64,000 nt of DNA from Obelidium mucronatum. Taxonomy: Eukaryota > Chytridiomycota > Chytridiomycetes > Chytridiales > Chytriomycetaceae. Positions 1-64,000 of the stretch are shown piece after piece. Position 1 is the first letter of the stretch. The number at the start of each line of letters is the position of its first letter. The position numbers and the translations under genes were made by a program. The stretch covers positions 248,001 to 312,000 of the forward strand of contig JAIVFH010000001.1 in the NCBI GenBank assembly GCA_025765595.1, in the 5' to 3' direction. Below the pieces are notes generated by a model that was not told where the DNA came from, searched no databases, and saw only the letters and a list, made by a program, of their open reading frames with translations.

Positions 1-1519
1 AACTACTGCAGCTGAAAGAGTTCCTGAAGCAATAACAGCCTTGGCTTGCTCAATGAAACGAGAGCGGCCGGAAGACACTGTTTGTAGAGGTGCGGATTTG
101 GCCGCTGGTTCAAGCACGGAGGGCTCCTTGACAACGTTGGCCAAATTCAAACGGTCCTTGAAAACTTGCGAAAGAAGGGAAACATAAGGTCCGTCAATGT
201 CAGTTTCGTTGGCCAAGGCTCCAGCAAGAGACAAGTTGGCCAATGGGTTGCTCTTGAAATATTGAATTACACTTTAGAACAACGACACGAGCAAATCTCA
301 ATGGTTGAATACAAACCAGATCTCCCTGAACAACAACAAATGGAGCATCTCCGCCGCTAGACGCCGCCCTCAAAACTTCATTCACAACAGATGGACTGAA
401 ATCTCCCTTCAAGCGAACTTCGTGAACGTTGCTTCCGACAGCAGATCCAATCAAAGACGATACGACATCCAAAAACAAGAAACCAAAAGTGGACTGCTGG
501 GAATCTGAAGACGAGACATCCAAGACTGCAACTCTGGTTACAGAGTGCGGAAGAGCAGCTTGCAAGTGAGCTGAAGACCATGGTCTGTATACTTGAACTC
601 TCAAAACACCGACAGAACCAGACGCGGCTTGGTCGATGGAAAGTGGAGCAGTACCTGGTACGACCAAGACAGTAGATGGGGAAGATGGTCCAGAGTATTT
701 GAAGAAAGATGGCTTTGAAGCCAATGGAAGAGACGCAATAGCAGCTTCCACCTTCTGAACAGCATCCAAGGTGCTCGATCGTTCCTTGTTGTGGATCTGA
801 GATACATTTTTTTTGTTAGTAAGCCGTTGGGAATACAGACTTCACGCCAACCTTGAAAGCAGACGCAGTAGACGCGTGTTGGGGCGATGAGGCTTGTTTC
901 GCGATAGTCACAGCCGGCAAGCCAGGCTCGGCGACGGCGTGGGCCAGCAGCGCCAGGTCGGCCTGGTTCTGGTCGGATTCCTCGGCGGCGAGCAGCACGA
1001 CGAGCGGCGCAATGTGTGCGACGGCGCCAACAACGGCGCGCGACGACGCGGCGCCGACGGCCGCCAGCGCGACGTGGGCGACGAGCGTCTGCGGCGCCGG
1101 GCTGCGCAGCGCCGCGTACAGCAGCGGCACGAGCTGCGCGACGGCGTCGGCCCGCGCGAGCACCGCGTTGGCGCCCGCCGGCGACGCCGCGACCGCGTCC
1201 ACGGCGAGCGCCGCTGTTGCCACGCTCACCACGCCGACCGCCGCGCCGTGTGCGTTCGCGCGGTGCTCGGCGCCCCACTGCTGGATCGCAGCCGCCGCCG
1301 CCGTGCTCGAGGCGCTGCCGACAACATGCACCCGCTCGCTGTGGCTGTACACTGTCGACGCCAGAGCCTGCGTGGACAGTTCGGTTAGCAACCATGCTTG
1401 GTAAGGTGCACCTCCACACCACACTCGCTCTGACACTTTCAGACACAATCGTTGATCGTATTCAGAACGCAGCTGGCGGCAGGCAAGCTTCTTCTTACCA
1501 ATGTGCTGTTGGTCGACAT
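1..1519 (-). CDS. MET10: Sulfite reductase [NADPH] flavoprotein (alpha) subunit, N-terminal part; runs off the left edge
   Basis: This subunit carries electrons from NADPH to the sulfite-reducing beta subunit in cytosolic sulfate assimilation. The part in view is the N-terminal, pyruvate-ferredoxin-oxidoreductase-like half; the flavin and NADPH domains lie beyond position 1. Exons by frame and splice sites: 1519-1499 (start MSTNSTL), 1367-852, 796-317 and 252-<1. The introns are 131, 55 and 64 nt; the first has a GCTAAC branch site, the second TTACTAAC. The donor at 851 could instead be at 845, which adds two residues. The segment with TVLVVPGTAPL and GVLRVQVYRPWS, then VTRVAVLDVS, follows the order TVFITYGS / GLINVRVPLPF / IVVIGQ that I recall from yeast Met10, and NPLANL / VFKDRLNLAN continues it. 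Exon 2 is far richer in GC than its neighbours. It is divergent from MET16. Identity is fairly sure. Confidence 0.82.
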
Positions 1520-1964
1520 TTTGGTTTTTTTTTTCTTTTTGGAGAATTGCGACATTGGTGGAGATAACAACGAATGTCATCACTGTTTCGCTGATTTCTA
1601 AACAAAAGATGGAGGAATTTATCAGTGAATAAACTATTGATGTCGGTCTGTAGAACCCATTTCATCAGTTTTAGTTGCCATTCACCCAGAAATCACTCCA
1701 CAAGAAAACTAATGGTTTCTTTACGCAATGATACCTTTTAGCAATATTTCTACGCTGTGTTGATTCTCACTTGTTGCAAGGAAAGCCGCAGAAACCCAAG
1801 ATTTGACGCGTTTGATTCGAAATTTCTCCAAAATTGCGCAATCGAAAAAACAAAATCGTGTTTGAAATTCGCTTTCCCCCCATCGAAAAAAAAGATAAAA
1901 AAAGGGACCCAGCGAAACAGACTCTCCCTCCAAAATCCTATACCAAAATCAAATCTATTACCAA
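1520..1964. promoter_or_regulatory. Shared divergent promoter of MET10 and MET16
   Basis: This 445-bp gap separates the start codons of two divergently transcribed sulfur-assimilation genes, so it must hold both promoters. At 1833-1845 it contains ATTGCGCAATCGA, whose core ATTGCGCAAT is a perfect palindrome of the bZIP (C/EBP-like) class. Nearly the same 13-mer lies in the promoter of the sulfonate dioxygenase/permease pair at 10818-10830. Fungal sulfur genes are known to be controlled by bZIP factors (Met4/Cys3/MetR), but their described sites differ, so regulation through this element is inference. Confidence 0.55.
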
Positions 1965-3024
1965 ATGACTCCTGCATCTTCAGTTTCAGCTTCTGCCCCA
2001 AACTCAACCGAGTCCGCTCTCAAGGGAACGTCACCAGTGTCAACGGCTCGATCCGGCCCCGCCCCTGCTGCTGCCCAACCCCAAATCACTTACTCTCCAG
2101 AGTACATTGCCTACCTCAACAAATCTCTATCCACCCGTACTCCGCAGGAGATTCTTGAATGGGCACTGATTTCCTTACCGGGACTCGTGCAGACAACTGC
2201 TTTTGGCCTCACTGGTCTCGCAATTCTCGATATGATTAGCAAGATTAGAGAGAAGCGAGGTCTCGACCAACACCCAGTTCCTCTCATCTTCATTGACACT
2301 CTCTACCGTAAGTTTTTTTATCTTTTTTGAATGACGCCATAGCGAAAATTTTCACGATATCAAAACAAAAAACTAATCCATCCATCCTCTCTCAAAAAAA
2401 ACAGACTTCAAAGAAACACTCGACCTCGCCCAAAAAGCATCCGAAACCTACAACGCCCCCCTCCAAATCTATACTCCAAACACCTTCCCTTCAACATCTG
2501 CCTTTGAAGACCACCACGGCCAAAAGCTCTGGGAAACAGACCCAGACGTGTACGACTACCTCGTCAAGGTTGAACCAGGACGCCGTGCGGCGCTTGAAAA
2601 CAATGCCCAAGTTACTATTACAGGACGTCGGCGGTCTCAAGGCGCGGCGCGTGCTGCTATCCCGATTCTGGAGTTGGATTCGTCTGTGAGCCCGCCAATG
2701 CTCAAACTCAATGTTCTTGCGGACTGGGATTACAACAAAGTGTGGGGATACATTCAAGAGAACAAGGTTCCATACAATGAGTTGCATGAAAAGGGGTACA
2801 AGAGTATCGGTGACTGGCACAGTACGGCTCCCACTGCTCCTGGTGAAAGCGAGAGAGACGGTCGATGGAAGGGTCAGGAAAAGACTGAATGTGGTTTGCA
2901 CAAGGATTACTTCAAGATGCGGTCTAGTTTCTTGGCGGCTGAAAAGAAGAGAAAGAATGGTCAGAGAGGGGATGAGGACATTGTTCTTGTCGATGAGCCT
3001 GTCAACAAGAGGCTTTCTCCTTAA
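1965..3024 (+). CDS. MET16: Phosphoadenosine phosphosulfate (PAPS) reductase
   Basis: The enzyme reduces PAPS to sulfite and PAP using thioredoxin, the step just before sulfite reductase in cytosolic sulfate assimilation. Exons 1965-2307 and 2405-3024 give 320 aa; the intron (GTAAG...CAG) joins DTLY to HFKETLDL. Seen in the sequence: TTAFGLTGLAILDM in the nucleotide-binding part, the TGRRRSQGAAR substrate loop, SIGDWHST, and the catalytic ECGLH near residue 275 preceded by ERDGRWKG. The length and motif order are those of fungal PAPS reductases, with a Ser/Ala-rich N-terminal extension of about 40 residues. It is divergent from MET10. A decayed fragment of the same gene lies at 39.7-40.2 kb in front of the second copy of the large secreted-protein gene. 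Confidence 0.93.
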
Positions 3025-3230
3025 AAAAGGGCAGCGGCGGTCGTAACTCAGCTCCTCCTTTTTTTATGTATGATCTTCCTTTTTTTTAGATAACTTTCTT
3101 GTTTCTGCACTTTCTGTTTTTTTTGACTGTTGACAGGGTTCCTTGATGCGACTCATAATAAATCCGTTGTTTATAACGCAAACTTTGTTTGTTTCGCTAC
3201 TAATCGATACTGTGCCTCAGCTTTAAAGCT

Positions 3231-3500
3231 GAGAGGAAAATGTCTCTGCCCCACCCAAACTGAAAGAAATAACACTTTGATTAGAAGCTGTCTCAATTGA
3301 AAAAAAATGAGGGGAAAATGGCCCCGCCCTCGCCCTGACTGCACTTTGATAACAAGCCGAGTCTCAACTTAAAAAAATAAGGGGAAAATGGCCCTGTCCC
3401 CGCTAAAAAAAACGTTTCATTACTAATATTATCGGCTACCGGCGACAAGACGCTGTGGCTAACCTTCAAAAAGAAGGATAAAAATGCCCCTGTCCCCGCC
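3231..3500 (+). repeat. Four imperfect promoter repeats (GAGGGGAAAATGGCCCTGTCCCCGCC type)
   Basis: In the 506-bp gap between MET16 and the next gene a motif close to TGAGGGGAAAATGG followed by CCCTGTCCCCGCC occurs four times, at about 3231-3256, 3308-3334, 3378-3403 and 3475-3500. The last copy ends only 30 bases before the start codon at 3531. Three copies occur at the same place upstream of the paralogue at 40596. The intervals share text such as TTTCATTACTAATATTA, so the whole promoter was duplicated. The repeats may be regulator sites; that is inference. Confidence 0.6.
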
Positions 3501-3530
3501 ATAACCACCCCAAAAAAAAAACAGCCAAGA

Positions 3531-6500
3531 ATGAGAACTGTACTACTGCTTCTTTCACTGGCAACAGCATACGCACAAGCGCAATCGTCTCCAGAGGCTG
3601 CTCTTGGTATCCTGCAAGTCGACGGTACCAATGACTGTATGCTTTTTAGCGACTCCTCTTCCGTTCTGTCGCTGTCGCCTTGCGAATGGGGAAACGTGAA
3701 ACAGCTGGTCTCGTTGTCTTCTCCAATCGCGGGGAAAGTCAGAATCCAACAAGGCACCAAGTGTGCCAATGTTCACGGCGCGTCCACTTACGCAGAAACG
3801 ACCATTGGAGTGAGTGCCAAAATTAAAACCACTTCTCTCTAATCACTATTAACTCCATCTCAATTCCGCCGTTTTATATTATTTTTCAAAAAAAAAAAAA
3901 AAAAAAGCCATTCAAATGTAACACTGGAACTAACGACATAAACGATTTGTTTGCCGTGTCTACTACAACCGGCAACAACCAGCTCAAGTTCACATACACT
4001 CTCAATACCGAGTTGTGTATTCATTCGACTGGAAGCATTATAGAAACACAGTTTGGGGATTTCTTTTTAAAGCTTTTCAAATTCGAGCTGTGTCTAACGC
4101 CCGTGAAAAATCCGATTTTTTTTAGAACGTGCCCCCAACCAGGAGCCTCAACTTTAGGATATCTATTCAACTTCATCCCTCTCGTGATTCCTACAATTTC
4201 CAACGGCTTTGTTCAAATTCAAGGAACAAACGAATGCTGGTCCGTCGCACCGGGTGGTGATATGAAAGTGGCTACTTGCGACGCCGCAAAATTGGAACAA
4301 AAGTTCAACTTTTTGTGGCAACCAAATGGGCTGTTGCGTATTCAGCAGCAAGAAAAGGTGGCCAAGTGTGCAAATGTTCAATCTGGAGCGGATGCTTTCG
4401 ACTTGAAATTGCTAGTTAAGCATCCCGTTTTTTTTCAATTATTTGTTTATATTTACATAACTATATCATAACTATATGCATGATTTTTTTTTTCTTAGAC
4501 ATTCTACTGCTATACAAACTCCGACCCAATCAATGACTTGTTTGCCGTGACCGGGACGAGCGCAACTCTGTTGAAGTACGGAGTCAACATTGGTAAATGC
4601 ATGGGACTGAATCCAGCCGGTGACGGGTTTACAACTCAGTTCGTATCCAATGAGAAAAAAAAATGTATTAGTTGCTTACTCTGATTTCAAAACACAGAGC
4701 ATGTCCCAGCACCAATTCAGTCGGATTTCAATTCAACCTGGTCGAGACTCCCGTGATTGCCTCGAGCTGTCCTGTCGGGTCAAAGCTCAGAGCAGGAGAG
4801 GCAAACCCAAAATCCGCCCGTATTGGCTCCGTCTTTGGAAACGAACTCTACAATCCCAACTCAGCTACATTCAAAGTTATGCCCTTCACGTTCATTGTGG
4901 AAAACGAGGAGGGAAAACCTCAACCAAGATGTCAAGTTACATGGACGCCAAAGCCTTCAGCAAACTTTGCAAACGGTTGGATTTACCCAGACAACGCCTT
5001 TTCTGATGCAAATGGTCGTGTTTCGGCTTATTGGATGGCCGGGTCGGGTCAGGGTGGCAGTCAATCTCTGGACGTGTCCATCAAGCTTGACGGCGGTAGT
5101 ACCGTGGTCACTCAAACTATTACTGCCTCTGTTGAACCTCACAAAACCCGTGCAGACACCATCTACCTTATTTTCGAGGCTCCTCAATGGGACATGTTTT
5201 CTGTCGACGTTACTCCTCATTCATGGGCACCCACGACTCATTATGAAGCAATCGGTTTCCTCGGTGATGCCATAGAATCATGTGGAATCCAAAACGATTT
5301 CCTTTACTTTTCACTTTGGGATTACAAAGGAAAATCCCCAGTTGTCCTCGTGATGGGCCAAAATGTTGCTTGTAACCCGTTTAACAACGACGACGGCACT
5401 GGAATACAATGCAACCTTCCATTCGAATCGAAATCAGGCGTCACGTATCGTTTCACAATGGCCATTGTAGATGCACCCAATGCGCAAAAGGATTACGCGG
5501 TCCAGGTGTTGGACACAAGCTCGGGTATTACTTACTTCTTGGCGACAATGAGAATCCCAGCTGCCGCTGCTCCGAACACGGTTTTCGCTTACGTTGAGGA
5601 TGTGTCCACCATTTATAATTCTTGTTTGGAAACGGAGCAGCTTCATGCCACGTTTAGCAATGTGCAATATTACGTTTCCAGTACTCGTAAATGGACGGCC
5701 GTTGATCAGGCAGGCGCTTTTGGGTTTCCCGCTTTTACTCCGGAACGTAATGAGATTTGTACAAACTATCAGTTTCAGTTTGCGAATGGTGCTTATTATG
5801 CTAGTACGGGTGGTATGGCGGTGGGGGTTCCCTTGAATACACCAGCCAAGGGTAACGCGTGGAAATGTTTACCGGGAAGTGTTTGTGAAGGGGCCGCTGA
5901 TTATCTTGGAAAACTTGCTTTGCCTGTTTTTGTTGCTCCAGAGTTTGTAGTACCAACTACAACAACAACAACAACTACAACAACGACAACTACAACTACT
6001 ACGACCACTACAACTACAACAACAACAACAACTACTACTACTACAACGACTTCGACCCCAACAGCAACTCCGAGTCCACTGACTTGCGCAAGCGTTGAAT
6101 CTCCACAAATTCGCGTCCCAGCGGAAAACATTGCCAGCGCAACCACTTTTCTTGACGGCAACCCTTCTTGCGCTAAAAGTGCCGGATGTGGAGGTGGAAC
6201 TCTGAGCTCCGTTTGCGCCAGCCTCGCAAGCTACAAGACGTGTGCAGTTGCTGCCTGTTCTAAAGATGAAATCGGGGCGATTAAGGCCAACGTTGTGGTA
6301 AATTTCCTTTTTTCCTCCATGTTTTTTTAACTAGCCGTGCGAAGTACAAGATTGGTCTTTTTTTTTAACCCTCCGTGTAGTTTTGCAGCTTGAGTGTTCT
6401 TTGCCCATTCTTGTCTGCATCAGCCCCCGAAGCACAAGCCAAATCCGCCGAAAAAGGAGTTCCAGGAAACGCAAAAAGAGTATCGCCAGTCGGGCAAACA

Positions 6501-8922
6501 TCTCAGGCAATGAAAGACACGTTTAACAGCATTCGACCAAAGGGAACAGCCGCAATCGACTTTTCGAAAGCCTCAACTGTGGAGGCGACTGTTGCAGCCC
6601 CGGCGCCTGGAAAGAGCGTTCCGATAAGCGCTGGACCGGTTCTTAAGCCAAAATCAGATGCTGCTCAAACCCAAGTGAATACTTTGTTTCAAGCTGGGTC
6701 GTTAAAGGTTTTGTTTGTACATCATGTCAACCCGAAATCAATGCTAAAGAGAAATCTTCCCGCATAGTTTACAAATGTAGTAGGAAACGGATTTGATAAA
6801 TACGCTGGAAAAATCAGTGCTACTTTGGTCAATCCTGGAACGGTCGCAATCAGCCAGCTACTTCCTGCACTTCTTACCTACAAATATTGGTATTCCTTGA
6901 CAATGAATGGTGATGGAACTGTGTTAACTATTGAGATGAATTCTGGAAATGCCCCGATTGGTGCGGTTATTTGCACTATTGCACAGAAGGGAAGGAAAAG
7001 AGATGATGGTGTCGCGTCGGCTGAAGGAGAACTGACAATGACGCAAGTTTTCGTTACTGAGGATGATGTTGCAACAACAGCCGGTTCTAATTTGCAAACC
7101 GCCTCTACCGCCAATGATGTCCAAACTACGGCTGGTTCTAGTCTGCAAACCACCGCGACGACAAAATTAACTACAACCACAACACCAACACCATCTACAA
7201 CAACAACAACAACAACAACAACTACAACTAGTACAACTACGTCAACGAGTTCAAGAACCGCTACAACCACCAGTGATACATCATCAACGACTTCCACCTC
7301 GACTCCAACTGCAACTCCGAATCCGCTGACTTGCGCAAGCGTTGAATCTCCGCAAATTCGCGTCCCAGCGGAAAACACTGCCAGAGCAACCTCTTTTCTT
7401 GACGGTAACCCTTCTTGCGCTCAAAGCGCTGGATGCGGAGGTGGAACTGTGAGCTCCGTTTGCGCCAGCCTCGCGAGCTACAAGACGTGTGTAGTTGCTG
7501 CCTGTTCTAAAGATGAAATCGGATCGAGTCAGGCCAACATTGTGGTACTTTACTTTTTCCGCCATATTTTTACTTGCCGTACTAAGTACAAGATTTTTTT
7601 TTGGTAGTTTTGCAGCTTGAGCGCTCTATGCCCATTCTTGTCTACATCAGCCCCCGAAGCACAAACCAAATCCGCCGAAAAAGGAGTCCCAGGAAACGCA
7701 AAAAGAGTATCACCAGTCGGGAACGTACCTCAGGCAGTTAAAGACGCGTTAAACAACATTCGACCAAATGGAACTGCTGTCATCGACTTTTCGAAAGCCA
7801 TTACTGTGGAGGCGACTGTTGCAGCCCCGGCGCCTGGGACAAGCGTTTCGATAAACGCTGGAACGGTTATTGAGCCGCCAAGAACTGGTGCTTCCGAAAA
7901 CCAAGTGAATGTTTTGTTTCAAGCTGGGTCGTTAAAGGTTTGTTTGTATATCTCATGGCGTGACATCGAAATCAATGCTGAAGAGAAATCTTCCCGTCTA
8001 GTTTACAAATGTCGTAGGATACGGATTCGACAGTTTTGCTGGAAAAATCAGTGCTACTTTGGTCAATCCTGAAACTGTAGCTATCAGCGAGTTACTTCCT
8101 GCACTTGTTACCAACCAATTGTGGTATTCCTTGACAATGAATGGTGATGGAACTCTGTTCACTATTGAGCTGAATTCTGGAAATGGCGCGATTGGTGTGG
8201 TTATTTGCTCTGTTGCAAAGAAGGGAAGGAGAAGAGATGATGCTGTCGCGCCAGCTGAAGGAGAACTGAAAATGACGCAAGTTATCGCTCCTGTGGATGA
8301 TGTTGCAATAACGGCTGGCTCTAGCCTGCAAACCTCCACTACTACCACCGGTGTCCAAACAACGGCCGGTTCTAATTTGCAAACCACCGCTACTGCCACA
8401 GATGTCCAAACAACGGCCACTCCAAACGCATCACCGGCGCCACAATTTGTTATCAATTGCGCTGCTGGATCAAAGTGCTTTGTGTGCATGATTTCAAACT
8501 CCAACACTATCCGTCAAGAATGCAATCAAGGGGAAAAAAGCACGCCGCTTGTGGGTAGTGCTGTATTTACTGCGATTCAGCCGGCAGTTTATGCCTGTGT
8601 GGTGGAAAGTGGGTCTGAACGGGTTGCTCAAATTTGTACGCAAGGATCAAGGAATGCAATTCAAGCTCAAATTCAAGTTCCTCAAGAGGTTATTGTCTCA
8701 ACTTCAGAAGTTCCTCGGGTTTCTAGTTCTGGAATGAGCTCCACAGTTGTTGGCAGTAAATCATCATCACTTGTTGGATTGCCCATCTCAGTGGTTGTTC
8801 CAGAGGGTAAACCCGCAACTGTTAAAGCAGCAAATAATTTGTTTGTAATTGGTAGCTCTTCACAGAGACACGGAGTTGCTGGAATGCTGTTGGCAGCAGG
8901 GCTGATGCTCTTGATGCATTGA
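3531..8922 (+). CDS. Large modular secreted protein: ricin-B-like lectin folds, Ig-like domain, DUF3472-like domain, Thr-rich linkers, duplicated Cys-rich module, hydrophobic tail
   Basis: No function is assigned; the layout suggests a cell-wall or surface carbohydrate-binding protein. Nine exons give about 1,601 aa: 3531-3809, 3908-4050, 4126-4414, 4499-4638, 4698-6297, 6381-6707, 6768-7544, 7608-7937 and 8002-8922. Order: signal peptide (MRTVLLLLSLATAYAQAQ); two beta-trefoil-like blocks with NECWSV, VATCD and LLRIQQ motifs (to about residue 280); an Ig-like stretch; a DUF3472-like block at about 430-620 (WDMFSVDVTPHSW, FSLWDYKG, GVTYRFTM); an ACA/ACT-coded Thr run at about 704-737; a Cys-rich module starting PLTCASVE near 743 and repeated near 1109; and a C-terminal hydrophobic tail (GMLLAAGLMLL) that suggests a GPI anchor. 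Every junction keeps frame. The paralogue at 40596 has the module once. Domain names are from memory of family motifs. Confidence 0.75.
5956..6058 (+). repeat. Threonine-codon microsatellite (ACA/ACT/ACG/ACC) in linker
   Basis: An almost pure run of threonine codons inside the large secreted-protein gene encodes a probably O-glycosylated stalk between the DUF3472-like block and the Cys-rich module. Similar but shorter runs lie at about 7189-7290 in the same gene and 43008-43080 in the paralogue. Codons vary while the residue stays threonine, so selection on the protein rather than simple slippage is likely. Confidence 0.8.
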
Positions 8923-9455
8923 TTACAAATATACAAACAAAAAGTAAGACCCAAAGTATGAATGACGTTCGAAGAAACAACAAAATAAAAACAAGCAGTA
9001 TCCATATAACAACTTTGTGATTACTAACAGAATCGCTGTGTGGGGCGATCCGACGGAGGCATGTGGACCAATAGTGCTTGGCGCGGACAGGCAATTTAGT
9101 AAGCAAGATGATTTATTTGAATTTCTTGAATTTGAATCGAATCGGAAGCCGATGAAAAAAAGTGAGACATGACAGAAGTGGAACTTGACAAAGTTGAGAA
9201 CTTGAACGCAAGGACTGGACAAGCGAGTTCTGGTCATGAAAAGGATCAAACTAAGACAAAAGCAGAATGCTCTACGCCGAAAAGTCACAGCGGCGGCGCG
9301 AGCGCCTCAACAGTCTACTGTCTGCGTATCGATCTGCAGGAAGAACTGCGGCTGAGCAACGATCGTCTGCAGGCAACGCAGCGACGGCATGGCAGTTTTG
9401 AAGAGCACGAACACAATTAACAACAAAACAGTGTCAGCAGAATACTTTTTATTGT
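8923..9455. other. Downstream region; right edge of the segmental duplication
   Basis: There is no convincing gene here. The stretch 9130-9247 (GAATCGAATCGGAAGCCGA, then GAACGCAAGGACTGGA) matches 45131-45232 downstream of the paralogue, so the duplicated block ends near 9247. Beyond it lies a short GC-richer patch at about 9285-9400 of unknown origin. Confidence 0.5.
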
Positions 9456-10713
9456 TTATTTCCCCTTTCGCGCCTCAGCAAGCGCCGCCAGATGCGCGCG
9501 TCTCGCCACGGGCGGCGCAATGCCGAGCGCCTCTCTTCGCGACGCGGAGTTTGGGTCCAAGTAAGGTTTTTCGCCGAGAGACGTGGCGCGCTCGCCGTAG
9601 CGTGGAAACGCGGCGGCGTCAAAGTCGGTCGTCGCCGTGTGGAACGTGACTCGGTTGTCCCAAATGGCGACGTCGTTTTTGTTCCAGTGGTAGCGGACTT
9701 GCAGGTCGTGGTTCTGCACGACAAGGTCAAAGAGGTACTGCAGCACTGTGTCGCTCTCGTCTTTGGACAATTCGTTGATGCGCTGCGTGAATCCCTTGTT
9801 GGCGAATCTGTTGGATTCAGTTTCTAAGATTCTTAAATCTGGGAATATACCAAAAGGTTTGTTTTCGATCTTACACTCCCTTCCAGCCAGTCACAGGATT
9901 CGTGCGAATGACGGGATGCACGGCCACAAGCTCGGTACCCACATCTTCTGGGGCTCCACGAGGTCCTGGATTGATTTTGGCCACACCCGCGGCTTGAAGC
10001 TTGTTGAAACCCTCCCCAGAATGAGTAGCAGTTAAACCTTCAAGAAATTGTCTGTACGCGGGAGACAAGCGTTCATACACCTCATAAGCGCTGGCCCAAA
10101 GAGTATCTCCTCCTTCAGGTGGAACGTCTTGCAATTTCAAGACGGCGTAATCAGACGGAACTGGTTCAAAGGTGATGCTGCAAGAAGAAAAGTATTAGAT
10201 AACCTGTAGATGACGAAGTGAGAGCGCGAGGCAGCAGAAACAATTGAATACTTACTCAGAGTGCCAAGAAACAGAATGAAGTTCGCTTCCCTTATAGCGA
10301 TACACGTCAATGTACTTTTTCTCCACATCAGAAGAAATAACGTTCTTTTGACCACCAAACTCATCAGTATCACTGATTGGATGAGAATGGAGCCCGGAAG
10401 TCGCCGGCTTTCCTCCAGCTTTCCCAAGAAGGTCAGCAAAGTGGTTTTGTTCTTCAAACGTCAAGTCTTGGTCACGCAGAAACACAACTCCTCGCTCTGA
10501 AACAAGTACAGCAAGATCTTGAAGGAGCTCTTGGGAATTTGGAGAAGCGAGGATATCGCGGATTTGGATGGTTCCTTTCTCAAACTCTGTCCCAATGTGT
10601 GGTTGGACTTTAAAGTTCTTGAACGCGTCGAGAGTGTGGTTTCTCTTCAAAGGCTGAATCTTCAGAGCCCCTGTAGTAGTACTGGTGGTAGCTGGTTGCT
10701 CAATTGGGGACAT
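9456..10713 (-). CDS. Alpha-ketoglutarate-dependent sulfonate/taurine dioxygenase (TauD/TfdA family)
   Basis: Fungal enzymes of this type (yeast Jlp1) oxidise sulfonates with 2-oxoglutarate and Fe(II), releasing sulfite. Exons 10713-10256, 10177-9875 and 9807-9456 give 370 aa. The first intron splits the second metal ligand: the read-through would give WHSE, but the spliced codon gives WHSD (H151, D153), the expected HxD motif, followed by ITFEPVPSDYAVLK. The distal histidine is in WDNRVTFHTAT (about 309), with the co-substrate arginine in FPRYGERAT. GGDTLWAS and HPVIRTNPVTGWK are also typical of the family. The next gene, divergent from it, is a Dal5-family permease, and MET10/MET16 lie 7 kb away, which supports a role in sulfur supply. 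The last exon is strikingly GC-rich. The exact substrate is not shown by sequence. Confidence 0.88.
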
Positions 10714-10817
10714 GTTTACAGAGTTATTGTAATCAAACGTGTTATCTCGCTTGCAAGCCCTTTTTCAATTGCCAAAATGACACAATATTCCGTGCTCACG
10801 GCGTGTTATAGTTTCGA

Positions 10818-10830
10818 ATTGTGCAATCGA
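10818..10830. promoter_or_regulatory. ATTGTGCAATCGA element shared with the MET10/MET16 promoter
   Basis: The 350-bp gap between the divergent dioxygenase (start 10713) and permease (start 11064) holds this 13-mer, which differs by one base from the one at 1833-1845. A TTCGAA stands just before both copies, at different distance. The half-site spacing is that of bZIP sites. Function is inferred from sharing between two divergent promoters of one pathway. Confidence 0.45.
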
Positions 10831-11063
10831 GCGTGGTGGTCGGGCTTTCGACTCATTTGATGACCCATAAAATTCTGAAACGGTCATGATTACCCTCATT
10901 GGGGCTTTTTGAAATTATATTGAGGCCAAATTTTCGTTATTCAACGAAATTCGTCACTACCCGTGTACATTCCCGTGCAATGAGCGCGACTTGACCCATA
11001 TAAATTGGGGATATCAGCGTAGCGAAAAAGTCACAGCCACGAAAAACACAACGAAACCAACTG

Positions 11064-12768
11064 ATGACTTGGAAAACTTCAGATACTGTTGTAGGTGATA
11101 ATTCAAAGAAGGGAGACGACCAAGTCGAAAGCGCCCCTGTTGTTGAAGGGTACGATAGTGCTCTTGACTTCACTGACGAGGAAGAATCCAAAGTTCTCCG
11201 CCAAATTGATGTAAAACGCAGTTTCTTTTGTTCTTTAGCATAATATTATCTTACACCATGCACTACATATAGCTCCGCTTGATGCCTTGGATCCTGTTTT
11301 CCACATTCATTTTGAATATGGATCGAACAAACCTCTCGAATGCTATTTCCGGGAGACTTCCAGCAACTCTGGGATTCACAAACGTTGTTGTAAACAATGC
11401 AGGCTCAATGTACTCTGTAATTTTTGCTTTCGCGGCCTTTTTTGGTGGTATTCTCGGCAAACGTTATGGGCCACATCGGTTTATCCCATTCCTTGTGTTA
11501 TCTTGGGGAATTGTGACGTTGGGCCATGCTTTCATTGAAAACGCTGCTCAATTTTACATGATTCGAGCTTTGGTTGCGATTACAGAAGGGGGTGTTATCC
11601 CTGCTACCATCGTGTACTTGGTATGTGTTCTTTTGACGTGTGTAAAACGCTCCGTCTGATACAAAGAAATAATAGGGATCCTTCTACAAAAGAGGAGAAA
11701 TTGCAACAAGGCTTTCTTGGTTCTGGGGTGTCCAAAGTCTTGCCTCTGCCTTCTCTGGTATTATGGCTTCCGGCCTCCTTCAGTTGGAAGGAAACGCCGG
11801 AATGTACGGCTGGCGCTGGCTTTTTCTCGTTGATGGGATCATCACTGTTATCGCCGCAGCTCTCTTTTGGTTTGCTCTGCCCAAATCCCCATACTACACA
11901 AAAGGTGGCCTCAACTTTGGAGGTTGGCTTGACGACCGCCAAGCCGCTATTGCCGTGACCCGTGTTATCCGCGATGACCCTCTGAAGCTGAATTACGACT
12001 CTCCGGTTCAAGTTTCTGATGTCTGGGATACAGTGAAAGACTACAAAGTGTGGGGTCACTTGAGTATCACGTTTATTGGATTGGCTTTCAACCCTCCATA
12101 CTCGACATACTTGCCCAGCATTATTTCATCGTTTGGATATAACGTGTACGCTTCAAATGCGCTGACTGCAATTAATTATACTCTTGGGTTTATTGGAATG
12201 ACAGCCATGACAACGCATTCGGATAAAAAGGGTGAACGTGGTTACCATGCCGTCTTTTCAGTCATTTGGCTTATTGTTGGATTTACTCTTCTTGAGTTTC
12301 TTCCTGATAGCGCGCCAAAGGGTGTCTTGTGAGTTTTTTTCGTTTCTTACTTTGGAAAAATCCACCATAACTAAAACCGTGGATAGTTACTTTGCTACAC
12401 TTTTTGTGTCCGCCGGCCCATCAACCCACCCGCTCAACGTTGCCTGGATCACCGAAAACACAGGAACAATCGGGAAACGAACTGTAGCTTCTGGACTTGT
12501 AATCTCGGCTGCCAACCTCTATGCGATTTACGCCAGCCAAATCTACCAGCCCAGTGACGCCCCACGATACCACTTGGGCAACTTTATCATCTTGGGGTTC
12601 CTCGCTGTATCTCTCTTGCTCTTTTTGAACCAAAAGTTCCTCTATGTGCGGTTGAATAGGCAGAGAGCTGCGGTTTGGAATGCCATGTCTGAAGAAGAGA
12701 AACTGGATTATAATGCAACAACAAAACATGTTGGGAGCGACCGTCTTGACTTTATCTTTAAAACCTGA
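11064..12768 (+). CDS. MFS permease of the Dal5 (anion:cation symporter) family, probable sulfonate/sulfur-compound transporter
   Basis: A plasma-membrane transporter, predicted as a proton symporter for an organic anion. Exons 11064-11210, 11273-11620, 11676-12328 and 12387-12768 give 509 aa. Typical Dal5-family marks follow an acidic cytosolic N-terminus: LRLMPWILFSTFILN, then MDRTNLSNA, IRALVAITEGGVIPATI in helix 4, RGEIATRLSWFWG in the loop, and YGWRWLFLVDG. A second hydrophobic half ends in QKFLYVRLNRQR and a polar tail. It is divergent from the sulfonate dioxygenase, and yeast has a Dal5-family sulfonate transporter (Soa1), so sulfonate or a related anion is the best guess at the substrate. 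Other members carry allantoate, nicotinate or biotin precursors, so this rests on context. Confidence 0.85.
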
Positions 12769-13418
12769 TAAATTGCAGATGAAAGGAGGGGAAAAAAGGA
12801 GGGTTAGGAGTGGAATAAAGATAACATTTGAGTGCCCTATCATCGTTTTTTAATCTCACAGTCATTTGCCGCACGCAAACAAAATTCTGGCAAAATTTCA
12901 CCAACCGTGCAATCACCTCCAGACCCCGTTTTGGCACCGAATGTTCCCGCATCCAGTCCCTCGTAGAAAGCGGGTCTACTTCAGAAGCACAGCAGCAGTG
13001 TTACATCCTCTATCCTACCCGAGGTCCCAACCTCGATGATGGCAAGGACGAAATCTTCAACATTCTTGAGACTCTTGCCTGTCTGCCGCCGCCAAACAAC
13101 AACAGCAGCAGCAACAACCCCCAACAGCCACAATTTTCAACAACTGAGAAAAGCAGTTTCTCATTTCCAAAAGATTGTGGATAGTGACGGTGGCTCAGAG
13201 GGTGCGACTCTTGATGCATGGGGAAATCTGGTGTCATTAGAAGAAACGATTTGTCATCCTTTACATGGCTTGCTTACAGTTTCGAGCGTTTTATTTGATA
13301 GTATAGAGGTTCGGATTTAATAAAGAAGATTTCGAGATTATCCTTTGCACAGAAAAGAAAAACACAACTTAAATTGTAGATATACACTGTTTCTAAATGA
13401 ATAATATTATCCCACTCT
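12769..13418. other. Gap with unresolved overlapping open frames on the + strand
   Basis: Two plus-strand frames are open here: about 12828-13184 (contains CYILYPTRGPNLDDG and ends in FPKDCG) and 13036-13320 (starts MMARTKSS, contains SLEETICHPLHG). They overlap in different frames, the first has no ATG at its left edge, and I see no splice pair joining them convincingly. They could be the remains of a small gene or one with a sequencing error. I recognise no family. Confidence 0.3.
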
Positions 13419-16400
13419 CTATTTTTCTCCCAAAAAGGACACTTCTTCTCCTTCAGAGACATCCTTGAGAGGAGGCGCAGCAAAAACCATGCCATACCCC
13501 TGCTCAACAAACTTGACGCCTTTATATACAAGCCATATGATATATCCAACAGCTGACAACCAAGTTAAAAAAAATAAAGTAAATAACCAAATCGACATGA
13601 TATGACACTGTACAACACAAACCTATCAAAACAATCTCAACAAATTGATACACAATCTCCATAACAGCATGCATTGGTCCTCGTTTCACAGCCTCTTTAT
13701 GTTGAATATGGTCTTCGAGAACTTTAATTCTTCGACTTCCGCGTTCATTAATGTCGCTTCCAAGCAGCTCCATCTCCTGAATCATGGATTTGGTCAGCGC
13801 ATCCCCATTCTCGAGGGCCTTTGACAGAGAGTTGATCGCTTGAGACATTTTTTCTAAATTTGAAAGCAGACTCTGATACTGTGCTTCGTGGGTAATGAAT
13901 TTTGGTGAAACGAGAGTTGCCGTTAGCTGATCGGTGCTCGATGATAACTCTTTTAGATTGATCGGCAATAACGGTTTCGGATTCGAAATAATGTTGAAAG
14001 TGGCGATTAACTCCGCATAGGGTCTTACTCTTGCCTATTTTTCCTTCTTCAGTTGAGGGAAACGCAATTAAAATCGTTTTCAACTCACCACCAAACTGTC
14101 TCGATCTTCTCTATAGCGGTCCAATCCCAATTTTAATAACCTCAGCACAGCATTCGCGATATCCACTACTTGGCTCTCCAGGTCATCATTTACTATGACT
14201 TTCGCTCTGGCAGACGATGCTGTTGCAACATCCGACTTGGTTGTCACGACATCCGAAGACGTTTCAGTGTCTTTTCCAGGAACCGCGCTGCTTGTAAGTT
14301 CGCTTGGCGAATCAAAAGCGTGACTTGGATCCTTCAAGTTCAAACCATGAATTCCCAGACTGCTTTTCCTGCGGAACTTTTTTGATGACTTCCTACGAAT
14401 TAAGACAGGGGATGGAGAGGCTCCAAGCTCGTCTGATAATTCTAAAGTTGATTCCACAACCTGTTCCAACATCAGCAACACAACTTGCCGCAGAAAATGT
14501 ATTAATACAAACCCGCTTTTCCTTTCCAAGACGAACTACTCGTTTTCCTTTTCTCCTCTCTGTCGGGCTGCTGCTGCCATGATGGGGTGGCTGGTTTTTG
14601 TCCTCTTTGGCCAATAGATTTCCTCCACCAAAAATCTTCTTCCTTGTGCGTACAGGCCCATTCGAATCCATTGGCTGGTCTAAAGATCCACCGTCCGCTT
14701 TCACTTTGAGTCTTGGAAGCCTGAAAAGCGTGTTTGGCGTCGTCGGGTCGCCACCATCATGTTCCATAGACCCACTTTCCACAGAAGCTGCTACCGCATG
14801 TAGACTATGCTTTGCTTGCCTCTTTCTTCCTTCTGTGAGTGGGGGAGAAGGTGTGTTCTGATGAGCATCAGCCGCCTCGTCCACTGTGATGGATCCCACA
14901 TTGACATCTCTCTCTTCCATAACTTCTTCCTTTCTTCTTCTTCCGAGCCGCATCTTTCGTTGTCGCCGCGGTTTCTCATGAGCTTCATCTCCAGCTGCAG
15001 CAGTCTCCCCAGTTGCAAGGTTGGAGGCTCCTTCTCCATCGCCCCCAACTTCGCCAACATATGCTCCATACCCCCCTACATTTCCAATCCAGCGCTCAAT
15101 ATCTCCAGCTACGGTAGACATGATTGTAGGTCGCTCCGGAGATCTCAAATTAATACGAGGGGACTTGAACGGGTTCCTTGTCCGAGACATTCGCGGTTGC
15201 GCGGCTGAAGGATCATCCTCAATACGCGCGGGTTCAAGCAGTCGCTGATGCATATCCTGCAGCTGTTCCTGGTCTTGCGGACGAGCTTCAACAAAATCGT
15301 CCAGCCGCTCCCCTTCCCCATCACTGCCGCCGCCAGCACCAACAGTACCAAGATTGTTCTCATTTACACCTTCTCCACCGCTGTTGTCATCGCTATACCC
15401 GCCTCCACCCAACCCTCCGCCCAAAAACATATTCAAAAGGGCACTCTCTTGAATAACCACCGCCGGACTCTCTGCCTGCTCTTGTTCCGTTAAAAGCGTG
15501 CTTTTTCTTCGACCCATATTGTGTCCCGTACGATAGGCGACTCCTTTTCCCAACATGACGTTCAGCGCAACGGTTCCAGAACGGAGTTTCCGCAAGACTT
15601 TCTGGGTACTTTGCTTTGATACTATTTGCTGGCTAGCGCCCAGAGATTCTGATGCAGATTGTCGGCGACCGAGGCTTTGGTAGCGATGTTCCGCATCTGT
15701 TGGAAGAGAAGGATTGGAGAAGATTGTATTGGTATTGTCGCCACCGCCAAGCAGAGCTGAAGATGAAGAAGGGTGAATATTTTGCTGCTGTTGCTGATTT
15801 TGGTGTTGAAGCTGCTGTTGTAGTTTGTTTGAACTGCCTGTTGATCCTCTTGTCAAACTCTCCTTCCACTTTCCGAAAACACTGGCTTTACCACCCAACA
15901 AACTTGCCCCACTTCTCTTTTCGGATAAAACAAAGTCCTGACCTTGTTGTTGTTGCTGTTGTTGTTGTGGGGACATCTGTTGCTGCTGCTGTGTTGCTGT
16001 TGCCGCACCGCCACCAACATTATTATTCCGCCGACTCGCCATCACTTCCAAATAGTCCTTCATTTCTTCCGCTCCAACGTCCCAACCCCCTTTCAACATT
16101 CTGACTTTCCTTATATCGCCCGACGGTGCTTTTGCTTTCACAGCCGCCTGCCAAGCTTCCCTCCTATATCGAATTACAGCAAGCGGGTTATATGGCTGTT
16201 GAAGTGTTGTCATTTGATATGCGAGGAGTTGGTATTTTTGAGCAATATGGTTCCTAGCCCGTGCAGCTCGTTGAACCGTTGCTGTGGAAGCCGTTATTTG
16301 ATGTTTCGAATGGTCAGCAGGGGCTGATATGGAGATTGGTGGTTTACTTGTTACAGAAGACGTTATTGACGGTTGAGGTTCTGGGGAAGAGGACCTTGAA

Positions 16401-17681
16401 TGATCTTTTGAGGATGGCGGCGTTGAAACCGATGTGTAATGAAAAGAGCTCTTTCGTGGTGGCGGTTGATCTTGAATATGGAAATTCGATGGTGTTGCAA
16501 GGCTGTTTGGCGATATAGGGCTACTTGTGAGGGCTATAAGCTTGAGCAAAAACGGGTCTGTGTCTGAAAGAGTTTCTGGTAACTGCTGTTGATCATTTTG
16601 GTATTGGTTTGCAGCACTGGGGGTTATCGGAGTTGTTGTTGGTGTTGACGAAGACAATGCTGGAGATGTGGGCAACGAAAAAGATGTTGACGGTAGAGCC
16701 GATATTCGAGACTTCTGTTTTGTGAGCAACGACTTTGGATTCATATTCTGCGCTGAGAGATCTTAACTCATATTCCCGGATAATAAAAGTGATAAAAATA
16801 CACACGAACCATGGTAAAATAATCGCCGCTGGACCGGCTGGGTCCAGCAAGGTTCGTGGTGATTGTTGGTGGACTGAGTGGAAGATTATCGCGTTGAAAC
16901 CCAGCAGGAGCCTCATTGTTTCCACTAAACATCGAATGGCGACTTTTTCTCGTATCTTCATTTGGCATCCCAGCAGTAGCTGGTGGTAGTGGAAGAAATC
17001 CAGCAGTTGAAGACTTATTCGCAAGCCTGTGATCAGAAAGAGATAGAGCCATAGAAGATGAAGCCGGTGGGATATCCGAAAATGATCGATGTCGTATTGG
17101 AGTTGGAACGGATGATTGAGCCTGAAAGAATTGCCTTGGTTGCACGCTAGACCGGGTGGAATCAACTTCGCTATGAACGGTGAGGCCTCGATCTGAGCGT
17201 GAGGTAGACGTGTACTCTGATGAAGGCGCATCATCTCCCGATTCCTCTGAGTCAGAGTCGGGTTCATCATCGTCATCCAGTTCATTGTGATAGACCGACT
17301 TGGGCCCATAGTCCGTATCTTCCCCGTCTGTAGTGTACAATTGCGAGTCTGACTCTGTATTGTATTCCGAAGACTTTGATTCGACAGACTTCCTCGTGTT
17401 GTGTCGTTGAAGTCGGGGAACAGTTCGTGACTCAGCGTCAACTTCATGTAACGGCTCAACCTGTTGTTTCTATAGCTTAAAACCAATAAAACAAATACAA
17501 GGACGAAAGACGAAGAGACCTCCGAGAATTGTCTCTGTTTTCGATTGCTTCTACCGCTTATTACTTCACAGTCAACACCAGAGTTGTCGCTGTCTTCGTC
17601 GCTAGTAAACCCAGAACCTGAAGCATCGCTTTCGTGTACTGATTCGACCAAAAGCGTTGGTAGCAATTGGGTGTTGTCCAT
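13419..17681 (-). CDS. Large low-complexity protein with two hydrophobic C-terminal segments, function unknown
   Basis: Not recognised. Exons, all in frame: 17681-17520, about 17469-16810, 16747-14513, 14460-14089, 14034-13623 and 13552-13419, giving about 1,324 aa. The exon 1/2 join is the least certain. The N-terminus is acidic (DSDSEESGDDAPSSE) with many Ser/Pro. A conserved-looking island reads RARNHIAQKYQLLAYQ, then YNPLAVIRYRREAW. Long Gln, Gly and Ser runs follow, then basic patches (RQRKMRLGRRRKEE). Near the end a helical segment (EAQYQSLLSNLEKMSQAI) precedes two hydrophobic stretches, MEIVYQFVEIVLI and AVGYIIWLVYKGVKFV, and a short acidic tail. So it is probably an intracellular protein anchored by its C-terminus. 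Its start codon lies only 22 bp from that of the hydrolase on the other strand. Confidence 0.6.
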
Positions 17682-17703
17682 TGTTTTGATTTTTATTGAA
17701 AGC

Positions 17704-18804
17704 ATGGAAGCTCTTCTCGTAACATTTGCCGCTCTTGTTGGTCTTTATTCGGCAATTGTTCCCACAGATGATTCGGTCCAAGGATCTCTTGTGGATCTTA
17801 AAGAGAACAAGGACGTGTTGAAGCACTACCCGCTGAGGCCACACTCCCAGTTTGCGCCTCTCTCACACGGAAACACTCACTACTGGATCACAGGCGATCC
17901 ACTTGCAAAACACAAAATCGTTCTTCTTCATGGAATTTCAGGGTCCTGGGCCTCGATGCCACACGTAGTCGATGGTCTTTCGCGACGTGGTTTTCAAGTT
18001 TTGAGCTACGATATCTACGGAAGAGGTTATTCGGCTTCTCCTGGCGTCAAATACAGCACTGATTTATACGTCAAGCAGCTGAAGGAGCTGATGGACCATG
18101 CCGGCTGGGAGCGTGCCAACGTTTTAGGATATTCTATGGGAGGAGGCATTGCTGCCTCCTTTGCCGATCAGTATGTAGAAAAAGTGAATGATTTGGTTCT
18201 CGTTGCTCCTTCTGGTTTGCGTGAGGGAATTCCATTCGGCGCTAGAGTGCTGGCATTTCCCTTTCTGGGTCCGCTATTTTCGTACACTCTGGGCCGACGG
18301 TTGTTATCGAGGCTTTCAAACAGCAATCATTCTCGCGCATTCATTAATTCACCTCATATGGTAATATAACACAGCATCAGAAGCTGTCCGGTTTTTTTTT
18401 CGCGAAAGTTCTGACCTTTGAAAGTAGACCCACTTTTCGGCTGTTCAAGACCTCAATATCAAGTTGAACCCAGGGTTTTTAAGAGCCTATCTAGGGACAG
18501 TGCAGAAGGGGGGTCCTATCGAGGGACTTCGCGCAGTGTATCAACGCGTTGGTATGCGACTTGGTAATCGCGTCTTTTGCATATGGGTAATAGCACCTCA
18601 TTTCCTTAAACTTGCATATACCTGATCCTGTTTTATTAGGGTAAACAAGATCAAGTTGTCAGCTTCACGGAGGATGCCCCAATATTCCAAGCACTGAATC
18701 CTAAAGCCAACTTTGTTGCAGTCGACGGTGGACATTCTGTCTTTCCCGAGCAATGCGATTTGATTTTAGATCCCGTAACCCAGTTTCTGAAGAGGAACTC
18801 TTGA
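17704..18804 (+). CDS. Alpha/beta-hydrolase fold enzyme 1 (probable lipase/esterase)
   Basis: A serine hydrolase of unknown substrate. Exons 17704-18360, 18428-18586 and 18640-18804 give 326 aa. An N-terminal hydrophobic stretch (LLVTFAALVGLYSAIV) suggests a signal peptide or anchor. Seen: oxyanion motif LLHGISGSW, YDIYGRGYS, nucleophile elbow GYSMGGG, the acid in GKQDQVV and the histidine in DGGHSVF, which makes a complete triad in the usual order. It is a paralogue of the gene at 21376, which lies on the far side of two phosphatase genes, all on one strand. The last intron sits just before the acid-bearing segment; the paralogue lacks it. The start codon is 22 bp from the start of the divergent gene on the other strand. 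Confidence 0.82.
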
Positions 18805-18841
18805 ATCTAGCAAAAATACAATAAGACTTAGTTTTTTTGAA

Positions 18842-20123
18842 ATGAGCTCTGCCCCGAACAGTGTTTGGATATCACTCCTTGTTGTAATTAGCATAGTCTA
18901 CCTCCTTATCCAAGCGATGAAGAAGATCTTAACGGTTCAAGAATATTCGACATGCCCAGATCTTTAGGATAAAGTAAATATCTATTCAAAAAATCATGTA
19001 ATTGTTTCTGCTTCTCCAGACGCTTGCTCATCCAGTGAATACGCCTGGCTCTGAATTTCTCAGCATTCTCGCATTAGGCGATTGGGGCGCCCAGTTGAAC
19101 TTGGTAGATGAGGAATCAGTTGCGAAAACTATGGACAAGTGGGCTCAAGAGATGGGAACAACTGCAGTTATCAGTCTAGGAGACAACTACTACAAGGGCG
19201 GAATCTATAACTACGATGGTGTACAATCTGCTGACGATCCTAAATTTAATACGCTATGGAAAGACGTGTTTGACGGATCGACACTGTCAAAACTCCCTTG
19301 GTGGGTCATAATGGGGTAAGGAAGCTCGCTTGTTTCTTTATACTGTTGAATTTTGTAGTAAGATGTGATGTGATTTATTAGAAATCATGACTGGATGGGT
19401 ATTGACTCCTACAAGTACGAGCTGCTGTTTACGAAGAACCCACAATGGATTCTCCCGGATTATTTCTACACAAAACGCGTACTCATTCCAGGAACAACAT
19501 CAAAATACGCGTCTTTCATCTTTCTTGACACAAATCTCTTGCAGTATGGGTATAAACCTGGTGGTGAAATGGAACACAACTTCAAATCGGCGGGATGGAC
19601 TCAAAAGTCAAACTCCATCGAGAAACAAATCCAATGGCTAGAAATGGCTTTATTCGCTGCGAATAAGGATGAATTTGTGTTTGTTCTAGGCCATCATGGA
19701 TGCTTCTCGTGCGAAATCGATGTGAAGGAATCAAAGGATATGCATCGAGTTCTGGATCTCATCAACAAATACAGAGTCACAGCATACATGCATGGCCACC
19801 ACCACACTCTAGCCTATTACTATACAAATAATAACTCCACATTGCATATTCAGTCTGGAGCAGGCGGGAGAACTGACGGACCGTGCGTACCAGTTGATAC
19901 GGCAGCAGCGGGTCAAGAAAAGTCAGGGTCGTATGGATTCGTTCATTTGCGTGTTTATCAGAAGTTTTCGCAGTTTGAGTTTGTGACAGAGAATGGGGAA
20001 ATTGTCTTCAATGCATATATGGAAACACGAACACCAGTAGAGGGTGTGACCAAGGGTGAATTTTCGGAAGTGAATCCTTATGATTCGGCCATTCATTTTA
20101 ACAGAATCAATAATACTGTGTAA
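18842..20123 (+). CDS. Purple acid phosphatase (ACP5-like metallophosphoesterase)
   Basis: Dinuclear-metal phosphatase of the tartrate-resistant acid phosphatase type, probably secreted. Exons 2 and 3 are firm: 19020-19315 and 19382-20123, joined at the metal-binding motif as WWVIMG/NHDW. Metal-ligand motifs in order: LGDWG, SLGDNYY, GNHD, LGHHG and HGHHH, all intact. The first exon is a guess: an ATG at 18842 opens a hydrophobic stretch (WISLLVVISIVYLL) that could be a signal anchor and could splice from about 18935 to 19020. Without it the open frame has no ATG. The tandem relative at 20177 has a normal signal peptide on its first exon. It sits between two hydrolase paralogues. Confidence 0.78.
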
Positions 20124-20176
20124 TTTCAGGCCTGGAACTTTTTGGTATTGGCCATCGGAAATAAGCAGAAAAGTCA

Positions 20177-21325
20177 ATGTGGATTATCAGTCTTGCCCCC
20201 CTCCTCACCGCACTTGCGGCCGCTGCCCATCCAACCAGTCTAAAAAAGCATAACCCATATCTCAGTGTTCTGCTTATCGGAGACTGGGGAATCAAATCGA
20301 TCTATCGAACGAAGAGAACGTTGCCTCCACAATGGACTCTTGGGCCAAAGACCACGATTCAACCTGCGTCATTAGTCTTGGAGACAACTTTTACAAAGCA
20401 GCAGATTATCCATACGATGGACTAAGTTCTCCCGACGACAGCAAGTTTCACGCGTTGTGGACAGATGTTTATTCAGGAACCACGCTTGCGAAATTGCCCT
20501 GGTGGATCGTGCTGGGGTGAGTCCCGAAAACAGTTTGTTTGCATTAGAGACTGCCCTGACTTGAAAGGGCATAGAAATCATGATTGGCTGGAACTTGATT
20601 CCCACAAGTTTGAAATCGAGTACAAACACAATCGATGGAATATTCCTGATCTATTCTACACCCGACGGATTCAACTACCGGGACCCCAAAAAAGACACGC
20701 TTCCTTCATATTTATCGAAACAGATCTTCTTCAATACGGATATTTCCCACCAAACAACATGTCTGTGAATTTTGCTACTCTGGGATGGACGCCTGAAGGC
20801 TCGAACTGCTGAAAAGCAGCTGGCATGGTTAGATAATGAGTTATTTAAAGCCAATAAGGACGATTTCATCTTTGTCGTGGGGCATCACGGAGGATTCACG
20901 TGCGGGGAGGAAGTGGAAACATCTTTCGCCATCCAGAATATGACTGCTCTTGTGAACAAGTACAATGCGACCGCGTACATCCACGGACACCACCATACTC
21001 TTGCATATTACTATACAAACAATAATTCGACATCTTCAAGTTCAGTCCTGGTGCTGGTGGGAATATTGATGGCCCATGTGCGCCAATGTCAGATGCACCC
21101 GGACAAGAATTGGTGAATATTTACGGGTTCACGCACTTGAGAGTGTATCAAGAGTATGCGCAGTTTGAATTCGTCACTGAAAAGAATACGCTGGTGTTTG
21201 AGGCTTTTATGAAGAGGAGGAAGCCGGCAGTGGGTGTCAAAGTCGACAAGACTCATTTATCACACGAAAAGGATCCAAGTATCCATTTTAGAAAAGGAAG
21301 AAAGCACTTGGGACTAATGGCGTAA
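20177..21325 (+). pseudogene. Second purple acid phosphatase-like gene with three frame breaks
   Basis: A tandem relative of the preceding gene. It begins well, with a signal peptide (MWIISLAPLLTALAAAA) and the first metal motif IGDWG, then loses frame at about 20286-20293. The correct reading (IDLSNEENVASTMDSW, then SLGDNFY) resumes one frame over, as if one base were missing. The intron (20517-20574) again joins at GNHD. A second break at about 20800-20812 runs into a TGA, after which ARTAEKQLAWL and VGHHGGF resume. A third at about 21031-21036 follows HGHHH and NNNST. The remainder to 21325 is open and homologous (YGFTHLRVYQEYAQFEFV). Either a recent pseudogene or three indel errors in the assembly; the high remaining similarity allows both. 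Confidence 0.72.
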
Positions 21326-21375
21326 AAATACATATAAATCTACTTTAAATTTGGTTTACAATATCGCAGATATTG

Positions 21376-22535
21376 ATGCTTGTACCTACTTTGATTGTCA
21401 CCCCTTTCCTGATTGTCCTCCTGGTCTTTCTCGCTTATATTTTCGCTGTCCCGCGAGACGATGAACCTCTTGGCTCCTTGTCAACCTGTACTGATTCAAC
21501 GGCGTGTGACCTTTTGGAACTGGTCTACCCACTCCAAACAGATGTCAACAAGTTTGCCTCGTTATCAAAAGGAAAGACTCACTTCTTCCTTAAAGGAAAA
21601 GCAGATGGAAAACGAATCGTATTGGTGCATGGAATCAATGGTGGGGAATAGATCTGCTTATCTGGCCATGTCAAACCTGTGAATAACGGAGCCTGCCAAT
21701 TTAGCTACAGGCAACATCTTTCCTCATGCAATCGATGCATTGGTCAATCGAAACTTTCTTGTTCTATCCTATGACTTGTATGGCATGGGATATTCTGATT
21801 CGCCTGGTAAGATTGCATGCTGGATAATCAAAAACTAACGGTTGCCCGAAAGCCGCCAGATACGATTCGGAGACATATACGACCCAGCTCAAAGAATTAT
21901 TAGATCATGTGGGATGGTCGAAGACAATCGTCCTTGGAAACTCATTGGGAGGAGGAATCTCAACAGAATTCGCTAACCAATATCCAGAGATGGTGGAAAA
22001 GCTAGTTCTCATCGCTCCGGCTGGATTGAAGCATTCGTTACCTGCTATTGGTAAAGTCTTCGCAATTCCCATTCTGGGAGAAACGTTATTTTACCTCATC
22101 GGCCGAAGATTCTTGTCACAAAGGTCCAAAAAGCACCTGAAAGGCCTCATTCCGGATCCATACAAGGTAAATCTTGTATTTGTTAAGAAGCAACTAAAGC
22201 TAAAAAGACCCCTCGGTCAGTCCCATATGGTTGCCATGCAGAACCTCAACTTCAAACACAACCAGGGCTTTGCACGCTGCTACTTTAAAACTATTCAATT
22301 TGGTCCGATTCAAAATAGAGATTCTATTTTTCAAAGCGTGGCTTCTCAATTTGGTTCACGGGTTTTGTGTATTTGGGGTCGTGGCGATACAACCACAGAT
22401 TTCCAGGTGGAAGGTGCGAGATTTCGCAAGTATATGCCGAATGCTCAGTTCGTAGAGCTGGAAGGGCGGCATACGATTTTTGGAGAGCGCGCAGACGATG
22501 TCACGGATATTATTAAGGAGTTTTGTGCTTCGTGA
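21376..22535 (+). CDS. Alpha/beta-hydrolase fold enzyme 2 (probable lipase/esterase)
   Basis: Paralogue of the hydrolase at 17704, 329 aa. Exons 21376-21640, 21711-21806, 21853-22166 and 22221-22535. The N-terminal helix (IVTPFLIVLLVFLAYIFAV) looks like a membrane anchor. Motifs: VLVHGING, YDLYGMGYS, nucleophile GNSLGGG, acid in WGRGDTTTD and histidine in EGRHTIF, so the triad is complete. The first intron uses a weak donor (GTGGGG) and is supported mainly by phase and by homology (GING/NIFPHAID). The third intron is 54 nt with no stop in frame, so its retention would only add 18 residues. Intron positions differ from the paralogue, so the duplication is not very recent. Confidence 0.8.
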
Positions 22536-22638
22536 GCACATTACCGTATGGGAGTTTCAAAACAAATAAATATATATGCAGGTGGTTGATAATATGGTTG
22601 ATACGGAGTACGTGGAATTCCGTCACCGCCACTTTTAT

Positions 22639-23911
22639 TCATTTGAGACAAACACCGTGACGATTGACTCCAGCTTTTACAAAAGCTTCTTCTTTAAGTC
22701 GATCAGGAACAGCTCCACCAATCATCTTGTCATCACAGACAGCATCCCATCCACAATTACAAACACATTCGTTCGATGTCAATCTCACACCTCGAAACGT
22801 CAAAGATATCCGTAGTGCACGATCAACCCGTGTACAATTCACAACGTCCGCCCTTCGTTGCCTAATCGCATGCTCCCATGCATATCGAGATTCGCCAGCC
22901 ATAAAACAAATACTCCTTGGAGGAAGCAAGACTTGGACCGTTTTGAGAGGTTCCGAAGAATGGACTATTTTGCTTCCGGATTGGTGATACAAAGTACGCC
23001 ATTCCATTTGAACCGGGGCCAGCAAACTCAATGATGTAATAGGGCTGTCGAAGCGGGTATGTGTGTCAACATGAGGACTGATCCCGCTTCCAGCCGGATA
23101 CTTATTGAGCGTTAATTGATTGAATCCACGATACGAAAACTCGTTTCCATAGACAGCGGATAGTTTTTGTATTGTAGCCGCCATTCTGGGAAATAGAAAG
23201 TCGCACCATCCAGGTAAAGGACCAGGATCTTTACTGAAATCAATGTGATTGCTGTTGTAGTCGAAAACGAATCCATGGTGTTGGACTTGCCGCTCAGAGA
23301 GATTTACCCATGGATGTGTATTCATGCCCTCGATGAGCTGGGCTTCCTCTTCAGCGGTAATGAAGTCAGGGATAATGTGGAGACCTGGAATTTCTCTCAG
23401 AATATCAGCTGGCTCTGTGAGAGTGTCAATGGGCGGGAATGGTATCTGTTTTGCGAAGAGTGCGTGGATAATCCGGCCATTCTCTTTGGATGTTGACACC
23501 GTAATATCTGACGCTGGAATAATAATATCGTCCACAGTTTCTGCAGTTGCTGAAAACAAGGCATCGTTTAAGAAGTGGAAAGCTGCAGTAGTTTGGGCTG
23601 GAGTCTCAAAGAGAACAAAGGAAAAGGAACGGCCCTTTGAGACCTGCCACAGAAGAATTTAGATTGTTAACATACAGATGATATAGATGCAATACCTTCA
23701 GCGCTTGGAATCCTGCAAGATGTACTAGACTCCGCTGGACAGCATTCACATCGCCAACTCCTGAGTCGTTACCAACATTCAGCAGACACAGTACGGTACA
23801 GTCAGAGGATGCTTCGTCTGGAGAAAGGTACACAATTTCTTCGAAAGATGTGCGCTCCTTTGCAGCGATCCCATGGAGGAGTTTTAGAACTTTCTTTGTT
23901 AAGATTGGCAT
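22639..23911 (-). CDS. ALKBH8-like 2-oxoglutarate/Fe(II) oxygenase (RRM-like plus AlkB domain)
   Basis: AlkB-family dioxygenase of the type that hydroxylates wobble-uridine modifications in tRNA. Exons 23911-23696 and 23643-22639 give 406 aa. The N-terminal part (TVLCLLNVGNDSGV, then GRSFSFVLFETPAQ) fits a small RNA-recognition-like fold. The AlkB core has the metal ligands in SPHVDTH (H263, D265) and RYAWEHAI (H330), with ALRISLTFRGVR supplying the 2-oxoglutarate-binding arginine. After it, the cysteines of CVCNCGWDAVCDD resemble the zinc cluster that follows the AlkB domain of human ALKBH8. The methyltransferase domain that follows in the animal protein is absent; in fungi that activity is a separate protein (Trm9). 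A further in-frame ATG exists at 23947. Substrate is inferred from family. Confidence 0.8.
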
Positions 23912-23959
23912 GTGGTTGGTAAGAAAAAAAATACAACACCAACTCATACAAAGAAAGCC

Positions 23960-24892
23960 ATGACAACTCTGTTAGGAGAACTGGCCAGCTTAGCTGTCTC
24001 CAAGAATCCCCATCAAATCTATTCTGTTTCTCTTCCTCAGGAGCTGTGGGAACGAATCCTGTCCCACTGTGACTCAGATGTTGTGTTTCCATTCTGCCAT
24101 GTTATCAAGCCACTCAAACATGTATCAGAAGCGATTTACAACGTCGGAACGATATTCAACATGAGCTTTGACGTTCTTTTCCCGACATTCTGGCTTCCTG
24201 TTCAATTTGAAGTGTGTAAGACAGTCAAACTGGGCAAAATACCCCGGGAGCCCCTTCCCATTTGTTCGAATCAAGAATTCGCAGCTGTGGAGGCCTTGAT
24301 TAAAGTGGTGTCTTGCTGTGGTGGAATGGTCAAGCTGCAAGCTTACTCATTGGTCCATTTTGAGGCTATTCGACCCATTCTGCCCAAAATCGTTGACGTA
24401 TATATATCCCCACCCGCTGACGGGATATATTACGATGATTATGCAGGTCCGGATACATATGAATCCATCTTGGCAGCGATCCATTCATTCAACATCAAAA
24501 TTCGAAAACTTGACATCCCCTCCCTCTACAATGCACAAGAGACAGAGTATTTGGACAATCCATGGTTTTTACAATTGGCGCGGCATTCGAAGATGCTAAG
24601 GTGTTTTCGATGCGACCTTTTACCACTTGATATCTTAATTGATTTCAAGTATTTGGAACAAATTGAGCTGGACTCGTTTGAGCTTAGCGAGTATTCGTTT
24701 GATTTATTTTTAACTGCAGCTCGAGGACATCCGCGGTTAAGGCGGGTGACTTTTGAGAATATGGTTATGCACGATGGGGGCCAGTTGGAGTTTGTTCGCC
24801 TGGATGAAGAATTGAATGATATTGGTTGGCGGTGGTATGATGGGGTTGGGGAAATCTATGGGAATCCTTGTGTTGTGTGGGAGAAGATATAG
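23960..24892 (+). CDS. F-box-like protein, function unknown
   Basis: Single exon, 310 aa. Residues about 24-45 (SLPQELWERILSHCDSD) have the pattern of an F-box, which would link it to an SCF ubiquitin ligase. The rest has spaced hydrophobic segments with leucine-rich-repeat-like spacing (FKYLEQIELDSFELSEYSF, HPRLRRVTFENM) but no clear repeat register. The start codon is 48 bp from that of the divergent ALKBH8-like gene, so the two share a very compact promoter. F-box assignment is from motif only. Confidence 0.65.
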   Translation: MTTLLGELASLAVSKNPHQIYSVSLPQELWERILSHCDSDVVFPFCHVIKPLKHVSEAIYNVGTIFNMSFDVLFPTFWLPVQFEVCKTVKLGKIPREPLPICSNQEFAAVEALIKVVSCCGGMVKLQAYSLVHFEAIRPILPKIVDVYISPPADGIYYDDYAGPDTYESILAAIHSFNIKIRKLDIPSLYNAQETEYLDNPWFLQLARHSKMLRCFRCDLLPLDILIDFKYLEQIELDSFELSEYSFDLFLTAARGHPRLRRVTFENMVMHDGGQLEFVRLDEELNDIGWRWYDGVGEIYGNPCVVWEKI

Positions 24893-25081
24893 AACGGAAA
24901 CAAAGACCATCTCTTTGCCTGCATCTAGAAATATATGATTTATGTTTTTCGGTGATCTTGAGGCTTACAATTATTGACAATTATAACTGCGTCCCTTGTC
25001 CTTTACGTGATGTGGCACAGATTTTCTATCCCGTCGAAAAAAGCTCAAAATAAGACGCCATTCCCACCCCGCCAAGCAACA

Positions 25082-26251
25082 ATGACTGAAACATCAAAGC
25101 CTTCAAGAAGAATTCGACCTGACCTCAAGAAAGCTCTATCTCTACAACAGAAAGGGAAACCCCGCCAAGCCCTTCAACTCTACCAAGAAATCTGGAACCG
25201 CGTCCTCACCACCTCCACCCACTACACTACAAACAGATTCGACCTCATCAAGAAGGAAATCTTGGACGCTTATAATCTCATTCTCGCAAACCCTCTACAC
25301 CAACACAGTTTCCATGAAACTTCCCACGAACAGTTCCTCAAGGAAATCGAGAAAAACACGACTGAACACTCGTTTCATCGGGGACACGCGGCCTACGCGT
25401 GCTCTAGTTTATACCACACTCTCGGAAGATCTGACCGCGCTGTTCAACAACTCAGAAAAGCCATCACCTTACTCGACCAAATGTCACATCAAGAGGCCAA
25501 AGAGGTCTTCACGGTACCAAATTCGTGTACCAGCCTCACTGTAAAGCAACTGGTTGAATTGAAGCCAAATGGGCTCTTGAATATCTGTCGTACAATGTTG
25601 CAGGTTCTTGGAGAAGAAGGAAGTGGGAATGAAATGATTCGCCCAGCCCTGGATTTTATTCGCGAAGTGTTTCCTGCTGATTATTTCCGCGGCGGTATGT
25701 TTGGAGCAAACGCAGAATACCCGCCTGCGAAACTAATGGCGATGGAACAGTATATAACAAATCAAGATCGAAGACTGAAGGCAGAGTGCTGGAATTGCCA
25801 TTGTATGGCTCAAGAAGGGTTGAAGATGAGGCTATGTTCTCAATGTGAGTTGGTCAGTTATTGCTCCAAAGAATGTCAAGGAACCGCGTGGAGACTCAAT
25901 CACAAGGCAATTTGCCGGTCCAATCGAGATTTGAAAAAGAGAGATTTGGTTCGCGTGTTTGGTGTGACCGAATATGGAGCTGACAGGAATGGGATTGTGT
26001 TTGCTCTTTGTACTGTCGATGAGAATGGGATATGTACTCTCATGCCCGTTGGATCTATTGGGAAAGAATTTACTGCTGAACTCAGGAATGTGAAACTCGT
26101 GATTCCTGTGGAGCTGAGGGATCAAGCGGAGACAACCGAAATAGTCCGAGGAGAGACAAATGACACGCTCAAGAATTTGATGGATAACTTCTCAAAAGAC
26201 CGTCGCCAGATGGTTATTTCATCCATTTCCCAATCAATGAACAAAAGATAG
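25082..26251 (+). CDS. MYND-type zinc finger protein with TPR-like N-terminus
   Basis: Single exon, 389 aa from the ATG at 25082; an in-frame upstream extension to 24974 is open but begins without a good start context. Residues about 236-277 form a MYND finger with the usual spacing: CWNCHC, then LCSQCELVSYCSKEC, then HKAIC. The N-terminal third has paired helices (LSLQQKGKPRQALQLYQEIW, YHTLGRSDRAVQQLRKAI) like tetratricopeptide repeats. MYND fingers bind proline-rich partners, often in chromatin or methyltransferase proteins, but no SET domain is present. Role unknown. Confidence 0.8.
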   Translation: MTETSKPSRRIRPDLKKALSLQQKGKPRQALQLYQEIWNRVLTTSTHYTTNRFDLIKKEILDAYNLILANPLHQHSFHETSHEQFLKEIEKNTTEHSFHRGHAAYACSSLYHTLGRSDRAVQQLRKAITLLDQMSHQEAKEVFTVPNSCTSLTVKQLVELKPNGLLNICRTMLQVLGEEGSGNEMIRPALDFIREVFPADYFRGGMFGANAEYPPAKLMAMEQYITNQDRRLKAECWNCHCMAQEGLKMRLCSQCELVSYCSKECQGTAWRLNHKAICRSNRDLKKRDLVRVFGVTEYGADRNGIVFALCTVDENGICTLMPVGSIGKEFTAELRNVKLVIPVELRDQAETTEIVRGETNDTLKNLMDNFSKDRRQMVISSISQSMNKR

Positions 26252-26316
26252 TTTTTTTTTCTTCACTGCAAACCAACTGATGCAAAATCTCAAAAGCACT
26301 CAACAACAGTATACCT

Positions 26317-29300
26317 ATGCTCCCCGGTAGTGCCTGTCATTGCATCAGCTACTGGACTTTCGAAGGCTCAGGAGGTAGATTGCGTGATGGCCCTGTCCTC
26401 AACCTTTGCCAAAATGTTGAATCCCAGGCTGAAGTGGAACGCAAACTGAGAAGCTTTGGAGCATCGTTTAATTCCAATCCCATCTTTGCTGCAAACACAA
26501 CTCATGTTATCTCCAACTGTATGGGGTCCAACAAAATGAAGGTTTTTTAAACCGTTTTAGCTACAAATCAGTTTTACACACTCAATGTTTATCCCCCCAG
26601 ATTGCCAGATCTAATGGGGTTCCGATAGTGATGCTATCATGGGTGGATGCATGCTTAAGAGAATTTAAGTCCAATCCATCGTCGTTCGGAGCCATTCGAA
26701 TTCATGAGGTGATTTATCAGAACGTTGAAGTTTCGTCTCACTTGCCAATCATTCCCCTTTTTCTTTTGGCTTCTGCAGCTCACCCAGGCTCATTTAATGA
26801 AGATTTCCCAATCTATTTCTCCAATTGAAACCACACCTCCGGAAAAGACTCCAATACGAATTGTCATCAAACATAAAGCCGATATAACCGGCAACACTAG
26901 TACTAACATTACAAAAACGAGCCCCAACAACAGCGAAAATTCATTATCTTCAAATTCGAAATCAATTTCTGGTTCTCAAGGTGTATCCGCAATCAACGTG
27001 GAAGAAGTGCGAGCAAGTTTGAAGCCATCATTGGATTCTGTCGTGTCCCAATTGCCAGAGATATCTCCCATTTTAATCGGCAGTTTAATGAATGGAACAG
27101 CTTCCACAGCGCATATTGGCCTCCTTAATGTTGACAGAGATGCGGAGATTGATTCGTTGCTTCCTGATCCCAAACATCCGTTCAAATCCGCGACTCACAT
27201 GCTTCAATGCTTGGTGATTTATCACTCTGTGTTAACGGTTCGAAGTCAGTACATGACAGATGGAATGCATTTGTTCACTAGACCTCGTTGCAGAAGATAT
27301 AATTCTTTTCTTGCTTTCGTCATTGGTAAATTGGATGCTGGATGCTTGTTTGCCAATGTTTCACGTTTTGTGGTTCATCATTTGGAACTGTCGCTTCAAG
27401 ATTCTACTTATGATTTCTCCGAGCTGGAGGATTTCTCTCTATGGGAGAGTGACGAGGGGGTTATTGCTGCCGGCCGTGAGGACAACATGGACTGCGATGA
27501 CGATGGCGATATTCCTGCTGATGCTTCATTGACAGCCAATGCTGCACAAGATGATATACCTGAATTTTCACTTCTGTTCAAAGAGTTTTTGGCAAAGGTG
27601 CATACATCGCGTGGACTGTCCGTATTGATGGTCCGGCCTGATTTTGTCGAGCTCTTTGGGACGTCCAATCGGGATGCCTTGGTTCAAGCTATATCTGCCA
27701 CTGTTTCCAAACTTTGCAAAGAGTCTCGAAATATGTGGCATGATTCAGATTTCTGGGCATTGTTGAATGACATTGCTGAAAGCAAAGTGAATGAGCTGTG
27801 TGAGGTTATCCTGTTTGGGACTACTGCTCCGGCTGAAGAATCGACTGGACTTTTGGATGCTTTGACGAGTACTCCTTGTGAATCTTTGTCTGCTGTTGAT
27901 GTGAACCGCATCAATTCGGTTTTGGATGTGTTTTTGGAATCTGAAGAGGCCAAACAACGGATTCTGGACCAACAGGACTCGTATCCCAGCGCTGTCACGA
28001 CCACCAACACTGCTACTACAACAAGTAAAATTCCTCTTCTTCTGACAGCGTTGAGGAATGGTGCCGGACCCATGATATTGTACTTGACGGAGGAGCTGAA
28101 TGTGCTCATGTCACGGACAGTTCCTGAAACAGAGGAAGAGTGCCCATGGGCACTCTTGGAAACAGCTCGCAGTGGTTCATGGGCGATGCTTCAGCAGCTT
28201 TTATCAAGTGGTGATATGGGGCGGGTCTTTGATGGAAGTGAGGAGCCCCTGGTTCGCTATTTCTTGAAGAGATACAACAAGAAAAGTATCCGCAGCAAAG
28301 CATGGAAAGCTTTAGGTATTCCAGTACCCGAATGGAGTACTGTGGTATCATCAGTTACTCTGCTTGGTGCAAGTTTTGGAAACGCGGATGTCTTTACTCC
28401 CTTACTTGAAAGCTTAACAGCTGCGGATATACAGCGCGGCACTTGCTCTATTGACGTTGAATGGGCCGCGGGCTCGGGAGATAATTCGTCTTTCCGCGAT
28501 TTGAGCCAATTTGACATGGCGTTACTTGGTGGCTTCTTGGAGGAAGCCAAAATGATTTTAGAAGTACTTCTTGAAGACAAGGACGAAACTCCTATAAAGT
28601 ATAATCCCGTTGTGATCGTTCGTTGGCTGGTCTGGATGACTGAATGCCACGGCGAGCCAGCACCGCCATCGCTCTATCCTGATAACGCGGCTTTGACTTT
28701 GACCTCGAAATCTTCTATTCTTGTTAAAGAAATTATTACCATGCTTGGCGACGATGGCTTGGACTCTCTTATTTTTGATTCTCAGTGGCCTTCAACACTG
28801 CCGTTCGAATTATACGCGCGGGAATGGATCACCCCACAGCAAATGAACCAATTCATAGATTCGGAGCAGTTTGAGCATTCTTATACTGGAAAGGACACAA
28901 CAAGTCTTCTTTGCTGGGCGTCATGGCGATTCGATGTTCAACTTTTGTCAAACTACGTTCCTTCCATAAGTGACAAAAAGGATATCCTCCTTGAAAAGAC
29001 TCATCCGGAAAAGGAGTCATGGCTTCATTTGCTATCCCACAGGTTCTTGGAGCCAGAGGTTAAAAAGGATAGGTCTTGCGTTCGTTTAGTGATGACGTGT
29101 GTTGGGAATGCGGAGGTTTTCACGTCAGTGAATAGTCGGGGAAAGAGTGTGAGGGATGTTTGGGAGGGTATTCTAGGAAAAGTGGATCGGGCGGGTGTTG
29201 CTGAAGTCAAGAGGATTCTGGCATTGATCGATCAGAGAATCAATGAGTTTAAATTAGCTGAGAAAGGTTGGTTTCGTTTTTCTTTTCTTGCCTGGTATAT

Positions 29301-30560
29301 GATTTGATTTTCTTATTTGGTCTGGAAGAACAAGAAGCGGCTGCTGCGAACGGTTCTCAAGAACAAAAGGCCATTGAACTTTCGACTGATATTGCTTCTA
29401 ATATCGCCGACGACGGAAATGTTACTGTTGACGATGCGCCCAATGACATGGATATTGACAATGGCACTGACACTCAGATACCACCTCCACCATCGGAAAA
29501 GCCAGAAAGCAGAACTCCTCCTGTTCAGGATGAAAAGAAGCCCGTTCTCACGGACATACTGGCCTCTAAAATGGCTAAATTACGTAGCCAAGCGCTTGAC
29601 ACTATTTCGCCATCTGGTTCCCCTTCTATTCCACCTACAAATGCGCCTTCAGCCGAAATCTCTTCTACATTGACAACCGAAACCAATGCACCAACAGGAG
29701 ATACTGCTACAAATGGCGTGAAAGTCGTCCCATCCGAGAGTACAGTTACAAAGGATGACCCAAGGCCTGAAAAAGGTAAGCAGCTTGTTTCCCTGTTCTT
29801 CTTCACACCAACAAATGCCCCCCCTGCAGATGCACCCGCGACCAAACACAGCCAGAGCACCGAGTCCTTCCCTCCGCCGGCGCCGAAGCCGCGCCAGACA
29901 CTCGGCAGCGCGGCGGAAAGCAGCCGCGCGCCGAGCCGCGGCGGCGCCGTCAAACTCGACCGCGCGTTTGCCGAGCGGCGCCGCAGCCGCAGCCGCGTGC
30001 GCCGCAGCCGCAGTCGCAGCCGCAGTCCGCCGCCGTACAACTCGCGCCGCCGCGACTCGCCGCCGCGCCGCCAATCAAATAACAACAACAGCAACAGCGG
30101 CCGAAGAGCCGAGGACGCCAGACAGAACGACACTGCCACAGCCACGGGGGGCAAAGACGCCGCTGCCCGCGATGACTCCTCACGGCCGCGCGACCGCTCA
30201 AACAGCAGCGCTGGTCTTCCAGACCCGCCAAAGTCGTCTAAACCCACTACGGCGAATCCATCGCCAGTTCTCATGAACCGGCAAAAGAGCAATCTTGGAA
30301 ACGGCGCGGTCTTGGGCAACCCACCGCCAGTTTTGATTCACGAAAAGAAAAGGGTGGGTGAGAATAGTGGAGGTTTGAGTTTGGGTTTAGGTGCCCCGCC
30401 ACCAGCTCCAACACCTCCACCACCACCGCCACCAGTGGTGACTAGAATTATCCAGGAGAAGCGGAAACGTTTCGATTCAGAAGATGATATTGTGGATTAT
30501 GGAGATGGCGACGATGACGATAGTGTGCAAGGTACGAAAAAAAAAATGGAGTTTCTGAAT

Positions 30561-30604
<44 letters not shown>

Positions 30605-31850
30605 GTTCGATTTTATATTGTTTTTCACTCTTTCTCAAACGAACACCCCCTTTGTGTTACCAGGCAGCGGAAACTCGTATGTGATTCCAAGCAAGATATT
30701 CCAGCCATCTATATCCAGTGGATCATACAAAGGAGTAGACATGAGTCTTCCCGTCCCCAAATCCCGAAAATTCAATGAAGTGATTGATTTAACAGGAGAT
30801 CACATCGACTCAGGTGTAGGCAGTAGTATCAACAACAATGGCTTGAATACAGCAGCATCGTCGTCGTCGTCGTCTCATAAGCTTCCCATTTCCGAGCGGA
30901 TTGGAAAGAAACCCGCCATCATGGAACGCTTGGGTGGAAAAAAGGAGGATCCATTCGTGATTGACTCTGCTTCACCAAGTCCGTCAAGAAATCTTGGGAG
31001 CGGTGGTTATGTTGGGAGCGGCAGTGGGTCAAGAGGTTCTCCAAGACATACCCAAACTAATAATGCGAATGCAACAGCGGGGACAACGGCAGCAACAGCA
31101 ACAGTGGCTGTGGCGACAGCAATGTCATCTGCTCCTTTTGTTTCTTCTTCTTCATCCGCGACTACGACTTCTTCATCCAGAACGTCGATTTTCGAACGCC
31201 TGGGTGGAAGCCATAAGCCAGAGTTTAATGAAAGTAAAGGGTCTGAGTACTCGTCATCTCAGATAGCGGAACGTCTTGGCGGCGGCGGGGGCGGTGGTGG
31301 TAGTAGGGGTAGCGGTGGTAGGACTGGTAACAGTACGAGCGGGAGTGGTGGTAAGTTGCCCCCACCACCTGCTGTCGCAGCAATACCTGTTTACACAAGA
31401 ATAATTCCTCAACACAATGCTGCTGTTCCTCTTTCGACACTTGTATCGCCGCCTGGATATGCAATCCCGCAACAACAACAACAACAACAACAACATCAAG
31501 ATGCGTTTCTGCAGAGATATGCGTACCCGCAAAGTTCGTATTTCCCAACATATCCATTTGGTCCTGGTTATGGGAGCGGTGGTGGTGGTGGTGGTGGTGG
31601 TTCTCTGAACCTTGGCACGGTTGGGAGTGGTGGTGGCGGCGGTGGATACTCAAGCTCGTTGAGTTATCCATCTTCATCAGGGGTATTGGGTCGAAACTCT
31701 GGACGGGATAATGACCAGTCACGGAAAGACAGGTCGCCGAATGGTGCAAAAGGAGGAGATGGTAGTAGTAGTAGTAGTAATAGTAGGGATGGGAATCGTG
31801 GGAGTGTTGAACGAAGGGTTGAAGATGGGGTTATTAGAAGGCGGTTCTGA
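26317..31850 (+). CDS. BRCT-domain nuclear protein with long disordered, RS-like and ERLGG-repeat C-terminus
   Basis: Exons 26317-26541, 26601-26708, 26779-29266, 29329-29775, 29830-30531 and 30664-31850 give about 1,718 aa. The first 110 residues form a BRCT domain (LNLCQNVESQAEVERKL, FAANTTHVISN, IVMLSWVDACL), a phosphopeptide-binding fold of DNA-damage and transcription proteins. A helical region of about 700 residues with no family I recognise follows (to KRILALIDQRINEF). The tail holds an arginine/serine block (RRSRSRVRRSRSRSRS), Pro-rich and Gly-rich runs, and repeats of ERIG/ERLGG. The 54-nt intron at 29776 has no in-frame stop. The intron at 30532-30663 contains a T run of about 44 bases. 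A role in nuclear RNA or DNA metabolism is likely but inferred. Confidence 0.75.
30560..30603 (+). repeat. Poly-T tract inside intron
   Basis: About 44 consecutive T residues lie within the last intron of the BRCT-protein gene, upstream of its 3' splice site at 30663. Read as coding it gives a meaningless Phe run, which helped place the intron. The exact length may be unreliable in the assembly. Confidence 0.9.
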
Positions 31851-31976
31851 TTTTTTGTTTTTGTTTTTTTATTATGTATGGTACAAGCTTGATGGAGGGG
31901 GGTGGTGCGAGAGGTTTATGAACAACCAAGATTATATAAAAAGATATGGTGGATAATTGTATCCGGTTTTTTTTTT

Positions 31977-33493
31977 TTAGTTTACAGAGTTTTGATCAGC
32001 TTTTGATGATGTCTTTGAAAGGCCGAGAGTAGTGCGTAATGCATGTCTCTATTGCAGCATGTTGTATTGATGTTAGAAGGGGTATAAGAAAAAAAATAAA
32101 AATGAGACAACTCAACGAAATCATTCTGAAAATGCAAAATAAGCAATGGACTAGCAACAGCATCCGCAGCACGAAACGACTCCCCAATAATCACCCAAAG
32201 CCGTGGAACACCTTCCCGCCGAAGCCCATGCATACACGCAATCACCACAGCCGGTAAATAAGACGCCAGAAACATGACGACAAGCAACACGCAGTTGAAG
32301 AGAACCATTTTCTGCCGCCTCAATTCCTCTTCATCCGCTTTGGAAGGTTTTTGGATTTCATCTGGCGTTGTTGCTACAGTAACGCGTGCTTCTGCACTCG
32401 AGCCGTTGCCGCCGCCGCCGGCTTCAGCGCCAGCGCCAGCAGTAGCAGCAGCAGCGAGGATAACTGCTTCAATAAGTCTTTCATTGGCTTCGCGACTTCT
32501 TTTCGCGGATGCAATCAGTTCAATCATTTGGATACTGCAAATGTAGGAACGCAAGTATAGGTACGTTATTCCAAGGAACACGAGTCCAGCATACGTGGCG
32601 CCGACTACGAGGCAAATCATTCCATTGCTTTTGGGGTATAGTCCATCTGGAGTCGGCTTTCCCCCCCAAAGAAGAAAAAGAATCAGTATTTACCAAGTAA
32701 AAAAGAGAGTCTCTCTCTTTGTGTTTTTACCGATTGAGCAAAGGATACAATAAACAAAGTGGAAACGGCAGTTGCAATGACAAGAACGGCAATCATGTAT
32801 CGCCGGTCGAGGCCGACGGGGAGTTGTAGGACTATTTTCGCGTATCGTTCGAGTGCAATGATTAGGTTCCATGAGAAGATGATGAAGCTTCCTGAATAGC
32901 TATTTATGTTTGTGAGTTGAGTGTGTGTGTGTGTGTGAATAGAGAGAGTATGTATGTGTCATGAATGAATGAGTCACCGCCTACGGCGGTATGAACATGA
33001 ACAAAAAGAAAAGAAATTCACCGCCTACGGCGGTATGAATCACCGCCTTCGGCGGTATAAACAAAAAGGAAAAGAAATCACCGCCTTCGGCGGTATGAAT
33101 CACCGCCTTCGGCGGTATGAATCACCGCCTACGGCGTTATGTATCCGCCTTCGGCGAAAGAAATCACCGCCTTCGGCGGTATGAGTCACCGCCTTCGGCG
33201 TAAGAAACCACCGCCTTCGGCGGTGAAACAACCCACCTAAAAGCCCCATAAACCTGATTCACGACGATAAAACGCCCATCATCCATCCAAAAAAAAGTAT
33301 ACCAAGACCACAAAACAGCCATCCCAAGACTATACCCAAAAAACAAAAAAACGAGAATAGTCATCATTTTGCCCATGGGAGTCCATAACGTGTCATAACG
33401 TTTTCTCAAGATTGAAAACAAAACGAGACTGTTGACGAGTATTCCAATGTAGTATAAAAGTGGGACGGATATGCTCGCGTATTCAACAGCCAT
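31977..33493 (-). CDS. Rhodopsin-like seven-helix receptor (G-protein-coupled receptor)
   Basis: Exons 33493-33237, 32899-32731, 32656-32117 and 32048-31977 give 345 aa with seven hydrophobic helices. TM1 holds YYIGILVNSLVLFSIL and TM2 LVFLFFGYSLGMAVL. TM3 reads IIFSWNLIIALERY, ending in an ERY triplet at the place of the class A DRY motif. TM4-TM6 follow, with a glycine/alanine-rich third intracellular loop. TM7 reads ADAVASPLLILHFQND. The last splice joins it to FRHALR, which fits helix 8. The read-through alternative without that intron gives an unlikely tail. Sensing of light or a small ligand through a G protein is the expected role. I see no lysine in TM7, so it is not an opsin. The first intron (33236-32900) holds an array of small hairpins. 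Confidence 0.75.
32976..33224. repeat. Array of ten GC-rich hairpins, ACCGCC-TTC/TAC-GGCGGT
   Basis: Ten copies of a 15-nt palindrome with six-base arms and a three-base loop stand at 32976, 33020, 33042, 33080, 33102, 33124, 33144, 33166, 33188 and 33210. Seven are perfect; those at 33124, 33144 and 33188 have changed right arms. Loops alternate TTC and TAC while the arms stay paired. Spacers are short and A-rich, and centre-to-centre distances vary between about 20 and 44 nt. The array is inside the first intron of the receptor gene, just after the donor site. Confidence 0.9.
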
Positions 33494-33968
33494 GAGAGTG
33501 CGGGTTTTCTGTGCGGGTTGGGGGTGTTTTCTTTTTCTTCTTTTGTGTAGGGGAATACACAATGGTGGGAGGGCATTGTTTCCATTGTCCGTTGCCGTAC
33601 AACAATGACATCTTTGGATGGTGATTTAACAAACAAAAAAAAAAGATTTTGGAGGGAGAACTTCAAGAAGAAGAAAGATGAGAAGAAGAAGAAAAAGAAA
33701 AAAAAAAAGCTTGAGAGAAAAGTGTCAAAGACCAATTGAATTTTTCAAGACAGGTTTGGTTGTAACTGGCACGTGAGCAGATACTGGGACTAATCCAATG
33801 TAACAGGGGGCAGTGCGACGGAGAAGCACCGAAACAGCGATCAAAAGCGCTTCTTATCGTGCAGCTTATCACGCTTGTGAAACTCAGCGCAAACCCTGTT
33901 TTTCGCTCGCAACGTCAATCTTTCTTTTTTTGGGTTTCATTTGCATTTGGTAAAAAATCTCCAATTCA
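33494..33968. promoter_or_regulatory. Divergent promoter region between receptor and PP1 subunit genes
   Basis: This 475-bp gap lies between divergent start codons. It has an A/T-rich purine tract (GAAGAAGAAGAAAAAGAAAAA near 33680-33710) and no coding signal on either strand that I trust. No specific site was recognised. Confidence 0.4.
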
Positions 33969-36075
33969 ATGCAAATGAACCCCAAGAACCGGCGGCCGCG
34001 CATCGCCAGCTTCGGCAGCGTGTCCTCGGCGTCCTCGGCGTCGTCCTCGGCGTCCTCGCAGTGCGGATGCGACTGCGGCGTCGCGGACGGCGGCGGCGGC
34101 GAGTGGCTCGCGGTGTCGCAGCAGTGCGCGGCGCACTGGCCGCGGCGCACAAACTCGGCGGAGGCCGTCGCCGCGAAGAATGCCGCCGGCGTCAAGCCGA
34201 TTCTGCGCAGCGCCTCGGGCGTCTTCCGCGGCTCGCCGTCGTCGCCGGCGCTGTTTGACCTGGCGCGGGTGAGTCACGCTTCGTTAATGTCTTAATGCTG
34301 ACAAATCATTGCGTTTCGTCCAGAGCCAGAAGCAAGACCGCCTCAAGCGCATCTCGTTCAGCTCAGAGTCGCTGCTGCTGTTCAGCAACGAGGACTCGCC
34401 ACGCGCAGTTGCAAATGAGTCGGTCTACGCAAAGACAATCACCCCCGCTCAAACTAACAACGATCGGGACCTGTTTGAAGAGGACGATGAAGATGAAACT
34501 ACCGCTGTAAACAGCAACAGCAGCATCAGCAACCAAGCACCCACCTGGTCAATCTTATCTACCACAACTCCATCTCCACTCGCTCCCATCATGCAAAACA
34601 TCAAACTCAACTCAATTGCATTCGAATCCATCAGAATCATCACCACTCAACCATCCGATTCAATCGTGAAACTCGATTTGACTGCACTGGTCCAAAACTT
34701 GCATTTCGAGAAACGGATTTCCGCTCTCTTTACCACAAACTCTTGGAAATCTTGTCATTCGAGCTCTTTTGGAATGTATATCGGATGCGTCGCTGTTCCG
34801 TCTCACAATGGCGATCCAGGAGTCGACCGTTTCAGAATCGAGATTGAATGCGATACGTCGAGTGGTGCCCCTGTTGTTGGAACCAATATGGATACTATTG
34901 TCAACATTGAGTTTGCTTTGAAGTGTGTCATGGGCGGCGTTGAGACTTGGGATAATCGAGGAGGCATGAACCATCTAGTCATGCTCAAGAGCCAGCACTC
35001 TACTGCAAACAGTCGACAAGCGAGTCCGATTCTTTATGGGACAGTCAAAAAGAGTCCCAGTGCTTTGGATCTAGAGTCGGAAATGATGCGCAAGAGGCGA
35101 GCGAGTGTGGTTGCCCTTAAAGTAGCTGCCGTTGTTGCCGATGAAGCCAAAAGGATTGACGAAGAATTCAGTTTGGGTAGAAGGAGGAGTTTGGAAGAAT
35201 CCGTCGCTGTAGAGGAAGCGATCGCATCGTCTCGGGCTGAGGCACGAGCCCGTGTGGGACAAAGTACGCCGTCTGCTCCAACTCCTCCGATAGTTAAACC
35301 TGTACCAGTAGTTGCAGCACCAAAACCAATCTCATCATTGTTATCATCTGCTCCAGTTTCTGTAGTAGCCGCCGCATCAGCTCCCATCATTGAAGAGCTA
35401 TCCGAAAAAGAACTAGAATACGCCAGTAGAATCGCTCGTCCGACATCACCTCTCACCACCATCCACCCTCTTAAGCGTGTAGGAAGTATAAACAATTTAA
35501 GCATTTCCGAACCAGCCGGTCTGAATCGCCCTGCATCTCCAAACCCAAACTACTCCCTACCATCTTCTCCATCATTGATCAAATCCGAACTAGTCCGTCC
35601 CGCCTCTCCACTAGCATGCAACCCCAAGGCTCTCATCAACAACAATGACACTGCCAGAGCCCAGTCTCCCGCCTCTGCCAAAGTCCAAGAAGTCAAGCGT
35701 CCGATTGCCACCGCCACCCATTCCATCGCCCAACCCATCGGCATGATTTCAACACGACAACAACCACTTCCAACCACACCACCTTCAAGTCCCATCATTT
35801 CGTCATCAAATCCCAGCTATAGCAACATCATTGTCCCGAAACCAACACACCCAAACACACCGTCTCGGGTCGCAGTGTTGAACGCTGCATCGGGTCGTTT
35901 GACTGCTCGGCTAGACCAGGATGGCGATTACGCACCGCTGACAACGCCGCCGTCTACTCCACACCATATGTATTCAAATGTTTCATCGCTCTATGCTTCG
36001 GGAAAGAGTTTTGGAAGCCATCATCATCATCATTATTCATATGAACAATCATTGAGCAGTAGTCCGCATTATTGA
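33969..36075 (+). CDS. Protein phosphatase 1 glycogen-targeting subunit with CBM21 domain (1)
   Basis: Regulatory subunit that brings PP1 to glycogen, of the yeast Gac1/animal PPP1R3 type. Exons 33969-34268 and 34324-36075 give 683 aa. The PP1-docking RVxF motif appears as KRISF at about 108-112, opening exon 2. The CBM21 domain spans about 215-335: VQNLHFEKRISALFTTNSW, DRFRIEIECD, VNIEFALKCVMGG and ETWDNRGGMNHLV. After it comes a long Ser/Pro/Ala-rich, probably disordered tail with a coiled segment (EEAIASSRAEARARV) and a His run. Exon 1 is very GC-rich. A shorter paralogue follows at 36782 with the same intron position between a KPILR-like motif and the RVxF motif. Confidence 0.88.
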
Positions 36076-36781
36076 GTTTTTTTTTTTTTTTGGTTTTGGA
36101 CGCGTCTGTTCGTTTTTTATCTTAAAGGGGGTTTGGGATAGAGCCCCCCCATCTGTACCTCTATAATTTTTGTTTACCCACTTTTTTCTTTTTCATAAAA
36201 AGAAGAACGCCTCTTATGATACACCACAAATTACTTTTTTTGGTTGGAGTTCTTTTTTTTTTGGTGGTGGATGGGTGTTTTGTTTCTCTTTCTTTACCAT
36301 CCTGTTTTTTTGTTGGATGAACGTATTATCTTGCAATGGTTTCTATCATTAATCCCTCAGTCTGTCTCTCTCTCTCTCTTCTTGTCTTCAGATTATGGAC
36401 AATTTTTATTTGTTTTTTTTTCCGTGAGTAAAAAAGAAAAAATTTGTGTTTTACGTCTGGTTAAATAATTGCTATCACCCCTCCCTTCTATTTCCTTGAT
36501 ACATATCCCGTATCGATCCTAATTTAACTGGATGTGACTCACCTGTTGCAATCGAATGGTTCCTTTGTCAGCAGAGAGCATACATATTGTGACTCACTAT
36601 TATTTTAAGGGTGTACCCTCCTTTGGAAATAAGAATCCCCCCGGATCATTCCGATTTTTTCTCTTAATTTGGGCCGATGAATACCAATTTTTTTTTCATG
36701 TTTCGTTTTATTTCTTTATATTATTATTAATATTATTTATTTATTGAAAAAAAAAACACACACACACTTTGGTGGGAGAAT
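36076..36781. other. T-rich intergenic region between the two PP1 subunit genes
   Basis: About 700 bp with many T runs and pyrimidine tracts (TCTGTCTCTCTCTCTCTC near 36360). Small open frames here are Phe-rich noise. It should hold the 3' end of the first CBM21 gene and the promoter of the second; no further feature seen. Confidence 0.5.
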
Positions 36782-38413
36782 ATGAGAATGACGCCATCAG
36801 TCACCACAATAGCAGCAATAGTAACAGCCACAGCAACAAACCACCAAAGCCGCGATACTCTCAAATCAGCACAAATCGCTACACCCAATGGCGGGAAGAA
36901 ACTTGAAACATCAATACCAGTTCCTTCTAGCAGCATCAGCATCAACATCAAACACCGCCAACAACAACAACAACGCGAAAACCGCGGATCCGTGGGTTCA
37001 GCAACAAGAGCAACGACAACGGAACGTCCAACTTCTATTCTTCGAAATGGAAAAGAAGGCTTTGTTGCCAAAAAGTTACGACACGTGAGTCACGATTACC
37101 CCCCCGCACCTCCGATCAAACTTTCTTTTTTATTAATAAGCCAAAAAAACAAACAAAAAAACAAAAAAAAAACAAACAAAAACAACTAGTCTACTACTAC
37201 AACAACAACACAATCGCAATCATGTAAACGACGAATCAGCTTCTCAGCTGCAGAACGAGTTTGCCCGTTTGACTTTACAGAACCGACCGCTGCGATTCGC
37301 TCCGAAACACTTTTAAGTAAACCTGTTCAAGCGCCTCAGGAGGAGAATTTACATGTATTCCAAATTTCCCATCAACAACAGCAACAGCAACAGCATCTTC
37401 AGTTTACTTATTCCTTGATATCATCAACCCACAAGACACCACCCCTTGAAACCAGACTCAAAAACATCAACAACGGGCCTATCATCCTTGAATCCGTATA
37501 CATGATTCCATCGACATTACAAAACCAATCGAACCAATCAACGACAACAGCATCTCTTTTATTCACATTCCTCGTCCGTAATTGGCACTACGATAAACAA
37601 GTATCCCTTCATTACACCACAACGTCTTGGAAACAGACACATGTGTCTGAATTCGCTAATTTCATTGGAACCACCACTACTACGAATACTACTACCACTT
37701 GCTCTTCTTCTTCTTTTAGCGATTCCTTGGAATCATTAGCGTCATCGTCATCGTCAACGTCAACGTCGCCAGCGTGGGATAGATTCAGTCTTGAACTCCA
37801 AGTCGACACAACAACGGCTGCTGCTGCTAGTCGCAATCAAGACGCGGATCACTTTGTGAATATCGAATTCGCAGTGAAATGCGTTTTCGGAGGTGAATCA
37901 CCACCACATAACGAGTACTGGGACAACAACAACGGATCAAATCATATCGTCACTTTACGTGGTACACCGTCTTGTTGTTCTGCAGCCAGCGTCAATACTA
38001 TACACAATACACCTCCACATGCAAAGTTCTTGAACCTGCACGACGACGACGCAAACGCGGTGAAACGCAGATCTACCATGCTGGCTGTGAAGCGGGGATT
38101 CAGTATGGCCAAAGAAGCACAAGAGATACAGAAGGAGTTTGAGGTGGAGAGACAATGGGTGCTTGAGAATCGAGGGACTGTTGATTCGTTAGGGGTTCCA
38201 GCAGTGATGGGTGTGTTGTCGTCGCCTGTTGTAGCGATGCGATCGGGAGGTGTTGGAAAGGGTGGTGGTGGTGTTGATTGGTGGAGTGATTTTGATGGTG
38301 ATGGTGGTGGTGGGTCTTTGTTGTATGCGGAGCCAGGCATGTTGATGAAGATTCCGCTTAGTATTCCATTGTCTCGGTATGGTGGTGGTAGTGGAACGAT
38401 GGGAAGGTTTTAG
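36782..38413 (+). CDS. Protein phosphatase 1 glycogen-targeting subunit with CBM21 domain (2)
   Basis: Tandem paralogue of the previous gene. Exons 36782-37084 and 37190-38413 give 508 aa. The donor (GTGAGTCACG) is identical to that of the neighbour, and the exon ends after RPTSILRNGKEGF, matching KPILRSASG there. The PP1-binding motif is RRISF at about 115-119. CBM21: FLVRNWHYDKQVSLHYTTTSW, WDRFSLELQVD, VNIEFAVKCVFGG and YWDNNNGSNHIV. Ser/Thr inserts interrupt the fold between its strands. The tail keeps the RSTMLAVKRGFSMAKEAQEI block (cf. RASVVALKVAAVVADEAKRI in the neighbour), so that block is a second conserved element of unknown role. Gln and Gly runs are frequent. Confidence 0.85.
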
Positions 38414-38636
38414 AAATTCTTTTACACTTGATCCCTTTTTCAATCTCCTTTTTTTCAGTTCTTTTAGTTGTATATAGAAACATTTCCTTTTTTTTTTCTC
38501 TCCACATGACAAAATAAAAATAAAAACTTGATCAAGTTTTATTGTTCTATGGATTTTTTTCTTTTTAATCACATCTCTATGGCCAAAAATTGAACAACAA
38601 AGTTGGGCAACAAAAAAAAAAAAGAACATCATCACC

Positions 38637-39107
38637 ATGCACTCAATGCTGCTGCTTGTGCTTGTTGCCACGCGGACAGCGACTGCGGACGGGATCGGCC
38701 TCGGCGGCGACTGTGTGATGGACATGCAGCCAGGCGGCGGCTGCCCGCTGGGGACGCAGTGCTGCGACCCGGCGTTCGAGTGCCGCCCGGGCGCCGGCGG
38801 CGCGCCGACCGCAAGCAGCGTGTGCGTGCGGCCGGCGGCGGCGGCGTCGCAGACGGCGGCCAATCCCACGCGCGATCCCACGCCGGCGGCGGCGACGGCG
38901 ACTTCGCTGCTTTCTTCGGCGGCGGCGGCGGCGTCCAGCGACACTACGGCTGCGGCCACCAGCACTGGAACAAGTCGTAGCACGGCGTCGGCTTCGAAGC
39001 CTACAACCACTGCCAAAGGTACAACTACTACTGCTTCGTCTGCTGTGCGGACTCACGCGAGCTGGTTGGTGCTGGCCGCCAGTGTTCTATACTGTCTGTT
39101 GGATTAA
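38637..39107 (+). CDS. Small secreted cysteine-rich protein with Ala/Thr-rich stalk and hydrophobic tail
   Basis: Single exon, 156 aa. Signal peptide (MHSMLLLVLVATRTATA), then a short Cys-rich domain (GDCVMDM, CPLGTQCCDPAFECRPG, SSVCVRP), then a low-complexity Ala/Ser/Thr stalk and a C-terminal hydrophobic segment (SWLVLAASVLYCLLD), as in GPI-anchored wall proteins. Most of the coding sequence is much richer in GC than its flanks. The Cys pattern CPxxxxCCDxxxEC matches the gene at 45763. Function unknown. Confidence 0.75.
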   Translation: MHSMLLLVLVATRTATADGIGLGGDCVMDMQPGGGCPLGTQCCDPAFECRPGAGGAPTASSVCVRPAAAASQTAANPTRDPTPAAATATSLLSSAAAAASSDTTAAATSTGTSRSTASASKPTTTAKGTTTTASSAVRTHASWLVLAASVLYCLLD

Positions 39108-39719
39108 TAGAGTACCTATACTATTCATTCTGTCTATGTATGCATGATCATTGCAATTGGATTGATTAAAATAAAAAGTAATAATCCGAGTATTCTGCCG
39201 TTTGCCGAGGGCGGCGCTGGCGATCACAGACACGAAGCGGCGCTTGGTTTTCTTCGTTTGGTTGCGTGCCCGGGCTGCTGCGCGGCGTCAGCTCGGAACT
39301 GTGCTGGTCGGCTTGCAAGTTGCAACGGCTGTACCGGGCTTTGCCTAAAGCGGCGGGGCCGCTACAGGAAGCGACACTTCCTCCACCATTATTCTTTGAC
39401 CATTGAGTTTAGTAAAAAGTATCCCACCATCAACAACATGGTCGGAGTTGGCTTTTTCTCTTGGTGCTCAGTTCATGAACCATTAGTTCACCGCAAATCA
39501 CTGCTTTGCCAAAATGCAACTCCAACTGGTTTTCTGGTATCTTTATTTCGATTGCCAAGCGACTGACTCCCAACCGGTGACTTTCTGAACTACCTCTCCT
39601 CTCCAAATGTTCCCGATTTCGGCGATTGCAAGTATGGAATACTGAGCTACCCAGGTCTCGGGAAAGCCTCTGATCTTCGTTTTCAGTCGCAAAAAAAAAT
39701 GAAACTATTTAAATAACAT
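39108..39719. other. Intergenic, no gene recognised; contains a GC-rich patch
   Basis: A GC-rich patch at about 39195-39375 stands in otherwise AT-rich sequence. The open frame over it (39144-39566) has no family resemblance and an implausible Cys/Arg mix. The left edge of the duplicated block begins just to its right. Confidence 0.45.
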
Positions 39720-40160
39720 AACTTCAAAGAAACACTTCAAAAGACATCCGAAACCTAAAACTCCCCTCTCCAAATCTAAACTCCAAACACATTCCCCTTC
39801 AACGGCTGCTTTTGAGGACCACCGCGGACAGGCGCTCTGGGAAACTGACCCTGATGTGTAGTCAAGGTTGAACCAGGACGTCGTGCGGCTCTCGAAAAAG
39901 AATTCCCAAGAGTAAGGGAATACAAGAGTATCGGTGACTGCACTGGTACTCCTCCAATGAAAGCGAGAGAGACGACCAATGAAAGCGAGAGAGACGATCG
40001 ATAGAAAACGCCAGAAAAAGACTGAATGTTGTTTGCACAAGGATTACTTCAAGTCCAAGATGCGGTCTAGTTTCTTGGCGGCTGAAAAGAAGAGAAAGAG
40101 CGAGGGGATGAGGATATTGTTCTTGTCGACGAGCCTATCAACAAGAGGCTTTCTCGTTAA
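39720..40160 (+). pseudogene. Decayed fragment of PAPS reductase exon 2
   Basis: This matches the MET16 coding region from the start of its second exon (ACTTCAAAGAAACACTT) to its stop. Still readable are LWETDPDV followed by a stop, then, after a deletion of roughly 170 bp that removes the substrate loop (TGRRRSQG in the intact gene), KKTECCLHKDYF and RSSFLAAEKKRKS. The catalytic ECGLH has become ECCLH, and there are several indels. The fragment marks the left end of the segmental duplication that carries the secreted-protein gene at 40596. Confidence 0.88.
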
Positions 40161-40376
40161 AAAGACAGGGCGGTCGTAACTCAGCTCCCCTCCTTCCTTT
40201 GTTATGTATGATCTTCCTTTTTTTCAGATAATTTTGTTTCGGCACTTTCTGTTGTTTTGACTGTTGACAAAGCGCCAGTCATTCGGTTCCTTGATACGTC
40301 TCATAATAAATACGCTGTTTGTAACGCAAACTCTGTGTGTTTCACTACTAATTGAAAGTGTGCCTCAGCTTTAAAC

Positions 40377-40571
40377 TGAGGGGAAAATCTTCCTGCCCCG
40401 CCCTAACTGAAAGAAATAACACTGTTTGATTGCAAGCTGTGTCTCAACTTAAAATGAGGGGAAAATGGCCCTGTCCCCGCCCTCACTAAAAAAATTTCAT
40501 TACTAATATTACCGGCGACACGAGACTGTGGCTAACCTTAAAAATGAGGATAAAATGCCCGTGTCGCCGCC
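40377..40571 (+). repeat. Three imperfect promoter repeats, copy B
   Basis: The TGAGGGGAAAATGG/CCCTGTCCCCGCC motif recurs at about 40377-40402, 40455-40481 and 40545-40571, ending 24 bases before the start codon at 40596. They correspond to four units upstream of the paralogue at 3531; one unit was gained or lost since duplication. Confidence 0.6.
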
Positions 40572-40595
40572 CTTACTGACAGAAAAAAAACAAGA

Positions 40596-43500
40596 ATGAG
40601 AGCTCCATTACTGCTTCTCGCACTGGCAACAGCATACACACAAGCACAATCGACTCAGGCAGCAACTGCTGGTACCCTGCAAGTTGAAGGAACCGCAAAC
40701 TGTTTGGTGTTCAGTGGCTCGTCGATCACTCTGGCGAACTGCGACTCGGGAAACTTGAACCAGCTGGTCTCGTTGTCTTCTCCTATCGCCGGAAAAGTCA
40801 GAATCCAACAAGGCACCAAGTGTGCCAATGTTGCCAATGGGTCCAAGGATGCAGGAGCCAAAGTTGTAGTGAGTAAACCCCCTACTCTATTTTGCTTTTC
40901 CTCCTAATCCTTCTTAACTCCATCTTAATTCCGTCGCTTTCTCTATTCTACAAAAAAGACATGGGGCTGCAACACTGGAACTGAAGACAGTAACGATTTG
41001 TTTGCCGTGTCTCCCTCAACGGGCAACGACAAGCTCAAGTTCATATACACCGCCAAACCGACTTTGTGTCTTCATTCTACCGGGACCGGCATAGAAACAC
41101 AGTTTTGGGATTTTCTTCATTCACTTTTCAATTTCATGCTCTAACTCCCAAGGAAAATCGTTTTTAAGAACATGCCCCCAACCAGAAAGCGTTGTACGAA
41201 GAGCATCAGATGTGGGCTACCTATTCAACTTCAAACCTCTCGTGCTTCCTACAATTTCCAAAGGCTTTATTCAAATTCAAGAAACAAACAATTGCTGGTA
41301 CGTCGCATCGGGTGGAGAGATGAAAGTGGCCACGTGCGACGCCACGAAAGTGGCACAAAAGTTCAACTTTTTGTGGCAACCAAATGGGCTGTTGCGCATT
41401 CAGCAGCAGGAAAAGGTGGCCAATACGTTCAAGTGTGCAAATGTTGACACTGGAAAGGATGAGTTAAACTTGAAATTGATAGTTGAGCAATTTTTTTTTT
41501 TCAAAGTTTGTTTCGCGATTGTTGTTTATACAGGTGTATGATTTTTCTTAGACGTACGACTGCGGTACAAGCTCCGACCCATCCAATGACTTGTTTGCCG
41601 TGACCGGGACGAGCGTAACTCCGTTGAAGTACGGAGTCAACATTAGTAAATGCATGAGACTGAATCCAGCCGGTGACGGGCTTACAACTCAGTTCGTATC
41701 CAATGAGAAAAAAGATAGTATTAGTCGCTGACTCTGATTTCAAAACACAGAGCATGTCCTAGCTCCGATTCATTCGGATTTCAATTCAACCTGGTTGAGA
41801 CTCCCGTGATAGCTTCGAACTGTCCTGACGGGTCAACTCTCACAGCAGGAGCGGCAAACCCAAAAGCCGCCCTTGTTGGCTCCGTCTTTGGAAACGAGCT
41901 CTACGATCCCACGAACGAGGTCAATAACGGGTTCAAAGTAGTGCCCTTCACTTTCATTGTAAAAAACAAGAATGGAAACCCTCAACAAAGATGTAAAGTT
42001 ACGTGGACACCAACGACTTCAGAAAACTTTGCAAACGGTTGGATTTACCCAAACGCCGGCTTTTCTGATGCAAATGGTCTTGTTTCGGCTTATTGGATGG
42101 CCGGGTCGGGTGCAAGTCAATCTTTGGACGTGTCCATGACACTTAACGATGGCAGTACCGTTACTCAAACTATTACGGCCTCTGTTGAACCTCACAGAAC
42201 CCGTGCAAACTCCATCCACGTTACTTTCGACGCTCCTCAATGGGACATGTTTTCTATGGACGTTACTCCTCATTCATGGGCACCAACGACGTATTACGAA
42301 GCAATCGGTCTCCTCGGTGCCGCAGCAGGATACTGTGGAATCCAAAACAAATTGCTTCTCTTTTCACTGTGGGATTACAAAGGACAATCTCCGGTTGTCG
42401 TCGTGAAGGGCCCAAACGTTGCATGTAACACTTTTGGTGGCGAAGGCACTGGAATGCAATGCAAGCTTCCCTTCGAATCGAAATTAGACGTTACGTATCG
42501 TTTTACAATGTTGATTACAGCCGCACCCAATGGACAACAGGATTACTCGGTCCAAGTATTTGACACAAGCACAAGAAAGACTTACTTTTTGGCCACAATG
42601 AGAATCCCCGTTTTCGTGGCTCAGACCGCAGTTTACGCTTTCGTTGAGGATTGGTCCACCTTGTATAATTCTTGTTTGGAAACGGAGCAGCGTCATGCCA
42701 CGTTTAGCAATGTGCAATATTACCTTGCTAGCACTGGTAAATGGACGGCGGTTGATCAGGCGGGCGTTTATGGGGATGCTGTTTTTACTCCGAACCATAA
42801 TGAGATTTGTACAAACTACCAGTTTCAGTTTGCGAATGGTGCTTATTATGCTAGTACGGGTGGTATGGCGGTGGGGGTTCCCTTGAATACACCAGCCAAG
42901 GGTAACGCGTGGAGATGTTTACCGGGAACTATTTGTGAAGGCGCCGCTGATTATCTTGGAAAACTCGCTTTGCCTGCTTTTGTGGCTCCAGAGTTTGTAG
43001 TTCCAACTACAACAACAACTACTACAACAACGACGACGACAACTACAACTACAACTACTACTACTACTGCTACTACTACTCAAACTACAACTACATCAAA
43101 AACTACTTCAAGTACGTCGATGACTTCAACAAAAACATCATCCACAACTGGGACAACTTCGACAACATTGGCTACAACCACAGCTTCAACCACGATTATC
43201 ACGACTACAAGTAGCATATCAAAAACCAGCAGCACTACAGCATCAACAACCTCGACTCCTAAGGCAACTCCACTCACTTGCGCAAGTGTTGAACCTCCTC
43301 CAATTCTTGCTGCAGCGGAAAACGCTGCCAGGGCAACGTCTTTTCTTGACGGAAACCCTTCTTGCGCTCAAAGTGCGGGATGCGGAGGCGGAACTGTGAG
43401 CTCCGTTTGTGCCAGCCTCGCAAGCTACAAGACGTGTTCCGTTTCTGCCTGTTCTACAGAAGAAATGGGGGCGATTCAGGCCAACATTGTGGTAATTTCT

Positions 43501-44904
43501 TTTGTCCTCCGTATTTTTTTACTTGCCGTGTAAAGTACAAGCTTGGTCTTTTTCTAACCCTCCATTTAGTTTTGCAGTTTGAGCGCTCTATGCCCATTCT
43601 TGTCTACATCGGCCCCCGCCGCACAAGCCAAATCCGCCGAAAAGGGAGTTCCAGGAAACGCAAAAACAGCAGCAGCCGTCGCGAAACCATCCCAGGAAAT
43701 TAAAAACGCGTTCAACAACATTCGACCAAAGGGAACAGCCGCCATCGACTTTTCGAAAGCCACAATTGTGCAGGCCAATGTCGCAGCCCCGGCGCCTGGG
43801 AAAAGCGTTCCGGTAAACGCTGGAACTGTTCCTAAGCCGGTCGCAGGTGCTTCTCAAAACCAAGTGAATGTTTTGGTTCAAGCTGGATCGTTACAGGTTT
43901 TTTGTTTATATATAACTCATGACGTTACATGTCAAGCTGAACAACGAAAAAAACATCTTAACGTATAGTTTACAAATGTGGCAGGAAACGGATTTGGCAA
44001 GTACGCTGGAAAAATCAGTGCTACTTTGGTCAATCCTGGAACTGTCGCAATCAGCGAGTTGGTTCCGTCTGCGCTTACCGATTTGTGGTATTCCTTGACA
44101 ATGAATGGAGATGGAACTGTTCTCACTATAGAACTGAATGCTGGCAAGAGCGCGATTGGTGCGATTATTTGCTCTGTTGCAAAGAAGGGAAGGAAAAGAG
44201 ATGATGCTGTCGCGCCAGCGGAAGAAGAACTGACATTGACGCAAGTTATTGTTCCCGTGGATGATGTTGAAACAACGGCTGACTCTAGTCTGCAGACCAC
44301 CGCTGCCGCCACTGATGTCCAAACAACGGCCGGTTCTAGTCTGCAAACAACCGTTACCACCACTGATGTCCAAACAACGGCCACTCCAAACGCACCACCG
44401 GCTCCACAATTTGCTATCAATTGCGCTGCTGGATCAAAATGCTTTGTGTGCATGATTTCAAACTCCAACACTATCCGTCAAGAATGCAATCAAGGAGAAA
44501 GAAGTACGCCGCTTGTGGGTAGTGCTGTATTTACTGCGATTCAGCCGGCAGTGTATGCCTGTGTGGTGGAAAGTGGGTCTGAACGGGTTGCTCAAATATG
44601 CACGCAAGGATCCAGGAATGCAGTTCAAATTCAAGTTCCTCAAGAGATTATTGTCTCAGCTTCAGAAGTACCTCGGGTTTCTGGTTCTGGAATGAGCCCC
44701 ACAGTTGTTGGCAGTAAATCATCATCCCCTGTTGGATTGCCCATCTCCGTGTTTGTGCCGGAGGGTAAACCCGCAACTGTTAAAGCAGCAAACAATTTGT
44801 TTATAATTGGCAGCTCTTCACAAAGACACGGAGTTGCAGGAACGCTGTTGGTGGCAGCAGGGCTGATGCTTTTGTGCATTAATGACAAATATACTTACTG
44901 TTAG
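40596..44904 (+). CDS. Large modular secreted protein, paralogue B (single Cys-rich module)
   Basis: Paralogue of the gene at 3531 with the same architecture. Seven exons give about 1,290 aa: 40596-40868, 40959-41101, 41169-41481, 41552-41691, 41751-43491, 43570-43896 and 43969-44904. Intron positions and phases match copy A, including the CA/GTT-type donors. Signal peptide (MRAPLLLLALATAYTQAQ), two lectin-like trefoils, Ig-like stretch, DUF3472-like block (WDMFSMDVTPHSW, FGGEGTGMQCKLPF, FSLWDYKG), a longer Ser/Thr linker, one Cys-rich module (PLTCASVEPPP near 797), and a tail with CFVCMISNSNTIRQECNQG ending in a hydrophobic segment. Function unknown; a wall or adhesive role is inferred. Confidence 0.75.
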
Positions 44905-45762
44905 TGTTATTAAAAAACCCTAATTATAAATGTCGTAAGAACAAACAGCAAAATAGAAACAAATGTATCCGAATATAAAATTTTGCCTTTATTGAAGGCA
45001 TCACTGTTTTGGTCGCTTCAAGTGGATCAATAGAGCTGGACATGCGGACCTGGCTATTGAAGTTGATTAAATAATAATCGAGACCTTATGGTCATTTTTG
45101 TGTTATTGATTTTCTTGAAGTTCTTGATTTTAGAATCGAATCGGAAGCCGACAAAAGGAGATTTAGAAGTTGGTCAGGAGCTTGGCTTGAACGCAAGGAC
45201 TGGATAACTGAGTTCTGATCGTGAAAAAGACCTGGGAATGCGGAGCCATCGCTGAAGATTCGATATTTTCAGATGGTTTTATGATGATTCCAGTGGGGGA
45301 AAGCGGCTGGTAAATACTTCGGAAAATTTTCCACCTTTCGTAAGTAATAAAGAACATCCTTTTCCATAATTGATTTTGTGTAGTGTACATAAGTATGGTA
45401 TTCAAAACTGGTTTGGGTCTTTCTTTAAGACACAAGCAGTAACTTGACATATGATTTAACTCTCCGGCTTCGAGCAGCCAAGAAGTTAGAACCCTCTTTC
45501 GACTCGGCCGATGGAACGTTCCCAATGCAACTGGCGCGCTCTTTATGCCGCAGTCCATCAGTTTTCATTCTAGACCAACCTGGAACAACATGTCATTGAT
45601 CCAAAACAATTCGAAATTACAAAAGGTAGGGCTCAGACACCGTTCATAACTGTCATTTTTTTTCTTTCTGTTTAATCAAACGCAAAAGTTCGACAACAGC
45701 GGCAAGAAAAAAAATATAAAATTGGGAGGGTTGCCCGCCCATTTGCAACGAACCCAAAAGAA
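44905..45762. other. Intergenic region; right end of duplicated block B
   Basis: Homology to 8923-9247 continues to about 45232. Beyond that an antisense open frame (45163-45558) exists but resembles nothing and lacks support. The rest is the promoter of the next small secreted protein. Confidence 0.45.
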
Positions 45763-46275
45763 ATGGTACGAAGCATCGCCCTTCTCCTCGCCGCAGCCTC
45801 TGCCACTCTCGCCCAGACCAACATCCCTGTCGACGGCAAGTGTGATCAAGCACTTCCCAACCTCACCGGCCCATGTCCCGCCAACGTGCGCTGCTGCGAT
45901 ATCAATCTTGAATGCAACTCGTCCAATGTTTGCGTCAGAAAGACTGCAGGCCTCAACGAGGCATGCAGCAGCATGCTGCCCAACCCAGCAGTTTGCAAGG
46001 AAGGCCTTGTGTGCACAAACAAGAAGGACGCGCCAAAGCCGCTGCCGGCTGACTATCCACTGTTCTGTCAGCTTCCAGAAACAAGTGCTACTACAGCAAC
46101 GGCAACCGCAACTGGTGACGCAACGAGTGCCACCGCGACTGCCTCCGCGAACTCAACAACGACTACTGCCGCTGCTACTGCGTCTACGACCACGGCTCAA
46201 GTCACCTTGAAGGCCGCGGCTTTCACTTCCACCGTGTCGGTAGCCGTTGCTCTCTTTGTTGCTTCCATGTTGTGA
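45763..46275 (+). CDS. Small secreted cysteine-rich, GPI-type protein (family member 1)
   Basis: Single exon, 170 aa. Signal peptide (MVRSIALLLAAASATLAQ), two Cys pairs in CPANVRCCDINLEC and SNVCVRK, then NEACSSML, PAVCKEGLVC and FCQLPE, an Ala/Thr stalk and a hydrophobic tail (VSVAVALFVASML). The second half-pattern C-x(n)-AVC-x3-LxC-x(n)-C is shared with the genes at 46354, 47383 and 48025; the CCD pattern is shared with 38637. Role unknown; effector, wall or adhesion functions are all possible. Confidence 0.78.
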   Translation: MVRSIALLLAAASATLAQTNIPVDGKCDQALPNLTGPCPANVRCCDINLECNSSNVCVRKTAGLNEACSSMLPNPAVCKEGLVCTNKKDAPKPLPADYPLFCQLPETSATTATATATGDATSATATASANSTTTTAAATASTTTAQVTLKAAAFTSTVSVAVALFVASML

Positions 46276-46353
46276 GATTGCAATCAATTTTGTAAAATTG
46301 TGCTCTATGTGGACGATAATAATAAATCGAAGAAATTGTCAGAACTAAAAAAA

Positions 46354-46845
46354 ATGAAGCTATTCCCACTTTTCTTATTTGCCTCCACAACAATCTCGGC
46401 CTCTCTCTCCACTGGCACTGGCAGCGGCACTACCACCCCAACAAACCCTGTCGGCGAATCATGCGGCGGGGGCACCCAAAACGCGCCTGAATGCGAACCA
46501 AACTTGATCTGCGTCTATCTACCCCAGGCCCGTCCCGGCACAAAAGGAACTTGTTCCTTGAGGATCAGTAAACTGGATGGTCCTTGTGAAGAACCGATTC
46601 TGAATAGCGCGGTTTGTGAGGAGGGCTTGGTTTGTATCAAGGAGATGGGTGTTGGTGGAGTTATTGGAGGGATGGGGTCTTGTCGTCGCCAACAAGTGGA
46701 TCATACTATTAGTACTACTAGTGTTATTACTGGATCTTCATTGAATCACCAGGCACAGGCTTTGAGCTCGACGAGTGGCGGTATTCCATCAACTAAAAGT
46801 GTCGGTGTGCTTGTGCCACTGTTTGCTGCAGTTTTACTCCTGTAA
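46354..46845 (+). CDS. Small secreted cysteine-rich protein (family member 2)
   Basis: Single exon, 163 aa from the ATG at 46354. Signal peptide (MKLFPLFLFASTTISA), Cys pattern GESCGGG, PECEPNLICV, TCSLRISKLDGPCEEP, NSAVCEEGLVC and SCRRQ, then a Ser/Thr stalk and a hydrophobic end (SVGVLVPLFAAVLLL). The spacing CxPNLxC...CxLxxSxxxGPC...SAVCxxGLxC is nearly the same in the next two intact genes. Function unknown. Confidence 0.78.
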   Translation: MKLFPLFLFASTTISASLSTGTGSGTTTPTNPVGESCGGGTQNAPECEPNLICVYLPQARPGTKGTCSLRISKLDGPCEEPILNSAVCEEGLVCIKEMGVGGVIGGMGSCRRQQVDHTISTTSVITGSSLNHQAQALSSTSGGIPSTKSVGVLVPLFAAVLLL

Positions 46846-47010
46846 ATCCAAAAAAGAAAAGGAGATGAAGGGCAATTTTCATGAAATAAAATGTTCAATC
46901 AATCATTACTTGTCATTGTGAATTTGTGACCCTTTTCTTCAGCTTCCTCTTTCCACTTGCCACTTGGGGCCCACGCAAGACTGATGGCAGAGTACTTCGA
47001 CGGGAACCTT

Positions 47011-47226
47011 GTTGAAGGGAAATGTGGAACAGAAACAGACCACTTCGAGAAACATTTAGATTGTGCGGTCGTCAACAACAGATGCCAACTCAAAAGTCAG
47101 TGGAATCGGTGAACCATGCCAGCAGCCTTGGGTATACAGCTCAGCAGTATGCGCGGCAGGTCTTGCTTGTATGAGAGGAAGGTATACGGCTGGTGTTGTG
47201 TTTGTCGGTTCAACGTGTCATCACTT
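47011..47226 (+). pseudogene. Frameshifted fragment of the small cysteine-rich secreted family
   Basis: It reads KCGTETDHFEKHLDC then VVNNRCQLK in one frame. After an A run at 47092-47095 it continues one base out as SGIGEPCQQP, YSSAVCAAGLACMRG and VFVGSTC. This is the core of the domain in the gene at 47383 (CVNNKCQLK, GGPCMQP, HSAVCASGLTC). No signal peptide, stalk or tail is present, so it is a broken remnant. Confidence 0.75.
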
Positions 47227-47382
47227 AAAAAAAAATCCTTCCTTTTTAAGTTTACTCTATGCCATGTGTAGCATGATTCTGTATGAATTTAAAACAAGAA
47301 TCATGCCTCTAAAACGAGAAAAGTGGCGCTGTTTTTGATCACCACTTTGAAAATCTTGTTCTAAAAAAAAACACCAACGGAG

Positions 47383-47895
47383 ATGCCCAAATTCACAACA
47401 TTCACCGCTTTAAGCATCACCGCTGCCCTTTCATCGCTCGCGTCTGCACAACTAGTCTTACAACCACTTGTCGGAAACTCTGTCGGCGGTCCATGCGGAG
47501 GAGGAGGAAACACTGATTCTTCCACTTGCCAACCAAACCTTGACTGCGTCAACAACAAATGCCAACTCAAAGTGAGCTCCGTGGGTGGACCTTGTATGCA
47601 ACCACAGCAATACCATTCAGCAGTCTGTGCATCTGGCCTCACCTGTGTTCCTGGAAAGTTTGTTGCTGGGGTTGGGGTTGTTGGATCCAACTGTCAAGCA
47701 AATGGTTCTACGTCAACGGGATTGACTGGTGGTGGTAGTGGTGCAAGTGGTGTATCGTCTGTTGTTTCTGTTGCCACGTTATCAGGTACTATGATGACGA
47801 CGACGGCGGCTGCTTTGAAGACTTCTTCATCAGCAACCACAATATCATCAACGATCGGCGATATATTGACTACACTTGCGTGCATTTTCTTTTGA
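47383..47895 (+). CDS. Small secreted cysteine-rich protein (family member 3)
   Basis: Single exon, 170 aa. Signal peptide (FTALSITAALSSLASAQ), then GGPCGGGG, STCQPNLDCVNNKCQLK, GGPCMQPQ, HSAVCASGLTCVPGK and GSNCQ, a Gly/Ser/Thr stalk and a hydrophobic end (ILTTLACIFF). The eight or so cysteines have the same order as in 46354 and 48025. Function unknown. Confidence 0.8.
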   Translation: MPKFTTFTALSITAALSSLASAQLVLQPLVGNSVGGPCGGGGNTDSSTCQPNLDCVNNKCQLKVSSVGGPCMQPQQYHSAVCASGLTCVPGKFVAGVGVVGSNCQANGSTSTGLTGGGSGASGVSSVVSVATLSGTMMTTTAAALKTSSSATTISSTIGDILTTLACIFF

Positions 47896-48024
47896 GATTC
47901 TCCAACCAAAGAAAAAAAAACATGATTGCATTTATATCAGAAAAGGTCAAGAAAAGGTCATAGAAATCTAATTGGGGCTTGAATAGGTGGCGTACAACAA
48001 AAAAGATTAAAAAAACAAACAAAA

Positions 48025-48564
48025 ATGCAACCCATCATCGTCATAAGTACACTCACCTTGACATCACTCCTAACCAACGCCCAGCTCATCCGTCCACCCA
48101 TCGGTCACGGACCCGGTGGAACATGCGGTTCGGTCCTTGAATTCGATATCTGCGCACCCAACTTGGACTGTATGGATGGGATCTGTCAGTTGAAAGTAAG
48201 CAACGTCGGCGGTGGTCAAGAACACCTTGTCGAATACTCTGCAGTTTGTGCACCTGGCTTGATTTGTGGCGGCGGGCATTTGGTTCCTGGTCAAGGGTTT
48301 ATTGGAAAAACTTGTCAAGGAACGCCAGCTACAACAGCGGCGGATGGTGGTGATCCAGAGTCTACTTTTGCGATGGGAGGATCAAGTCAAGCGACTATTG
48401 TTGCTTCCGCAGTTCCCACGACTACTACTGCTGTGGCTGTCCTTTCCAATGCTGCTGGAATCACCCAAGCCAATACTACTGCTACGACTAAAGCGTCTTC
48501 GTCGGCTGTCTTTACTGGGTTTCAATATTGGGAACTCCTGATGACAATCATGTTATTACTGTGA
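48025..48564 (+). CDS. Small secreted cysteine-rich protein (family member 4)
   Basis: Single exon, 179 aa. Signal peptide (IVISTLTLTSLLTNAQ), GGTCGSV, DICAPNLDCMDGICQLK, YSAVCAPGLICGGG and GKTCQG, then a Thr/Ala stalk and hydrophobic tail (ELLMTIMLLL). One central cysteine present in the sister genes (GGPC) is replaced here: the segment reads GGGQEHL. Otherwise it is the same domain. Function unknown. Confidence 0.8.
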   Translation: MQPIIVISTLTLTSLLTNAQLIRPPIGHGPGGTCGSVLEFDICAPNLDCMDGICQLKVSNVGGGQEHLVEYSAVCAPGLICGGGHLVPGQGFIGKTCQGTPATTAADGGDPESTFAMGGSSQATIVASAVPTTTTAVAVLSNAAGITQANTTATTKASSSAVFTGFQYWELLMTIMLLL

Positions 48565-49368
48565 GAGACTGAAAGTGCGGAATTTCAATTAATGTGCGGA
48601 ATAAAAGACGTTGATCGTTCTTTCGTTTGCGTTTAGTGCCAACAGCTCTACAAATACCATGAGAATATAAAGGAAAAAGATACGCCATTACTTTTTCTAT
48701 TATTTTATGGAGGGGTGATTGCTTGCATGAAGAGAAGATGCACGGTTCGAATGGATAACGACTGGAGATATCCAAGGAACATTCTTCGAGTATAAATGGC
48801 AAAGTTGAAGCATGAAACTCTCCAAGCGATGATTCTTTTGCCGCCGTCGATTCTTTAGTTGGGAATTATGTCGCACTGAGATTCACTGATCCCAATGAAT
48901 TATCGCGGCGCTCACTGATGCCTTTTAGTTATTCTGAGCTGTGCAGGGTGTGTTTTCGCCCCTTGTTGTTGGACTGGTTGCCTGTTGTACAATTTTTCCT
49001 CCACCGAGTCCTGTGAGCATCAACGGCCCCTCTGTCCATCCTCACCCCAACAACATCAGACAGCCATCATCGGAGCGGATTGCGGGCATCTCAGACAGGA
49101 ATGCTATACATCAGATGGACCTGTTCAGGGCTGGGATGGGTTATACTTGAGCGAAGTGGATTGAGAAGCGTTGTTAGGCATCTCAACACCAACACCTCAT
49201 CAACCAGACAACTTAAAACGGGGCGAAACCATTCTTAACATGATCTTTGTTGATTCTGGATATGCATCGGGATGGACCGTGAAAGAGAGGGGCACAGATA
49301 TCATACGAATCCTTCAGACAGCATCATCTTCAACCGAATCACTAAAACAACGACTATTTAGACCACAA
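48565..49368. other. Region upstream of the ribosomal protein gene, no gene recognised
   Basis: About 800 bp. The small open frames here (e.g. 48941-49150, 49171-49419) resemble nothing; the latter runs into the ribosomal protein start. It must contain the promoter and leader of that gene. A 5'-leader intron is possible but not provable by eye. Confidence 0.45.
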
Positions 49369-49999
49369 ATGAAGACCATTGTTCAAGAGAAGGAACTCAT
49401 TGTCCCAGACAACGGTTAGTTCATATTCAGACCATATCTACTTATCGTAAATGCTGACGTATAACTCTCCATCAGTCACCGTTGAGATCAAGGCCCGTCA
49501 GGTCCGTGTTAAGGGACCACGTGGAACCCTCCAAAAGGCCTTCAACCACGTCGACTTTGAGTGCAACAAGGTTGGACCAAAGAAGTACATTATCCGTGTG
49601 TGGTCTGCTGGTCGCAAGCACTCTGCCTGTATCCGTACCATCACCTCCAGAATCGAGAACATGATCACCGGAGTCACCAAAGGATTCGAATACAAGATGC
49701 GTTTCGTCTACGCGCACTTCCCCATCAACGTCAACATCTCTGATGACTCCAAGAACGTTGAAGTCCGTAACTTCGTTGGACAAAAGGTTGTCATGAAGGT
49801 TGCCATGTTGGATGGTGTCACTGTCTCCCACTCTGCCAACCAAAAGGATGAAATCACCATTATCGGAAACGATATCGAAATGGTTTCTCAATCTGCTGCC
49901 CAAATCCAACAATCTACTCGTGTGAGAAACAAGGATATCCGTAAGTTCTTGGACGGTATCTACGTTTCTGAGAAGGGACACATCGTCAAGGACAACTAA
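49369..49999 (+). CDS. RPL9: 60S ribosomal protein L9 (uL6)
   Basis: Cytosolic large-subunit ribosomal protein. Exons 49369-49414 and 49476-49999 (61-nt intron, phase 1) give 189 aa, about the usual eukaryotic length. Marks: MKTIVQEKELIVPD, VKGPRGTLQKAF, AGRKHSACIRTITSRIENM, GFEYKMRFVYAHFPINV, VEVRNFVGQK, IIGNDIEMVSQSAA and NKDIRKFLDGIYVSEKG. Codon use is the cleanest in the window (strong preference for ATC, AAG, GTC), as expected for a highly expressed gene. It separates the secreted-protein region from the C-terminal-signature array. Confidence 0.97.
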
Positions 50000-50227
50000 A
50001 TTGTCGAAACTTGTAACTTTTGGCCTTTTTGTTTTCTCTCGTCGGCTTTGTTTTTCCTTTGTGGGGAGGGAAGTTTTGAGGGAGAACGGGGCCAGTGAGA
50101 ACGTGGGATTATAATACACGAACCATTTTTGTCTTTGCTATTATTATAACTCGCGTTATTTATTTGGTTCCTCATTTTCATTACCATCTTTACAAGCACC
50201 CCCTTAAACTCTGAAAAAAAGAGCGTC

Positions 50228-51568
50228 ATGTCAAACGCGTCAACGTACAGCTGGCTTCCGCTAGCCGGACCCAAATCAACTGAGTCCAATTCAGAAGCTG
50301 CCAAGGGAAAGCGATCGTTGAAGCTTTGGTCGCTTGGTTCTCCTTCTTCATTGGCCAGCACATCATCAGCACCATCATCAACTACCCCATCCACACATCC
50401 TCGGTTTGCAGACATAATAAAGGGCATGTCTCTTAAGAGATCCCGCCCCTTGTCTGCGTCATCGACCAGTTCAACAAGCCTGGATCATCTACATCTCAAT
50501 CGCACAACAAGTCTTCCGATCCCTGCAAAGCCCTTGTCTCTGGAAAACTCCAACAACAATCAATCTAGCACGATCGCGCAATCAATAGAACCCCCGAAAT
50601 TCACGCGATCACTCTCTACAAGCTCGATGCATAGCCAAAAGACTTTATTAGGGTCTGTTCATCGAGTAACATCCCTCCCCTTATTATCTTCCCCACCTCG
50701 TAACAAACAAACTTCATTACCACCACTACCGCTTCACCAACAACAACAACGAAACCAGCAGCAGCAGCAACAACAGCAACCCCAACAGCTCGGGCTTCAC
50801 AGACCTGGTTTCGCTTCGTGGCTCTCTGAAGAAATAACAAGAGATCCAGAGTTGGCTCTCAACCCAAAGCTTAGCAACAAAAGCAACAACAACAACATCC
50901 AAAACGATTTGAATGCAGACATACAGCAAGTAGTTGATGCGTCGTCGTCGAAATCGAGCCCGTTTCTATTTACCCGTGGGTTGCAGCGAACGCGATCTTT
51001 CTATCGACGTGTTGTAATTCAAGTATCTGATGGAAGTACGACCCCTGAACTTGGCCCCGATTCTGATGAGAGTGAAATCGAAGAAGAGGAGGAGGAGGCC
51101 AAATGCAATGAGGATAGTGACGACGACGATGAAGCAAAAGACATTGGGTTGTGTTTATTCGATGCGATTACGGAGGAGCGTCCTTCGTTTGAACAAATTA
51201 TGCAAATGGATCGTGAGTTTCAAGATAAAGTCGCGTTGCGGGTTGCTGCAGCGGAAGGGCGAACATCCCCATCAGCAGGGAATGAGAAACGGAGACTGGT
51301 TCCTCCAAGAATTGAGCGCTCATTTTCGTTGCCTTTGGCGAATGACTTGGAAATGTGGTTGGTTGATCAAATTTGTAAGTTTATCTTTTATAATTGGGCT
51401 CTTGTTATTATTATTGTTTGAATCTGATTCCTCCCTTTTTTTAAAAAAAATCAAGATACTGTTTCGTATCAAAAACTCAATCAAGGGCGTCGGCCGTTGG
51501 CAGATGAGGTTGTTGTTTCAAATTTGATAAAGTCTTTGGCCGTGAGATTCCCCGTGTTGATAAGATAA
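50228..51568 (+). CDS. C-terminal-signature family, member 1 (Ser/Gln-rich, unknown function)
   Basis: First and longest member of the tandem family; 419 aa. Exons 50228-51374 and 51456-51568 with a phase-1 intron. The long N-terminal part is Ser/Pro/Gln-rich and probably disordered, with an acidic block (ESEIEEEEEEAKCNEDSDD). RSFYRRVVIQVSDG and RPSFEQIMQMDREFQDKV are conserved-looking helices. The last exon encodes the signature: VSYQKLNQGRRPLADEVVV, then SNLIKSLAVRFPVLIR. Only the RPL and SNLI parts match the consensus well; QQ is replaced by DE. I recognise no known domain. Confidence 0.72.
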
Positions 51569-51944
51569 ATAAACTTGTATTTTACTCATGTATATTCGGC
51601 GAGGGTTTGTTCCGTACTGGTGGATCTGTATTACTTAAGTTCGAAGTCTGAAGAGACACATTGTTAATTTGGTGTTGCTTTTTGCCGTTATGAGTATGTG
51701 AAGACGACTTTCTTCTGCTGTGGTCCTTCAGGTTAAGGGAACCTCATAACTTGCCTTCTCAAGCGTTACTAACATCACAAAAGCCGCATCGTGAATATGT
51801 CACGATATTCTCATTCTTCAGTCATCGTTTTTGTGTAAATGGTCCGGATACTAAGAGTGATTAAAAAACGACCCAATTCCGTAAATTAACAAGTCTCCGC
51901 AACTGCCACAAACAAAAACCAAGAAAACCCCCAAAGTAGAAGCG
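51569..51944. other. Intergenic, no feature seen
   Basis: Promoter of the next family member; no coding or repeat signal recognised. Confidence 0.4.
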
Positions 51945-52982
51945 ATGGCAAGCTCAGTGCCCAATCCCGTGGCGCTTTCTCCCACACCGAGCCAAAAAGG
52001 AGCCTCTGCCTTCTCCTTCATCAAGACCATCTTTTCTCTGGGAATCCGGCGAAAACAAACAGCAGAAGTCCGCCCGCCAACACCAATCAGTAGTGCAATC
52101 AACACAACCATCTTACCACCCCGCCGCGAAACCAGTCTACAAGATGTGAAACGTTGGTCCAGTTCGCCACCCAAAATCTCTGTCTCCAGGCGAAGCACCT
52201 CTTTACTGGAGGCCAAATCTGTTTGGTCAAAAGATGATCCCCAGCAAGATCCAGAAACAAACCCTTCTGCAAAATTATCAAAGTCCTTGAAACAGCGAGT
52301 CAAAAAAAGCACCAGCTGGCATTCCTTTTCTTCCGAAAACAACAACACTATAATGAAGTCAAAGCTATCGTTTTCGGATTCCACGGACTTCGAACGAAGA
52401 ATGCTCGAGACATTGGGCGACACTGATATCCTGACTTCTTCATCGTCGATGCTGTCTGGAACTGACCAGAGAGAAAAAAAAACACGTGATTCTGGAGTGT
52501 TTGATATAGATTTAGTGCAAGAGCCACTTTCCATGAAAACGTCAACATCTAGTGATTTATCAAGGGATGGTAGTTTGGAGGAGAGGAGTCGCAGCGCAAT
52601 TGATGCGGAGCGATTGGAGACTGTTTTATCGGAAAAGGAGATTCTTGCGTTTTCAAAGCCATGGTCGGCCACCGATAAGGATGTGACGGAAGTTTTCAGC
52701 AACAACCCAAGGACTTCTCCAAATCCTTATCAGCATTTTAAGCGACCAGGGTCCGAAGATAGTAACCGAAGTAAAATGGGTCCCAAAGAAGGAGAATCGT
52801 TTCCCCAATATATTGGTGGGTGTTATTCTTTTTTTGTTGCTACGGGGTTTTAATTCAGCGTTGCAGACCGCGTTTCTATGAAGAAACTTGGAGATCCAGG
52901 GCGTCCTTTATACCAGCAAGTTCAGATATCAAACGTGATTGAACAAGTTCATTTCCTGCAATACGTGTATTGTCAGTTTTAA
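51945..52982 (+). CDS. C-terminal-signature family, member 2
   Basis: 328 aa. Exons 51945-52815 and 52867-52982, phase-1 intron. N-terminal block VPNPVALSPTPSQKG then FSFIKTIFSLG (compare NPVSLTPTN and LKALFGA in member 4). A middle block TRDSGVFDIDLVQ is shared with members 3 and 4 (RDSGIYDLD, RDSGVFDVD), followed by an acidic helix DAERLETVLSEKEILAFSK also shared with member 3. Last exon: VSMKKLGDPGRPLYQQVQI, then SNVIEQVHFLQYVYCQF. Rich in Ser and basic residues; no known domain. Confidence 0.75.
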
Positions 52983-53263
52983 GGCTACTTCCGCTCATTT
53001 ATTTTGTACCTTTATTTCCCTGCCACCCGAAGTAAGAACGCGCCAGTAAATAGATGGTAAATAGAAATACATTCGATCTTTGATTAGAAAAAAAATATAT
53101 GGAAATTAGATCGTGATTTACAATCGCTTGGATTTTTGGATGTTTTGATTATCGTAATGAGTTGGTTGAAATGCATACAAGGGTGGAGGGAGGCACAACT
53201 TGTCCCAAAAAAAAAAACTTGAGACAGAAGACCCATCAGTGAAAGAGCTGTCTACTTTAAGCT

Positions 53264-54201
53264 ATGCCAAGAAACTCCCTCGACTCCATTCGGTTCACCC
53301 CGACAGCCACGCTAAAGGCAATGTTTTCAGTAAGCAGTTTGAGCAGAAAACAGCAACCTGAACCACCCAAGGTTGTACAAATCCCCACCAGAAGCAATAA
53401 TTTCAAGGATTTAAAGGAAATGTGGTCTTCTAAGCAGAGCGAACCTCTTGCACCCATTGCTTCCGCCATTGCCCCTGCTGCTGTGTCTTCATTGCAAGAG
53501 AACATTGACGAAGGAATCTATGGACCGCCACCTGTTCGACCGCGAACAAGACGTGCATCCGCATCCACGCATGAAGTTATAACGGCACATCCTTCTTCAA
53601 CCCCGTCCTTTGATGCAATTCCAGAGGAGTCTCCAGAACCAGAGTTTATTGAAGATGCCGAAAGTGTGGAAAGCGACCACTCCTTTGACAGTGAAGACGA
53701 ATCGCTGCCCTCGAAACACAGCCGCGACTCTGGTATTTATGATCTGGACAATTCCTACAAGGGCACACCGTCACCCCCACGGTCACCTACAATTGACGAA
53801 TTGGAGGCAGTGGAGACAAAAGAGGAGGATGAAGCACGGGAGAGGCGGACAGCGCTGGAGGCTGAGCGGCTGCAGTTTATGATTTCCGAAGAAGAAGCGC
53901 GCGCGTTTGAGGATTCATTTTCTCAGTTCTTGAACCGTCAAATGCCAGCTCCACCGAAAGGGGGACGGAAACTACCACCACAAAGACATAAGCTTAGCGC
54001 CGATGATTTTTGCTCTTATATGAGTTGAGTAGTGTGCGCGAGGGTGTGGGAGGTTGGTGACTAACATCATCGTATCGTCTTCTAGAATACGTATCATGCA
54101 AGAAATTGGAGCGCCCACGCCCCATGTTTGAGCAAGTCTTGATTTCAAACTTGATCGACAAGGTTCAGCATTCGGAATTCTGTTACTGGCCCCTATTGTA
54201 A
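53264..54201 (+). CDS. C-terminal-signature family, member 3
   Basis: 291 aa. Exons 53264-54023 and 54086-54201, phase-1 intron. N-terminal TATLKAMFSVSSL, then NFKDLKEMWSSKQSE, parallel to SFADLRSAWTSKHGD in member 4. Middle RDSGIYDLD, then ALEAERLQFMISEEEARAF. Last exon: YVSCKKLERPRPMFEQVLI, then SNLIDKVQHSEFCYWPLL. Members 2 and 3 both end in a short aromatic/Cys extension, so they are the closest pair. Function unknown. Confidence 0.75.
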
Positions 54202-54589
54202 AAAAGAAAAAGAGAAGGACAGCGATGACGAAGATGATTCTTATTTTTCCAGCAGCCACTTGAAGATAGAAATGAAGATAGAAAGTTGGCTGTATGCTGT
54301 TTTTTTTTTGTCGTTTACGTCATCCGTTTCATTTATGTCGGCCTTTACGTAAAAAAGGCCTGTCAGTCCATCTCCACGGTCGTCTCCACTGTCCATGATA
54401 CTGTGGCTAAAATAATGTGTCTAAGCGCCTTTGCTGGCTTCTAATGGCATCCGCATGATCTCGCTCCTTGCATGAATCGGAAGTTGTCCTCAAAACTCAG
54501 TGCGCAAAAAAGGCCTCTTAAATTTAATCACACTGGTGCCCAAACATTTGGCTTTCAAATCAAATAAGAAAATCTTCGACATTATCAGC
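54202..54589. other. Intergenic, no feature seen
   Basis: Contains a T run near 54300. The open frame continues upstream of 54590 to 54500, but the family start motif places the start codon at 54590. Confidence 0.4.
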
Positions 54590-55201
54590 ATGCCCGTCAG
54601 CGCACCCAATCCCGTTTCCTTGACGCCAACGAACACTCCCGCATCGCCTATTTCGCATCTGAAGGCTCTCTTTGGCGCAAAGCAGCAGCGGAGCCCTGGC
54701 CGAGAGTCGCAGATTGCAAAGAAGAGTTCAAGCTTTGCAGACCTCCGCAGCGCCTGGACCTCAAAGCATGGCGACAGCAAGGCTGGCGGCTCCTTGAAAC
54801 TGGCCAAGAAGCCGAGGCGGGAACGACGGCCGTCGGCATTGGCCACTCACAGCTTACCGGCAGAACGGGCCAGCGAGGACAACGAGTTCATTCAGCAGCT
54901 GGGTGATGTTCAGATGTCTGGAGACACAATGCCGAAAAACCAAAGAGACTCGGGGGTCTTTGACGTTGACGTTCTCTACAACCAACCTCATCCGGGTGTC
55001 ACAACCACCCCCTTCACTGATCCTGAATCGGACTCGCAGGAAGAATCGCTTTCGGAATCAGTACCTGTCAAGTTATCAGAGGCAGAAATCCAAGCTCTCA
55101 CAAAAGCTTTTTCTTTATTGATAAAAAAAATATGCCTTCAGCAACAGCTCATCACAACTATGATTCAACATCTACCACGTCGTCATCAAAGACTACTCTG
55201 A
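54590..55201 (+). pseudogene. C-terminal-signature family, member 4, lacking its signature exon (truncated at the duplication edge)
   Basis: It begins like a normal member: APNPVSLTPTNTPASP, then HLKALFGAKQQRSP, SFADLRSAWTSKHGD, RDSGVFDVD and KLSEAEIQALTKAFSLL. At an A run at 55123-55130 homology to sister genes stops, and the frame runs into the out-of-frame start of the next gene, ending at 55201. The expected phase-1 intron and KL...RPL..QQ exon are missing. The break coincides to the base with the start of the 5,511-bp repeat, so the 3' part was lost in the rearrangement, or the assembly is wrong here. Confidence 0.65.
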
Positions 55202-56321
55202 CCAATATTAAGGACAAGGGTCTCGCTACATTCAAAGCCCTGTTTCAAAGTGGGACCCAAAGTAGTGCTGGCAAATGGAGTGGTCGAACGTCTGTCGACA
55301 ATGAAACCAAGCTTCAAGTCGTCAATAGTGACAACGATTCACTTCAAACAGTTGGGATTCCTGTGACGCTTCTAAATGGATCAAATCAAGTCGGTGACCC
55401 TATGCTGTTGGCAGAGAGCGATGAGAGTGATAGCGAAGATGATAAGGGATTCGACAGGCTAAGGAATGAACTCCTTTCAGGCGGAAGCTCATATCAATAT
55501 GAACAGCAAGAGGAGCCTGTAGAAGATGTTCGATCGTCACTCTCTGATGTAGCGACTTTGAAACGAGCGTATTCAGAATCTGTGATGGGATTGAGATCAT
55601 CAGTAGATGGTGATTTGCCACCCCGCTTCGGAAAAAAGGTTGTGAAGGAATTTATGGGTTATTATTTAGGTATTTGCTTTATTTGTCTTTGTGTAGTGGT
55701 TGGCGTGTTGTTTGGTGGTCAAGTTTCGGAGGTAGCAAAGATGATGAAACACAGTTATCCCTGCATCAAGCAGAAAATTGGATGCAGCCATCAGATAACG
55801 ATCTTCTCACTGAGCTTCTGAGTCGATCGATGGTTATGACACAAGAACCCACAACGATGGTTGGAGGAAACACTTCCAAATTTAGCGGGATTCTTGAAGT
55901 CGAAGTTGACCAACGGCCGTCACTGGAAGATTGGAATTGCATACCTAGGTCAACATCAGACCTTAATGAAATGGATATAGATGAAACACATGATTTGGAC
56001 TTTTCTGGATCATCACAGGAGCTCGAGAGTCGGTTGGCAAGTCTTTTGCAGCCCGTTCGATCACATTCGCCAAGTTCTCTCTTTGATCGACAATCGAATT
56101 ACTTGTTACGTGAGTTGTGTTTCTACACTGATTATCAACACCTTGTGTCTTTGTGCTTGGTTCTGATTCCTTTGATTTTTATGGGTTTTGTACGTTTAGA
56201 CGCAATCTCTCGACGAAAGCTCAACCAGTTACAAAGACCTTTATCGCAACAAGTTCATATTTCTAATTTACTCTCGCGATTGCAGTATTTTAGTGGTCCA
56301 GTGTACTCTTACACATTGTAG
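55132..56321 (+). CDS. C-terminal-signature family, member 5 (copy 1)
   Basis: 345 aa. Exons 55132-55669, 55732-56109 and 56200-56321, both introns phase 1. The first join (YYLG/SKDDETQLSL) was chosen because it alone keeps frame; it uses GTATTT and a weak GAG acceptor. N-terminal DKGLATFKALFQSG matches LKALFGA of member 4. Acidic/Ser-rich middle (ESDESDSEDDKGFDRL). Last exon: AISRRKLNQLQRPLSQQVHI, then SNLLSRLQYFSGPVYSYTL, again with an aromatic tail. Repeated exactly at 60643. Function unknown. Confidence 0.75.
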
Positions 56322-56515
56322 GGGCTCAGATTGTCATTAGTTTATCTTTTTCAGCCCTCTTGAAATAAATCAGTAATTCTAATTTCTTTTGTAACGGGAA
56401 GAAACTTAAAAAATGATAAGTCAGAGTTTGTGGCTCACCAAAAAAAAAGCCAAGCACTGCCAATTTCTTATCATCCAAAACTATACGGAAAACCCTCACC
56501 ATCCCCGCCGTCCGT

Positions 56516-57193
56516 ATGCCGATAGCATTCACCCGCAGTCTTTCTCTACCAGTGGCATCTTCTGGATCCAAGCCAAAGGGGATCACCAAGATGAAGGCCT
56601 TTTGGTCAACTGGATCAAAGGATTCAAAACCACAATCGTCCTCCGATTCATTATTGACATCACCATCATCCAAAAGAAAAACACCCCCACCGGCCAATAC
56701 CAAACCTGATCAACATCCAAACACCGACGCCAGATCGAGCCATGACACTAACCCGCTCGTCAAACCCGATCGGACTCGGTTAAGTGTCAGTTTAGACTCT
56801 GACATCAAGACGGAAGGACGACTCAAGGCCTTCCTCAAAAGCCCTGCTTTCCAAAAGTCTCGTTCAATGGTTGATGATTCGGAATTATTTTCAGAAGGCA
56901 GGAGTAATAAGGATTTGTTGCGGGAAAAACGATACTCATTGCAAGACTTGACGACATCCGCGAAAGCAAAAGCGACCTTGGAAGTAAAAAAAGCAATGAA
57001 AGGATTCGCGTCAGAGTATAAACGGAAATACCTTGGTAATTCCTGCTTTTGTTTTGCGTCATTCACGTGTCTAAGCCTCACTCAACAACAATAACCTAAA
57101 ATAGCTCAAATATCGTATGAAAAGTTGGAAAAAAAGAGACCTTTATACCAACAGCTTCTTGTCGCAAACTTGATTGTTGACTTCTTGGTTTAA
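56516..57193 (+). CDS. C-terminal-signature family, member 6 (copy 1)
   Basis: 202 aa. Exons 56516-57035 and 57105-57193, phase-1 intron. N-terminal RSLSLPVASSGSKPKG, then ITKMKAFWSTGSK: a KMKAFWS motif shared with members 8 (KLRSFWS) and 9 (KLKSLWS). Middle TRLSVSLDSDIKTEGRLKAF, then RYSLQDL. The RLSV element recurs in members 7, 8 and 9 and looks like a basophilic-kinase or 14-3-3 type site (inference). Last exon: ISYEKLEKKRPLYQQLLV, then ANLIVDFLV and stop. It is the short-tailed form of the signature. Function unknown. Confidence 0.77.
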
Positions 57194-57542
57194 CGTTTTT
57201 TCCCTACATCGGTTTTTGTTTTTCCAATCCAGTTGGCCCGACTCATCCCCAGTATATTAAAGTAAATAAAGTGTATACATATGTATAAAATAAATGTGTT
57301 CTAAACATGATGTAAATCACGTGTTGGTCAGTTTTTAAGGGTTGAAGAATAGCCACAGTTAATCCGATTTCGTTGCCTGAACACTATTTTGCGCACTAAT
57401 CAAAGTCCACAGCCAATCAGCCTCTTTGTTATGCATACTGTAATTTAAGAACAAAAGCAAGGGGCTTGACTCCCCAGTTGAGCACCAGTAATATTTGAGA
57501 TAAATAATAAAAAAAAAAGATCCAAAGAACCAAAACCCCGAA

Positions 57543-58223
57543 ATGGTGTCAATTGAACTTCGCCCGGAATCCTCCCTTTCAAGACGCTCTGGAATCTTGC
57601 TTTCAAAGATCAAGACCTTGTTTTCATGTCACACTGTTCCGCTAGAAACAAGACTGCCGCCAATGAGTGGCAGTGCCCAGGCCGCTCATGATGCTGACAT
57701 GCTTAACTCGCCCTGTATACCATCGCGATACCGTCGCCGATCCTCAAAGCCAAATTCGAATCTTTGCCAAACAGCTATGTGGCCGGAAAGCATGAGTAGC
57801 GGAGATGATGATATTGATGATGTTGGTGAGGGTGAAAAATATGATCAAGACAGCGTGCTGTCAGACTACAATCGACAATCATACCGACGAAAAGAACGAC
57901 GTGTTGCGAGGCTGAGTGTCGCTTTGGACACAGACATTCGAAGCCTGAAGATTCAACGCGAATTCCAGTCTCAAGTCTTGACTACAAACAAAACCCAATT
58001 CAATGAAGTCGTCGATGGGAGCCGAGCGCCGCCACTGTCTCCAGGATCTCTGTTTGAAGAATCCATGGAGCCGCTTTACATCAAACGCGTGTCTCTTCTA
58101 CCTGGGTTTGAAAAGAAACTTGTTGCATTCACGTCGTTGGAGAAATTGAAGGAGCCGCGTTTTCGACCTCTTTGGCAACAAGTCTTGATCGCCAATTTGG
58201 TTCTTGAATTACTCGACTGTTGA
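57543..58223 (+). CDS. C-terminal-signature family, member 7, intronless (copy 1)
   Basis: Single exon, 226 aa. N-terminal SRRSGILLSKIKTLFSC parallels KMKAFWS. Middle VARLSVALDTDIRSLKIQREF is very close to TRLSVSLDSDIKTEGRLKAF in member 6. The end reads AFTSLEKLKEPRFRPLWQQ, then VLIANLVLELLDC. It is the only member in which the signature is not preceded by the conserved phase-1 intron, although the signature itself is among the best conserved. Function unknown. Confidence 0.78.
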   Translation: MVSIELRPESSLSRRSGILLSKIKTLFSCHTVPLETRLPPMSGSAQAAHDADMLNSPCIPSRYRRRSSKPNSNLCQTAMWPESMSSGDDDIDDVGEGEKYDQDSVLSDYNRQSYRRKERRVARLSVALDTDIRSLKIQREFQSQVLTTNKTQFNEVVDGSRAPPLSPGSLFEESMEPLYIKRVSLLPGFEKKLVAFTSLEKLKEPRFRPLWQQVLIANLVLELLDC

Positions 58224-58482
58224 ATGTGTTTTTTTTTTTGCTCCTTTGAATTTGTGCCTCTCTATCACCATACCTCTATCAATATGAATGCCCAGTAAAT
58301 CAGGTCAAATAATAGCTGCTTCTTTTAAGATATCTGTGGTCTCTTTCTTGGTACACTTTTTATCAGCTGATAATGTTTTGCCAAGGATTAAGGTTGATTG
58401 ATGATGTTCACTGAAACGGAAACAAGCAAAAGACACAGAACCAACAAAGAAAGAACCAAACGCAAAAATAGAGGCTACAGAA

Positions 58483-59094
58483 ATGGCAGCTTCAATCGTT
58501 CGTTCACCGCCTCCTCCTCCTTCGGCACCTTCAGGCCTGAAAGCCAAAGGATTCGCGAAACTCCGCTCCTTTTGGTCAACAACAAATCTACGAGCCACTG
58601 CAGCTGTCGAACCAAAACCAAACGAAAATTCTTCAAAGTCAATGTTACCAAAAATGGGATCGAGCGGGGTCTTGGTGAAGGCAAAGAGTCTTGATATACT
58701 CCGAACCGCCTTTGTTGTCCGCCAACAACCACCCCCTCCTCCAGAGCCCCCCAGCCGCCATCGATTAAGTGTTGCATTGAGCGCTGATGATGGGGAATTA
58801 AGGTATAAGCCAAGCCTCCAGTTAATTGGGCAATCTTTGGCGGCATCCTATGGAATGGGGAATATCAGGCTTGCTGCCAATGCAAGAAATCACAAGAGAT
58901 ATTCGCAGCAAATACCAACCGCGTTTGAAAAAACATATTTGGGTGAGCAAGAACGCGTTCCCACAATTTCTTGCCAAACTTAACTCATTCATCCAAAAGT
59001 TCGTGTCTCGTTTGCCAAGCTGGAGGATACTTTCAGCTCAAGATCACTGCACCAGCAGCTTTTAATTTCGAATCTCATATTGTACTTGAACTAA
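58483..59094 (+). CDS. C-terminal-signature family, member 8
   Basis: 184 aa. Exons 58483-58942 and 59000-59094, phase-1 intron (acceptor AAAAG). N-terminal Pro run, then KAKGFAKLRSFWSTTN. Middle SRHRLSVALSADDGEL. Last exon: VSFAKLEDTFSSRSLHQQ, then LLISNLILYLN and stop; here RPL has become RSL. Without the intron the frame ends at once in EQERVPTISCQT, which has no counterpart in sisters. The second copy of this gene begins at 63994. Confidence 0.75.
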
Positions 59095-59801
59095 CGTGAC
59101 TTTCACCAACTTGACGCACCTCTTCTTGAATAAAACTTACCCTGTCGTACCTCATTTTGCTATGCAGACAGTGATTTCAGCTGAATAAAGAGAGTTGTTT
59201 TTGAAACATTTCTAGCAACATCGATTCGAACCCTAAACAAGGTTCGTTTCCAAGAAATCAAAGCCAAGTCCAACCTCAGCACGCGCTGAGGCAAGCACGC
59301 CAACTCATCGCAAATCTTGATCAAAGCTGGATGAGTCAGATAGACTCTTTAGGGCAACCTAAAAGATACAAATTAGTTTATTCATTGCTTATTAATCCTG
59401 TGGACGGGTAAGAATCCGTAATAGTGACTGGGAACGGTATAGATAATAGCCCGGCTGTTACATAAGGAAAGTACTTGGTTGCGGATGTCGTTGAGTTGAC
59501 CGGGATTGTGTATTTCTTTGATCTCCAACAGAAAAAACGTGTAGCGGACTAAGCCGTGGCGTCCTATTTTATTACCAGAGCTCTGTGGCCTGCCGTGCTC
59601 TCCATCCTCTCATTAGCGTGCTCATATTACACGACCTCGTTTTATATCGACAACCACTGAACAAGAGTATGTTCAGTTATGATAAGGGAAAAAGCGGATT
59701 GCGTCACAAACAAATTTTAATTGGAAATTTTTCTTTCAATGTGCTTGCATTTTGCGGCCTTATCATCACAAAAGAAAAGTTAGCCCAAATCATAAAAAAC
59801 A
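59095..59801. other. Intergenic, 707 bp, no gene recognised
   Basis: Mixed-composition sequence with no coding frame I trust. A GGTTCGAAT-like text on the minus strand near 59222-59235 was examined as a possible tRNA T-arm but its stem does not pair. The right part should be the promoter of member 9. Confidence 0.45.
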
Positions 59802-60438
59802 ATGCCTGCAGCGCTTGTCCGCACAGCCTCTGAACCAGTGCCACCAAAAGTCAAGGGAATGGCGAAGCTCAAATCCCTTTGGTCTCCCGTCCCGAATGCG
59901 TCTACGCCTATTAATCAAGTTGGCACCAAAGAGTCAACTCCTGTCAAGCAAATCCCAAACAGCGTCAGAGACAGAGCTGCTTCTCCCCCACCAGAGTCTC
60001 TAGCAGCTTTCTCTTCTGAAGAGAAACACCCGAAGCGGAGATCGCAGAGCGTGGATCACCGCCGGACTCACCATCGATTGAGTGTAGACGTCGAGGACCA
60101 CTCACTGCAAAGCCTTGCGCACATGCTTCTCTCCAACGACCCAGATGCTTCTATGAGAATTCCAGGAAGGAAATCGAAGCGATCGCAGCCCCGCTCGGCA
60201 TCAAAGCCGAGAATCTTGATGAAGAGAGACCCAAGTCTGTCTGGAGGCGAAATCGACAAGGCATATCTGAGTAAGTCTCCATCTTCATTTTACAGCTCCT
60301 CCACCTTTTTGAAAAAGCCTGACGTTTCTTTCTTTTTCTTTTGTAGAAGACCTCTCATATGAGAAACTACGACAGACCGCAAGGCCTCTTTTGCAACAAC
60401 TTCTTGTTGCATCATTTATTGTTGAATTGCTGGACTGA
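59802..60438 (+). CDS. C-terminal-signature family, member 9
   Basis: 186 aa. Exons 59802-60270 and 60347-60438, phase-1 intron. N-terminal RTASEPVPPKVKG, then MAKLKSLWSPVPN. Middle THHRLSVDVEDHSLQSLAHML and a Ser/Arg-rich basic patch (KSKRSQPRSASKPR). Last exon: LSYEKLRQTARPLLQQLLV, then ASFIVELLD and stop. Members 6, 8 and 9 share the same three-block plan (xKxxxxWS, RLSV, C-terminal signature) and form the compact subgroup. Function unknown. Confidence 0.77.
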
Positions 60439-60642
60439 TCCCAGCTAATTCCTTGTTTGTTCAGTTTTGTACTTAGCCACTTTTCGTTTTCAAACAATCG
60501 TATAATAAAAGCTCGCACGCCAACTTCATACTATTTCATTCACCAGTTCATGGGCTATTCAGTATCTTTAGTTTTGATTGCTTGAGTCCAAGCTGCAATT
60601 GACTTTGAGGAAAACACGTGCAAAAAAAAAAAAAAAAAAAAT

Positions 60643-61832
60643 ATGCCTTCAGCAACAGCTCATCACAACTATGATTCAACATCTACCACGTCGTCATCAA
60701 AGACTACTCTGACCAATATTAAGGACAAGGGTCTCGCTACATTCAAAGCCCTGTTTCAAAGTGGGACCCAAAGTAGTGCTGGCAAATGGAGTGGTCGAAC
60801 GTCTGTCGACAATGAAACCAAGCTTCAAGTCGTCAATAGTGACAACGATTCACTTCAAACAGTTGGGATTCCTGTGACGCTTCTAAATGGATCAAATCAA
60901 GTCGGTGACCCTATGCTGTTGGCAGAGAGCGATGAGAGTGATAGCGAAGATGATAAGGGATTCGACAGGCTAAGGAATGAACTCCTTTCAGGCGGAAGCT
61001 CATATCAATATGAACAGCAAGAGGAGCCTGTAGAAGATGTTCGATCGTCACTCTCTGATGTAGCGACTTTGAAACGAGCGTATTCAGAATCTGTGATGGG
61101 ATTGAGATCATCAGTAGATGGTGATTTGCCACCCCGCTTCGGAAAAAAGGTTGTGAAGGAATTTATGGGTTATTATTTAGGTATTTGCTTTATTTGTCTT
61201 TGTGTAGTGGTTGGCGTGTTGTTTGGTGGTCAAGTTTCGGAGGTAGCAAAGATGATGAAACACAGTTATCCCTGCATCAAGCAGAAAATTGGATGCAGCC
61301 ATCAGATAACGATCTTCTCACTGAGCTTCTGAGTCGATCGATGGTTATGACACAAGAACCCACAACGATGGTTGGAGGAAACACTTCCAAATTTAGCGGG
61401 ATTCTTGAAGTCGAAGTTGACCAACGGCCGTCACTGGAAGATTGGAATTGCATACCTAGGTCAACATCAGACCTTAATGAAATGGATATAGATGAAACAC
61501 ATGATTTGGACTTTTCTGGATCATCACAGGAGCTCGAGAGTCGGTTGGCAAGTCTTTTGCAGCCCGTTCGATCACATTCGCCAAGTTCTCTCTTTGATCG
61601 ACAATCGAATTACTTGTTACGTGAGTTGTGTTTCTACACTGATTATCAACACCTTGTGTCTTTGTGCTTGGTTCTGATTCCTTTGATTTTTATGGGTTTT
61701 GTACGTTTAGACGCAATCTCTCGACGAAAGCTCAACCAGTTACAAAGACCTTTATCGCAACAAGTTCATATTTCTAATTTACTCTCGCGATTGCAGTATT
61801 TTAGTGGTCCAGTGTACTCTTACACATTGTAG
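60643..61832 (+). CDS. C-terminal-signature family, member 5 (copy 2)
   Basis: Identical in translation to the gene at 55132. Exons by offset: 60643-61180, 61243-61620 and 61711-61832; 345 aa. Only the sequence upstream differs: here the start codon follows a 20-base A run and the gap after member 9, whereas copy 1 follows the cut-off member 4. Confidence 0.75.
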
Positions 61833-62026
61833 GGGCTCAGATTGTCATTAGTTTATCTTTTTCAGCCCTCTTGAAATAAATCAGTAATTCTAATTTCTTT
61901 TGTAACGGGAAGAAACTTAAAAAATGATAAGTCAGAGTTTGTGGCTCACCAAAAAAAAAGCCAAGCACTGCCAATTTCTTATCATCCAAAACTATACGGA
62001 AAACCCTCACCATCCCCGCCGTCCGT

Positions 62027-62704
62027 ATGCCGATAGCATTCACCCGCAGTCTTTCTCTACCAGTGGCATCTTCTGGATCCAAGCCAAAGGGGATCACCAA
62101 GATGAAGGCCTTTTGGTCAACTGGATCAAAGGATTCAAAACCACAATCGTCCTCCGATTCATTATTGACATCACCATCATCCAAAAGAAAAACACCCCCA
62201 CCGGCCAATACCAAACCTGATCAACATCCAAACACCGACGCCAGATCGAGCCATGACACTAACCCGCTCGTCAAACCCGATCGGACTCGGTTAAGTGTCA
62301 GTTTAGACTCTGACATCAAGACGGAAGGACGACTCAAGGCCTTCCTCAAAAGCCCTGCTTTCCAAAAGTCTCGTTCAATGGTTGATGATTCGGAATTATT
62401 TTCAGAAGGCAGGAGTAATAAGGATTTGTTGCGGGAAAAACGATACTCATTGCAAGACTTGACGACATCCGCGAAAGCAAAAGCGACCTTGGAAGTAAAA
62501 AAAGCAATGAAAGGATTCGCGTCAGAGTATAAACGGAAATACCTTGGTAATTCCTGCTTTTGTTTTGCGTCATTCACGTGTCTAAGCCTCACTCAACAAC
62601 AATAACCTAAAATAGCTCAAATATCGTATGAAAAGTTGGAAAAAAAGAGACCTTTATACCAACAGCTTCTTGTCGCAAACTTGATTGTTGACTTCTTGGT
62701 TTAA
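62027..62704 (+). CDS. C-terminal-signature family, member 6 (copy 2)
   Basis: Identical in translation to the gene at 56516. Exons 62027-62546 and 62616-62704; 202 aa, with the RLSV block and the RPLYQQLLVANLI signature unchanged. Confidence 0.77.
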
Positions 62705-63053
62705 CGTTTTTTCCCTACATCGGTTTTTGTTTTTCCAATCCAGTTGGCCCGACTCATCCCCAGTATATTAAAGTAAATAAAGTGTATACATATGTATAAA
62801 ATAAATGTGTTCTAAACATGATGTAAATCACGTGTTGGTCAGTTTTTAAGGGTTGAAGAATAGCCACAGTTAATCCGATTTCGTTGCCTGAACACTATTT
62901 TGCGCACTAATCAAAGTCCACAGCCAATCAGCCTCTTTGTTATGCATACTGTAATTTAAGAACAAAAGCAAGGGGCTTGACTCCCCAGTTGAGCACCAGT
63001 AATATTTGAGATAAATAATAAAAAAAAAAGATCCAAAGAACCAAAACCCCGAA

Positions 63054-63734
63054 ATGGTGTCAATTGAACTTCGCCCGGAATCCTCCCTTTCAAGACGCTC
63101 TGGAATCTTGCTTTCAAAGATCAAGACCTTGTTTTCATGTCACACTGTTCCGCTAGAAACAAGACTGCCGCCAATGAGTGGCAGTGCCCAGGCCGCTCAT
63201 GATGCTGACATGCTTAACTCGCCCTGTATACCATCGCGATACCGTCGCCGATCCTCAAAGCCAAATTCGAATCTTTGCCAAACAGCTATGTGGCCGGAAA
63301 GCATGAGTAGCGGAGATGATGATATTGATGATGTTGGTGAGGGTGAAAAATATGATCAAGACAGCGTGCTGTCAGACTACAATCGACAATCATACCGACG
63401 AAAAGAACGACGTGTTGCGAGGCTGAGTGTCGCTTTGGACACAGACATTCGAAGCCTGAAGATTCAACGCGAATTCCAGTCTCAAGTCTTGACTACAAAC
63501 AAAACCCAATTCAATGAAGTCGTCGATGGGAGCCGAGCGCCGCCACTGTCTCCAGGATCTCTGTTTGAAGAATCCATGGAGCCGCTTTACATCAAACGCG
63601 TGTCTCTTCTACCTGGGTTTGAAAAGAAACTTGTTGCATTCACGTCGTTGGAGAAATTGAAGGAGCCGCGTTTTCGACCTCTTTGGCAACAAGTCTTGAT
63701 CGCCAATTTGGTTCTTGAATTACTCGACTGTTGA
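63054..63734 (+). CDS. C-terminal-signature family, member 7, intronless (copy 2)
   Basis: Identical in translation to the gene at 57543; single exon, 226 aa, ending in RPLWQQVLIANLVLELLDC. Confidence 0.78.
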   Translation: MVSIELRPESSLSRRSGILLSKIKTLFSCHTVPLETRLPPMSGSAQAAHDADMLNSPCIPSRYRRRSSKPNSNLCQTAMWPESMSSGDDDIDDVGEGEKYDQDSVLSDYNRQSYRRKERRVARLSVALDTDIRSLKIQREFQSQVLTTNKTQFNEVVDGSRAPPLSPGSLFEESMEPLYIKRVSLLPGFEKKLVAFTSLEKLKEPRFRPLWQQVLIANLVLELLDC

Positions 63735-63993
63735 ATGTGTTTTTTTTTTTGCTCCTTTGAATTTGTGCCTCTCTATCACCATACCTCTATCAATATGAAT
63801 GCCCAGTAAATCAGGTCAAATAATAGCTGCTTCTTTTAAGATATCTGTGGTCTCTTTCTTGGTACACTTTTTATCAGCTGATAATGTTTTGCCAAGGATT
63901 AAGGTTGATTGATGATGTTCACTGAAACGGAAACAAGCAAAAGACACAGAACCAACAAAGAAAGAACCAAACGCAAAAATAGAGGCTACAGAA

Positions 63994-64000
63994 ATGGCAG
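63994..64000 (+). CDS. C-terminal-signature family, member 8 (copy 2), first codons only
   Basis: The start codon and four following bases of a second copy of the gene at 58483 lie at the right edge; the rest is outside the window. Called only from the exact repeat. Confidence 0.6.

Follow-up and report, generated by a model that had tools for sequence, protein, structure and literature searches.

Why do the proteins encoded by a tandem row of genes in the chytrid Obelidium mucronatum (Chytridiomycota), whose bodies differ from one paralogue to the next, nearly all end in the same short module, and what might that module do? The row lies in the window, a 64,000-nt stretch of one contig in which nine adjoining gene starts and eight C-terminal modules fall between 50228 and 60438, all on the forward strand. 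Both counts agree with an initial annotation of this DNA, which had reported nine neighbouring genes, eight of them keeping the module. The cluster extends for ~12 kb beyond the window end, to a total of ~13 tandem genes. Several GT-AG pairs were possible in some genes and one was selected per gene; the seven genes with settled models (g1-g3 and g6-g9; the first intron of g5 is tentative) encode proteins of 184 to 419 aa, in line with the previously estimated 180-420 aa. No tRNA was detected within the 64-kb window.

The first gene, g1 (exons 50228-51374 and 51456-51568; 419 aa), carries its module, TVSYQKLNQGRRPLADEVVVSNLI, in the last exon behind a GT-AG intron of phase 1. It is followed by g2 (exons 51945-52815 and 52867-52982; 328 aa; module RVSMKKLGDPGRPLYQQVQISNVI), our model of which is identical to the deposited protein P0001 (BDR26DRAFT_848698), and by g3 (exons 53264-54023 and 54086-54201; 291 aa; module YVSCKKLERPRPMFEQVLISNLI), which was deposited as a 269-aa protein (P0005) with an extra intron that excises the K-x2-WS block. 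Owing to a jump in the sequence near 55122, the window contig holds only the 5′ part of g4 (54590-55122), without the module; the gene is complete on contig C247, where it carries the module NRISYQKLSHRLPLYQHVHIANLL. Next comes g5 (55132-56321; last intron 56110-56199, last exon 56200-56321; module AISRRKLNQLQRPLSQQVHISNLL), a chimera whose 5′ part, up to about 55713, equals the later gene g10 and whose 3′ part is native g5. Downstream lie g6 (exons 56516-57035 and 57105-57193; 202 aa; module QISYEKLEKKRPLYQQLLVANLI), the intronless g7 (57543-58223; 226 aa; module TSLEKLKEPRFRPLWQQVLIANLV), g8 (exons 58483-58942 and 59000-59094; 184 aa; module RVSFAKLEDTFSSRSLHQQLLISNLI), and g9 (exons 59802-60270 and 60347-60438; 186 aa; module DLSYEKLRQTARPLLQQLLVASFI), the deposited form of which (P0006, BDR26DRAFT_848723) differs from our model by 6 aa near the N-terminus.

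Within the module, the S, K, and L of a motif S-x2-KL are invariant in MAFFT alignments of 8 and 12 rows; the motif had been written S-x3-KL, with one residue too many. The RPL-x-QQ that was said to follow it is present in most modules and absent from g8 (RSL) and g1 (RPLADEV), and is therefore a majority rule. The phase-1 intron claimed ahead of the module in seven of eight genes was recovered as predicted GT-AG introns in g1, g2, g3, g5, g6, g8, and g9, where the split codon lies three residues ahead of the S in S-x2-KL; the last junction is identical in the deposited forms of g3 and g9. Leave-one-out HMMs recovered every withheld module (8/8) among 2343 six-frame segments of the window at E values of 8.5e-12 to 1.1e-5, well above chance, the best non-family segment reaching E 0.13. 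Shorter conserved stretches lie outside the module: a block RDSG[VI][FY]D in g2-g4, which is also kept in Siphonaria; a segment LSExEIxAxxKxFS; and an N-terminal block that follows one pattern, K-x-L/F-F/W-S, in nine of the ten cluster N-termini scanned, being absent from g1.

A scan against 24736 Pfam models gave the module a probable identity. All eight window modules matched Zds_C (PF08632) and no other family, albeit below its gathering cut-off of 25 bits in every case (20.5 bits for g1, 24.5 for g2, 17.8 for g3, 16.6 for g5, 18.3 for g6, 19.4 for g7, 19.7 for g8, and 15.5 for g9), while shuffled controls, one copy per module, gave 0/8 matches. An existing Pfam domain thus covers a module that the initial annotation could not assign to any named domain, with the qualification that the scores are sub-cut-off and that the match is confined to positions 19-48 of a profile 52 positions long. 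Among the five modules located past the window end or on contig C247, two exceeded the cut-off as peptides: g13 (27.9 bits, and 26.6 in the genome scan) and g11 (25.1 bits, and 22.1 in the genome scan, hence above as a peptide only). The g10 module scored 12.2 bits as a peptide, that of g12 had no Pfam match, and that of g4 matched only SERTA (PF06031; 14.6 bits, E 0.028, cut-off 25), so that 11 of all 13 cluster modules match Zds_C. With full-length family proteins, Zds_C appeared at E ≤ 1 in six of eight tested, only two of these six at E < 0.01 (g2 scored 20.8 bits); P0008 and P0011 gave no match at E ≤ 1, and for P0003 and P0005 Zds_C was outscored by a different family, likewise below its own cut-off. 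Elsewhere in the genome, C433:1886 showed a weak Zds_C match (15.3 bits, E 0.94). Protein database searches listed 4, 1, and 6 proteins, each of which belongs to Obelidium, Siphonaria, or the window; scoring in the first search was limited to the 7999 candidates with the most words in common, and in the second to one candidate. A search of solved-structure sequences with the module alignment gave four weak matches that we took as chance, since the E value of the best (7ah0_A, 0.0047) is a sum over repeats in which no single stretch passes alone.

The same genome carries three long genes above the Zds_C cut-off, all on contig C6: C6:169140, the best-scoring at 58.6 bits, and the near-identical copies C6:239147 and C6:248377, both at 39.4 bits. 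In the reverse direction, an HMM built from the eight window modules alone matched the Zds_C part of both kinds of long gene, at 35.9 bits (E 1.3e-9) in the 39.4-bit kind and at 27.1 bits (E 7.4e-7) in the 58.6-bit kind, the E values referring to a small set of selected loci. As predicted from the sequence, C6:239147 and C6:248377 have a phase-1 intron three residues ahead of the S, i.e., at the same residue and in the same phase as the cluster genes; in C6:169140 the modelled intron, chosen among acceptors no nearer to the module than this, lies 26 residues ahead of the S rather than three. The N-terminal K-x-L/F-F/W-S block occurs twice in the C6:169140 gene and not at all in the C6:239147 frames. 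The bodies of seven cluster genes (g1-g3 and g6-g9) did not resemble any of the open frames on C6 (best E 0.19).

AlphaFold2 models of g7 and g2 predicted a helix, a loop, and a second helix beginning at a residue that we call i, with mostly low confidence outside the tail. Queried with the g2 model, Foldseek listed 16 matches at E ≤ 10, of which none, PDB entries included, reached E ≤ 0.001. The available text of PMC11446282 describes SERTA, IER2/5/5L, and Zds1 as helix-loop-helix binders of B55, the regulatory subunit of PP2A, and we applied the contact rules given there to the 13 cluster modules and two from C6. Position i+4 was V or L in 15/15 modules and i+2 was Q, E, or D in 15/15 (Zds1 has E), both being free counts, whereas i was L or M in 15/15 and i-2 was R or K in 14/15 under a search pattern that itself fixed or narrowed i, i-2, and S-x2-KL. 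The Obelidium B55 is identical to human B55alpha at 245 of 403 aligned positions and keeps 10/10 of the named pocket residues. The earlier guess of a docking helix common to a local family of regulators fits these predictions, which liken the tail to a known phosphatase-docking module.

On this basis, we consider it likely that the tandem genes encode one family of disordered proteins that serve PP2A-B55 as adaptors or inhibitors and carry, in the terminal exon, a Zds_C-like docking tail. The terminal exon would supply a helix-loop-helix that docks the protein on B55: helix 1, ending in S-x2-K-L, together with the loop Arg would offer positive charge to patch 3 of B55, and helix 2 would place L/M (i) and V/L (i+4) in its hydrophobic patch 1. 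The remainder of each protein would form a Ser-rich, disordered body, different from paralogue to paralogue. With a common docking tail and a paralogue-specific body, each gene product would therefore act on PP2A-B55 as an adaptor or as a competitive inhibitor, with its own cargo or regulatory input. Comparison with Siphonaria is consistent with this division of labor, as the tail is better conserved than the body in three gene pairs: the module of g9 is identical at 25/28 positions in both of two comparisons (rest 80/158 and 66/158), that of g10 at 24/27 (rest 90/180), and that of g5 at 28/40 (rest 40/101). The cluster most likely originated by tandem duplication of a Zds-type gene whose last exon retained only the docking half of Zds_C.

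The likeness to Zds_C might instead have arisen convergently in a short pair of amphipathic helices, the module being a docking helix of separate origin that serves a different partner. Such convergence would account for window scores that all fall below the Pfam cut-off and for a likeness limited to about 25 residues, with nothing outside the module; it sits poorly with the intron position and phase found in two long Zds_C genes, with HMM matches in both directions, with g13 above the cut-off, and with the empty shuffled controls, and we regard it as unlikely. Still less probable, in our estimate, is a reading of the module as the animal counterpart, a SERTA-type domain, under which the proteins would be transcription cofactors and not regulators of the Zds type. 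SERTA was the first reading of the module; for the eight window modules Pfam favored Zds_C instead, and SERTA survives only in the weak match of g4. Across the cluster the count is 11 Zds_C, one SERTA, and one without a match, the genome has no SERTA match above 25 bits (the two found, at 15.5 and 14 bits, sit outside the cluster), and the intron position is common to the cluster and the Zds_C genes. Since SERTA, IER2/5/5L, and Zds1 are all B55-binding helix-loop-helices in the available text of PMC11446282, a SERTA identity would predict the same docking.

Among known systems, yeast Zds1/Zds2 resemble the cluster most closely in the S-x2-KL, the R-P-L loop, the VLISNL helix, and the predicted helix-loop-helix, besides the intron position in two long Obelidium genes; the cluster differs in that its tails cover only the second half of the profile, its module is C-terminal, its genes number ~13 in tandem, and its seven compared bodies have no counterpart in the genome's own long Zds_C genes. 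SERTA proteins (CDCA4, SERTAD2) share the helix-loop-helix type and, as far as the available part of PMC11446282 goes, the B55 contact pattern. IER2/IER5/IER5L are likewise B55-binding helix-loop-helix proteins there, but their module is N-terminal, and the comparison was made through Pfam scans, which listed no IER family. Endosulfine/ARPP19/Igo proteins are PP2A-B55 inhibitors with a B55-binding helix, and the RDSG[VI][FY]D of g2-g4 recalls their Greatwall site FDSGDY. It is conceivable, although quite improbable, that the cluster serves as a toolkit of PP2A-B55 inhibitors, bipartite and phospho-switchable, in which the Zds_C-like tail holds B55, RDSG[VI][FY]D acts like the endosulfine site, and LSExEIxAxxKxFS makes a further contact; the cluster has no match to endosulfine (PF04667), and the two in the genome are exons of one endosulfine on contig C191. 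If so, chytrids would set PP2A-B55 output through many dedicated inhibitors, and Zds_C, SERTA, and the IER N-terminus would be one ancient docking module, with the chytrid tails as a sequence bridge.

In the available text of PMC6506691, Zds1 and Zds2 are called Saccharomycetales-specific modulators of PP2A-Cdc55, with a fission yeast orthologue also mentioned; the present genome, that of an early-diverging fungus, contains three long genes whose Zds_C exceeds the cut-off, along with ~13 small tandem genes that have the docking tail only. In the open-licence literature, nothing joined Zds, chytrid, and PP2A, the SERTA domain occurred together with Zds1 only in PMC11446282, and, judging by titles, none of the papers listed for PF08632 or Zds_C dealt with this subject. 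If the tails do bind B55, chytrids would provide naturally occurring B55 adaptors that combine a common tail with variable bodies. These would help in finding out how the phosphatase is directed and in connecting the Zds_C of fungi with the SERTA and IER proteins of animals.

A separate question, independent of module identity, concerns only the repeated copies, which the initial annotation had already noticed. A forward-strand unit with g5-g9 (55132-60642, about 5511 bp) is followed by a second that starts at 60643 and, beyond the window end, by a third from 66156 and a partial one from 71666. The second copy fills 60643-64000 on the same strand, with g5′ (60643-61832), g6′ (62027-62704), g7′ (63054-63734), and the start of g8′. 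This 5.5-kb triplication may be a recent event or an assembly error. We give somewhat less than an even chance to the extra copies (g5′-g9′ and beyond) being an assembly error. Copies 1 and 2 differ at 0/3358 bases, all copies together show no mismatch across 11.6 kb, with 13 gap openings, C247, a second version of the locus, holds a single unit copy, and the first junction leaves g4 cut and g5 chimeric, all as expected of such an error; the same picture would, however, be expected if the unit had recently expanded in tandem on one haplotype, and the units are regularly spaced, at 5511, 5513, and 5510 bp.

The neighbouring genes that the initial annotation had read as a tandem family with a common tail are a real family: we rebuilt nine of them (g1 to g9), and leave-one-out HMMs regained all eight copies of the C-terminal module (S-x2-KL followed by an RPL-x-QQ-type stretch) at E-values from 8.5e-12 to 1.1e-5, with no other window sequence better than E 0.13. 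The window covers C1:248001-312000 (C1 being contig JAIVFH010000001.1) in the 48.3-Mb, 694-contig genome of Obelidium mucronatum, a chytrid of the family Chytriomycetaceae. In window coordinates, the genes lie at 50228-51568 (g1), 51945-52982 (g2), 53264-54201 (g3), from 54590 (g4, cut), 55132-56321 (g5, the first intron of the model being unsettled), 56516-57193 (g6), 57543-58223 (g7, without the last intron before the module), 58483-59094 (g8), and 59802-60438 (g9). Seven gene models were checked to have a terminal stop and no internal stops; some genes offered several possible GT-AG pairs, among which we selected for the usual donor and retention of the whole module. The proposed common place of the last intron was borne out in the predicted models, with phase 1 in seven of the eight module genes (g7 is the exception), and the split codon lies three residues ahead of the S in S-x2-KL, likewise in seven of eight. 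In a protein search, the spliced g2 model was identical over 328 aa to the deposited BDR26DRAFT_848698 of the same species. The deposited g2, g3, and g9 proteins have the same last junction as the rebuilt models, and those of g3 and g9 differ from them farther upstream.

The tail is similar to an already named domain whose partner in yeast is known. Contrary to the initial statement that the module matched no named domain, Zds_C was the single match for each of the eight window modules among 24736 Pfam models (15.5-24.5 bits), though all fell under the cut-off of 25; shuffled modules, one copy of each of the eight, gave no Pfam match. When five further cluster modules were scanned as peptides, g13 (27.9 bits) and g11 (25.1 bits) scored over the Zds_C cut-off, g10 matched weakly (12.2 bits), g12 had no Pfam match, and the sole match of g4 was SERTA (14.6 bits). 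A whole-genome Zds_C scan yielded 14 matches at E <= 10, in which g13 passed the cut-off (26.6 bits), g11 fell below it (22.1 bits), and three long genes on another contig, C6, exceeded it (58.6, 39.4, and 39.4 bits). Full-length family proteins gave a weaker signal: six of eight matched Zds_C at E <= 1, two had no Zds_C match, and in two proteins another family outscored Zds_C, yet below that family's own cut-off. The genome scan also placed a weak Zds_C match at C433:1886-1963 (L016, L026; 15.3 bits, E 0.94).

The window-module HMM in return found the C6 modules at 35.9 and 27.1 bits, in a search whose E-values refer to a small locus set, partly picked by Zds_C match. Both 39.4-bit C6 genes carry a phase-1 intron three residues ahead of the S, the same as in the cluster; these genes, at C6:239147 and C6:248377 (L024, L025), form an inverted pair ~9 kb apart that is 97.7% identical over 4.1 kb, and they are therefore not independent for the intron match. 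The intron of the 58.6-bit gene lies 26 residues ahead of the S by the acceptor considered. Comparison of seven cluster bodies with the C6 genes found no similarity outside the module (best E 0.19). On the strength of these Pfam, HMM, intron, and body comparisons, we therefore call the module "Zds_C-like", judging it from sequence to be probably homologous to Zds_C, and withhold the term "Zds protein", by which the cluster proteins themselves are not to be named. Its use here is unusual: many small proteins, probably disordered, carry such a tail as their last exon.

The module would dock its protein on B55, a regulatory subunit of PP2A, by a helix-loop-helix, the means of B55 binding that PMC11446282 reports for Zds1, SERTA proteins, and IER2/5/5L. 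Taking i as the first hydrophobic contact residue of the second helix, we found V/L at i+4 and Q/E/D at i+2 in all 15 modules compared (13 from the cluster and 2 from C6); the counts for L/M at i (15/15) and R/K at i-2 (14/15) were both narrowed by the search pattern used to locate i. In the AF2 models of g7 and g2, a loop precedes residue i and the second helix begins at it: i is L44 in a 60-aa piece of g7 (12 rows; mean pLDDT 66, with 77-87 at the final 20 residues) and L305 in g2 (block means 81-83 over residues 281-320). In g2, 249 of 328 residues fall below 50, and this low confidence in the rest of the model, behind which stands an alignment of 5 sequences only, suggests disorder. B55 matches in the genome lie on contigs C29 and C361, perhaps as two versions of one gene; the joined-exon protein is identical to human B55alpha (3dw8_B) at 245 of 403 aligned positions and keeps every one of the 10 pocket residues that PMC11446282 names. 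We infer B55 binding and consider it quite likely that the family comprises PP2A-B55 adaptors or inhibitors with a Zds_C-like docking tail, a confidence slightly reduced because g11 scored below the cut-off in the genome scan, some residue counts were fixed by the pattern, and similarity was absent outside the module.

Against Siphonaria proteins, g9 was identical at 25/28 module positions with each of two, and at 80/158 and 66/158 over the rest; the corresponding values were 24/27 and 90/180 for g10 (in its C247 version) and 28/40 and 40/101 for g5. The C-terminal module occurs in four of the five Siphonaria proteins found, P0004 being without it as deposited, and all five records are tagged UNVERIFIED_CONTAM by their source. 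The locus tags of these records run consecutively or almost so, with HDU68_012723, 012726, and 012727 on a 47065-base contig and 012747 and 012748 on a 13027-base contig, which suggests that the Siphonaria genes are also clustered.

With g10-g13, the cluster reaches ~C1:324.1 kb, past the window. An HMM of the eight window modules (plus strand, E < 1e-3) found 22 module-bearing open frames on the C1 stretch (the window plus 29.7 kb joined) and 13 on a stretch of contig C247, leaving out weaker matches (three on C1 and two on C247; E 0.24 or worse). At 97-99% identity, C247 carries the locus in a second version, where each gene has one module and g4 is intact, its module present. The C1 sequence jumps at ~55122 to the 5' part of g10 and at ~55713 to native g5, and g5 on C1 is therefore a chimera; g10 as a gene of its own is backed by Siphonaria P0010, and g4 and g5 as neighbours by Siphonaria P0003. 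A unit of ~5511 bp is present in three copies on C1, with zero mismatches and some gaps, versus one in the other version. The difference between the versions in unit number, cut g4, and chimeric g5 reflects either unequal recombination or assembly error, and the three C1 copies are either an assembly error or a recent expansion. The places concerned, in window numbering on C1, are 55118-55132, 60643, 66156, and 71666 (the last two past the window's end), and on C247 29251-35464; poly-A runs lie ahead of the unit starts.

Two shorter blocks recur in subsets, as initially described: RDSGVFD, in the form RDSG[VI][FY]D, in g2, g3, and g4 (window 52485, 53723, and 54944) as well as in Siphonaria P0003 and P0004, and RLSV in g6, g7, g8, and g9. 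The former is like FDSGDY, which PMC7700614 gives as the Greatwall site of Arpp19/ENSA, only in D-S-G-x-aromatic, and the genome has a separate endosulfine, with YFDSGDY, on contig C191; an endosulfine-like role for the block is put forward only as a novel, improbable reading. A conserved LSExEIxAxxKxFS-like segment is shared by g2 (residues 230-241, predicted at low confidence as a helix) and Siphonaria P0003 and P0004. The best-scoring long Zds_C gene (L023, C6:163000-172900) contains KRWFSLKRK (open-frame residue 188) and KALFGSLKR (235), both of which recall the block near the N-terminus in the cluster proteins. Another paralogous gene set occupies window 4672-8919 and 41725-44901, where open frames at ~4.7, 6.8, 8.0, 41.7, and 44.0 kb start with LISKHRACPS (two) or FTNV-GxGF (three).
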